DNA of 64,000 nucleotides from positions 2,279,001-2,343,000 of the forward strand of contig OZ014411.1 of the NCBI GenBank assembly GCA_963965975.1, given 5' to 3'. The notes below the pieces were generated by a model. It made no database searches, was not told where the DNA came from, and saw only the letters and a list, made by a program, of their open reading frames with translations. Of this stretch, positions 1 through 64,000 are shown piece after piece (the first letter of the stretch is position 1; each line of letters begins with the position of its first letter). The translations under genes were made by a program, and so were the position numbers. The DNA comes from Xestospongia bergquistia (taxonomy: Eukaryota; Porifera; Demospongiae; Haplosclerida; Petrosiidae).

Positions 1-919
1 AAGACAACCAATTATTTTGACTGCTACATTTATATTTGATGAGGTACTGGTATCATTAGTTTGAATAGAAAGTCTATTGGAATAATAATAACAACATCCA
101 AATGTGAAGTTAGAATACTTAATACTGACAGTTTTAACTAAATTCAACATCACATTAGCTCCATTATGACTGAAAGAACAACTGTCAATAGTAACAGCAG
201 CAGTATTGTTAATCCACACTGTAAAAATTCGATTGTTATTTTAACAATTACTTTGTAGTTTACTTTGTAGTTTTAAGTGGATTACTATGATATGCAGAAT
301 TTTTGTGAATTACTCATTGTGTAATTTCTCGGTATGATGTACTTTTACATGCCAACAAATTACACAATGAGTAATTCACATAAATTCTATATTCCATAGT
401 AACTCACTGATGTAAACTACAAAGTAATTGTGAAAATAACAATTTCATTTTTACAGTGCATAAACCAAATTTACTGCTATTTTGTACAGATAAATTATTA
501 AAATAAGAATATGAAACTGAAGTAATGAAAATACCCCTATTGCAATTTGCAAAGGTTAGACCTCTAATTTGTATGGTAGTAGTAGCAGACACATAAATAG
601 CTTATGGTGTTTTTGAAGTACATTTAATAATAACACTTGATTGCATAACTGACCAATGAAAACCTTGTACCCACTGACCTTGTCCAAGTAATGCCACATT
701 ATTAAGACCTTTTATCTGAAGTACTTCATATTCATTCAAAATGTGTTCATCATTTATAAAAAGTAGAGTGACATTGGAAGGTAAGGTGATGTAGTTTATA
801 TAGTAAGAGAGAGTATGACACTCTTGATCAGTAGGACAGGTCTGGTTACCAATTGTTGGTATGACATAGTAAATGACACCAGTAACTTGACCAAGTAATA
901 TTGACATGAACAGTGCAAT
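1..919 (-). pseudogene. Beta-helix (pectin-lyase-like) surface protein, broken, 5' part only
   Basis: Read on the minus strand, an exon starts after an AG acceptor near 920 and runs off the left edge. It encodes a hydrophobic N-terminus, then text such as CPTDQECHTLSYYINYIT and later LTFANCNRGIFI and SFSHNGANVMLN. These short hydrophobic/Asn-rich repeats with N-glycosylation sites are typical of right-handed beta-helix extracellular proteins. The frame is broken by one stop (TAA at 602-604) although the reading continues sensibly on both sides, and a foldback element (218-459) splits the coding sequence. I therefore call it a pseudogene; a sequencing error could explain the stop but not the insertion. 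The specific ligand or function cannot be said. Confidence 0.55.
218..459. mobile_element. Foldback MITE inside the beta-helix gene
   Basis: About 45-bp inverted ends match: the left arm (218-262) and the reverse complement of the right arm (414-459) both read CACTGTAAAAAT...TTGTTATTTT.ACAATTACTTTGTAGTTT. The interior carries a second inverted pair (GAATTACTCATTGTGTAATT / AAATTACACAATGAGTAATTC). No coding capacity; a non-autonomous foldback element inserted into coding sequence. Confidence 0.65.
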
Positions 920-1249
920 CTATAATAGTTAATATAAATATCTTAGTTAAACATCATGGATAAAATATACATCTATGATTTAGTCTATGACACAGTGCCA
1001 TTCTATATACTTTTACTTATATATGTATGCAGTATTGCTTCAATATCTGTTGAGGTAAGCCTAGTGATTTTATTATAAAAAAGTAGTTTATCATCATATC
1101 AGTAATATAGATCTTCAGTACAGTGCTGGCAAATTACTGTTATGAGCAAGTTACTTCAAGACAAATTTATTTATAGCTTGTAAGCACAGATAAACAACTA
1201 TGGAATGTTAAATTAATATATAATTATGTATGTATAATTAATTTAAATT

Positions 1250-1420
1250 CTGCACAGTTACAGAGCAACCATATATATATGTAAATTACAAATTATATAA
1301 TTTGTTGTTATGTGATAGTACAACATGTGAACAAATTATACAATGAATAAATTATATGAATTGTACATTCCATAGTAACCTACCTGTGTAATGTACAGAT
1401 TGTTTGTTAAATAGTATATT
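1250..1420. mobile_element. Foldback MITE (ATAATTTGTT family)
   Basis: Palindromic element with AAATTATATAATTTGTTGTTATGTGATAGTACAAC in two pieces facing AACAAATTATACAATGAATAAATTATATGAATTGTACATTCCATAGTAACCTACC. Copies of the same family lie at about 37530-37690 and 38980-39130, and a half copy near 39350. Confidence 0.55.
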
Positions 1421-2340
1421 AGTGTTTACAGTGAGTTATACAGTCAGCCAGTTTGATCATGTCATAATAATATTGTATACCATATACAACATAGCAGATA
1501 ATTTAGATAATGGTGTGGTAGTAGAGTGAAGATGTCATTTGCCAAAGTCTATTTAGTATCAATTCACTAATGGTTTCTATCGCCAAATTACCCACTATAC
1601 AGTAGTGATCTACTGATGTATGCTACATTTACTTATAATTATAAGGCATTTCTAGATGCATCTTGATTCTTGACAATTAAAAGACTGCTCTCATGATATT
1701 AATATTGATATTGATATTTTTGTTGTTTTGACTTACTATTAAAGTGGTGATTTTAACATTCATGTTTTTACTTGTTATTTTGACTTACAGCATCAGAAAG
1801 ATGAGACATTTAATTTTTTAAGGTTATTGTTCAGCTATAAAATTAAGTGTCTCTTTTAGGCTTGTTGAAGTAGTACAGATGTTATCGTTTATATTATTCA
1901 CAGTTAACACTTGGGCAGTAATTACATAACAACACCAGCAACATGTGTACACTTCTAACTTGGCATAGAAAAGCCAACTCGGTTCACAACACCTACTTTA
2001 CCATCTGCTAGTTCTAGACTAATACATTAGCAAATTAGCCCCATCCTTAGTCTGCGACTTGAGAGACCTGGTATCATTAGGCACAACTGTCTGATAGATG
2101 GCAGTGAGATCATACTGTTTTACCTGAACAACAATATAAGTACTAGCATGTCCCTAGCTTCAAACTATTGGGCTAGCATTTATTGAACAGTGTCTGCTAT
2201 ACCCTTAGCCTACATGATAAATTGCTGTTGTTGGTGTTCCTTCCATGATTTGGTCTATGAGACAGTGCCATTTTGTACATTTGTACTTATACATATATGC
2301 ATTATTGCTTTAATATCTATTGAGATATGCCTATACCATT
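1420..2340 (-). repeat. Dispersed repeat, inverted copy of 37430-38980
   Basis: Segments such as GAGAGACCTGGTATCATTAG, ACAACTGTCTGAT and TAGCTTCAAACTATTGGGCTAGCAT occur in reverse complement at 38150-38540. The flanks also carry partial direct repeats (about 970-1065 and 2245-2335, both containing GACAGTGCCATT). No intact ORF; probably a decayed transposon of unknown class. Confidence 0.5.
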
Positions 2341-2820
2341 GAGATTTATAATCATATCATTAATAATAGTGTTGCACTGATAATTTATTGGCTTATCTGC
2401 ATATATCTGTATCAGCTGATATCAGTGGATATAGCTACTGCTCATGTGCATTTACTATATCATGTTAAACATTGATTGATTGTAAAAATGTCAAAGAAAA
2501 AAATCAACTATCCCGGTTTGCTTTACTAAAGCATATGGTGAATCAGTATCAAGAGGAGGTTAAACTGTCAAGGCACTCAATAGAACTAACCTCGTTTACT
2601 ACCTGATGACAAAACACAGCTGTAATATATCATTTATTCACGCTGTAAAAATAACCAATCTATAGTTAATAAAAGTAAAAGTAATTATAGTTTGGACGAC
2701 TATAGATATCTGCTTTATTAATTGGCACTTTTATACCAGTAAAATACTATATCGATGCAACGCTAAGTAATATAGATCTTCTTTAAAGTGCTGGGAATAG
2801 AGAAAAGGATTGTGTGTGTG

Positions 2821-2822
<2 letters not shown>

Positions 2823-2892
<70 letters not shown>
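2823..2892. repeat. (TA)n microsatellite
   Basis: Long TA dinucleotide tract flanked by TG/TATG variants. The ORF across it is an artefact of the repeat. Confidence 0.9.
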
Positions 2893-3129
2893 CACGTATG
2901 TATGTATGTAGATAATTCTATACGTATATCACTAAATAATTTAATAATTATTAAACATAATTCAATACTAGGAACATTAATGTAGTTTGAGACATTAACC
3001 TTTTATGGTTATTTTTCAGCCGAAAATGTGTCTCTCAATGTCTGCAATTTTAATTAATTTGGCTGGACCGGAAGTACACTACTTCGTTAGTGTAATAATA
3101 TTCACAGTTGACACTTGGCAGTAATTGCC

Positions 3130-3400
3130 TAACAGCACCAGCCTTAGTGCATCATGGGAGAAAACCTGGGAGGCAGGGGTTCGAGCCCCTCCACTCTTTA
3201 TAGTCGGGCTCAGGCGTCCTTGCTTTATCGAAGGATGTTAGTTCATGAATTCATAGGGTAGATTGATCACATTACATGTCTTTTCGGTAATGTGTAGCAG
3301 TGAGACTACATCTTCTCTTTAATAGTTTTGTACAATGTGCACCCTACCGCACTGTAAGTGCTAGCTACATGCTGTTACACTTTGATCCCAAGTCAGTCTT
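3130..3400 (+). repeat. Possible tRNA-derived SINE-like segment
   Basis: GGGGTTCGAGCCCCT at about 3176-3190 is a good RNA polymerase III B box with T-arm pairing, but no acceptor-stem partner or clear D-arm is found upstream, so it is not a functional tRNA. A SINE head is the simplest reading. Confidence 0.25.
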
Positions 3401-5579
3401 CATAATAGCAAGAAGACAGGCAACTTTATTCAGTGTTTGATCAGCTCCTAAACCTAAGAGAGGAAGAAGAAATGATTGCAAAAAAATGTCAGTATTGTCA
3501 ATGAGGAGTAAGCACTAATAAAGACAGGAAATAAAGAGCATTTCCAAAAAGAAGTAAAAAATTGGAGAGTCCTGCTTCAAAGATAATCTGGAATCTCTGA
3601 GTTGAATGCATAACTGTCACTTTTATACATGACATCATCAAAAAAGCCATACCAAAAGTAAAGATTGTCACACAATATGTGATGCTATGGACAGCAATGA
3701 GGTGTTCAAAGAATTGTTACCTACTGTACACTAAGTTACTTCACTTGTGTTTAACTATACCTATAACATCAGTTAAACCTGAAAGAATAATTCTTTTCAG
3801 CTCTAAAGCACATTTTACTTATCTGAAGTCTAAAATAACTAAACATAGGTTATGCAACTGACTATTACATTACATTCAATCCAAGCTCATCAACTATGTA
3901 TCAGTAGACAATGCTATTACAATCTTCAGTTGATTCAATATAAGTTTGACCTTAGTATTGAATATTGAATTGTCCCTAATAACTCTTATGATTATGATCA
4001 GAGTTTAATGGCAGAGAAATGGATGTATAACATAAACATTGATCATGTTCTTCCTTTTGGTTCTCTTAAAGTAGTTACAGTACTCATAGGCACAGTCATA
4101 TGCATGCTGCAATGTGTAGAGATATGCTATCTATTCAATTGCCTTCCTGTTTTGATAGAGTAATTGTACAAACTACAAAGGGAGGGTAATAGAGGGGTTG
4201 GTTAAATAGAACTGCTTTGAGATAACAAGAGTCATTACAATGGCAGGATGCACAAAAGTGGCCTGCAAAGTAATCCCAAATTCTGTTGCTGCATCATTAA
4301 TTATCATTATGGTGTAATCAATTGATATGTCTTCTAATACAGTGAAGAAGCCTTCTTTCCTGCTATTAAATACTCTCCATAGTAAACCTTCTTTCATTAG
4401 GCAAGTTTGTAGGAATTTGATTAATTCAATTTCTAGTAGTCTAAGGAAGAAAATTTTAAAAGATAGTATTGATAGCTGGCTTAAAAAGGAGGAAACAATG
4501 GGTAAAGGAGAGGAGGGTGGCAAAAAATGAGGTTTCAAAATTGAGAGTAGTAGTAATATGAGTAGTAGAAGAATGATGGAATAAGGTAGATTTTACAGTA
4601 ATAAATTAACTTGATGAAAAGATCACTCAATATGTTGTTGGTCAAATTTGATGTAATAGAATGATTTCTGTTATCATAAGACAAACCTTACAAAGGTTGA
4701 GTTCAGAGAGCTGAGAAAAAAATTCATAAGTAGTTTTGAGTTTTTTGACCCATGCATTTAATTGAGAGATTTCTGATTGGTATTACAGAAAGAGATAACA
4801 TGATACAAAGAGGACAAATGAAAGGAAATCAATGGCTACATGTACAGGAACACTGAGACATTCATTGTACAGAATACAAAAGTAAAGTTCATATATGAGC
4901 ACCAGTTATGATTTTTCAATTGAAGAAAACATTTAACAAAATTATGTAAAGCCAATATTGATTTGCACATTGTCACAAATTGGCAAGGGTAAAGACGTTA
5001 TAGTGTGAAAAAGACTGGACAATGAGGGGAACGTGGGTGTGATACTTTAATAAATCAAGAATGACAACACAGATGACATTCAACTTATACATGCTAAGTA
5101 AGAAAAATTTACAATGACTTAGACTGTACAAGAGAAGATTGAGAATAAGTAAGGACGAGAATAGAGCCAAAAAGCACCAAAATTAGACTCCTTGGCTATT
5201 TCTCAGATTGTGATTTAAGTACAACATTGATAGTTTAGACAAACTTGCACAACTCATCAAATTTAAAAATGGAGACTGACTACTGGTCGAAGATTTATGC
5301 ATGTACTTTATTGCTCATTTTCCGTGCCCACTTACCGATATACTTTACTGCCAGTTGCTGACAATACTAGTACTTAAAGCTGTAATCTATCTGTTATGGG
5401 CATATGACAGGGACTGTTGGACTTAGTATAAACGATAACGTCTACAGCAACAGTTGGAAGCTTTAAATATCATAAAAAAGAAAAGCAGAAGAAACAACAA
5501 CAGTATATAGTATGTGGTGAGTTATAATACAAGTCGCTCACGCGTAGAGAGTATTTAGGTGTGGCTTAATAACTTTATC
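3400..5579. other. Region without a recognisable gene
   Basis: Only short ORFs on both strands, including two overlapping opposite-strand frames at 4173-4538 with low-complexity Ser/Leu/Lys composition. No domain or splice structure that I can support. Confidence 0.5.
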
Positions 5580-8500
5580 ATGGATGAAGGTGAGTCAAAT
5601 AGAACATAAACATTTTGCTAAGTATATATAGCACGTTAAATTGAGAAATCAAGTCATAACAACTTCACTGTTATTTAATTTTTTTAATGTATGAATTGAG
5701 TGTAGTTAGTCTGCCTGTATGATCTCTGTCTCTTGAACAAAAATCATACACTCCCCTAATATGGGATGTTAGATGTGATAAAAATTTACTAAGTGGTGCT
5801 CATAGTTTTTCATGATTATGTGATTGAAAACATTATCTATTGTCATCTTTTCTCTAGTTAATGGTGGCACTGTAGTAGACAATAGGGAAAAAGCATATGG
5901 TGTAATACGTTTCTATACAGACAAGATTGTTTCATCAGGTCTTGATCCTTTTCAAATTGCTAGAAAACTCTTTGCAGAGAGTATTTTAGATCACAACACT
6001 TATTCTTCTATAATTGATCGTCATAATGGTCAAAATAGTAAAGAACGACTTCAGTTTTTAATGGAATCTGTCAGTAATTCTGTAAGCACCGATGTAGAAG
6101 TCTTCTATAGTTTTGTAAAGGTATTGAAAAGTGTTGACAGTATTGTTAGTCGTAGTATAGCTGATAATTTGGTCACAGCACTTCATAATGAAGGTAATAT
6201 ATTTTATAAAAATTACTTCATAGTTGATATTCTCATTTTAATAATTATTTGATATCAATAAGAAAGTACACTTTTCAAATTCCATAATAATTTTAATTTA
6301 AAAGCTCCTTTTAAGAATGAGTCAACTTGCTATTAATCCTCTTATTCTGACAGTACTTGTATTTCTGGTGGAAGTTAAGGATCTGATGTTTGATCAATTG
6401 AATCTACATATATTTGTAGTCATCCATGTGACATGCCTATGATAATCATATGAAAAAAATAAATGAATGTGATCTACAATCTTAATGTTTTTGACTACAT
6501 AAGAATTTATGCCGTTAAATGATTGTTATAATATTCATTAATGACTCATACTGATCTAGAGCATTCCTATTAGACACTTTATTATATTGTCTTGTTCAAA
6601 TCCTTGATAATTTGTAATCACAATTGTCTGAATATTTTTCCTTAGATGATTCTGAAAATAAATCCAGGTACCGTGTTAATGTTATTAGAGGTGGTAATGT
6701 ATACAACAATCCAAACATTAATGTGAATGTTAATGTAAATAGTTCAGGTAATTTTTTTCCTTTTAATGAATGATATTGTTGATTGTTAATTAAAAGTTAT
6801 TGCCAGGTTGCTGTGCAAATAAGTTATTTATTAGGACTACTATGTCTGATTGTTTCTCTCTATAAATAATAAGTTATAGCATATTTAATTTGTATGTAAA
6901 AATTTATTAGTTAGCCAATATCCAATTTTATGTTGTTTGATGATAATAAAGATATGATTGTGTCTTCCAAAGAATATAACTTACTAACGACCATTTTTCA
7001 AGGCCATTAATACTTAATATTAAGTTTGTATGGTTTTAATAACCATTTATAATTATCATCCACCAACTCAATGCTACGTGTGTCTAAAATTATTTTAGAC
7101 AACATGTATTCATATATTTCATAGATGTCAATTCTTATCTATTTTTGTATGTGATTTTGAGAGTAAACATAGAAGCAATCTATCTAAACAAACCACCAAC
7201 ATGCATAGACCAACCAAGGAATATCATTACATTGACTCCTAATAACTGATTAAGACTTCTGAGTTGTTTTTTTGAGAAGTTTTATAGCTTTAGTCACTTC
7301 TCTAGTCTTAATATGTAGTAAATTGATTCCCTTATACCAATAACAGTACCATCAAGAAATCGTAGAACGATATCATAATTATGACATTGGTAAAACTCCT
7401 CAGATTAAAAGAGTGGTATTAAAACTTGATATGGTTTTATACTTTCTGGTGCTCACAAATCATCTTACTCTTTGTTTAAAGTTGTGCTGATTTTAACAAT
7501 TGTTTTAATATACTCACAGTAGTCATAATTGAGTACACTTGATTATCAGTTGACTTATAGTATTATAGAGTTTATTATAAAAGTGATGATTTAATTTAAA
7601 TAAAGGTATCACCAATCTTGTTAAATTTATATTTTGATATTAATTCTTTATGTTCAGCAGCAGAAGGTGACCAAACAGATATAGGTGACTACCAAGGTGA
7701 ATTGTTTTTTTTAGTCTATGTTCAACTAAATTAACAAACTATATTACATACACAAAGATTTAAATGAAGAGTGCTTGCATATTAATTCATATGCAAATGT
7801 TATGTTATTTAATGATATTAAGTACATTTGACATGAACACTTAAGCAGTAAAAACAGAAAGGTAAAAAAGCAGGAAGCAGGATAAAAATTAGAAGTGAAA
7901 CAATTTTAAGAAGAGAAATGTGTGTTATTCAAATTTCTTTGCATCACTGTTTTACATAAACATAATCTTTGCTTACTATTATAATAACTATTTACTTACT
8001 GTCCATTTAATTTCATGTTAAAAGGCAAGGAATACACTCCAAAGAAAAGAAAAGATCAATCTCCAGAACCATGTATAGATGATAGACAACCAAAATCTGG
8101 AAAATCCAGTAATGGAAGTAATTTAGGTAAGAATTATTTACACTGTATAAATTAATATGTATTTTTAATAACTAATTTGTACCTTACATGGATGGATTAC
8201 TATGGAATATTGAATTTCTTGTGAATTACTCATTGTGTAATTTCTTTTAATTCAAATTTTTTAATTCCTTTTGTTTCTTAGTAGTCTTCTTGCTATCTAA
8301 ATTATATGTAATGAGAATTATAATGTCAGCATTAAACAATCAGTAAAAAAATGTTAAAGAAATACTGACAGGTCAATTTAAGCAAGTAAAGCACCTACAA
8401 TTCATATATAATTTTGTTGTGATTATTGTCATTGTTTTCTCTACAGATCAATGCTGGAAATATTTCAAAAATCTATTCACATTATTTTGTCTTGTGTTAC

Positions 8501-9195
8501 TGATAGTATTCGTGTTATGGATATTGGGAATTATAGGTAAGGATGTTCTCAAACATAATTGAGTTATAATTATATATTGTGTGTCTTTAGATTGGAATTG
8601 TGTTTTCATACTATTGCCTACTTTGGGCATAGCTATTGTCATTTATTTGAGGTGTGGAGGAGATACTGGTTAGAATATCTATGTATCTAACTACCTGTTC
8701 TCTTGATTAATATATTTATATTTACTTAAATCTTATAGATTTTATTAAGCGTTTATTAGCCTTCATTCCATTTGCTATTATAATGAAGAAATTTGGTGGC
8801 TTAGGTAAGTAATAAGTATTAATATTTTAATATTTATGTGTCGACTGAAACTTTTTTGCAAATTTTGCATAACCCTTGATTTGCTCCATATATGCAAACT
8901 TGACATTTTCCCTACCTTAAAGCTTTGTTAGATGTTGCTATTTTTAACAATTGATTATCAGTATGCGGTATACATCTGTTTACAATCTTTGTGACTAATT
9001 GACTGCATGGAATGAGTTTTAATTTGAATAAAACAATAAAATTAAAGAAACGATTGCATTAAAGATTGTCAATCCAACTGGTGGCATTATAGATTGTAAT
9101 TAGTAATATTCAGTATTATAGTCAATTGTTATTGCATTTTTGATTATATAGATTTGATGAAGGCCTTTTCTTCTAAAAGGAGTACTGACAAATAA
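5580..9195 (+). CDS. Unit 1, module a: CARD-like, Asn/Val-motif, membrane-tail protein (287 aa)
   Basis: Exons 5580-5589, 5858-6193, 6646-6747, 7661-7696, 8025-8126, 8447-8536, 8591-8668, 8739-8804, 9152-9195 join in frame; all introns are phase 1. Residues about 5-112 look like a CARD-type death fold (LFAESILDHNTYSSII, then a helix with FYSFVKVL). Residues 116-150 are the Asn/Val motif exon (GGNVYNNPNINVNVNVN). A 12-residue microexon (QTDIGDYQ) and a basic linker (KKRK) precede hydrophobic segments at about 205-225 and 232-246 and a shorter one at 258-266; the tail ends KRSTDK. CARDs mediate homotypic assembly in apoptosis and inflammasome pathways. I infer a membrane-anchored adaptor or receptor-proximal component. 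There is no signal peptide, so the N-terminus is probably cytosolic. The donor after 8668 is GTTAGA, weak but conserved in unit 2. Confidence 0.75.
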
Positions 9196-9559
9196 ACAAG
9201 AATTCTACATACAATATTTAGCTAAAGTCTTTATTTTGATAGGCCTGTATTGATACTTTTTTGTTTACACATGCACTTGACTGAACCCTACCTATATCTG
9301 CATTATATAGAAATGATTAATAGTAATATATAGTAATAGACTCTGAGAAAATTTTTTCTTTAGATTTGTTTTTGTTTTTCTACACTTTCCATTAATTCTG
9401 TGGGTAGTCCTTTTCATGACCTAGTTGTGTTTAGCTGAGTGACATGTTTTCACTTTTTGCATTATATGTAAACAGCATATCTTGAGTTCTATGAGATTTT
9501 GACATACTGATAGTGTGATAGTATATGTAATGATAGTATACATAGAGTTTTTGTTAAGT

Positions 9560-9901
9560 TTAAGGTAGTCCAACAACCAATAATATTATTTTACGAATAA
9601 TAAGTCACCTACCCTGTCTCTTGGGGGAAGGACTAGCAAACGAATCCACGCATATTCGTGAGGTGTGGCCAAATAATCTATATAGTATGGAGGGAGGTAT
9701 GGAGGAAGGTAAGAGTTAGTTTGTAGGTCAAATTCAGGCTGATCAAAATTGTTGTATGATGACTTGTATGTATTGTGGTCTATCATTTGCTTACTGACTC
9801 TACTGGTCAAGAGCATTACTCTTAGTCACTGTAAATATATTGTCTTCTTGTACCTATCCCTGATAATTTGTAATCACAATTATCTCAACATTTTTCCTTA
9901 G
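9560..9901. repeat. Duplicated intronic segment upstream of module b motif exon
   Basis: CTCTTGGGGGAAGGACTAGCAAACGAATCCACG and GAGGTGTGGC recur at 20835-20910, in the same place before the module b motif exon of unit 2. This shows the non-coding flank was duplicated with the unit. A short ORF across it (minus) is not a gene. Confidence 0.6.
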
Positions 9902-12900
9902 GTTATTTTGAAAATAAATCCAGGCACCGTGTTAATGTTATTACAGGTGGTAATGTATACAACAGTCCAAACATTAATGTGAATGTTAATGTAAATAGAT
10001 CAGGTAATCTTTTCCATTTAATGAATGATATTGTAGATTGTTAATTAAAAGTTATTGCCAGGTTGCTGTGCAGATAAGTTATTTTATTAGGACTACTATG
10101 TCTGATTATTTCTCTATAATAATAAGTGATACCATTTTTATCCAATTTAATGTTGTTTGATGATAATAAAGATATGATTGTCGTCTTTTAAAGAATATAA
10201 CTTACTAACCACTAATTTTCAAGGCCATAAATCCTTAATATTAAGTTTGTATGGTTTTAATAACTATTTATAATTATCATCTAGCAACTCAACGCTACAT
10301 GTGTCTAAAATTATTTTAGACAACATGTATTCATATATTTCATAGATGTCAATTCTTATCTATTTTTTGTATGTGATTTTGAGAGTGATAAGTGGAAGTA
10401 ACCTACATAAACAAACCACTAATATATGTAGACCAACCAAGGAATGTCATTTCATTGACTCCTAGCATGCTGAATGACTGATTATAGCTTCTGAGTTCCA
10501 TAGCTTTAGTCACTTCTCTAGTCTTAATATGTAGTAAATTCATTCTCTTACAACAACAACAGTACCATCAAGAAATTGCTGGAAGATATTGTAATTATGA
10601 CATTGTTAAAGCTCATCAGATTAAAAGAGTGGTATTAAGATTTAATGTATTTTATACTTTTTGGTACTCAAAAATCATCTTACTATTTGTTTAAAGTTGT
10701 GCCAATTGTAGGAATTGTTATAATGTACATACAGTTGTTATAATTGAGTACACTTGATTATCAGTTGACTTACAATATAATAGAATTTATTATAAAAGTG
10801 GTGATTTAAATGCCAATCTTGTTGTATTTATATTTTGATATTATTTCTTTATATTCAGCAACAAAGATTGACCAAACAGATACAGGTGATTACCAAGGGG
10901 AGATGTTATTTTAGTCTATGTTTAACTAAATTAACAAACTATATGTGACCTGATTTGCAAAAAGGGACTACTTTTGTCAAAACATTTGTGACTTGATTTG
11001 TGAACAAACTACTGTTAAAGCATCTCAAACATCTCAGTTTTATGTACATACAGCTGGTATATATACGTAACTATTCTATATGTATGCAAAATTGTTCTTT
11101 GATATGTTTTAACATTGTTTCTTTCACAAATCAGGTCACAAATGACAGAAGTGGTCCCTTTTTGCAAATAGGGTCACATATACACAAAGTTTAAATGAAG
11201 AGTACTTGCTTATTAATTCATATGCAAATGTTATATCATTTAATAATAATAACAATAAGTATGTTTGACATGAACACTTAAGCAGGACACGCTAAAAGTG
11301 AAACAATTTTAAGAAGAGTACAGTAGCCACAGACAGACATTCCAATTCCTATTTCTGATTTCTTCCGTGAACCTTGGCGCATTTAAAAATTCCAATTAAC
11401 TACCCAGTTCATGACTTCCAATTTTTTATTCCTAATTCCATTTTTGGCATGTGCGCCATTTCTAGGCTTTCTTGTTACTTAATAGAGCAAGTAACATAGA
11501 ATCGAGTGCAGCGAGATGTTTCTAGTTGAGTTGGGTTCCTGACTTTGGTAGTATTTTATAGGTCTATTATTATTATTTACGGAAGCTGAGGACGGACATT
11601 CAAACTCTGTATAATCCCATTTAAATAAAATTGGAAATAGGAATTGGAATGTCGTTCTAAGGCTTCCATAGAAGAGAAATGTGTGTATTATTCACATTTC
11701 CTTTTATCACTGTTTTACATAAACATAATCTATGCTTACTATTATAATAACTTTTTACTTTCTCTGTATTTAATTTCATTTTAAAAGACAAGGTATATTC
11801 TACAAAGAAAAGAAAAGATCAATCTTCAGAACTATGTATAGATGCTAGTAGACTGATATCTGAAAAATCCAGTATTGGAAGTATAAAGAGAATCAGTAAT
11901 TTTAGTATGTCATACTATAATTATATACCATAATATTTTGACTTCTTTGTATAGTTGTTCAGCCTAAGGTTGTATGTGCTCTTTTTGTTCTGATAATAGT
12001 TGTAATGATAATTCTACTGCTTCATTATTATTACGGTAAGTATATGACACTTGATTAACTTGGCACAAAGCATACATGTGGGTAAGGTGAGTATATTTTG
12101 TGTGTCTGTCTGTTCAAAGTGGATATACTTTAAAAATGACAATATAGTAGCTCAGAACATTAAAACATTGTTACAACTAAGATAAACCTTTTATCATGAC
12201 ATATCCATATTTAGAATGCTTGTAATTTTGGAATAAGGGAAAAATGAACTTGAAAGTGGTGAACATAATCAATGATGAATAGTATGAATATTGTTATTAA
12301 GGCATAAGTGGTAAATAGCACCTAAATGTAAACTATGCTAGATTGCTCAATCCAATGGATGAAATAAGGCTTCCAACCAAAATGTCCCAACAAATTTCAT
12401 TTTTGTCAAATATGTTCTGACACATAAAGAAAATTATATAACATTGTCTGAACTTTTCGGACATTTTGTAAAGTGATCTAGACAGGTTTATAACCTTTCA
12501 AGATGAAGAAATTGTTTTCAATCTGTAAAGTTAACTTGCACTCACATAGTCATAATGTTAACTGCTTGAATTTGAAGACAAATAGAGAACTAAACTCACC
12601 ATAATATGCACATTTGACTAGCTAGCACCATATAAATGATTTGATGCTGTAACTGTTACAATCTCAAGTCATTTAACTACAGTATAAATTTGTTTAGGAC
12701 AATTTGGTCAACTTTACATATTTTGCTTGGACAACTAGATAATTTGTTGGCCTGATGCCTGATGTTATGTTATTGTTATTTCCTATATAAGTTAATTCTA
12801 CCCAATCTTTTTTAAACATTTGTGGATACAAGACATATATTATCAGTGTATTAATATATATGGAATGCTTTTTAGGTTTGGTATTGTTTTATTGAACAGA

Positions 12901-13195
12901 TAATCCAGAAGTAACAACTCCTTGTCATCAAATAAAGAGTCATAACGAAGTCTATTTAGTGCTTAAAGACAAGATATCAAGTCCAAAGATATTTTCAGCA
13001 TGTTTGCATTTGTCTAGAGTTGAGGCTGATATTGCCCACAAAGACAATATTCTCATAAATGAAGTTCTAATTGACCTTCTGAAGTCGTGGTATGAATATC
13101 ATGTTGAAGATCCCTGTTGGGAACACATAGTTAATGCATTAAAATGTATAGGTGAAAATCACTTGGCCAAAGAAATTCATGATCGTTATTGCTGA
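9902..13195 (+). CDS. Unit 1, module b: Asn/Val-motif, transmembrane, Death-domain terminal exons
   Basis: Exons 9902-10003, 10859-10897, 11788-11904, 11955-12035 and 12900-13195 start and end in phase 1. If spliced to the CARD exons at 5580-6193 they give a 326-aa protein; there is no separate start exon, so an alternative 3' end of the same gene is the simplest model. Content: motif exon (GGNVYNSPNINVNVNVN), QTDTGDYQ microexon, basic linker with KKRK, one transmembrane helix (11955-12035, Val/Ile/Leu-rich, ending HYYY) and a C-terminal Death domain with the expected Trp-rich pattern (LKSWYEYHVEDPCWEHIVNA, then LAKEIHDRYC). Odd: the donor after 10897 is GG instead of GT (unit 2 has GGTGAGT), so this exon may be skipped; skipping 39 nt keeps the frame. 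A 350-bp MITE sits in the following intron. Confidence 0.6.
11315..11675. mobile_element. MITE, first of two copies
   Basis: Inverted ends ACATTCCAATTCCTATTTC and its complement GAAATAGGAATTGGAATGT. Interior shared with 15567-15940 (CTTCCGTGAACCTTGGCGC, CAGCGAGATG, CCTGACTTTGGT). No ORF. It sits in an intron of unit 1 module b. Confidence 0.7.
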
Positions 13196-13269
13196 ACATT
13201 AGTTTATTAAATTAAATCCATTTGGTGTAGCTTCCTAAATTTATTTTTAAATTTAAATATTAATTGACT

Positions 13270-13408
13270 GGTTTTCCCCATCAGAAGTGCATCAGAAGGA
13301 ATTTCCATTTTAAAACAATGTCCGTCCCAGTTAAAAGAAGCAGTGGCTTTACTACCAACAAATTCCTTTGTAATTTCAGCAGATACAGTGAGACCTCTAG
13401 GATGTTCT
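13270..13408 (-). pseudogene. ZU5 exon fragment of an A/B-type gene
   Basis: The minus strand encodes RGLTVSAEITKEFVG, FNWDGHCFKMEIPSDAL, aligning to the start of the ZU5 exon of genes A (34321) and B (43874; RGVTVSAQTTK, FDWDGYGFKMVVPAGAL). The preceding AG and the rest of the exon are lost. It sits 75 bp beyond the unit 1 stop codon. Relative to the last-exon fragment at 13900-13980 it is in the wrong order for one gene, so a rearrangement has occurred. Confidence 0.7.
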
Positions 13409-13899
13409 AAAAGATATTCTAATGTTTACCAAAATTCATAATATAACTAATTAGTACTTGTTATAGATGGATCATCATCATAACTTTTGCTGTATATACT
13501 GCTTACTGTAGAGCTAATGCTTTTGGCTTCTCTATATTGAAATTCATGAAGTGCTGGCATTTCTAAGTTTTCTTTTTGACAACTCCCTGTCTAACCCAAT
13601 ATATAAGAATCACCTTTGTCTGAAATATTACAGAGAGAATGTCTTTGCTTTGTTCTTTTGTTAAGTCTAGACAATTTGTATGTTTAATTTACATTGTGAT
13701 AATCAGGTGTAATTAATTGTCAATCATTTTTGTACATGTATATGATTTGAAGTGCAGGATTAGTTATCTAGTTATTGAAAAATACTAAACAACGTTATCA
13801 TATTTCAATTATCTAAAAATAACATGATTAGTCCTTTTAGCATTACAGGTTAATATAATAGTAATATCCCTGCTAATATATATCATACTAACAGTATTA

Positions 13900-13980
13900 A
13901 TTAACATTGACATCAGGTTGTTTTCAACTTTGGGAGCCTTAACAGTTAATGCAGAAATTTGACTTGAAAAGTGCTTATAC
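13900..13980 (-). pseudogene. Last-exon fragment (Asn/Val motif) of an A/B-type gene
   Basis: Minus-strand reading gives SSQISALTVKAPKVENN, matching gene B's last exon (SSQASTLTVEGSRVENN), followed by a deletion that removes the NPNINVNVN core. Neighbouring non-coding sequence (13490-14000) resembles 23765-24200, i.e. the same position after unit 2. Confidence 0.65.
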
Positions 13981-13999
13981 ACTGTAATGGACATACTCA

Positions 14000-14942
14000 T
14001 AATTGTAGGGAATTAGTTAATATGTTTGTGCTATATTAGTTTTCACAGATTAACTTTAATTTTTTTTTACTTTTGTTTAGCAATAATTATGACATATACT
14101 TTTAAATGTTATGTTATGTCAACATTTTAGTCAAATTTTCCCTTACATTTTGTTTACATAATTATCAGGAGTCCTTTTATTGAAAATAGTTTGTAAATTA
14201 TAACTTCTGTAAAGTTGCTATCTACTTACGAATCCAATTAAAGTAATTATTCACATATAAATATCCCATGCTATTACTACTAATGACAATTTGTACAGCT
14301 GCCATAATTGTACAATAATCTCGACAGAAATGTCACTGAACAAGATGAAAATATGCATGAAGCAAAGGTACATGCTGGGATACTATATAACATCTAATTT
14401 CTACTGTATTTGGCATCTTTGTATACTGAAACATATTTAAATGTGGATGAGATAGTCATAATCATCACATATTCTATCCAAATGCAATTTGATCATAATC
14501 AAACTCAAATAGGATAGGGTATATATCTACTGAGTTCAATTATAATATATAGACAACTACATAGCTAGTAGTAGAGTCACTTAGCTAAAAATTTTGATGA
14601 GCAGTTGCAACGGATGATATATACTGAAAAATACTGAACATATAAAATTCATTGCTACAAGACATGCAATTAAATACAATATACAATCTAATGACTACCA
14701 AAAAAATGAGTCAGTATTCATCATTATTTGAACCTCAACCAAAAACCTTAAAAATCAACAAACGTTCCCTCAATAATTGATGACAACAAGGGATATTTAC
14801 TTTAATTTCAATAGATGTAAAATGATTTTTAAAATTAAAACAACTTTGTGATTTTTGTCACTGTTACTCGTTTTTGGAATCATTTATTAACTATATATAG
14901 TGCACTTTATTATAACTAGTTAAGGTGTGTCTATTCATTAAA
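14000..14942. other. Intergenic sequence upstream of unit 2
   Basis: AT-rich, no ORF or domain signal that I can support. It should contain the promoter of the Death-domain gene, but I see no distinctive element. Confidence 0.4.
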
Positions 14943-16364
14943 ATGGCAGTTAGAGGACCCTCGCTCTCTTCTACTGACCAGTTGTTAGATAAAAAGCCAC
15001 CATTGTCTGAAGTGTGTGAATATGCTAGAACTAGTCGCTGGTATCAGTTAGGGGTACAATTGCAAGTAGATGAAGTAGAGCTGAAAGAGATTAAAGATGA
15101 ACCTGGATCTGATAAAAGAACTCGAATGTTCCAGTTATGGCTTCGTACTCAAATTAATGCTACAAGGAGACAACTATTGACAGCTTTAAGATCAAAACAT
15201 GTTGGAGAGGAAGAAGTAGCATTGAAGTATGAAAATATGGTCAGCTCTCATTATTTGTAATAATTGACTTATGGTAATTTTCACAGTTACAAACAAAAGA
15301 AATGACTTCTAGTGCATTTACAGAACAATCATTAGAAAATACTTCAAATCCTAGTAAGATAATTTCATACTTTGGTGTCTTTGAGAATGCTATATAAGAT
15401 ATAGAAATTATTTAGGAGGCATAGTTTAATGAGTAGCATTAAGATATGCATTTAGAGGGTCAAACACATAAAAATATATTTTTGGCTACTTTATGGCTTT
15501 TTATTGCTAACTACAAATAGCTGGTCATAATTATGCTATTAGCTAACATGTATAAGAATACTACTGAAGCTGCAGACAGATTTTCCAATTCCTATATCTT
15601 ATTTCTTCTGTGAACCTTGGCGTATTTAAAAATTCCAATTAACGACACAGTTGATGAGTCCCAATTTCTTATTCCTAATTCCATTTCTGGGATGTGCATT
15701 ATTTCTAAGCTTTTTTTTATTTAATAAAATGCGGAGCACAAGTACCACGAGCTGTCTCTAGAATCAAGCTTCAGCGAGATGCTTCCAGTTAGGTTGGGTC
15801 CCTGACTTTGGTTGTATATTATAGTTCTATTATTTAGCAAAGTCAAGGACAAACATTCAAGCTCTGTATAACATCGTTTAATTGAAAATGGAAATAGGAA
15901 TTGGAATATCCGTCTGCATGAGGCTTCCGTAAAATACTCATATATAAGAATTATTCACATAAACAAAATCTTCTATGCCTCATATTAAATAGCTGAATTG
16001 CCTTACCATAAAACTAAATGACTCTACATAACCTGTCATAATAAATACAGAAGAGTTATAATAGGTAGGTGACTCCTCATTCATTATAACAATGTACAAA
16101 TGTAGGATCAAGTAAGCGTGGTATATATAAATTATACATTATAATTATTACAGTGTACATTGTTATCTATAAGGAAATGTACACTTGTCATAACAATCCT
16201 TTGTTCCTTGTCATAATTCACTTCATAGAAGTTAGTTTCATGTGGTACAAGGAACAGTGCTCATCATGCTGGCATAATGGCATTCTTTGGATCTTGATAG
16301 AACATGGCATTAGAGAGTTATCATTGCAAATGTTTGTAACTTCTCACATTGATTGATTGTTCAA

Positions 16365-16399
<35 letters not shown>

Positions 16400-19300
16400 G
16401 TTACAGATATGATTTTAAAAAATGAAATTATTATGCATTAATATTTGAGCTAAGCCAAGTTCAAATTCTGAAATGATAATGCTTTCAGATTAACTTTAAG
16501 AAATATAAATTGACAAGTTAAACAAGGTCAAAGGGGAAGGATACCTAAGTTGGATTTGTTAAAACAAGAAAAACTATGCAAATGTATAAAAGTATCTTTA
16601 TGAATACTAATAATATCTGTTTTAAACAATTGATTACTAATAAGTATGATACACTCCTGTTTAAAATCTTAGTGACTAATTAACTGCAAGGATTGTGCTT
16701 TCATTCAAATAAGCCATTGAAAGTAATGAAAGTTTGTATTAAAAATTATCAAGGCAGCTGGTGACTTTGTACATGGTAATTAGTGAACATTTAGTATTGT
16801 GGTCAATTGTTATTGCATTTTTCTGATTATAAGGCTTTTCTTTTAAAAGGAGTACTGACAAATAAACAAGAATTTCTACATGGGATATTTAGCTAGTCTT
16901 TACTTTGATGGGCCTGTATTGATCCTTTTTTTGTTTCCACACTTGACTGAACTCTATATCTGCACTTCAGAAAAATTAATAGTAATAAATATAGACTTTG
17001 GGACCAAAAAAGTTGTTTTAATTTTGTCTTTGTTTTTCTACACTTTTCCATGAGTTCTGTGGGGTAGCCTATGTCATAACTTAGTTGTGTTTAACTGATA
17101 CATTCTAGCATCTTACACCATATGTAAACAATGTCTCTAAGCTCTAGTGAAGAGACATATATGCTTGAGGTATTGCTAAATAAACTAGTGTGAGACTAGT
17201 TTGTAAATCAAAAATCAAGCTCTCCAAAATTGTTGTATGATGCCTTTAAAGTGGCCAAGTGTTTCCTTACTGACTCCTAGTTGTCAAGAACATTCTATTA
17301 GTGACTTTAATATACTGTCTTTTGTACAAATCATTGATGATTTATGATCACAATCATCTGAACATTTTTCCTTAGGTTATTCTGAAGATAAGTCCAGCCT
17401 CCGTTATAACAGAGTGAATGTTATTAAAGGTGGTAATGTATACAACAATCCAAACATTAATGTGAATGTTAATGTAAATAGATCAGGTAAGTTTGTCCAT
17501 TTAATCATGATTTTGTAGCTTGTTAATTAAAAGTCATTGCCAGACTGTACATGTGTGTAGATAAGTTAGTTTTTTAGGGCTGGTATGCCAGATTAGTTTT
17601 CTCTATAAATGGTGTAATAACATTTTTAATTTGCATGTACAAATTTACGGGTTATTAGCTAATATCCAATTTTATGTTGTTTGATAATTATAAAGATTTT
17701 TTGCAGCATTCCAAAAATAGCTTACTAACCACCATTACCCAAGGCCAAAAATGGTTAATATTAAGTTTGCATGGTTTCGATACTCTTTTATACTTATCAT
17801 CCACCAGCTTGATGCCATTTGGGTTTAAAATTATTTTATACCAATCTGTTTGTATAAATCATATATGTCCACTTTCACAATTCTAATCTATTTTTGTATG
17901 TGACTATGAGAATGACCAATGGAAGCAATCCATATAAACAAACTATATACCAACCAAGGAGTATCGTTACTTTGACTTCTAGCATCCTGAATGACTGATT
18001 GAAGCTTCAGAGTTGTGTTTTTGAGCAGCTCCATACCTAAAAATCTTAGCAAATTCAATCCCTTACAGCAACAACAGTACTATCAAGAAATGATAAGAAG
18101 ATATCATAATTGTAACATTGTTGAACCCCTCAGATTAAGAGAGTGATTCTTGTAATTTATGCTTACTGGTGCTCACAAATCATCTTACTATTTGTTAAAA
18201 GTTGTGCTGATTTTAACAATTGTTTTAATATGCACACAATTGTTATAATTGAGTACAGTTGATTATCAGTTGACCAGAGTATTATAGAATTTATCCTAAA
18301 AGTAGTTATTTAAATGATGATATCACCAATCTTGTTGAATTTATATTTTGTTAATAATTCTTTATGTTCAGCAGCAGAAAGTGAACAAACAGATATAGGT
18401 GATTACCAAGGTGAGTTGTTATTTTAGTCTCTGTTTAACCAAATTAACAAACTATACACACAAATGTTTAAATGAACATTGCTTGTATGTTAGTTTATAT
18501 TCAAATATTATGTTGTTTGATGATAATAACAATAAGTATGTTTGACATGAACACTTAATATAGCAGTAAAAGCAGAAAAGTGATTAAATCAAAAAAGTAA
18601 CAGTAAAAGAAATTTTAAGAAGAGAAAGTTGTTCACATTTCTTTGCATAACTGTTTTACATAAAACATGAGCTTGGTTTGTTATTATTATAACTATTTAT
18701 TTACTATGCATTTAATTTTTAGGCAAGCAATACTCTAGAAAGAAAGTAAAAGATCAATCTCCAGAGCCATGTATAGACGCTAGAAGACCACTATCTGATA
18801 AATCCGGTAATATAAATATAAGAAAATCATTAATTTTTAGTTAAGAATTATTCACATAGACCATGTCTTATGTGCCTTGGTTAAAATAGACTAATTGCCT
18901 TAAGCATAAATGTAAGTTCATTATCTGTCATAAAAAATTACATATGAGAAAACTTATAATAGGTAGGTGTCCCATTATGTATAACATTGTATAAATGTAT
19001 GATATTAGGATCAATATTTTGTATATAAAATATACTATACTCTATTATAATTATATAAACAGTGTACATTGTTTTCTGTAAAGGGGTGTACACTTATCAT
19101 AGCAATGCTTTGTTCCTTGTCATAATTTCCTTCAAGTTAGTTTTCATGGTTCTTTAAGTACAAGGAAGAATGCTCATCATTATAGTGTAATGGCATCCTT
19201 TGCATATTGATAAAACACGACATTAGAAAGTTATTGTTAGAAATGTTTGTTACTTCTCATGTTGATTGATTGTTCAAGTATATTGATATATATTACATTA

Positions 19301-20526
19301 CAGGTATGATTTTAAAACAGATTATTATACATTAATAATTATGCAGACACCAAATTTACTTGTAACTAATTTCTAAATGACAGTGGTGAAAGGATAACTA
19401 AGTTGGATTTGTTAAACTAAAAAAACTTTAATTGGTTAAAAATTTAATTAACTTTTTGGAATTAAATCAAGTCATAGGTGATTCATATTATACAAGTGAA
19501 AAAGGTTATTAGGTTTCAACCATCAAAGTAGCACTTTAATCAACTTAATGATTGTGATAGAATTCATTTGGAGCTATTACAACAATAGCAATGCAAATGT
19601 TCTAGGTCGCTAATAATTTTTTCTTAGTAGTCATCTTGCTATCTAAATTACATATAAAGAGATTAATAGTGTCAGCATTAAATATCAGATAAAAAAAATA
19701 AAAAGTTAAAAAAATCCAGACAGGTCTATCTGAGGAAGTACAATATATGTATTTTTTGCTGGAATGTTGTGATTGTTTTTGTTGTTTTCTCTACAGGTCA
19801 ATACTGGAAGTTTTTCAAAGATCTACTCACATTATTTTGTCTTGTGCTAGTGATTATATTAATGTTATTGGTATTTAGGATTATTGGTAAGCATATTCTC
19901 TCATATAATTGAGTTATATATATTGTATGTCTTCAGATTGGGTGTATGTTGTCATATTATTGCCTACTTTTGGCATAGCTATTGCTATTTATTTGATGTG
20001 TGGAGGAGATACTGGTTAGAATATCTATACATCTAACTATCTGTTCTCATGATTGATATAATTATATTTTATTAAATCTTATAGATTTTATTAAGCATTT
20101 ATTAGCCTTCCTTCCATTTGCTATTTTAATGAAGAAATTTGGTGGCTTAGGTAAGTTATAAATATTAATAATTTTAATGAGTTTTTAGTTGTTGCCTAAC
20201 ATTTATTTATAAATTTTGAATAAGCCTTGATTTGCTTCTAAATACACAAACTTGACATTTTCCCTCCAATTGCTGATAATATCTGTTTTAAACAATTGAT
20301 TATCAGTATGATATACAACTGTTAAAATCTTTGTAAGGATTGAGCTTTTATTCAAATAAACCATTAAAAATTAAAGAAAGTTTACATTTAAGATTGTCAA
20401 GGCAATTGGTGACTTTATACATTGTAATTAGTGAACAGTCAGTATTATAGTCAATTGTTATTGCATTTTTTTGATTATGTAGATTTGGTGAAGGCTTTTT
20501 TTCCTAAAAGGAGTACTGACAAATAA
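14943..20526 (+). CDS. Unit 2, module a: Death-domain, Asn/Val-motif, membrane-tail protein (290 aa)
   Basis: Exons 14943-15239, 15287-15353, 17376-17486, 18375-18410, 18723-18806, 19797-19886, 19937-20014, 20085-20150 and 20483-20526 join in frame. The first exon (starting MAVRGPSLSSTDQLLD) encodes a Death domain: PLSEVCEYARTSRWYQLG, then VDEVELKEIK, MFQLWLRTQ and a C-terminal helix. The remainder is a close copy of unit 1 module a: motif exon (GGNVYNNPNINVNVNVN), QTDIGDYQ microexon, Lys/Arg linker, two strong hydrophobic segments (WKFFKDLLTLFCLVLVIILM; VVILLPTFGIAIAIYL) and the tail KRSTDK. Thus the N-terminal death fold differs from unit 1 (CARD) while the rest is shared. Inferred role: membrane-associated death-fold adaptor. 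The start was chosen at the first ATG with a death-fold continuation; upstream codons in frame lack ATG. Confidence 0.75.
15567..15940. mobile_element. MITE, second copy
   Basis: Same family as 11315-11675, with ends TTTTCCAATTCCTATATCTTATTTC and GGAAATAGGAATTGGAATAT. It lies in a different intron (between exons 2 and 3 of unit 2), so the two copies are independent insertions. Confidence 0.65.
16230..17375 (+). repeat. Segmental duplication partner of 39400-40503
   Basis: Shared text includes GATAGAACATGGCATTAGAGA, CTAAGTTGGATTT, AAAAGGAGTACTGACAAATAAACAAGAATTTC and CTCTAAGCTCTAGTGA. It contains a decayed copy of the module a last exon (about 16830-16866, AAAAGGAGTACTGACAAATAA) without its acceptor. 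Confidence 0.6.
16369..16396. repeat. (TA)n microsatellite
   Basis: Short TA tract inside the unit 2 intron. Confidence 0.85.
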
Positions 20527-21095
20527 ACAAGAATTTCTACATGTGATATTTAGCTAAAGTATTTATTTTGATGGCCTATATTGATACATGTATTTTGTTT
20601 GCACACTTAACTGAACTCTGTATCTGCACTAAAGAATTAATTAATAGTAATAGATATAGACTCTGGGATGAAAAAGATTTCATTTTGATTTTTTTTACAT
20701 TTCCTTGAATTCTGTCGGTAACCTTCATCAAAACCGCATGTTGAGCTCTATTGATGAGACATTGAAATATTGTTTTTGCTGAGTTAAAGCCAATATAACA
20801 AATATTATAATTTTATGCATAATAAAACAAACACCTACTCTTTTTTCTTGGGGGAAGGGCTAGCAAACGAATCCATGTATATGCTTGAGGTGTGGCTAGA
20901 TAAATTAGTATGGAGAGAGGTGAGACTAATTGTAAATCAAAAATCAGGCTATCCGAAATTGTTGTATGATGGCTTTAAAGTGTTTGTTTACTGACTCTAC
21001 TGGTCAAGAACATTCCAATTATTCACTTTAATATACTGTCTTTTTTACAAATCCTTGATAATTTGTAATCACAATCATCTGAATATATTCCTCAG

Positions 21096-23719
21096 GTTAT
21101 TCTGAAGATAGATCCAGCCTCCGTTATAACAGAGTGAATGTTATTACAGGTGGTAATGTATACAACAATCCAAACATTAATGTGAATGTTAATATAACTA
21201 GATCAGGTAAGTTTGTCCATTTAATAAATGATTTTGTAGCTTGTTAATTAAAAGTCATTGCCAGGTTTCTGGGGAGATAAGTTAGTTTATTAGGACTAGT
21301 ATGCCAGGTTAATTTTCTCTATAAATGATGTCATAACTTTTTTAATATGCATGCACAAATTTAGGGGTTATTAGCCAATATCAAATTTTATATTGTTTGA
21401 TGATGATAATAAAGATATGTTGGTAGCATTACAAAGAATATAGCTTACTAACCACCATTTCCCAAGGCCGTAAATGCTTAATATTAAGTTTTCAAGGTTT
21501 CGATACCCATATATATTACCAGCGTGATGCTATGTAGTCTAAGATTATTTTATGCCAATCTGTTTGTATATTTCATATATGTCCACTTTCACAATTCTAA
21601 TCTATTTTTAAATTAAACTATGAGAGTGACCAATGAAATCAATCCATGTAAACAAACCACCAACATATATATATCAACCAAGGAATATCATTACTTTGAC
21701 TCCTAGCATCCTTAATGACTGAATGAAGCTTCTGAGTTGTGTTTTTGAGCACTTCCATATTCACCTCTCTAGTCTTAATATGTAGTAAATTCATTCCCTT
21801 ACATCAACAACAGTACCATCAAGAAATAATAATAAGATATCATAATTATAACATTGTTAAAGCCCCTCAGATTAAGAGAGTGGTATTAAAACTTCTTGTA
21901 TTTTTATACTTACTAGTACTCACAAATCATCTTACTATTTGTTCAAAGTTGTGCCAATTTTAATAATTGTTATAATTTGCACACAGTTGTTATAATTGAG
22001 TACATTTGTTTATCAGTTGACTTATAGTATAGTAGAATTTTTTATAAAAGTAGTCATATAAATGATGATATCATCAATCTTGTTAAATTTATATTTTGAT
22101 ATTAATTCTTTATGTTCAGCAGCAGAAGTTGACCAAACAGATACAGATGATTACCAAGGTGAGTCATTTTTTTAGTCTACGTTTAACTAAATTAACAAAC
22201 TACATACACAAAGGTTTAAATGAACATTGCTTGCATATTAATTCATATTCAACTGTTATGTCGTTTGATGATAATAACAATAAGTATGTTTGACATGAAC
22301 ACTTAATTAAGCAGTAAAAGCAGAAAAGTGATAAAAGCAAAAAAAGCTAACAGTAAAAGAAGAGAAATTTGTGTGTGTACATGTATTATTCACATTTCTT
22401 TGCATAACTGTTTTACATAAAACATAACATTTGTTTACTATTGTTATAACTATTTATTTGCTATGCATTTAATTTTATAAGGCAAAGTATATTCTAGAAA
22501 GAAAACAAAAGATCAATCTACAGAGCCACTTATAGACGCAAGAAGACTGATATCTGAAAAATCTGGTGATGGAATTATAAAGAAATTCATCAATTTTAGT
22601 ATGTCATACTTTAGTTATATATCATAATATTTTGACTTCTTTGTATAGTTGTTCAGCCTAAAGTTGTATGTGCTCTTTTTGTTCTGATAATAGTTGTGAT
22701 GATAATTCTACTGCTTCATTATTATTACGGTAAGTATATGACACTTGATTAACTTGCCACAAAGCATACATGTGGGTAAGGTGAGTATATTTAGTGTGTC
22801 TGTCTGTTCAATGTGGATATTCTTTAAAGATGACAATATACTAGCTCACAACATCAAACAATGTTACAAACTAAAATATACCTTTTTATCATGCCATGTC
22901 CAAATTTAGAATGCTTATAATTTTGGAAAAAAGGGAAAAATGAACTTAAACATGGTGGACATAATCAATGGTGAATAGTGTGATACCATTCTTAAAGCAT
23001 AAGTGGTAACTAGCACCTAAATATAAACCTATATGTCACAATGGTCAATGCAATGGATGAAATAATGCTTTAAACCAAAATAACCAAATTGTCCAAACAA
23101 ATTTCATTTTTATCAACCAATTCCAAATTTGTTCTGATGTAAAGATAATTAAATAACTTTATCTGAACGTTTTAGAGATTTTATACAGTGATCTACATAG
23201 GCTTATAATCCTGGAACATCAAGGAATTTTTTTCAATCTGTAAAGCTAACTTGCACTGGTGTAATCATAAAACTCAATTAAAACTAAGATTTAGGTACCT
23301 AATTAGACCTGAATTTCTTTAAACAATTATACATATGACATGCATGTATTATTAGTAGATTAATATATATGGAATGCTTTTTAGGTTAGGTATTGTTTTA
23401 TTGAACAGATAAGCAAGAAGTAACTACTCATTGTCATCAAATAAAGAGTCATAATGAAGTTTTCTTAGTGCTTAAAGACAAGATATCAAGTCCAAAGATA
23501 TTTGCAACATGTTTGCATTTGTCTAGAGTTGAAGCTGATATTGCTCACAAAGAAAATATTCTCATAAATGAAGTTTTAAATGATATTCTGAAATTATGGT
23601 ATGAACAACATGTTGAAGATCCTTGTTGGGAACACATAGTTAAAGCATTAAAATGTACAGGTGAAAATCACTTGGCCAAAGACATTCATGACCATTATTG
23701 CAAAACGTTATTTTTTTAA
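21096..23719 (+). CDS. Unit 2, module b: Asn/Val-motif, transmembrane, Death-domain terminal exons
   Basis: Exons 21096-21206, 22123-22158, 22482-22598, 22649-22729 and 23409-23719, all entered in phase 1. Joined to the Death exons at 14943-15353 they give a 339-aa protein with a Death domain at each end of a membrane segment. Motif exon reads GGNVYNNPNINVNVN then ITRSG; microexon QTDTDDYQ; transmembrane exon is almost identical to unit 1; the C-terminal Death domain contains LKLWYEQHVEDPCWEHIVKA and LAKDIHDHYC. All splice sites are canonical, unlike unit 1 where one donor is lost. No start exon precedes the module, so it is probably an alternative 3' end. A separate gene with an unseen first exon is the alternative. 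Confidence 0.65.
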
Positions 23720-24132
23720 ATTAATAAAATCCATTTGGTTTGACTTTGTAGATTTATTTTTAAATCATAACTTTCGCTGTATATACTGCTTACTGTAGAG
23801 CTAATAACTTTGGCTACTCTGTATAGAAATTCATGATGAAGTGACTGGTATTCCTAAGTTTTCTTTTTGTCAACTCCCTGTCTTCTCCAATATATAAGAA
23901 TCACTTCTATCTGCAATGTCTTTGCTTAATTTATATCATGATAATTAGGTGTCATTAAATGGCAACCATTGTGTACATGTATATGATTTGAAGTGCATGT
24001 TTAATCATTCTTTTATTTGAAAATAAGGTACTATATATTAATTAGCTAAAAATAACATGATTAGTCCTATTAGCATTACATGTTAATATAATAGCAATAT
24101 CCCTACAAATATATATGGAGATATAAGCTGTA

Positions 24133-24248
24133 TTAATTAACATTGACATTAACACTTATGCTTGGATTGTTTTCAACTCTGAGAGCCTCAACAGTCAATG
24201 CAGAAGTTTGACTTGAAACCTGCTCAGACACTGGTATGATGATGAGCC
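24133..24248 (-). pseudogene. Last exon (Asn/Val motif) of a third A/B-type gene copy
   Basis: Minus strand: PVSEQVSSQTSALTVEA then VENNPSISVNVNVN and stop, matching the last exon of gene B. The acceptor AG is present near 24249 but the frame at the exon start is shifted by a small indel. It follows the unit 2 stop by 0.4 kb, convergent to it, as gene B follows unit 3. Confidence 0.75.
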
Positions 24249-24440
24249 TAAAGACAATGATATAGTTAGTGTGCTCATGCAGTGTGTGCAGTTTATATAC
24301 TGTTATTATATAAATATACAACTATGCATATTCATATAACTTAAATCTCAACACATAAATTTATACTTTTCACTCACTAGAACTTATGTGTAAAATCTTG
24401 TAAAATTGATTATCAAATCAAACACTTCCTTCTGAATTAC

Positions 24441-24586
24441 CTCATTGGGTGATTTTTTAGCAATATGCCATCCTGGAATAGCATCTCCCTCTGGAATTCT
24501 AATTACTAAAGACTCTCCTGTAAATTCAAAAGGCAAATCAGGGATTTCCTCTATCCATCCATCACTGTATTTTTTTTATCAACATC
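24441..24586 (-). pseudogene. Exon 14-like fragment of the third A/B-type gene copy
   Basis: Encodes DGWIEEIPDLPFEF, then LVIRIPEGDAIPGWHIAKKS, equivalent to 34981-35121 of gene A and 43078-43224 of gene B. Acceptor and donor (GTAATT) are preserved; one frame slip near the start (AAAAAAAA run). The exon between it and 24133-24248 is missing, so the copy is dead. Confidence 0.75.
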
Positions 24587-24619
24587 CTATATAATTTTTA
24601 AAATAATTTTTAAATAAAA

Positions 24620-25270
24620 TAACTTCTTTTTCCTCTTTCTCACTATTGGAGTAATCTTAGGTTTACTCTCAGATCCACCAGTGGAAGATTAAACTGATGC
24701 AGGACTAAATGAAGTTGTTGGTAATGGACAAAAGGGACTGAAGGGATCAGTTGAATTAAGGTCATTAAGGTCATGGTTTTCCACAGAGATCAAAGATGTA
24801 GTCTGGTCAGCAGCCAGTGTAGACAAAGGTATGTCTTCGTTTCTTTCACAATCAAATTTATCATCATCTTCCTTATAATTTTCACCAGCATTAAAAAGAT
24901 CTGCCTCTTGTAAACCACCTGTTTCACTTTCTAAATTCATTGGGCTCTCCACATGTACTTGCAATTCAAGTAAACAAAGTGGTGAAATGACTGCTCTGTT
25001 ACCAAGAATCTCATTCAATTCATTGAAATAATTGAACTTCTTTCTTCCATTTCCTGTTTTATTATTGTGATCTTTAATTTTCTTGAACTCGTTCTGCAAA
25101 TGTTTAATTTTGTCTTTACATTGCTTTTAGTTTTTGGTGGAATTCACATCTTGGAGACAACTAGCTATTTTTTCATAAACTGGTTTTGTCCTTTTTACTC
25201 CATTCAGTTCTTCTTGTATTTTAGAATCTCTCCAAGCAGCCAGCAATGCCCTTATCACTCCATTTAGTAG
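24620..25270 (-). pseudogene. Myb/SANT-like DNA-binding domain gene, inactivated
   Basis: Minus strand from ATG at about 25270: KWSDKGI..., then after a frameshift AWRDSKIQEELNGVKRTKPV, YEKIASCLQDVNSTKN, a stop, KQCKDKIKHLQNEFKKIKDH and GRKKFNYFNELNEILG. This is the trihelix/Myb-SANT-like fold typical of Harbinger-associated and domesticated transposon proteins (family knowledge). An acidic tail follows to about 24690, with another stop and a basic segment. At least one frameshift and one internal stop make it non-functional. It interrupts the remains of the third A/B-type gene, so it may have helped kill that copy. Confidence 0.7.
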
Positions 25271-25637
25271 CCATTTTATATGTACTATATAATTTAAAGA
25301 GGTGTGTTTATTATAATTAAAGTTATTACTTTAACAGTGTAACTTGTTTCAAACATATTTTCTGTTTACACCACCTTACAAACCTATTCCAAATCTACTC
25401 TGAAGTCAGGGTTTCATCTAGTAAAGTTCAACAGGGGGGGGGGGAAGTCACGGTAGAGGGGTAATATATATCTGCATGCATTATGGCAGTGACGGAGGAA
25501 CCTATGGACCTAAAGATTGGTAGGAATTTGTTGTATATTATTCATTATGATACTGTTCCACACCCTTACGTGTATGACTTCCTGCCGGTCAAAATATAGT
25601 CACTGCCTCCATTGACTCCCACACTAAATTACTTCCT

Positions 25638-28600
25638 ATGGCTACCTCTTTAGACGAACAAAATTTGAGCTTTCATTCACAGAATCCTCCATTTTCTGAA
25701 AAGTGTACGTTAGCTCACGATGTTATCAAAGCCAAGCTTCCCAAACTTGTTGAAAAAATACCTCCTGAGGAAATTTCTGACGAGCTTTGGTCTGCGAGTA
25801 TAATATCTGAGGAAGAGTATGAGTTCTCTTTCGATAAAAGCGAACCTCGAAAAGAAAGGACGAGAAAACTTATTCGTAAGGTGATGCAGGCAATCAAAAA
25901 GAATTATGAAGTGTTTGAACGCTTTTGTTATGTTCTTGAGCAGTCTGAAAATAAAGGAATACAAGAGTGGAGTAAACGTTTAAAAGGTCAGTAACTATAA
26001 ACTGATTTAAGTATGTATAGTATGTACTATGTATCACACACACACACACATTTTGGCTTATATCTACACAAAACAAAAACGATTTATCTATGAAGTATTG
26101 TAAACTTAGTATATGTAATCATACTTAAAGTTATCATACTTACACTCTTGAAATTTAAAGTATCCTTCACTGTAACAAAATTCTTAAAAATAAAGTAGTA
26201 TTTAAGATTGCCAGCACAAGCCTCAGGATTCTTCAGTTGCCCAACCTAAAATTCTAGGATTACCTAACATCTTTTGGAATGAGACTTATATACACTGACA
26301 TCCTAGCATATTTTTAGAATGACAATGTCATTGAATCAGTCAGGTCCTATATCTACAATAACCTGTATGACATCCTAAGATATTCTAGATTGTTCATGGA
26401 CTATGATCCTATGTCCAAGCCAATTGTTAGTGCATCTCAAGATATTCAAAGTATATCCAAGGGAGGCTAGTCTGTTTTGTCCAAGGTAACCTTTATGACA
26501 TTCCAAGATATTCTAATATTCCTAGGATATTCATGGATGGTGAGTAATCTGATCCTATGTTCAAGCCAACCTTTGTGATATCCCAAGGTATTCCAAGAAT
26601 ATTCATAGACTATGAGTGGTTAGGTATGTCCAAGCCAACCTTAGCGACATCCGAAGGTATTCTAAGGATATTCATGATAGAACCCGACTACTTATTATTC
26701 ATGAATATCTTTGGAATACCTAGGGATGTTATAAAAGTTGCCTTGAACACAGAACTTGACTACTCACTATCCATGAATGTCCTTGGAATATATATATATA
26801 TATATATCTTGGGATGTCGTAAAGGATGGGTTGGACATACCAAACCCCTCATCATACTTCGATCCAAACCAATCTATATGACATTCCAAGATATTCAAAG
26901 GAGATAGTCTGGTCCTATATCCAAGGAAAGCTTTAGTACATTTCAGGATAGTCCTAGGATGTACATCCATGGAAACTAGTCTAGTCCTATGTCTAAGGCA
27001 ACCTATAGAATAGTATAAGATACTTTTTGTTATTACCATCATTTCCATGCACAGTAACAGTCTCCTTATAATGTCTTAAACTATTTTAAGATGTCTATGT
27101 GTCCCATCTACTTGTCACTTAGTGGTGTACTTTATAAAAGAAAGGCTTAGACGACAAAGAAATCCATACCAGAAGGGTATTATTAGAGAAAGGATGATAT
27201 TAATAACTGATTGTGTTGATTATGCTTAGCTTTTCACATTTTTGTAAGGAGATCTAGATTTATTAATACAATTGATTACTTATTTATTAATTTATGAACT
27301 TTGACGATGTTTTGAAAATTAGACAATTAACAGGAACTAACTATACAAAGATAGCATCGAAGTACTAGCCAGCTTTTGAAATGCTTTCAAATTCACTTAT
27401 AAACTTTATTGGACATGCCAAGCAATTAATTAATATGTCAAAGTATAAATTGCTATTATATCATTTAAGTACTTTAATACCATGTTTGATGGATATACTG
27501 TACAACTGGAAATGTTGATTCTATATAACTTGTGTTTGCTTAAGTAACTAAAATATGCTAAAAAATGACATGACAAAAAACATAATTATGATTGCATGAC
27601 AATGAAAAGTTTTAATGGTAAATTTAGAACTAACATAAATTTTTCTGATTTTTGTCACTGGCTAAGGTTTGATTTCAGACTTCAATTTATTATTGTTCTT
27701 TCACTAAGTGTACCACTATCACAATTCATGCACACATGATTTATACTTTTTGTCTTTATAGATGATCTTGAGCAACAACTAAAAGACTCTACAAGAACTG
27801 AAGTCTCCTCTGAACTTACAACAGAGAATGAAGCTCTGAAGAGATTAAAAGACGAGTTAGCAATTATAAGAAAAAGCTTATTTCAATCTGATGACAATCT
27901 TGATGCCAAGTATGATTTAGCAAAGGAATTCATCACTCGTTATATTGTTCGTTCAATGGACAGTACCTTGTTTATAGATGAAGAGCTAAAGGACAGAGCT
28001 GCTTCTGTTAAAGAGCAGTTAAGAAAACTTTGTTTTGAGGAGTTTTTAATCCCAACAAAGTTGCATCAGTGGTGTTTACATGAAATGAAAAAGTTAGGTG
28101 ATGCAAGGTATGATGATCCTATTATGGTACCTGAAGGTTCACAAATGCCTATCAGTGTCGTTACACCACTATTCAATAAAGAAACTGTTTATCATGCTTT
28201 ATTGCTTAGTAAAGTTGTTCAAACATGCAAAGCTAAGAACTATGAAACGTTTCTAGCACATGAGCATCATGATTTTGATGAAGTGTCCTTATCATTGGAG
28301 AGTGCAGACAGAAGCAATTGCATTGAAAAATATGCTATTGCTAAGAGAGGTAAAGTGTTGTATGCTGCTTTTTTTGGAGAGCAGAATATTTCAAACTGGC
28401 AAGACAAATACACCACTATCAATGATGGTTAGTTCATAGTTGCTGTTATTGTTATTTACTTAAACTATAATTAAAAGTATTTTTAGTATGCAATGCTATA
28501 TGAACAATCTACATTTCATTTCATTGATACCAAAATAAATACTTGATAATGGAAACTTCTATACCTCATGGATACCAATGAATAATCTATAATTTATAAA

Positions 28601-31600
28601 TACTGATGGAATATATAGTATTCAATTTATTGCAACAATACTCAGTGTTCATCTCATGGATACTGAGTAATATATCTGTCTTATGTATATGATGTACTGA
28701 TAGATATGTTTTATATTTACTACTGTCAGTGTACATATGTAGCTGCTGATTTGATAGTAATGAATTTTTTTAGCTTTTAAATCATGATATTAAAAGGGCA
28801 AAAACTAAAAGTAATTCCATTCAAGTTATAAGTGAAACAACAGTAAATTAATATTGACTACACATACACATCCTTTACTGCATCTATTCTTTTGTTTCAG
28901 GTATTGCACATCAGACTAACCGGATACCAATTAGATTCTTTATAGAGAATATTCGAGAGGGTTATCAGGTTATTTTCACTGGTAAGTTACTTTGGAGTCT
29001 ATATTCTTTGTAAATCTGTACACAATAATACATGTAGGATATTGAATTTAAGTTACCATTTCGATTTGACTGTCATACAATTTGTAACATAACTAGTAAA
29101 ATAAGATAGCAAGTTACATAATAAGTAGTAATAAGTTTTAAGTTTTAAGTTTTTGGTTTATAATTATGGATACCATAATATATATTTATTTTTTATGCAG
29201 GTTTTTCATTTGGTGGATTACTGGCAGTTGCGATGCATTCTTTTCTTTGGCGTCAAACTTGTTTGAGCATGGATGAACTGGAAAAAAGCATTGCCTGTGT
29301 TGCATTTGCTCCTCCTCTTGTTGATGTTGATGTAGTTACTGATACCTTAGTGAAATATCCTTTAATTAAGGAAAATACATATATATTCTACAGCAAGAAT
29401 GACTTTTTCCCCCAAATGTTCCGTTGTGTTAATAGGAACAATATAGCTACAGATATCTCTCCTTCAAATGGAAAGGTATTAAAAATGCATTAAAAATACT
29501 ATAAGTCTACTTTTAATAGTTGCGTGCTACAAATGCAGTTGGCTCTGCCATTTTGAAACATTTAGCTGAATTACAAGCTAATTTTTTTCACAACAAGGTA
29601 TTTGTGTTATTTTGTAAATTTTTATAGTATTTAATAAATGCATGGCCTATACATAAATTGTTTAATGTATAAGGAGTGATTTAGTGAATTTAAGTTTTGA
29701 TCTCTAATTCTTTTTCTCTCAAGCTTCTTGCAAGTAGTTCACTTTTAAATTTACTTACTGATTGTAGTGTTAAGTCAAAATTTATTGTTCACAGTAACCA
29801 TATATAGTTTAAACATATAATGCTTGATCTTTTGTTTCTGTTTACCTGATTATTTATTAATAATACCTTACTTAAACCTTTGGAGACTGTTAAACAGACT
29901 TTAACACTGTTAAATAGTCTGTTGTTTGAACTGAATCACAGTCCCTTTGGTTGCATGGTTTCACACTTAATATATTGAAAATTATTAACAAGATACACAG
30001 TTTTGATTACTAAATTATTGGTACTGCACATTTTAATGCTTAAACAAGCAACTTCCAAAAAATGCATGACTATAGGATGCATAAAGATCTTTTATTAGAA
30101 ATTCTACATAGTAACAGCCCTTATACACAATGACTCAGCAATTGTTATCACAAAATGCATATTGACATCCTTTACAGCAGCCATCTAACTAATAATATAT
30201 TAAGCTATCATTTTTCATTGGTCTGTTAATTAACTTCATGAATGTTAATTTATAATTTAGTAATAACATAATGTGATGTATGTATACTGTACTTTGCAGC
30301 ATTTCATCCTATATTATAATTGAATTAATGACAATGGATTTGTTTCATTAACCAATACTTTTTAAAAATGTATTTTTCTCTTGCCTTAAAATTAGCTACC
30401 TTCAGATGAAGCACAACAGATACTGCTTTCACTTAAAGTAGCTCTGAAGGATGGTTTAACTACATCTGTTACTCTCAAGTTATTTGGCAGTTGTCATTTA
30501 ATGTATCCAAATGGTAGTAGTGGGCATCATGTTTTGAGTGTTCTTTCACATCAAGCTGGAGAAGATCATATAAATACCCTTAATGATGCCTTAATTGATG
30601 AAATTCATGGTGATATATTTAAACAGGTATATATGTAATAATGGATTGGTACTGAAATAATTTTATGAAGTTGTATTTGACAAAACAGAAAATGACAGAG
30701 AAACTATCGATGTTTTTATATAATGTATATTTCTATACAATGCTGTAAAATTTTAAGAATTTTACCAAGTATATTTTCCTTTTTATAGCATTCTTTTGCT
30801 AAATATGAAAGTCTTGTTGATCAAAGTTATTTTCAAAATCCTGAATATGGCAGCAAAGTCATTTATAGAAAAGAGAAGGTCATCACTGTGTTAACAGAAG
30901 CCAAACCATCTGTCTCTGGAATTATTTTTTCTCGATTAGGTGATGAAATAGCAGTAGCTGTTGAAGGTGATAATCTTTGGTTTTGTGATCAAATTAAGTT
31001 AGGAAGTCTCAGTGGTAGCCGTGTTATTAATACTTGTGGTTCTGATGCTTCAAAACGATCTATTAACTTTAACTATGTTCCCTCCAGTGATGGTGATCTG
31101 TTAGTTGAACACAAAGCAGAAACTGTTGAAGTCTGTCTTTATAGTCATTTTTGCAATCCGATCAGAAAAAAAGATGTCAAAGCTACTAAAAAGGTATGAA
31201 CTCTTATCACAAAAATTTTAACTGTGGTACTGGTATTTATGTGAATTTAATTACGAGTTGTTATAACCTAGTTCATAAACTCCCTTACATTGGTGTACAT
31301 TAATTTTAAATTAATAGGTTGACCTTAATAGGACAATTAACATAACATGCGTGTAGCTAATGAATTTTGTTAGAATTTAATTGTTGGCAAGTATCCAAAG
31401 CACAAAACATAACTAATAATATAACTTTGGATTCATTTCTGCTTTATTATAATATTAATAATTTAGGGTGATTATCACATCTCACTGCGACAGCGACAAC
31501 TTGCCAGAAACACACCCCTTCAAATTATTATTTTAGCATTTATAAGTGCAATGTTAGAGAAGTCATCAGCTAATACAAGCAAACCTTCTCATCGTTTTAG

Positions 31601-34600
31601 CAGTATTAGTCGTTTCTTCGAAGACGTTGTTCGCATAGTCCCGGTTGAAAGTATTTGTCACGCAATTATTAATACTGAAAACAAAAATGCATGGAAGTGT
31701 GCTGAAGCTTTTGTTTGTTCTCGATTTGACCCACCTCCTTCTCTGCAATTTGTTAGTGGATTAGAAGGTGCTCTTATGAGACTTACATTAGGTGTACATC
31801 CTTTTGAAGTACAAAGGCTAAGCGAACAAGCAGTTAAAGGTGCGATGCAAAAAACTGTACCTAGAGGTTTCACAGAATCGTGGAAAGTTGAAACTGAATT
31901 GCTTTTTAACAAAGATGAAGTCTTTATTACAGCTGTACCACAGAAATTGGAAAATTGTAGACCTGAAAAAGTACCTGATAAGGCTTCTTTTGCCCGTCAT
32001 CTAAGCCATACAGTTGCATTGAAAAGGGAGCAGTCTGATTTCTTTGGCCAATCTGACAAAAGTGATTATATATTGCACCATTTACAGAGAATGAGAGACC
32101 AAGTCTATTGCAGGTATAGACAGGAAGCTCAATGCAGTAATGTGAAGGTAATTTGTAACCTTAATATTGATGAAATTTATCCTGCTAAAGTGACAGCTAC
32201 TGATGCCAAATCAAAGTCATTAAAACCACCAATTGATGTTTTGGTGTTAGCAAAAAAGAAACTTAATGAACTTCAAACAAAAGCTGAAAGTGAAATACTT
32301 TTAAGTTTCAAGGAAGGAGAAAACAGTGTGAACAAAGCCAAAGCTCTACATAATGAACGAATGGTTCGAATGATAGATGACATAATTGAAAATGAACTTA
32401 TTATTTGTGTTTCATTACTTGGCGCATTTATGCAACAGCAAATTTGTGTGCCTTTTATTAATTCTCCAAAAGAAACAGCTCATATTTTGCAGACAACTAA
32501 AGTACCACCTACTGTAGGTGTTTGGGCTTTATTTAGTCTTGACATGTTAGATCTACAAAACATGCTGGGATCAAAAAAAGGAAAAGGTCTTATAGTAGAG
32601 GTGGAAAATTACATACAAGGTATTTTAAGTAAAATTGATGAAGACAGGTATCTTAAAGATGATCCCCGTTATGCTGGTAAACTTCAGTTTCTTATGCAAG
32701 GAATGGTTTCATCTGTAAGCTGCAATACGAGTTATATTAGCTATTCACTAGAATTGCAATTGCTTGACTTATGCCGGCATTTTAAGATTAGTCCAAGCAC
32801 CAGAGTTGAAGATTTAGTTAAAGAATGGAACAAAAAGTTTAAGGGTTGCGTCCTATTTCATGTTATGCAACCATATCGACCACTTCTTGCTCGATGGCTT
32901 ATTTGGAGTCTCAACATTCACCAACTTCGTGAAGAACTTGCCTCGCACACTACTGTTGGTGTTATCGGATTGACTAATTCAGGGAAATCTTCACTTGTTT
33001 CTTCACTGTTTAAACAGAAGGTATAATTTATTTTTTCTTAAATTCAAAATAAATAATCAAAACAGTACTGTACAGATCAATAATCAGTGTTTATTGTTAA
33101 TATTTAGTATTCATATCTGTTTGTATTCCTTGCAGGTGATTACTGGAACCACTTTAATTCAAAGGACAACAATACCTTTCCTATATAACCTAGATGGGCT
33201 TGTAGATGGCCTGAGTGTGATTGACTTTCCTGGAGTAGATGACTATGATAAAAGTGTTAAAGATTTGACAAAGCTTTTGCTACAACTAGCTCAGATCATA
33301 GTACTTGTCATTGACTACAGGTAAAACTGTTTACAAATGTAATGGCTACATAGCCTAAGTAACTCTCCACATGGTATTATTTTTTAATCATTTAAAATTA
33401 TTCCTATTTGTTATTAAAGTCATTACTATGTCTGTATCTTATAACTGAATTTGCAATAGGAGATGTTCAACTGATTCAGCAAAGGCTATGTTGGACTACT
33501 TGGATAGAGAAGGTGTACCAGTTCTGTTATGTCTTACTCATGCTGATAAGTTATATGCTAATGAATGTTTAAAAGTTGTTGGAAGAGATTGTCCAGAAGA
33601 CACAGCTACAAGAATGATTGGAAAAGAGCTTGATGTCAGTTCATTCCTTATAAGCACATTCAGGAATATTGCATGCTCTTTTAATAGTTAGTTTAATGCT
33701 GTTGTTGCTAGACCATGTTAAATGCTTGTGTGTAAGTGCCGTATAACTATATTGAACTCTCCACAGATGTTCACTTAGTATGTCTTAGAGTTAACTAAGA
33801 TGTAGAATTTATTCATTGTGATTTACTTAAGAGTGTTATAGCCAATAATGTATTTTTTATTGCTTGTAATATTTGTAATGTATCAAGATATTTATAAAAT
33901 CAACTACATTTTTCTACAGAAAATAAAACAAAAGATTGGTACATCCACATCTCGCACTATGGACTTCTTTTCATTTTGTCAAGATGGAGACTCTATCCTC
34001 AATTGTGATGAAGGCAGAGAAACTTTGAAGAGAGTTGGTATTTACTCGACTTCAAAAGTTGGAGAATGGATTGAAAAGGAGCTACGTGATCATATGCAAC
34101 ATGAAAAGATTGCAGAAGCACTTCATAAATTTTTGTCTGAACCTTCAGGTAATTTTTTAATAGATATACTGTTACTTTGATGCATGTACCTGTAGATGCT
34201 CAAGAATCTATTGATCAAATGCCACTTGACTTAAGTGATGATGATGATGAAACAAAACCTTTGCCAGGTACAATATTATCACTTCATTATGCTATCTTAA
34301 TAAGTGAATGAATTTTTAAGAACATATCAGAGGAGTAACCATCTCTGCTGAAACTACAAAAGAATTCATTAGTCACAATGCTACAGCTACCTTTGAATGG
34401 GAAGGATATGGTTTTAAAATAGTAGTTCCTGCTGGAGCTCTTCCAAGTGGCAAAAGGTGTAAAATAAGAGTGAAAGCAATCACAGCTGGTCAATTCAACT
34501 TTCCTAAGAATACAGAACTTGTTAGCTCAGTGTATTGGATCTATTCATCTTGCAAGTTTCTTAAACCAGTTGATATTTGCATCGACCATTGTGCTATATT

Positions 34601-35687
34601 ACAGTCCCTAGATGACTGTAGTCAAATGAGATTTATTTTAGCTCGCTGTGACCAAGAATCACTACCATATAATTTTAGTGTCAAGCCTGGAACTTTTTCT
34701 CCCAATAACCGTGAAGGATTGATTTCCTTAAAATCCTTTTCATTTCTTGCAGCAATACGCAACTATATATTTCCAACTACTGCAGTCACTGGTGATGTAC
34801 AGGATGTAGCACAAACAAATCGTTCATATTATGTTGTTAAAGTTTTTGGCAGAAGTGCAGTGTCTAAGAAAAAGACTTGGCAGTTCGATTTTATCTTTAT
34901 GAAAGACATTGGACCTTATAAAAAGGTATTATGCAATGCATTTAACCATTTTGCATGATAGAACTGTAATATTATTACAGGCTGTAGATACAAAATATTG
35001 TGGATGGATTGAAGAAATTCCTGATTTGCCATTTGAATTTAAAGGAGAGTCTTTAGAGATACACATTCCTGAAAAAGATGCTTATCCAGGATGGCATATT
35101 GCTACAAAATCCCCTCAAGAGGTAATAGCTCATGCTACAGTTCTACAAATCCATCCATCCATATACCTGTCAGATCAATCACAGTTTGAATTTCATTTAA
35201 TTGTTATACATTTCACAGATTTCAAAGAGATATATAGATGACAGTACCCCTGACTCTTCTCCACAGTCATGTCGATTAGCATTTCGCTGGCGAGGAGAGG
35301 GTGAACCTCCACCATTGGACTGTAATGTTGAACTACATGGTACAGTTAGAAAGTGCCATTTGAGTTTATCGTTACCAATAGAAGAGACCAGTACTAGTAA
35401 GTTAGAATTTAAAATTTTTCCAAATCAATATAATGCACTTTGATGTAAAATGGATAGACATTGCACTATGTTCATATTAGTAACCATAGAAACTACTAAT
35501 TAGATTTATTGTTGTTTATATACAAACATTTTAGCAAGTTTTGTTCATATTCTTTTAAGGGTCAACATCATTGATGCCAGTGTCTGAACATGTTGATAGT
35601 CAACCATCTGTGGTAGTTGTTGAAGGTCCCAAAGTTGACAACAGTCCAAACATCAATGTGAATGTCAATGCACATTTTAACAATTAA
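25638..35687 (+). CDS. Gene A: CARD-lipase-GTPase-ZU5 protein with C-terminal Asn/Val motif (1783 aa)
   Basis: Sixteen exons: 25638-25986, 27762-28427, 28901-28981, 29201-29475, 29520-29597, 30396-30626, 30789-31193, 31467-33020, 33136-33320, 33460-33634, 33920-34148, 34196-34267, 34321-34925, 34981-35121, 35219-35396, 35560-35687. Residues 20-115: CARD-like fold (VEKIPPEEISDELW, ISEEEYEF). About 120-180: charged helical linker. About 220-520: class-3-lipase-like alpha/beta hydrolase with nucleophile elbow GFSFG (Ser368), FAPPLV, a candidate acid in KNDFFP (Asp433) and a candidate His517 (GSCHLMY). About 1190-1335: P-loop GTPase (GLTNSGKSS, DFPGVDD, THAD). About 1438-1635: ZU5 (VVPAGALPSGK, FLKPVDICIDHC). 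C-terminus: VEGPKVDNSPNINVNVN. No signal peptide or membrane helix, so cytosolic. Inferred role: signal-activated lipid hydrolase or assembly effector. Intron phases match gene B exactly. Donors after 25986 and 33634 are GTCAGT. Confidence 0.85.
26220..27010. repeat. Degenerate minisatellite in gene A intron 1
   Basis: Imperfect units around CAAGCCAACCTT, GACATTCCAAGATATTC and AGGATATTCATGGA recur in both orientations through about 800 bp. Overlapping ORFs on both strands here are repeat artefacts. Confidence 0.65.
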
Positions 35688-37430
35688 AATTTCTAGCTTG
35701 TTTGAGGTAATATTTTTTGCTATATTTTTTATTTCTTTATCATATTTAAAACTTAGCCTTATATATTTTAGAATTGTAGTAACTAGCTAATAAGTGTATA
35801 ATTATGTTGTTCCATTAGATTTATGGAGAATACATATTGTTGTGATTTAATGAATGACAATTATGTCACATAATAAAATCCTAATACTTGCCACGGTGCA
35901 TAAACTTAGAAACTACCAGAGAAACATTCTTCATGTCTATATATTGTTAGCTAATTAATGAAATGAAAGTTAAGATTAGTGACTTTGTTCATAGATGTTT
36001 GTGGCCAAACACTTACACACTTTCATGCTTCAACTAATAATGATCTTCAACATGATGTTCATACCATAATTATAGAAGGTCAATTAAAACTTCATTTATG
36101 AGAAGATTGTCTTTGTCAAGTTCAAATATGCAAAACATTTTGAACAAGTATTTTGTCTTTTCAACATCAAAAACACTTCTTGTGGCTTGAAAGCTTCTAC
36201 AGGAAATGACAAGCAAAGCAGGAACACGCCATCTGTAATATAACCCTTTGACCTATTGTCCAACTGATTTAGACAATTGTAAGGTCAAACCATGCCATAT
36301 AACAATTCTAACCAAAGTGAAAATGACTCAGAAGTATATTCTTTTCATGTTAGAAACATAAGGTATCGTCTATCAAGGAAACAGATACCTCATGTCTGTT
36401 AGGATCTAAGCTCTACATAGGGTTCTACAGAAAATAATGCACCATTGTTTAAGATATTTAGAGCCACAAGGCTCAAATGCAATCTTGTTGAAATTCTGAA
36501 TACTTCTTGATGTTAACATGAGTTATCAAAAAAACTAAATAGATACTTCGTGTTCATAAACATCTGAGCTCTATCAGCTATGACATAGATACCTTATCTT
36601 TTTTATTTTCTTTAAAAGGAATTATTCATAAATTGTCTAACCTTAATTAAGTTTAGTACTTCCACCATATACATGTCTCTTTTACTTTTTTAAAAATTCA
36701 CACCTGGTGGTACATGGTTTCCTTATTTCTTTACCTACTTCAGATGCTGTAACATTATATAGAGAGTACAGAATGCTTCATAAACTATGTGTAAAATATT
36801 ATAACTCACAATTTGACAATATCCAAGGACTCAGGAACACTTATTATAGTGCTCTATATAAAACAGATTACACTGCATATTAACATTGCAAATTGATACG
36901 TACGTAATTGTATGTTTTTAATACAAAGAATTACTGTTGACATGCACATTAATAACTATATAATGAAACAATTTAATAAAATTTTTAGAATATTTTGAGT
37001 ATAAATAGAGTCAGTATATAGGGGATGAATTAAGGTTCAAATAGTTGAAAGAGAAAATATTGTATAGCTAGGAAAAGTATAAAAACGTAGTCAAAAGATA
37101 ATCAGAAAAGTTAACTTATCATCAATCTTAACATACAATATGAAGTTGGTCCTGGAAAATTTGAAATACAAGTGTACAAATTTCATTCCAGACTATTCTA
37201 TATTAACAGCATTAAGTCAGTTGATTATATGAATTATACAAGCAATACCTAATGTAAAATAACTACTATTTATTGACTTTGGAATGAATCTGTTTGAGAA
37301 GAAGAGACAACATCCTAGGTGAATTGATAGACTTTGGTTAATTACTTCTTCCTGCTACTTTCACATCTCTAATTTATATATTGGAGAATAAAAATTTTTC
37401 AAATAAAATACAATTCAGCAGTCCCTCCAA
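35688..37430. other. Region downstream of gene A
   Basis: AATAAA at about 35873 is a plausible polyadenylation signal for gene A. The rest to 37430 shows no coding or repeat structure that I can support. Confidence 0.45.
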
Positions 37431-37723
37431 AATTACTGGCTATATTGTATATGGTATACCACATTATGATGCGATCAAACTTACTGATTGTGTAACTCAC
37501 TGTAAACACTAATAAACTATTTAACAACCAATTTGTAGGTAGATTACTATGGAATGTAGAATTCATGTAAACTATTCATTGTATAATTTGTTCATATGTT
37601 GTACTATCACGTAACAACAAATTTTTATAATTAGTAATTTATATAATTTCAATATTCTATAGTAATCTACCTGTGTAAGGTGGAAACTGATAATAAATAA
37701 TTGACTAAATTATTCAGCGATAT

Positions 37724-37757
<34 letters not shown>

Positions 37758-37965
37758 TATATCGCTGAATAATTTAGTCAATTATTTATATAGTTGCTAT
37801 ATATTAAATTATGTTAAATAATTATTAAAATGTTTATTAATATACTTGTGGATATATATATAATATATATATTATATCGCTGAATAATTTAGTCAATTAT
37901 TTATATAGTTGCTATAATATTAAATTATGTTAAATAATTATTAAATTGTTTATTAATATACTTGT

Positions 37966-38016
<51 letters not shown>

Positions 38017-38980
38017 GACTATTTTTTAAATTCCATTAAAATACATCTTTGCTTGTAAGTTTTAAATACATTTTTTTTAAGTGACTTGTTGGTAACAATA
38101 AGTTGTTGGCTTACCTTCTTACAATATACTTAATGACATTGTGTTATAGACTAAATCATAGAAGGAATGCCTGGGGCAGGAATTAGTCACAGTAGGGTAA
38201 GTGTACAGCAGGTACCATCACATGCTAGCCCAATTGTTTGAAGCTAAGGACTTTCTAGTACCTATATTGTTGCTCAGCTAAGACAGTATGATCACACTGC
38301 CATCGATCAGACAGTTGTGCCTAATGATACCAGGTCTCTCAAATAGCAGGCTAAGGATGTGGCTAACTCATTCTATTGTAACAATTTTGCTAATGTACTA
38401 GTTTCATTTTCAGTTCTAAAAGATGGTAAAGTAGGTCTGGTGAACCAAGTTAATTTTCCTATCTCAAGTCAGGAGTGTACACATGCTGCTGGTGTTGGTA
38501 TGCAATTATTGCCCAAGTGGCAACTATAAATATTATAAAAACTAACAATTGTGCTATTTCAACCAAACCCAAAAGAGACACTTATTGTTTTGGCTGAAAA
38601 ATAACCTTAAAGGTTAAAGACTCATCTTTTTGATGTTCTAAATCAAAATAACAAGAAAAACATTAATGTTAAAATCATTATGACAATAATTTTTTTAAGT
38701 GTCAAGAACAATGATGCATGTAGAGATATGTTATCAGTAGAAATAGAATACATTGGTGGATTACTACCATATAGTGGGTACTTTAAGAGAGAGAAAACAT
38801 TGACAAATCAGTATTAAATATACTTTGGCGAATGTCTCCTTCCCCCTACTAACACACCCCTAACTATAATACTAGAGGATAAAATTATCCACTATAATGT
38901 ATATGATATACCTCATTATTGTAAAGCAATCAAACTCGCTGACTGTATAACTCATTGTAAATACTAATGAACTATTTAAC
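37430..38980 (+). repeat. Dispersed repeat, inverted copy of 1420-2340
   Basis: GCTAGCCCAATTGTTTGAAGCTA, CAGACAGTTGTGCCTAATGA and AATGATACCAGGTCTCTC are the reverse complement of the 2040-2190 text. Contains foldback MITE copies near 37530-37690. Confidence 0.5.
37688..38014. repeat. Inverted plus tandem repeat with (TA)n tracts
   Basis: GACTAAATTATTCAGCGATATA at 37702-37723 faces its complement TATATCGCTGAATAATTTAG at 37758 and again at 37875. The following 110 bp (to GATACTTGTGGATATATA-like ends) is tandemly duplicated. The second copy ends in a long TA tract to 38014. Confidence 0.75.
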
Positions 38981-39400
38981 AACCAATTTGTACTTTACAC
39001 AGGTAGATTATTATGGATGTACAATTTATGTAAATTATTCATTGTATAATTTGTTCACATGTTGTACTATCACATAACAACAAATTATATAATTAGTAAT
39101 TTTGTTGTACTATCATGTGTCAACAAGTTTTTTAATTAGTAATTAGCATAATATTACATTAATCCATGTGTATAGTACAAGTTAATATTAAATACATGCA
39201 CACACATACACATATATATTATATTTATAATAGTTGCTCTGTAACATGTAGAGTTCAAATTAAATATGCATTGACTAGTTTAAAATTTGATTGTTGGTCA
39301 ATTTTGTTTGTAAGGTATAAATACCTTGGCTTGAAGTATTTTGCTAGTAACATTCACCATGGAATGTACAATTCATGTAAATTATTCATTGTTTAGTTTG
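38980..39400. mobile_element. Foldback MITE copies (ATAATTTGTT family)
   Basis: AGGTAGATTATTATGGATGTACAATTTATGTAAATTATTCATTGTATAATTTGTTCA and a truncated second head near 39355-39400. Same family as 1250-1420. Confidence 0.5.
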
Positions 39401-40503
39401 TTCAAGTTAGTGCTCTAAGTACATGGAAGAGTGCTCATTATTATGGCATAATGGCATCCTTGCATGCATATTGATAGAACATGGCATTAGAGATTTGCAA
39501 AATTAATGTTTGTTACTTCTCACATTGATTGACTGTTCAAGTATAGATATATTTTACATTACACATAAAAACAATGAAATTATTATGCATTAATAATTGA
39601 GCTAAGCCAAGTTCACTTACAAGTAAGTCTGAAATGATAATGCTTTCACATTAACTTTAAGAAATATACATTGACCAATTAAACAAGGTCAGTGGGGAAG
39701 GATATACCTAAGTTGGATTTATTAAAACAAGAAAAATAATATCTGTTTTAATTAGTAAGTATGATACACTGCTCTTTGTAATCTTAGTGACTACTTAACT
39801 GCAAGGATTGTGCTTTCATTCGAATAAGCCATTGAAAGTAATGAAAAGGTTGCAATAAAAATATCAAGGTAACTGGTGACTTTATACATTGTAATTAGTG
39901 AACATTCAGTATTGTAGTCAATTGTTATTGCATTTTTCTGATTATAAGGCCTTTCCTTTTAAAAGGAGTACTGACAAATAAACAAGAATTTCTACATGAG
40001 ATATTTACCTAAGTCTTTACTTTGATGCACCTGTATTGATACATTTATTATTTGTTTCCACATTTGACTGAACCCTATATCTGCACTTCAGAAATATTTA
40101 ATAGTAATAAATATAGACTCTGGGACCAAAAAAATTGTTTTAATTTTGTCTTTGTTTTTCTGCACTTTTCCATGAGTTCTGTATGTAGCCTATGTCATAA
40201 CCTAGTTGTGTTTAACTGATACATTCTATCATCTTGCTTGCACCATATGTAAACAATGTCTCTAAGCTCTAGTGATGAGACAAGTATGCTTGAGGTGTGG
40301 CTAAATAAACTAGTATGGAGGGAGGTGAGACTAGTTTGTAAATCAAAATTCAAGCTCTCCAAAATTGTTGTATGATGCTTTTAAAGTGGCCAAGTGTTTG
40401 CTTACTGACACTTAGTTGTCAAGAGTACTCCTATTAGTAACTATAATATACTGTACAAATCATTGATGATTTATCATCACAATCATCTGAACATTTTCCT
40501 TAG
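39400..40503 (+). repeat. Duplicate of unit 2 intron segment
   Basis: Copy of 16230-17375 with a decayed module a last exon (about 39950-39982). It places unit 3 downstream of a truncated unit that lost its N-terminal death-fold exon and the rest of module a. Confidence 0.6.
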
Positions 40504-42237
40504 GTTATTCTGATGATAAGTCCAGGCACCGTTATAACAGTGATGTTATTAAAGGTGGTAGGTAATGTATACAACAATCGAAACATTAATGTGAATGTTA
40601 GATCAGGTAAGTTTGTCCATTTAATCCATGATTGAGTAGTTTGTTAGTTAAAAGTCATTGCCAGACTGTGTATAGATAAGTTAGTTTATTAGGACTGGTA
40701 TGCCAGATTGGTTTTCTCTATAAATGAAATCATAGCATTTTTAATTTGCATGTAAAACTTTAGGGGTTAGCCAATATCAAATTTTATGTTGTTTGATGAT
40801 AATAAAAGATTTTTTATAGCATTCCAAAGAATATAGCTTACTAACCACCACTTCCCAAGGCCACAAATGCTTAATATTAAGTTTGCATGGTTTTGATACT
40901 CTTTTATACTTATCATCCACCAGCGTGATGCCATGTATGTCTAAAATTATTTTACACCAATCTGTTCATATATTTCATATATGTCCACTTTCACAATTCT
41001 AATCTATTTTTATATGTGACTATGATAGTGACCAATGAAAGCAATCCATGTAAACAAACCACTGACATGTATATATCAACCAAGGAATTTTATTACTTTG
41101 ACTCCTAGCATCCTGAATGAGTGATTGAAGCTTCTGAGTTGTGTTTTTGAGCATAGCTTTAATCACCTCTCTAGTCTTAATATGTAGCAAATTCATTCTC
41201 TTACAGCAACAACAGTACCATCAAGAAATAATAATAAGATATCATAATTGTGACATTGTTAAAGCCCCTCAGATTAATAGAGTGGTATTAAAACTTCTTG
41301 TATTTTTATACTTACTGGTAGTCACAAATCATCTTACTATTTGTTAAAAGTTGTGCTGATTTTACAAGTTGTTATAATGTGCACACAGATGTTATAATTG
41401 AGTACATTTGATTATCAGTTGACTTATAATATAACAGAATTATTTATGAAATAGTCATTTAAATGATGATATCACCAATCTTGTTAAATTTATAAATTAT
41501 TTGATATTAATTCTTTATGTTCAGCAGCAGAAGTTGACCAAACAAATGCAGGTGATTACTATGGTGAGTTGTTATTTTAGTCTCTGTTTAACTAAATTAA
41601 CAAACTACATACACAAATGTTTAAATGAACATTACTTGCATGTTAATTCATATTCAAATATTATGTTGTTTGATGATAATAACGATTAGTATGTTTGACA
41701 TGAACACTTAATTATGCAGTAAAATAATAATTGTAATATTTTGACTTCTTTGTATAGTTGTTCAGCCTAAAGTTGTATATGCTCTTCTGCTTGTTTTTTG
41801 TTATGGACAATTAAGACTAAGGTACCTATATAAGTTAATTAGACCCAAATTTCTTTAAACAATTGCACATATGACAGCATGTATTATTAGTGGATTAATA
41901 TATATGGAATGCTTTTTAATTTGGGTATTGTTTTATTGAACAGATAACAAAGAAGTAACATCTTGTCATCGAATAAAGAGCCATAATGAATTATTTTTAG
42001 TGCTAAAACACAAGATATCAAGTCCAAAGATATTTGCAGATGTTTACATTTATCTAGAGTCGAAGTTGATATTGCCCAAAAAGACAATATTCTCATATAT
42101 GAAGTTCTATAACTGACCTTCTGAAGTCATGGTATGAACAACTGTTGAAGATCCTTGTTGGGAACACATAGTTAAAGCATTACAATATATAGGTGAAAAT
42201 CACTTGGCCAAAGACATCTATGAACAACATTGCTGAT
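40504..42237 (+). pseudogene. Unit 3: decayed module b (Asn/Val motif, transmembrane, Death)
   Basis: Motif exon 40504-40606 carries an insertion (GGTGGTAGGTAATG) that brings a stop, an Asn-Pro to Asn-Arg change in the motif core, and lacks the last NVN. The microexon (41526-41568, QTNAGDYY) keeps its donor. The basic-linker exon is missing. The transmembrane exon (41759 on) is truncated. The Death exon (41946-42237) is recognisable from CATCAAATAAAG-like text and KISSPKIFA but has several frameshifts. No N-terminal exon is present. It lies convergent to gene B, 0.26 kb from its stop. Confidence 0.75.
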
Positions 42238-42498
42238 TTTACTGTATTATGCTGTACTTTAATATGTTAATTTCAAAATATCCATGCCTTTAAAATGTGA
42301 ATTATTTAGACAACAGTCCATTATTTTTAAAGACACGTCTACTATTAAGTTAAAAAATGTCAATAGTTTTAAATCATAGTAAACTAAGCTATACAATGTT
42401 ATAAAAAATAGCATTGTCTATAGTACCATCATCTACTTATAAGCATGTTTAAAAATACCATTATTATATATAGGACAAAGTACAAATTTTTTAATAGT

Positions 42499-45400
42499 TT
42501 AATTGTTAACATGGACATTTACACTGATATTTGGATTATTTTCAACTCTTGAACCTTCAACTGTTAAAGTAGAAGCCTGACTTGAAACCTGCTCAGACAC
42601 TGGCATCAATGATGTTAATCCTTGAGAGAATAGGAACAAATACATAATAAATTAATAAATTAAATTCATAATAAATTAAATTTATACCTACATTAAAAAT
42701 GTAGGTATAAATTAATCAAAAAGCATTGTTATGTTTAATAGTTAACCTATATGCATCCAATTGCGTTAAAATCAATTTTAAACTTTGACAATAGCTCCAA
42801 CATACCAGTATTAGTTTCTTCGATAGGTAATGACAAAGTCAGCTGACATTGTCTGATTGTATCACATATTTCCACATCACAGTCTAATGGTGGGGGCTCT
42901 CCCTCTTGGCACCAGCGAAAAGCTACTCGGCATGTTTGCAGAGAAGAGTCAGGAGTACTATCATCTATGTACTTCTTAGATATCTGAATGTCAAATAAAA
43001 TTTAATAACTCAATATTATTAACACAAAAGGGTCATCCATATTACCATTTGTAACTTGGCTACAAAAATATTATTACCTTATTAGGATTTTTTTTGGCAA
43101 TATGCCATCCTGAAAAAGCATCTCTTTCTGGAAATTGTATCACTAAAGACTCTTCTTGAAATTCAAAAGGAGTAGCAGGAATCTCTTCAATCCATCCATC
43201 AGCAAAATATTTGGAATCTATAGCCTATGAATTCTTTTGGAATAAATAATAGGAATAGATACACATTACCTTTTTGTATGGTCCAACATCTTTCATAAAA
43301 ATAAAATCAAAATGCCATGTTTTCCTTTGAGATACTGCACGTCTGCCAAAAACTTTAACAACATAATAAGAACGATTTGTTTGTGCTACATCCTGTACAT
43401 CACCAGTGACTGCAGTAGTTGGAAATATATAGTTGCGTATTGCTGCAAGAAATGAAAAGGATTTTAAGGAAATCAATCCTTCACGGTTATTGGGAGAAAA
43501 AGTTCCAGGCTTGACAGTAAAATTATATGGTAGTGAATCTTGGTCACAGCGAGCTAAAATAAATCTCATTTGACTACAGTCATCTAGGGACTGTAATATA
43601 GCACAATGGTCGATGCAAACATCAACTGGTTTAAGAAACTTGCAAGATGAATAGATCCAATACACTGAGCTAACAAGCTCAGTGTGTTTAGGAAAGTTGA
43701 ACTGGCCAGTAGTGATTGCTTTCACTGTTATTTCACATTGCTTTCCTTTTGGAAGTGCTCCAGCAGGAACTACCATCTTAAAACCATATCCATCCCAATC
43801 AAAGGTATCTGTAGCATCAAGTCCAAAAAATATCTTTGTTGTTTGGGCAGAGACAGTGACACCTCGAATGTACTCTTAAAAATACATAAATAATATAATA
43901 TCTTGCACTTTATTCTGTGATAGCACTATACCTGGTAATGGTAATGGGTTTATGTCAGCTTCTTCATCCGAGTCAATTGGCATTTCATTTGAAAAATTAA
44001 TATCATCTGTCAATTAATAAATAATCTAAGTTCATGCATCTAATAGCTTACATAATAAGTTACCTAAAGTATTACACAGAAACTGATGGAGTGCATCAGC
44101 AATTTCTTTTTGCTGCATATGATCCCGCAATTCCTTTTCAATCCATTCTCCAACCTTGAAACTTGAGTGTATACCAACACTCTTTAGAGTTTCTCTGCCT
44201 TCATCACAATTGAGGATAGAATCACCATCTTGACAGAAGGAAAAGAAGTCCATTGTTCGAGACATAGATGTTCCAATCTTTTGTTTGAATCTCTGTGTAA
44301 AAGTTAAATAAAAATTATAATCTCTATAAACAGACTTTAAATTATATACTCATTTAAATTTAGAAGACTAAAATACCTCTAGTTCTCTTCCAATTATTCT
44401 TGAAGCTGTATCATTGGAACAGTCTCTGCCAATTTCTTTTAAGCATTCATTAGCATAGAGTTTATCTGCATGGGTAAGACACAGATAAACTGGTACATTC
44501 TCTCGATCCAAGTGCTCTAGTATTTGTTTTGCTGCCACTGTTGAGCACCTCCTAGTAAAAAAAATTAGTAACCCTATAAGAACATTTAATAAAGATATAC
44601 CATACCTGTAATCTATCACAAGAACCACAATTTGGGCAAGTTGGAGTAATAAACTTGTTAGGCTTTCCACACTTTCATCATCATCATCAACTCCAGGAAA
44701 GTCAATCACACTGAGACCTTCTATAAAACCCTCAAGATTGTATAAAAAAGGTACTGTTGTCCTTTGAATTGAAGTGGTACCACTTATTACCTACAATTAA
44801 TCAATAAAATAATGTCATTAATACTTTTTTCCTTAGTCTTTAATATTATTACTTAGGAAATAAAATAATTTTTATGGTAATAATGAAAATTAATACTTTT
44901 TGTTTGAAGAGTGATGAAACAAGTGATGATTTTCCTGAATTGCTTAAACCCACAATACCCACAGTCGTATGAGAGGCGAGTTCTTCCCTAAGTTGGTGTA
45001 TATTTAGACTCCAAATTAGCCAACGAGCAAGAAGAGGTCGAAATGGTTGCATAACATGAAATAAGACACTGTCCTTGAACTTGTTGTCCCATTCTGTGAC
45101 TAACTTATTAACTCGTGTCTTTGGAGTAATTTTAAAACGGTCACATAAGTCATGCAGTTGCCTTTCAAGGGAATAGCTAATGTAACTAGTATTGCAGCTT
45201 ACTGTGGTTGATTCCATTCCTTGCATTAAAAACTGAAGTTTACCAGCATAGCGACTGTCATTTTTAAAATATAAATCATCGTCTCTTTTGCTTAAAATTC
45301 CTTGTATGTAGTTTTGTACCTCGATTATAAGAGCTATTCCTTTTTCAGATCTTAGCATCTCCTGTAGGTTTAACATGTCGAGGCTAAACAATGCCCATAC

Positions 45401-48400
45401 ACCAACAGAGGATGGTGTTTGAGTTGTTTGTAAAATATGAGCAGTTTCTTGTGGAGAATTTATAAGAGGGACCTGAATCTGTTGCTCCATAAATGCTGCA
45501 AGTAGTGACGTACAAATTAAAAGTTCCTTACCAAGAATATCGTCCATCAACTGAATCATTTCTTCATTATGTAGCTTTTTGATTTTGTTTATGCTATCTT
45601 CTCCATCTTCAAGACTAGATAATATCTCTTCAGCAGCTTTTGTCTGTAGATGACTTAGCTTTTTTTTAGCGGAAGCTAAAACAGCAATAGGAGGTTTTAA
45701 TGTGTTACACTTTGTATCACTACTAGGTATATTAGCAGGATAAAACTCTTCAATATTCAGGTCACTTATAACTTTCAATGTACCAGATCTTGCTGATTGT
45801 CTACATTTTTGATCAACAATGTCTCTCATCTTTACTAAGCACTGAAGTGTAGAGCTTTTGTCAAATTTAGAAAAGCAATCTTGATCAGATCTAGACTGAT
45901 GAGAGGTTTGACCCTTAACAACATCAGCAAACGCACGTTGAAAATGATGAGTAGCATTTTTTTGAAATTCTGCTGGATTTGTAAAACCTCCAGCTATAAC
46001 ATCTAATACCTGTTGAGCTAACATTTCCTCTAATTCATAAGGACGTATACCAAGAGTAAGTCGCATGTGAGCAGCTTGTAAGCCAGTAAGAAACATTAAA
46101 GAGGGAGGTGGATCAAACTGAAATTGAGATACCACTTCAGCACATTTCCATGCATTTTCTTGACCATCAATATTGACCACAACATTGAAAATGCTTTCAA
46201 TGGGAACAATTCGAACAACATCTTCCAAAAACCGACAAATACTTCTAAATCTATGTGAACGTCTTCCTGAAGATTCATACTTAGCAGTTGGTCGTTCTAA
46301 GAGTGCACTTAAAAATGATAATGTTATGACATCACGAGGTGTGTTTCTAGCAAGTTGTCGTTGACGTAAAGATATATGGTAGTCTGCCTAATACAAACAG
46401 TAGAAACAAAAGAAGTGTGAACATGTTGAAGTTTTCATGCATACATTGTGGAAGAGTGTATGGCAATAAAATGTCAATCATGAAAGCAATAATTAAGGAA
46501 AACTAACTCAAAATAGGACATATGCAACTTTTACATTATATGTAAAGTTTCTAAGTTTTACTTTGTAGTGAAAGCAATGCAGATTGACAATGTAGACAAA
46601 CTGTATTGTTACATAAAAATTTACTGCGTAAGATAAACAAACACATATACCTTTTTAGTGGCTGCCACATCTTTTTTTCTTATAGGACTAGAAAAATGAC
46701 TATAGAGACAAACTTCAACTGTCTTTGCATTGTGCTCAACCAGGAGGTCTTGATCATTGAGAGGAACATAATTAAAATTAATTGATCGTTTCGATGCATC
46801 AGATCCACGCGTATCAATAACATGACGACTCCCAACTTTAATTTGATCACAGAACCAAAGGTTATTACCTTCCACAACTACTGCTATTTCATCACCTAAA
46901 CGTGAAAACACAACTCCAGAGACAGAAGGTTTAACCTCTGTTAATATAGATAAACAATTTTTTTTAGTACATATGAATTTGGCTCCATATTCGGGATCAT
47001 GTAAGTAACTTTGGTTTATGACAGTTTCATACTTGACAAAGGAATGCTAAATGGTAAAATGATTGTATCATTAAAATAAACATTATCAAACATTGGCAAA
47101 ATCTTTCTTCATATTGTAAAATTACACTTTCAAAGTCACTTGTCTATTTGGACCCAAAAATCAAAGTCATTTGCAATAACATACTATCTATCACTTTCAT
47201 AGAACAAAAAAATGATTGATGGCAATAACATTGTCACTAGCTTCTGCTACCAGATGTTAGCTGCCAATCAATCTAACAGGCATCACCCAATTTATTTTAA
47301 TATACTGACAGTGTGTGGGCTGAGTCCATAACCCTTTAATATTACTGAAATGTATGCCAATAAGTTATGTATACTTAGGGTTTTCACTTCTAATTATTTT
47401 AGAAGACATGCATCACTTGACAATGACATTATTCCATAAAAGTAGCTATGAAAAGTCATATTTATTATATACCTGCTTAAAAATATCTCCACGAATTTCA
47501 TCAATTAAAGCAGTATCAATGGTGTTCATCTGATCTGCTCCAGCTTGGTCAGGAAGTATACTCAGAACGTAACGACCATCTCTGCTGCCATCTTTGTACA
47601 TCAAATGACATGTTCCATAAAGTTTTAGAGTGGATTGAACAGAAGGCAAAGTATCTTTCAATGATTTCTTCAGCATGTGTATGTGTTTTTGAGTTACCTC
47701 AGAAGAAGACTAAAAGATATGCACTTATGTCACTATATTATGACTATTAATAGTAAACATTTTGCTTGAACAAGGCTATATAAGATGTAAGATTAATAGT
47801 GAAAGACGGTTAATTAGATGTTTACATATTCTTTCTTCTTAGAATAAACTTCATTTGCACATGGCTAAAACCACATTGCATGTCAGGTAATACCGGGTAA
47901 AAGGTTACACTGTTCTTACATATAAACAAATTATTAATTACATGCACATGAGTTCATATTATTTCACTTGTAATTTAAACTATACCTTATTCTGGACGAA
48001 GTTTGCTTGCAATTCTGCTAAGTGTTTCATAATCACAGAGCCAATGGAACCAGCATATAGCTAAAGCATATTTGATTAATCATAAATTATTTTCAAAGCT
48101 GATAATAATCACCTTTCCATTTGTAGAAGTTGCCTCCAATGATTTCTCAGTTTCAGTTTCAATGCAACGAAATAGTCGTGGAAAAAGGTCATTCTTGATA
48201 TAGAAAAGGTATGTATTTTTTTTAAATGAGATATTAGAGTGTAACTTTTTTTCCATAGCTTCAGCAACAATGTCTACATGAACAAGTGGAGGTGCAAATG
48301 CAAAGCAAGCTACATTCTTTTTTAATTCATCAATGCTTAAACATGTTTGACACCAGAGAGAAGAATATACAGCTATAGCCAGCAAACCACCAAATGAAAA

Positions 48401-50312
48401 TCCTGTATGCAACAGAGTAGACATAAATATAAGCATGACATTTGTTGACATGGAGGTAAGTGATGTGCACATGTAGACATGACTACATACCAGTAAATAT
48501 TATTTGATATCCCTCTCGTATTTTTTCTACAAAAAACCTAATCGGTATTCTATTAGATTGATGCATAATACCTAAATAATAAAATGTGTTAAAAATTATA
48601 ATTAAGAAAGTAAGAAACATGAGGTATCCATCTAATGATAGAACTCAAGCATTTATAAACACAAGATATCTATTTCATTAATGGTTAGATACCTCTTGTT
48701 TGTCATAAACAATAGAGATATTTATTAGACTTTTGATAAGTCATAATACTTGGGTTGAACTTGTGGTATGACTAGGTTTGGTTGTGGCTAAAAGGTATAT
48801 AAATTGGTTAAACAATAGATTGGAGGTTTACATAGGACTAGAATTCACGTTGTATCCTTGTGCTATTGTAAATATATAGTTTAAGTATATATTCATGTAC
48901 AGCGTTAATTTACTGTTTATTCTATCAAACTTGGGTAGTAACACCTTTTAATAGACCAACTATATCAGTAGAACAAAATAAAAATCGTTAAGATTGTTCT
49001 CTTTATTTTTAAGACTGGAAATTAGCAAAAGCTATGAATTGCTTAATCACACTTTTAAGTTACAATGCCTGGCATGCTACAGGTATCAATTGGAAATACC
49101 CCCTTTCAAAACCTACATATGGCTACTTTTTAGGTTTAAACTTTATCTTTTAAATAATTATATGTATGATAGTTAAACAAATTACAATCATTGATAAAGA
49201 ACTACTCAAGGAATATATTTTTAAGTCATAAAACGCCAGCAATTGTTACATTTTAACATTTCTTTACCTTCATTGATAGTATTATATTTGTCTTGCCAGT
49301 CTGAAATGTTACGTTCCCCAAGAAATGCAGTATACAATACCTTTCCTCTCTTAGCAATAGCATATCTTTCGATGCAATGACTTCTCTCTGGACTTTCAAG
49401 TGACACAGACACTTCATCATATTCATGATGCTCATGTTCAAGAAAAGATTCAAAATTTTTAGAAGAGGATGTTTGAACAAGTTTTGTAAGCAACAAAGCA
49501 TGGTAAACTGTTTCCTTACAGAAAAGGGGTATACTTGAATCCAGGGAAATAGGTGGACTCTCTGTAAGTGCTGTCCCAGAAATGACTGTTTCCTCTCTAA
49601 TCTTCTTCACTTCATCAAAACACCATTGATGCAACTTTGACGGAATTAGAAAGTCTTCAAAGCAAAGTTTTCTTAACTCAATTTTAACAGAATCTGTTGT
49701 TTCTTTTGACATCCGGATATAATGTGCTACAAATTCTCTTGCTAGGTCATACTTTGCCTCAATATTAACATCAGATTGAAACAAACTTTTTCTTATCATT
49801 AGCAGCTCATCCTTTAATCTCTTCAAGGCTTCATCTTCTGTCCTGGTCTCAATACTCATCTGTTCTGAAGCCTTAGAGTCTTTTAGCAACCTTTCCTCAA
49901 AGTCTCCTAAGAGATGTAAAGGTAAATATATCTACAATTAGGTACTCTTATTACCTCGTAAACGTTTACCCCATTCTTGAATGTTTTTGTGCTCTGATTC
50001 CTCTAAAGCTTGACAAAAAAGCTCAAACACTTTGAAATTCTCTTGAACTGCCTGCAAGACTTTGGAAATCAGTTTTCTGGTCCTTTTTTTACGTGGTTCT
50101 CTTTCATCAACAGAAACTTCGTGTTCATCTATCGAAATCAGATTAGCTGATAAAAGATGATCACAGATTTCTTCAGGAGGAATTTTCTCAACTAGCTTAG
50201 AAAACTTCCCTTTTAAAACATCAAAAGCCAATGCACAGTTATAGGAAAGTTGATCTTGGGAATCCTGCAACATAACAGTTTCCGAATCATCAGGTAGAGA
50301 GCGAATAGCCAT
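42499..50312 (-). CDS. Gene B: CARD-lipase-GTPase-ZU5 protein with C-terminal Asn/Val motif (1760 aa)
   Basis: Sixteen exons (high to low): 50312-49955, 49906-49268, 48571-48491, 48402-48113, 48060-47986, 47709-47473, 47046-46651, 46387-44897, 44790-44606, 44551-44377, 44292-44064, 44006-43932, 43874-43270, 43224-43078, 42983-42806, 42620-42499. Same domains and phases as gene A: CARD-like (VEKIPPEEICDHLL), lipase elbow GFSFG, FAPPLV, KNDLFPRLF, GTCHLMY, GTPase P-loop GLSNSGKSS, DFPGVDD, THAD, ZU5 (VVPAGALPKGK), and the end VENNPNISVNVHVNN. All catalytic-looking residues of A are conserved in B, which argues for selection on the hydrolase and GTPase. I chose the start at 50312 because MAIRSLPDD aligns to gene A's MATSLDEQ; an in-frame ATG at 50363 would add 17 mainly hydrophobic residues. 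Reads toward gene A (tail to tail, 6.8 kb apart). Confidence 0.85.
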
Positions 50313-50447
50313 AAGAAAACGCTTTTCTTTGATAACCACACCCAAAACTAAGGCAACTCCCACAAGAATGTTATAATATTCAGGAATGTTCGGCTATAAT
50401 AAACTATTAAACTTTGTGGTTGCATATAATTATAAACTGACCCTATC

Positions 50448-50448
50448 G

Positions 50449-50492
<44 letters not shown>
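50448..50492. repeat. (TA)n microsatellite
   Basis: TA tract just upstream of gene B. Confidence 0.9.
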
Positions 50493-50494
<2 letters not shown>

Positions 50495-50839
50495 TATATC
50501 AATATAATATTATTTATGATATATTTATATTTATAAACTGATTACAATGTGCATAAATGAATTTTATTATTCACAAAGAAAGGAATTTAATATTTTCTAG
50601 ATACTAGGCTCAGTGTGACACAAGATAGCATCATATTTGTTCATCCTTGTAAACAAATATCTCATATTAAGCGAGTAGGAAATACCACTGGGTCAATATT
50701 GTTCTTGTTACCTAAAGATATACTGTTGAAAATGATAGATCACTGATAACTTTGATAACGAAACAGAGCTATTAAAAGTTTATGCTCATTAACCTGAACC
50801 CAGGTAACCATGACAATTTATTTTAGTGGCTAAATTTGT

Positions 50840-52420
50840 TTTTATTACAGACTGGTTATCTCACGTTTTTTTATTGGCTGTCCAAGTCACCAATAAACAT
50901 GTTGTTAGTTCATCATCTGATCATCCCTTCATGTATTATTTAACTGATGGTGTCTATAGTTCCTTTAAATATTTTTTCTTTGATTCTAAAAATCCTATTC
51001 CAATTATTCATTGGTATGGACTATAGAAATCTGGTATACAGTAGCAGTGACTATGGTAGAGATCGCCCAGATTTCCTTTGAAATGTATTGGCAGAAAATG
51101 AATATCTCACTCAAAATTGAGCAAAACATTTCAGTTTTTTCTACCATTACTTTCTATGATAATATCTTTATTATTACTTAGCTATAGGTCAAGCAAGGTC
51201 TCTCAGTATCACAAACACAATTGGTCAATTTTTAAGTTTGTTCATCTTTTTTCTGCATGTTTTATAGTTCATAATAACCTGGTAACCATAAACAATTTGG
51301 GCACCAAATTCGTAGAGATAACATGCTCAACTACAAAGTATGGTCTTTTGTAGATCTCATTTTGAGTGCTTCAGAAACAGACTTGTGATTTCAGCAGTTT
51401 ACTATCAAGAGTTACTCTTATAATAATTAGGTAAGCCTTTTAATAGATAATATTAATGGAAAAGAAACAGATCCAAACAATGAATAGTATTATAATACCC
51501 CAGGCAAAGAATTCAACAATACATAGATCACCAATATATTACTTAAGTGATTTAGATATGGTTTGTGAATATCATTACTTGCTTGTGCCACCTGTACTAT
51601 TATGTATATATATAGGGATGATGCAATTGTCATCCTTACTTACTATCATTCATGGTATTGGACTGATATAACCTAACCCTATATTTACTTCATCTTTAAA
51701 TATTTTTTTATTTTGTTTGCTTACTTTTTTAAAAGCAAGTGTTTTGACAGCGAATAGAGAAAGCTGTAGCACATTGGAAGGCATGAGGTTCAATGTTCAA
51801 CCAGCTAACTCACAAAAAGCGTTCCTATATTCCAGAATTCAATTAATATAAGAAAGTTGTAATGATACTTAAATTAAGAATTATCATTAAAACTTGTGTA
51901 CCATTATATGAATGTTAGCTATGCTCAGTCACTGGCTTATTATATGTTTTTAAGGTGAGCATAAACAGAGGAAATGTTTTATATAGTTAATGCCATAAGT
52001 AGGAGACAATGCTTTTTCATCTACAACCAATGTTAAGATGACCCAATTGCCATCCAATTTTATTTACTTGTACATATAGTTGATGTGATTGTACATCATA
52101 TTCTAGCTGATCAGATGATATAATAGTTGTATAATTATATTTATTTATAATAATAATATACTAACACCATATTTAGAAATCTGCTTTGTTCTGTTAGGAC
52201 ACACCAGCTCATACTATGTATCCTTGCAATACCTGGGGCCCCACTTGTGATAGCTCGGATAAAATTGGTCAAATTAATGAATCTTCCAGAACTATCAGTA
52301 GGTGACTGGATATTGTTTAAAGAAATGGGAGCCTACACAAAAGTCTGCCATTCAGAGTTTAATGCATGGCTTCAAAAAACAACTGACTTATTGCTGCATT
52401 ATAGAAGAAGACAGGTCAGT
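50840..52420 (+). pseudogene. ODC1: Ornithine decarboxylase, C-terminal exons only
   Basis: Two exon-like blocks. About 50840-51025 encodes LSHVFLLAVQVTNKHVV and YYLTDGVYSSFKYFFFD, matching the ODC segment that in animals reads YYVNDGVYGSF. About 52198-52420 encodes NTWGPTCDSSDKI, then in another frame LPELSVGDWILFKEMGAYT and FNAWL, matching ODC WGPTCDGLD, LPEMHVGDW and GAYT. The active-site Cys context (GPTCD) is kept, but a one-base frameshift lies between WGPTCD and GDWILF and no upstream ODC exons exist (gene B's 5' end is there). Truncated pseudogene; polyamine synthesis enzyme by family. Confidence 0.8.
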
Positions 52421-53482
52421 CAATGATATAGCATACTTAGCCTACTTTAATAAAACACATTATGTATACTATATATATAACATAATGACCTGCTTGTTTT
52501 ATGATAAGAGGAGATGAATGTTCCTTGAAGTAATTACTTACTGAACCCTTAATTGTGTGCATGTGTTCAACAATATACCTTTTTCAAATTTAATGATATT
52601 GCCAGAGATCATTCCAGTTTAATTTGATGCAATATCAGCTCAGAAATTTTATACTTGTATAATATATAGATATAGATATATAGATATTGTATGTACCTAC
52701 TTCATTGGAAAATAGTTGATTGAATTTTAACATTAATGATTAGATAATTCAGGCTTCTTGTTTTATCAAAAGTTCACAATATACTATTTATATATTTATA
52801 TTGAGATATAAATTATTAGTGATATTAATTTTATAAGTTGGTAAGAAGTTAAAGTGCATCATTACAAAAATGGTGTTTCTTCAAGTCATAACAATAAATA
52901 ATTAATTTTGAAATGATTTCAATGTAGTATTTTTCTATGTTTTTTTACTACTACTTTCTATATGATTTTTTAATATCTGTTCCAAATCCTTTGTTTCTCT
53001 TTTAGAGTTAGACTTGAATAAACTTGTGCTAGTATTATAGTTGGAGTAATAGTATGACCACACACCCAAGAAGAATTTCTATCAAGACATTCATTTTGCC
53101 TCAATATATATACTTGAGTTATGGTTTTCTGTTTATTTGTTTTGTCTGGCAATTGGCAGACATGCATTAGTGATTGTTCTATTTTCAACTTTGCACTGGC
53201 TGATTAAATAGACAAAAAAGCTAATACTATTAAGCAGGAACCAGCACTTGTGGTTTTTATTGCTTATTTTATGTCATTTAGTGTGTTACTATGCAGTGAC
53301 AGCATAATCAACTAACATCAGTTAGTGTAATTCAGCTACTATTGTAGTTAGGTTAATTTCCACAAGCTAATATTCACAAAATTCAAGGAAAAGAATCTAA
53401 CAATAATTTCTAGATTTATTTATCAGTACACGAAAACAATAAAAACAAGCTTGCAACTAATATTGGATTAAAACATTATCTG

Positions 53483-53539
<57 letters not shown>

Positions 53540-53546
53540 GCATATT
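52421..53546. other. Region without a recognisable gene
   Basis: AT-rich sequence, a (GATATA)n run near 52665-52690 and a (TA)n tract at 53488-53530. No supported coding sequence. Confidence 0.5.
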
Positions 53547-55876
53547 TTATTGTTTGCTAGGCAAGTCAAATATAATTGGAGGTTGAACTGGTCGGTATTG
53601 TAAATTACATGTTGAAGCATTCACAAATGTAGTATGACCATCTGTAGTAATACCATAGGCTGGATAGAGAGAGAGAAAGAGAGAGAATATAACATATCAC
53701 ATACCTAGCTAGAGACCTTACCTTCATGGATATGTCCAAACACATGATATTTTGGTTTTACTCTCTCTTGTATCGTCTGCAATAGATTGACACATCCTGC
53801 TCTTCCACCATGAGAACATAAATCACCATGACCTAAACAGAACCTTTAATAACACATACAATTGCTGTAGCAATCAAACATCCATTTCATTCTCATAACA
53901 TGTTAACAGTGGTGTAGCTAAGCCTAGGCTCGCAAAAGCTAATACCTGGAAACTCTACTATGTAGATGAAAATAGTTTAAGAATGTTTATATTTACTTGA
54001 ATTGAACTTAATTGAAAAACATCTAACAAATCTATCTGTTCCGTCCTTGAAATAAAGCTATATATTCATTAAAACACACATACTACACTGTATAGTGTTG
54101 ATATCAAGGCTCAAAATAAATTATCAAACACTTCAAAAATAAATAAGTAATTAAGTAAAAAATTGTGCTCTGCATGCCACCTGTTAAGTCATACCAATTC
54201 AGGATACATAGCTATAGCACTGCATATTAATATTAGAGTTCAGTTTCAATGGAAAGAAACTATTCCAATTATTTGGTAATTATTAATAGTTAATTATACT
54301 TACCAATAGGAGGTCCATGTGTTATTAAGACGTCAGTGTCATCAGGTATAAGGTCCCATTTTTCTTGTAGAGGTTGACCTCGCATTAAATTAAACCCCCA
54401 GTCACAAAATACTGGTTGCCTAAATTGATAAATAACTCGATAAACTGAGAGAGCTATAGTCATTAATACAAATTGTAGCCTATACTTGTGCTCAGTAATG
54501 CACAATATTAAAGTTATGCTATATACATAGTCATAGCTAACTCATTGACATTGTTCTGTTTATATAGCCTTTCCATCCCAAACTATCAGAAGTGATTTCA
54601 TTAGTATAATATTACATGTAATTATGTGTAGGTAATGCTAAAAGAAACATCACAATAATATTCATAGTGTTGCTAAGTAACAAACAACATCTACAAAAAC
54701 TTTTTACTATATAGTTCAGAGAAATATGTACATATCACCTATTAACAATGATAACATGATACAAAATGTCAATTGTTTAAAATGCATTGTCATTTCCTTT
54801 GCAACAGTATTAATAATCATAATCACATGTATATCACACATACCAAGGTGAGCCCCATATTTTAATGCCATTAATAACACATCCACTGTCTTCTAAGTAA
54901 GTCACTCCAGGTGCTTTGATAATGAGGTCTCTAATTTCTTGAGTATTATATGGTTCACGATGTCCAAAACGACGATACATCTTTAGGTATTCTTCTACAT
55001 CAAATGTGATATCATGATTACCTGCTATGACAACCTATCAAAGAATAATTTAAGTAGAACACTTATCATGTTTAATTCAAATTTGTACATTAATCTTTCT
55101 CTCTCTCTCTCTCTTATAAAGGTACATGTGTTGTCTATCTGTTTTTGATTCATTTATGTACATGTAGCAACATTATAGGAATCCAGAAGGCAAGAGAGTT
55201 ATTACTAGTTGCAGTCTTTGTCAAATACTAAAATTGTGAGTGTCTATATGTCATTCTGGAACCAATAAATAATTAATGGGTGTGGCTCAATACAATCCCA
55301 TAGATATTGCAAGGTAATTGATCATAATACAGATATATTACAATGAAATTAAGGTTCCTATAATATACCATCTCCATATGAAGTCTTTGGTGAGCTAATG
55401 TTACATCAATGTAATGTACATATGTCATCACTTATTACCTTATGTTGATGTGGTAGTCCAAGTAAGAAATCTCGGAAAACCTCTACTTCTTTTTTGTGAC
55501 CCACTCCAGTGAAGTCTCCAGCATGTAATAATACATCACCATCAGGAACCTCTAAACTAAATAAAATATATATAATAGTAACTTTAAAAGGTTTACCTTA
55601 TAATATATTATAATTATGTATAGGTATATTAACAATGGGGAAAAACAATTATTATTTATTTTAAATAAAAGTTCAACACATAAGAGTTAACTAGTTTTTT
55701 GTACATGTATAGAAATATATTAACTTTAGACTGTAAATGAAAAAAATATTTACTTGAACAACAATCTCTCTCTCTCTCTCTTACTGTGCAGTTTTATTAT
55801 GTGTAATTTACTTGAACAACAATCTCTCTCTCTCTCTCTTACTGTGCAGTTTTATTATGTGTAATTTACTTGAACA

Positions 55877-55912
<36 letters not shown>

Positions 55913-56585
55913 TTTGTAGTTTTATTATGTGTAATTTACTTGAACAACAATCTCTCTCTCTCTCTCTCTTACTTTGTAGTTTTATTATGTGTAATTTACT
56001 TGAACAACAATCTCTCTCTCTCTCTCTTACTTTGTAGTTTTATTATGTGTAATTTACTTGAACAACAATCTCTCTCTCTCTCTCTTACTGTGCAGTTTTA
56101 TTATGTGTAATTTACTTGAACAACAATCTCTCTCTCTCTTACTTTGTAGTTTTATTATGTGTAATTTACTTGAACAACAATCTCTCTCTCTCTCTCTTAC
56201 TGTGCAGTTTTATTATGTGTAATTTACTTGAACAACAATCTCTCTCTCTCTCTCTCTCTCTTACTTTGTAGTTTTATTATGTGTGTCACTTATACATACA
56301 AATCGAGTATGTCCGTCAGGTTTAGGAGTTGAATAAGGAACAGCTTTGATAGTCTCTACTTTCTGTTTCACCTAAAATATAGAAAATAATGTTCTATTAC
56401 AAGTAATCTTGTGTAAAACATAACTGAGTAGTACAATATATCAATTGTAGTTATGTAGTATGTATGTATCTTACTTTCATTTTGTCCCATGCTGTGTTAG
56501 GATTGCCAACATCCAATCGTATAGCCATAACTCTATGATGAACACAACGATGACCAAGCAATAATCCCTTCTTTAGCAAATTCAT
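53547..56585 (-). CDS. MPPED: MPPED-type metallophosphoesterase
   Basis: Exons (high to low): 56585 or 56528-56475, 56371-56265, 55556-55439, 55034-54844, 54419-54304, 53832-53722, 53659-53547; 288 aa from the upstream ATG, 269 aa from the inner one, near the usual 290-330 of MPPED1/2. Calcineurin-like phosphoesterase motifs in order: FVCISDTH, DVLLHAGDFT, VVIAGNHD, VLITHGPPIG, YHVFGHIHE, with the final GHxH histidines intact. The family hydrolyses phosphodiesters such as cyclic nucleotides with bound metal ions; the vertebrate forms have low activity. Likely cytosolic. The stop codon overlaps the AATAAA polyadenylation-like signal. The intron after exon 2 begins inside a nine-copy minisatellite that repeats the splice donor. 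It shares a 152-bp head-to-head gap with the PTB gene. Confidence 0.9.
53641..53710. repeat. (GA)n tract at the last MPPED intron
   Basis: GAGAGAGAGAAAGAGAGAGAA next to the acceptor of the last exon; on the coding strand it is the polypyrimidine tract. Confidence 0.7.
55752..56282 (-). repeat. Minisatellite repeating an exon end and its splice donor
   Basis: Nine units, 52-70 bp apart, each with ACTTGAACAACAATC, a (TC)n run, TTACTTTGTAG or TTACTGTGCAG, and TTTTATTATGTGTAATTT. On the gene strand each unit reads ACACATAATAAAACTACAAA then GTAAGAGAGA, i.e. the last bases of exon 2 (ending at 56265) plus its donor. Unit length varies through the (TC)n run. Confidence 0.9.
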
Positions 56586-56737
56586 AAGTCACAGACACAC
56601 CCACGAAGTAGAGATTATTTAACCCCTTGTGCTCTTGACATTATATGATTTCATCCTCCGTATACTCTTAAGTTCCAAGAAGACTATAGTACTCTTGTTA
56701 GTAGCGATTGTAAGTACGCTGGCCTTATTTTCGAGCT
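56586..56737. promoter_or_regulatory. Shared divergent promoter region
   Basis: 152 bp between the start codons of the minus-strand MPPED gene and the plus-strand PTB gene. No TATA box is obvious. The short gap implies both 5' UTRs and core promoters lie here. Confidence 0.5.
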
Positions 56738-59700
56738 ATGGAAGCTGTTCAAAAGGCTGTGAGTGATGCTGTTCATGCTGTAAGAAACAGCCCTCTTCTC
56801 AGAAGACGATTTGGCGGACGAGACAATACAACGGAGGAGGTGCGTGTAGAAGAACCTTCCAGAGCAATCTCTCCCGTCAAAGACAGAACGCCGTTTATAC
56901 AAGGGTTCTCGTATCGTGTAGAATATTTGGGCAAAGCTATTGTTGAAGCAGGACAGGAACAAGATCACGGTTGCACAGATAGAGCTGTTGCTCTGTTATG
57001 GACTGAGAGTAAGATTTGCCACACCCACTAAATTGTGTATTTCATAGTGTATGGTGTGTTACTAGTGTCAGAACTGACTGTGCATCATATGCTCTCAAAT
57101 ATTTAGAGGATTAGGAAGGTTTGGAGTGAGTATAGTCATAGCTTGAAAGTATAGTATAATCCTGATAACATTCCCACAGTCATCAGAACATCAGAACATA
57201 ACAACGCATCGTGGTAGTCTCTTTTACCTTAACAATTCTAATTTAATGACTTCTATGGCAATAAAATGAGCTAAAATATTTTAGTATGTGAGGCATTTTA
57301 AACAATAACCAAGATATGATATACAACATAGCATAATGTTAAACTTATATATATTTTGGTAAAATACATCAAAGTAATGTGATCAAAGTACATGTGCACT
57401 AAACTATTGCAACATCTATAAATGTGAACAGACAGCAATTCTTCTCATTTATTGCCATAGATTTACTTTATTACAAGTATTGTGGTATTTACAATATAGT
57501 TTATTAGTGATATGAAAGTGAACATCATTGATAGACTAAATCTGAGTAACAGATTGACTTATAGTATATGAATTATAAAATGATTTATTAACAAAGAATG
57601 CATCCTTATTTGAGTTTTCTTAGTATATTGTTTGTGATGTTGATGTCATCTAATAAAGTCATTTGAACTACTTAGCTAACCAATCAGAATAATCAAAATC
57701 TATGATGTCCTTAGCCACACAAAGTAATAATAATAAAGTTAGAAAATAAAGATATGACATTATTTTAATAGTAATAGTAGAAAGTAATTCATGAAGCTAT
57801 CACAAACCTTATGTAGTGACTATTAGGATCGACTGTCTTGCTCATGAATGATGTACAATGCCAAGAACATTGGCAAACATCCTTTCTCATATTAAGTGTG
57901 TGGGTATTTTCTAGTAAATACTATGTAATGAAATAATATAACATGTAACAACTATACATGTATATTTCTTGTTTAATACTATATCTGTTTATGTAGATGG
58001 TGATTTAGGTAAAGCTGTCTCAGTTAAAGTCACTACTAGTAATGTACGTATTAAACTTGTTGATGATGGGACCATTCTCTATGACTTTCCTGTATTACGA
58101 ATATCTTATGTTGGACTTGATGGGAGACATAAACAAGCTGTTAGTTTCGTTGCTAAAGAAGGTGAGCTCTCATCAAGTGTCCTGTTGACAGTATAATTTG
58201 ACAATGTTTTCGTATCTAACAAGATCACATGTACAATTACATGAATGTTTTGTATTAAAAGGTTGTTATATCAACAAATATTTATGTACATATATATTTG
58301 TTTACTTGTTAACAAAACCCGGACATTGGCTCCATTCCAGTTTTTGTAGTCTTACTAGGTATTGTTTGTTTTTGTTTTATGCAGCATATTATAATGTAGA
58401 ATGTTGATATTGAAACTATTAAGGTCTTATTAAAACCATTTAATCTTTTCATCTTATCACTAGTATTAAGTCATATACAATCTTAACTGCTAGTCAAGAA
58501 GTCCTTAACAGACATGAGTTTTATATGTTCTCTCATTATACGTACTTTGTATTGCTATACATGTAATTGATAATCCAGTACATGTGTATGTACTCTTTGT
58601 GTTAAATTTGACTAGTGGATGTGGAATTTCAAATTTTATGATAATAAATCTATCATCAACCAAATATGGGTGTGGTCTAGTTACTTAAAGCTCTTCGTGA
58701 GTCATTAAAGCTTTTTGTAATAAACATTTTGAAATTCTTTTGCTCTGATTTATTGCTGTTCTTGTCTATGAGGCGTTTTCAACTGTTTTTAAATTTTTTT
58801 GTTACATTCATACTCAGAAATTTAGATCACATAACTTTGGAATGTAAACAGTTTATATCATATACAGTATTCTATGTACATATACAGTATTCTAAGTACA
58901 TATACAGTATTCTAAGTACATATACAGTATTCTATGTACATATACAGTATTCTAAGTACATATACAGTATTCTATGTACATATACAGTATTCTAAGTACA
59001 TATACAGTATTCTAAGTACATATACAGTATTCTATGTACATATACAGTGCTATCCCTTGAAATCATAACCAATAATTAAATAGCCATATTCCCTTGGATC
59101 ATTGAGTTTACTCTATTAGCCAATATTGAGTTAACATACCATGGAATGAGTTGTTTATTTCTCTCAAATAGTCCCTTACCATATTTTAACAATTATTTTA
59201 CATACTATATGACATATTTGGTATCATGTATTGACAGAGATGGGTTCTGTATGGTAGAGGGGGAACATACTCAGATATTAATATATTTGGCTGTATATGA
59301 CAGCATTAACAGGTAGATATATCTGAAGATTGATTCTAGATATTAAATTATAATACCCATTGTCTTACTGTGAGCATATAGAAGTTCTAAGCATATTTGT
59401 AATAATGGAGATAAAACTAAACTCCTCCTAATTCAATGGTATGATCTCCGAGCTACTCTGCGTAACTATTTTTCTGAATAAAATTAACAATGATTTGTTT
59501 CATTAATACACGTGAAAAATAGAAGGTCTCTGCTGATAGTCCACACTACAAAGTTCTGTTCATATGATACACACAAGTGCACACACACGCTCATATGCAC
59601 ACTCATATATTTATATATTATACATGTAGTATTACATATAACATTATTACATGAATAATTTATTGTATCATTTTCATTATGTTTAGATAATCGTTTCTCC

Positions 59701-61036
59701 TGTTATGTGTTCAAAGCTACTTCTAGTGAGAAGGCATATGCTTTAGCTCTTAGTATATCAAAAGCTTTTTATTTGGCCTGTCAAATTGTGCAAGAACAAC
59801 AAGGACTATTTCCTCCAACACCTCAAAGAGATGTCTTATTTGAACCTCAACGTGAAGATGATACCAAGGTAGAGAAAGTACTTTGATTACACAATTTGCT
59901 GTTTCTCATAGTACTAGACTATTGTTGTTATTATGGCTAAGTCACATGAAGTTACCTCCACATATATATTGTCTCCCTATTATTTTAAGCAATTTAGCAC
60001 TTAGTTTTTGACTGTTATAGCATTAGTATTTGTAGACATACTTCACTTCTTTGCTAATATAAGTTATAAATTTATATTAATTACACAGTATTCAATACAT
60101 ATGTAAATATTTGAATGTGTTATATATAGGATACATTTATTATGTGCTGACCTGTTTAAATCCTGGGAGAATTCTTGTTCTCCTGATAAATGTCTGAGTT
60201 TGTGTGGCTTGTGTTCTTTCTAATCATTATTATAAAAACATGTGACCATCACATGACTGTGACCAGTATAATTTAATTAGTCTAATTTGTTGTTTATATT
60301 AACTGTGACCTTTGTTTTTTTAATAATAAATTTGCCTTTTTTGTTCAATTCTAATTATAAGGTATAAATAGTATTTTCCATTAATGTGGTACAAGTCTGT
60401 AATTGATATTTTCAATAGTTCTAAAGTCAGCTCCATAAGGGACGTATTATAAATATATGTATTAAACATAATGAAATCATTTAAGTGATTTATAAGGTCA
60501 AAGTAGACTTTATGTTACTAACTCATAGAAATAAAATGCATTTTTTTAACAATGCATAAATTTTTATTTGTAATAGCTGTAGGTACAACTGTCAGTACAT
60601 GTATATTATACATGGACATGTATATACTTATTGTTTATTATTAGTAACATATATTTTATGTACATTAATATAGGTCAGCCCAATGCGTCCAACTATCCCA
60701 GGTAGTCCACCAATATATCGTATCCAAACACAACCTCCACCTACCAGCCCAGTAGAAATAGAGAGAGAGACTACCGATCAAGAAGGACCTACAATTCAAG
60801 TATCACGTCCCTCTGTGACTTCAATGAGTAGTAGTATAGCATCAAGTATTGATGATGATTTTTATCGTCTTGCTAGGTCTCGTTCTAATCCTGATATCCT
60901 CAGATCCACACTAGAAACAGATGCTGTGACACACCCTTCATTAGAAGTCCTACACTTACATGCTGATCCTGCATCGAGAGGAGCTTCTCCTTCTGGAACT
61001 CCATCTGGCTCCACCGAAAACTTACTTGGTCCTTAA
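56738..61036 (+). CDS. PTB/PID-domain adaptor (326 aa), FAM43/LDLRAP1-like
   Basis: Exons 56738-57008, 57997-58161, 59687-59868 and 60674-61036 join in frame. Residues about 45-200 form a phosphotyrosine-binding fold: FSYRVEYLGKAIVEAG, GCTDRAVALLW, VSVKVTTSNVRIKLVD, LRISYVGLDGRHKQ, FVAKE, FSCYVFKAT and a closing helix AYALALSISKAF. PTB domains bind NPxY-type tails of membrane receptors. The YLGxA...GCTDxAV pattern and the later SRSNPDI...TENLLGP tail recall FAM43 proteins, but I cannot separate this from other PTB adaptors. The last exon is Pro/Ser-rich and probably disordered, with many possible phosphorylation sites. Not related to the death-fold cluster. Confidence 0.85.
58857..59048. repeat. 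20-bp minisatellite in PTB intron 2
   Basis: About ten units of TATACAGTATTCTAAGTACA with A/T change at CTAAG/CTATG. The ORF across it is an artefact. Confidence 0.9.
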
Positions 61037-62090
61037 ACATTATTTATTTTAGCATTTTGGACTTTTATAGCATTTTATTGTGTGTTAATGTTTTTGTGCA
61101 ATGCTGCTATACATATAATATATACTTGTGCATTGATTAATACCACATGTCTAGGGCTAGATACTCATGTTGAGAGTTTGGGTTTCAGTCTGTATTATTA
61201 TGACTAGGTAGACTTTATACACTTTCTGTTTGTGTATATGCACCTTTTGCTGTTAGTGTGTGTTAGTTATTTTTTGAACACAACGTATCACTTGTTATAT
61301 TTGGTTTGTTATGTGTAATCAAAATTAAATTTGTGATTGACCACCTTTAAAAATTATAATTATTGTTTTAAATTGAGTGAAGAGCAAGTGTTCCAGTATT
61401 TCAGTATATGATGCAAGACACCAAATTAAAAGTATGTTTAGGTAGAGCTTTGCTTAAAGTATGACAGCATTATATAGCTCTTTATTTACCGACTGATAAA
61501 GTCTGTTTTAAGGCTTTTCTAAGATTTTATTCAAGCATTTTCTATCTTTAACTGATCATGCATGTAACTATTTATACCATCCTTGATTTATTGAATTGTA
61601 AAATACAATCTAAATGAAAAAATTAAATAATGCCTTTTTCAATTGCTGTGCAATATAATCACATGCATTCAATGCTGCTCTGTTATAACTTGTCAATATA
61701 TACCGTATATGGTCATAATACTACTGGTATTTAATGGAAATGAGTGATTTAAAGTGAAAGGAGTCAATAGCACAATAACTGCAGGCTATAAAGGCTATCT
61801 TAATAGTAAGCAAACATCTGAATAGGTTCACTGATAATATTATGTTACACACTACCAGGCTACATTCATTAGCACAGCACTGATTATAAGTAATTTAATT
61901 CAACAAGTATACATTTTGCCGTTACATGTTTATGACCATGGATATCATGCCAGTCTCCTATTATTGCTTGACTATATATAATAGACATCATGCAATGTCT
62001 TAATGACAAACAGATGAAATAGTTATTTATACTTTTAATACAACTGACCCACTAAATGTGACCTAATGACTGATGTAGAACTGTAAACGG
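61037..62090. other. Region downstream of the PTB gene
   Basis: Probable 3' UTR first, then AT-rich sequence. No coding signal that I can support. Confidence 0.45.
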
Positions 62091-62139
62091 TGTCAACACA
62101 ATCATGATAATGCCACAAACAATATAAACGTCAATAAAT

Positions 62140-62296
62140 ATGTTTGGGAAAGATATCGATGGTGTACATGTGATTCTTAATTGTCCATCTACTCAAATGG
62201 GTATTCCTGTGACACAAATGGGTGCTTACAAGTGCACTGCTAGTAATGTCTATGGAATTCTTATTATATCAGTCAAATTTTATGTAAATAAGTTTT
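62140..62296 (+). pseudogene. Ig-like domain fragment
   Basis: VHVILNC, then after a deletion QMGAYKCTASNVYGILIIS: the strand B Cys and the strand F G-x-Y-x-C-x-A-x-N-x-x-G signature of I-set Ig domains. The core Trp and middle strands are missing, so it is a degenerate or partial exon. Confidence 0.55.
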
Positions 62297-62353
62297 CATT
62301 CAGATCGTAATATCAAACATTTCTGCCATATACTCTTATATATAATATATATA

Positions 62354-62527
62354 TAGAACAAAATTAAAAGACAAAAAAAACAGAGCTCTCGCTATGTTGC
62401 TGTTACTCCGAGTTTCACGCGTTATGCGATCATCAGACAGCTGTCTGATGATCGCATAACGCGTGAAACTCTCGAGTAACAGCAACATAGTGAGAGCTCT
62501 GTTCTTTTGTCCTTTAATTCTGTTCTA
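62354..62527. mobile_element. Near-perfect palindrome, foldback element
   Basis: Arms of about 85 bp meet near 62441 with almost no loop: ATGCGATCATCAGACAG is followed directly by CTGTCTGATGATCGCAT; outward GCGTGAAACT, GTAACAGCAACATAG, GAGAGCTCTG and AATTAAA pair with few mismatches. Higher GC than the surroundings. Typical of a foldback transposon end pair. Confidence 0.8.
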
Positions 62528-62582
62528 ACCCGCTCTGTCTAAACGATATCGAGCACTCTTCAACAGACTTAGATACTTAAGT

Positions 62583-62614
<32 letters not shown>

Positions 62615-62640
62615 CGCACACACACACACATATATATATT
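62583..62640. repeat. (TA)n/(CA)n microsatellite
   Basis: Alternating TA and CA tracts immediately upstream of the Ig-like exon. Confidence 0.85.
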
Positions 62641-62668
62641 GCATTGTTGTTGTATATTCTCCATACAG

Positions 62669-62923
62669 TCCAACCAGGAATTAGAGATAGTAGTGTCACT
62701 TCAACTAGCACATGGTTGTCTAGTGAATGGTTCTCTAACCATTTTTAACAATTCTACAACACCTGGGCCTACAACTAGAGCTTGGTTTAAAAATGGAGCA
62801 ATAATACCTAAAGTAGGAAATAATATCAGATTAAATTAAATACTATTGATGCCGGTGCAATATTCACTTGTGTAATCATCAATATATGTGGCTATGACTG
62901 CACTAGTACTATGGTAAAAGGTT
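62669..62923 (+). pseudogene. Ig-like domain exon with frameshift
   Basis: After CATACAG: SNQELEIVVSLQLAHGCLV, TRAWFKNGAIIPKV, NNIRLN, stop. In the next frame the domain resumes: NTIDAGAIFTCVIINICGYDC, and a GTTAGT donor. W-F-K-N-G and D-A-G-x-x-x-C-x-x-x-N-x-x-G are Ig hallmarks. The one-base shift makes the exon non-coding as it stands, unless this is a sequence error. Confidence 0.6.
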
Positions 62924-63540
62924 AGTAAAAAGTTGTAGTGTTGGTGAAAAAATACTAACATTGTCAGAATGTACTGCAAATACTTTTGATATTGAACCTC
63001 TCATTTATCCAGATGGTCAATCTAGTAGACAGGTTTTTTCACTAGTCATGATATCTCATGACTCTGTCAGGGTTAGATTCAACAAATTAAATATACCATT
63101 AATATATATTAGTTAATATATTAAGGCCAATAATGCTGTTAACATACTGGCTATTACTATAAATCATCAATGTGTTGCATTACCATAAGGATTGATAGAT
63201 TTAATACACATAATATATTTTCATATATAGGATAATCACTATTAGAATTCAAACAATAAATGCTACCCTGTAAAAGTCAATCTTGAGGAAGACACAAAAC
63301 GTACACTGCACCACACAGCTTACATTGTATTATTTGCCTGTGCATGATTACAGTTGAACTTTATGCTGGTCTTCATCTATGTAAAACATATAAGTTTATT
63401 TAGTGTTCAATAGCAATTGTGATGTCTCTGCATGTAAAGAATCTTTTAAGGTACATACATACAAACAAAGTAATTCCTACCATTTGTAGAACATCGTTGT
63501 TACAGTGGACGATTCTTAACATTCGATATATTCTTTTTAC

Positions 63541-63649
63541 CATATATATAGATCAGCTGTTCTGGATCTCTGTGAGCTTCATATGAATTCATATAACGCA
63601 GCGCTTCTCTCCGCAAATGAAGAATACAGTCGTTAGCGTCTTTCGCCAT
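63541..63649 (-). CDS. Possible first exon of an unknown gene
   Basis: From ATG at 63649 the minus strand reads MAKDANDCILHLRREALRYM and 17 more codons to a GTAAAA donor after 63541. Amphipathic helical composition and higher GC than the flanks (CGCTAACGAC, GCGGAGAGAAGCGCTGCG) make it look coding. I found no second exon in the window's remaining minus strand and recognise no family. Confidence 0.35.
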
Positions 63650-64000
63650 GTTCAGAAAAGTTCTTGTCAATTATATTATTAACTATGATAAACCAGTAAC
63701 CATTCTTATGATATAACTGACAGCATAGTTTTTCATTTGCCAAACAATTTCGTTATTACCGACTAGCTAAATTTTATAGCAATTAAATGAAGTTCTTATT
63801 ATACTGCATGAAGTTTTATATCGACTGAATGAAGTTTTATAGCAACTAAATAATTTTTTAATACTTTCGACACTAATAACACGCCATACTTTGGAATCTA
63901 ATTTTATGGGTGTGACAATCACCTTTGACACACTGACACTCTTTAATTTATAAAGTGTGTAACAATTTGTTTGCTGCTAGTGTTCTGAAAGCTTCTTGTA

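Follow-up and report, generated by a model that had tools for sequence, protein, structure and literature searches.

A short asparagine- and valine-rich exon shared by a large CARD-lipase-GTPase-ZU5 gene and a predicted small membrane gene in Xestospongia bergquistia: a candidate homotypic beta assembly motif

The locus was analysed in a window of 64,000 bases (bases 2279001-2343000 of contig C1) of the Xestospongia bergquistia genome, which comprises 146 Mb in 21 contigs. Eight copies of one motif, one of them decayed, were found in the window, spread over 36 kb. The motif has the consensus V-x-N-[N/S]-P-[N/S]-I-[N/S]-V-N-V and lies in an exon of about 33 residues. The copies occupied the following sites.

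35560..35687, + strand: last exon of gene A, motif VDNSPNINVNVNAHFNN, end VEGPKVDNSPNINVNVNAHFNN-stop, AG at 35558-35559
42502..42621, - strand: last exon of gene B, motif VENNPNISVNVHVNN, end VEGSRVENNPNISVNVHVNN-stop, stop codon after 42502
24136..24240, - strand: motif exon of the gene C remnant, VENNPSISVNVNVN, from the window self-comparison
6646..6747, + strand: motif exon S1 of small gene 1, GGNVYNNPNINVNVNVN, AG/GT borders, phase 1-1
9902..10003, + strand: motif exon S2 of small gene 1, GGNVYNSPNINVNVNVN, AG/GT borders, phase 1-1
17376..17486, + strand: motif exon S3 of small gene unit 2, AG/GT borders, phase 1-1
21096..21206, + strand: motif exon S4 of small gene unit 2, AG/GT borders, phase 1-1
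40501..40610, + strand: decayed motif exon S5, with a 4-base insertion and lost codons

The preliminary description had placed the motif at the ends of genes A and B, in small-gene exons at 6646, 9902, 17376 and 21096, and in a decayed copy near 40504. Both gene ends carried it at those sites, the four exon starts were exact with AG/GT borders and phase 1 at both ends, and the insertion and lost codons bore out the decay of the last copy. The copy in the gene C remnant (VENNPSISVNVNVN, 24240-24136, - strand) was additional to that list. The earlier claim that two different gene types share the motif held, but not with A and B as those types: because genes A and B are paralogues, the two types are the large gene and the small gene.

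The large gene, represented by A, B and the remnant C, showed the order CARD, lipase_3-like, dynamin-like GTPase, ZU5, UPA-like strands and motif. Genes A (+) and B (-) aligned exon by exon in tblastx.

25638..25991, + strand: gene A CARD exon, Pfam CARD E 1e-5, over the cut-off
28900..29430, + strand: gene A lipase_3-like region, with VIFTG, the GFSFGG elbow and NDFFP
31467..33637, + strand: gene A large helical and dynamin-like GTPase exons, with SGKSS, DFPG and THAD
34320..34925, + strand: gene A ZU5 exon, Pfam ZU5 E 3.6e-5, over the cut-off
35002..35398, + strand: gene A UPA-like exons, assigned from their position and resemblance to family members
43228..43875, - strand: gene B ZU5 exon, 87% identical to that of A
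44371..50288, - strand: gene B CARD, lipase_3-like and GTPase exons, from the A/B tblastx
24441..24560, - strand: UPA-like exon of the gene C remnant, 82.5% identical to the gene A exon

The lipase_3-like region of gene A matched class 3 lipase (PF01764) at E 0.0034 and 17.7 bits, under the cut-off of 22, and the lipase elbow GFSFGG (G-x-S-x-G) was intact in both A and B. The GTPase signatures SGKSS, DFPG and THAD were also intact in both genes. With its two exons joined, the GTPase of gene A matched Dynamin_N over the cut-off (E 5.6e-8), and the large exon matched MMR_HSR1 below it (E 0.0028). Pfam gave no UPA match in gene A, and neither NACHT nor NB-ARC was found among the pieces scanned. 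In this genome the motif is linked with sequences of the CARD, lipase_3-like, GTPase and ZU5 kinds. Three sequences related to the large exon (P0005, P0007 and P0009, with 91, 61 and 57% identity, respectively) probably represent the same locus in another assembly. Outside the window, four paralogues of the GTPase exon were found and two of them read. In one (L070, contig C15, reverse strand, from about 1009) no ZU5 was seen, and the later exon at its end was weakly like the Death domain at 14943-15257 of the window (30%, E 9.4e-5), with no Pfam Death match. The other (L069) showed no ZU5 within the 7 kb examined.

Small gene 1 was predicted to encode 337 residues in the order MDE, CARD-like, motif, TM1, TM2, motif and DDx with the stop codon. 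All placed exons of the small genes were in phase 1 with GT-AG borders, the gene model as a whole being a prediction. Besides the motif exons, the following were placed.

5580..5589, + strand: exon 1 (MDE) of small gene 1, ATGGATGAAG followed by GTGAGT, phase 1 donor, predicted model
5858..6193, + strand: CARD-like exon of small gene 1, phase 1-1, akin to the gene A CARD
8447..8536, + strand: TM1 exon of small gene 1, phase 1-1, AG/GT borders, hydropathy up to 3.1
8591..8668, + strand: TM2 exon of small gene 1, phase 1-1, AG/GT borders
12900..13195, + strand: DDx1, terminal helical Death-like exon with stop, phase 1 acceptor, putative link to small gene 1
19797..19886, + strand: TM1 exon of unit 2, exon model
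19937..20014, + strand: TM2 exon of unit 2, exon model
23409..23719, + strand: DDx2 terminal exon of unit 2, exon model

Unit 2 repeats the series motif-TM-TM-motif-DDx, and each small gene seems to hold two motif exons, one before and one after its two TM exons. If the two hydrophobic stretches form a hairpin, the two motif copies face a single side of the membrane. A search for the TM1 exon in the genome gave two places, both of them at this locus. A first exon of unit 2 was looked for and not found. The Death domain at 14943-15257 was considered for this position and rejected, because the frame starts and stops by itself and no phase 1 donor was seen. This place on the + strand is a single-exon frame of 105 residues (Pfam Death E 4.3e-7), that is, a Death-only protein between the small-gene units.

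The CARD-like exon of small gene 1 was 27.7% identical to the gene A CARD in the window search (E 1.3e-5). It had no Pfam CARD match of its own, and 3 of 12 aligned sequences of its kind matched at E <= 0.1; it is called CARD-like only because of its relation to the gene A CARD. Two relatives of this exon at 74% identity (P0002 and P0003) lie on short ENA/lgn contigs. DDx was helical in a single-sequence AF2 model (pLDDT 69.5). A Pfam search at E 10 gave no match to it, and the best Foldseek hit was the FADD death domain at a non-significant E of 2.4; since neither a profile nor a fold match was obtained, DDx is called Death-like only. On contig C11, between 1.43 and 2.14 Mb, a further 14 places resemble DDx, with 67-74% identity to DDx1, and three of these are broken. 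In the two that were read, DDx lies downstream of Kelch exons (Pfam Kelch in one) as an open frame that has an ATG of its own, and motif and TM were absent within the 6-7 kb examined. Because of these C11 relatives, we treat DDx as a putative last exon of the small gene.

The window self-comparison showed small and large genes converging in duplicated blocks. Remnant D is the partner of small gene 1 and remnant C that of unit 2; gene A is paired with a DDx remnant and gene B with a decayed unit. The last two pairings include the following features.

35985..36114, - strand: DDx remnant converging on gene A, from the self-comparison
41940..42233, + strand: broken DDx3 converging on gene B, with in-frame stops

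In this layout, a convergent cassette of small and large gene is duplicated about four times. As the blocks carry both genes in convergent orientation, small and large seem to duplicate together. Beside the gene C remnant, a frame at 24692-25126 (- strand) had a Myb/SANT-like DNA-binding match just under the cut-off (1.2e-5) and is possibly of transposon origin. Tandem arrays lie at 55748-56284 and 58859-59048, with units of 58 and 20 bases, respectively.

The back-translated NPNINVNV core gave 8 matches in the window at up to 3 mismatches, against 0.19 expected, and none of 100 shuffles reached 8. In the 146-Mb genome the strict motif pattern matched three times, always at the motif locus. 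A fuzzy 27-base pattern (<=3 mismatches) found 15 places genome-wide, comprising 7 exact copies and the decayed copy at the locus and 7 places elsewhere with 2-3 mismatches; the reversed control of the pattern gave 4 genome places, compared with these 7. The best outside match (contig C7, 2 mismatches), the only one of the seven that was read, was rejected as a fibronectin type III domain. Protein searches of the genome with A, S1 and B returned only copies of this locus, each search missing some; far-diverged copies may exist elsewhere, because the first step of the protein search is strict. As far as these searches reach, the motif is restricted to this locus within the genome.

Beyond the genome, a search of 5.8 billion proteins, 0.55-1.75 times as long as the motif region, yielded no candidate with three words in common, no profile or sequence search matched the motif to Pfam families or PDB sequences, and a 10-residue back-translation had no matching stretch in the prokaryote genome collection. 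A regular expression for alternating strands, applied to both strands of 58 loci outside the window, detected no comparable N-rich strand motif; its 13 other matches in these loci were, by eye, Death-like helices or non-coding-looking sequence. Low complexity was considered as an explanation and set aside, the outside matches in three viral contigs being N-P repeats. The motif might have been widespread low-complexity sequence with no tie to death-fold or effector genes, an outcome the preliminary description had named as damaging, and in this genome it is not.

An alignment of the seven scorable copies spans some 33 residues, in which E, V, N, P, I, V, N and V are invariant, so the whole exon is homologous between the gene types. 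S1 was 45-47% identical to the motifs of A, B and C. Over the 12-codon core, the six pairs among A, B, C and S1 gave a pooled pS of 0.52 and pN of 0.11 (pN/pS 0.22). By this codon measure, the motif core is under amino-acid constraint. For whole motif exons, dN was lower than dS in the A, B and C pairs, and S1-S2 and S3-S4 showed no dS excess. Within S1-S4, a 16-codon stretch had 3 variable columns out of 48, compared with 175 of 573 in the flanking intron (p 1e-4). All three changed the amino acid and none was synonymous; recent duplication or gene conversion therefore adds to the S1-S4 identity.

The ZU5 family to which the large gene belongs is very large, with 150 matches scored out of 305 candidates in the genome. 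For the first 100 ZU5 matches (A and B included), set against 108 of the 129 CARD matches, 25 had a CARD match 0.85-3.1 kb downstream on the same strand, while none had one antisense downstream and 2 had one upstream. With a profile of 12 CARD-like sequences, a CARD-like exon was found about 1.5 kb or less downstream in 17 of 28 other ZU5 loci; seven of these 17 had lent sequences to the profile, and L028 had the same score as one of the seven. In the other 11 loci the stretch examined showed no CARD-like exon, and A and B, which carry the motif, showed none there either. From this pattern the motif occupies the place of the CARD-like module in the large-gene family. The motif exon is in phase 1, as is the CARD-like exon.

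The order ZU5, UPA-like strands and then a C-terminal module resembles the FIIND proteins NLRP1 and CARD8. Unlike these, A and B end in the motif instead of a CARD, and their N-terminal part is CARD-lipase-GTPase. Of the FIIND series ZU5-UPA-CARD, ZU5 was present, UPA was recognised by likeness only, and CARD was replaced by the motif; a PDB sequence search returned no FIIND. One account puts FIIND autoproteolysis between ZU5 and UPA (PMC11760013). In A and B, S-F-S occurs near the ZU5 end, and of 30 aligned loci, counting A and B, 29 had F-[S/C] there. The AF2 model of the ZU5 region of the large gene was poor (pLDDT 39).

Composition was scored on the PAPA scale. Over 22 residues, S1 and S2 reached 0.29-0.30, compared with 0.17 for RIPK3 and 0.21 for RIPK1. 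The best windows of the last exons were 0.04 for A (off the core) and 0.11 for B, which are ordinary values, reached by 15% and 6% of background windows, respectively. The support of composition for a prion-type motif is weak and mixed.

From its sequence features, we interpret the exon of about 33 residues as a homotypic beta assembly motif that would serve as an adapter between the two convergent partner genes, and we give this reading, for assembly of any geometry, a probability of about 0.53. Cross-beta (amyloid-type) stacking is the likeliest geometry, although on its own it stays somewhat short of even odds. On the best reading, the motif would stand in for a terminal death-fold domain and couple the lipase/GTPase protein to the membrane adaptor. 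The module itself is genuine, constrained and private to the locus; an amyloid mechanism is plausible.

In the core, polar residues alternate with beta-branched ones, as in an edge strand, and the A and B copies come after UPA-like strands. The exon could be a non-amyloid docking tag, whose strand joins the sheet of a partner (the UPA-like one, for example) in a 1:1 or small complex, both gene products binding the same partner. We consider this unlikely, since two copies per predicted small protein and the sharing of the motif between partners fit self-assembly better, and the same place carries a CARD-like exon in 17 of the 28 other ZU5 loci. Shared ancestry alone, in which local duplication or conversion carried the exon between neighbouring genes and it serves as a spacer or linker with no role in assembly, is also rather improbable. 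Segmental duplications abound at the locus, where sharing between neighbours can reflect exon duplication without any interaction, and the 16-codon stretch of S1-S4 lacks synonymous change. Against such ancestry alone, A, B, C and S1 have diverged synonymously and kept their amino acids for the most part.

RHIMs occur in partners of death-fold pathways. The motif would be a highly diverged RHIM if NVYNNPNINVNVN were the counterpart of RIPK3 NIYNCSGVQVGDNN, with N replacing Q and G of the tetrad. In this register lies the best ungapped alignment of S1, S2 and S4 to RIPK3, with shuffle p values of 0.02-0.07 (0.03-0.07 with alternation-keeping shuffles). Against RIPK1 the same copies gave 0.16-0.46, and A, B and C gave 0.28-0.71 against RIPK1 or RIPK3. 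In these alignments, the likeness to human RHIMs is marginal for the S copies with RIPK3 and absent for the rest. The RHIM profile (PF12721) matched none of the seven copies, nor the S1 core alone, although it recovered human RIPK3 at 1.8e-11; over the genome it gave 6 matches at E <= 10, none over the cut-off and none in the window. The core tetrad of RHIMs is (V/I)-Q-(V/I/L/C)-G, in a motif of about 20 residues as one source describes it (PMC9444067). As the preliminary description had recognised, this core is absent, the copies reading I-N-V-N or I-S-V-N. Unlike the RHIMs of RIPK1, RIPK3, ZBP1 and TRIF, then, the motif has neither the core tetrad nor a match to the Pfam model. RHIM membership is ruled out by the profile, with weak shuffle tests and the tetrad absent, and diverged descent from a RHIM is very improbable. 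The motif may nevertheless work like a RHIM. In one survey, RIPK1 homologues with a RHIM were not found in cnidarians and several other groups (PMC12119088).

The amyloid signalling class (HRAM, PP, sigma, BASS and RHIM) is characterised in the sources consulted by a short motif common to partners from collocated genes (PMC12261475, PMC7889193), and the locus presents this arrangement. The motif is C-terminal in A and B, the predicted small gene 1 has two copies of it inside the protein, and an NLR-type NTPase was not found in the pieces scanned. The closest parallel is the fungal PP-motif cluster of HELLP, SBP lipase and PNT1, with motif identities within the cluster of 32-48% in one report (PMC7885112). 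As described there for Chaetomium and Podospora, adjacent genes of unlike architecture have one short motif in common, and their products include a putative lipase and a partner that acts on membranes. The sponge locus differs in having a GTPase and ZU5, with no NACHT or NB-ARC in the pieces scanned, and a predicted TM hairpin that is flanked by an internal motif copy on either side. The likeness is one of arrangement. Bacterial BASS motifs with BELL effectors also form two-gene clusters with a common short motif, in one description (PMC7889193); domains and organisms differ, and here too gene arrangement, not motif sequence, is compared. In the open-access literature searched, no amyloid-type signalling motif was found in a sponge or other early animal.

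On the homotypic assembly reading, the locus would work in the manner of the fungal HELLP/SBP-lipase/PNT1 cluster. The large protein, with its CARD, class-3-lipase-like region, dynamin-like GTPase, ZU5 and UPA-like strands, would act as sensor plus effector. Its GTPase-driven oligomerisation would bunch the C-terminal motif, or alternatively a FIIND-like release of the C-terminal piece would free it. The motif of the large protein would then template the two copies of the small protein, which flank the membrane hairpin on the same membrane side. Such a stack would bring the lipase to the membrane and cluster the CARD-like and Death-like ends, the output being membrane damage or a death/defence signal.

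A bolder version, which we hold to be doubtful, is that the locus represents an animal amyloid-signalling family outside RHIM, in which a cross-beta motif replaced the CARD of a FIIND-like protein and the released fragment seeds the hairpin adaptor and recruits the lipase. If true, such a family would join inflammasome-type release to fungal-type amyloid templating. Because members of one gene family have a CARD-like domain or a short beta motif at this position, the substitution is directly testable. If the motif assembles, amyloid-type templating would recur in animal death-fold immunity beyond RHIM, with a lipase as output.
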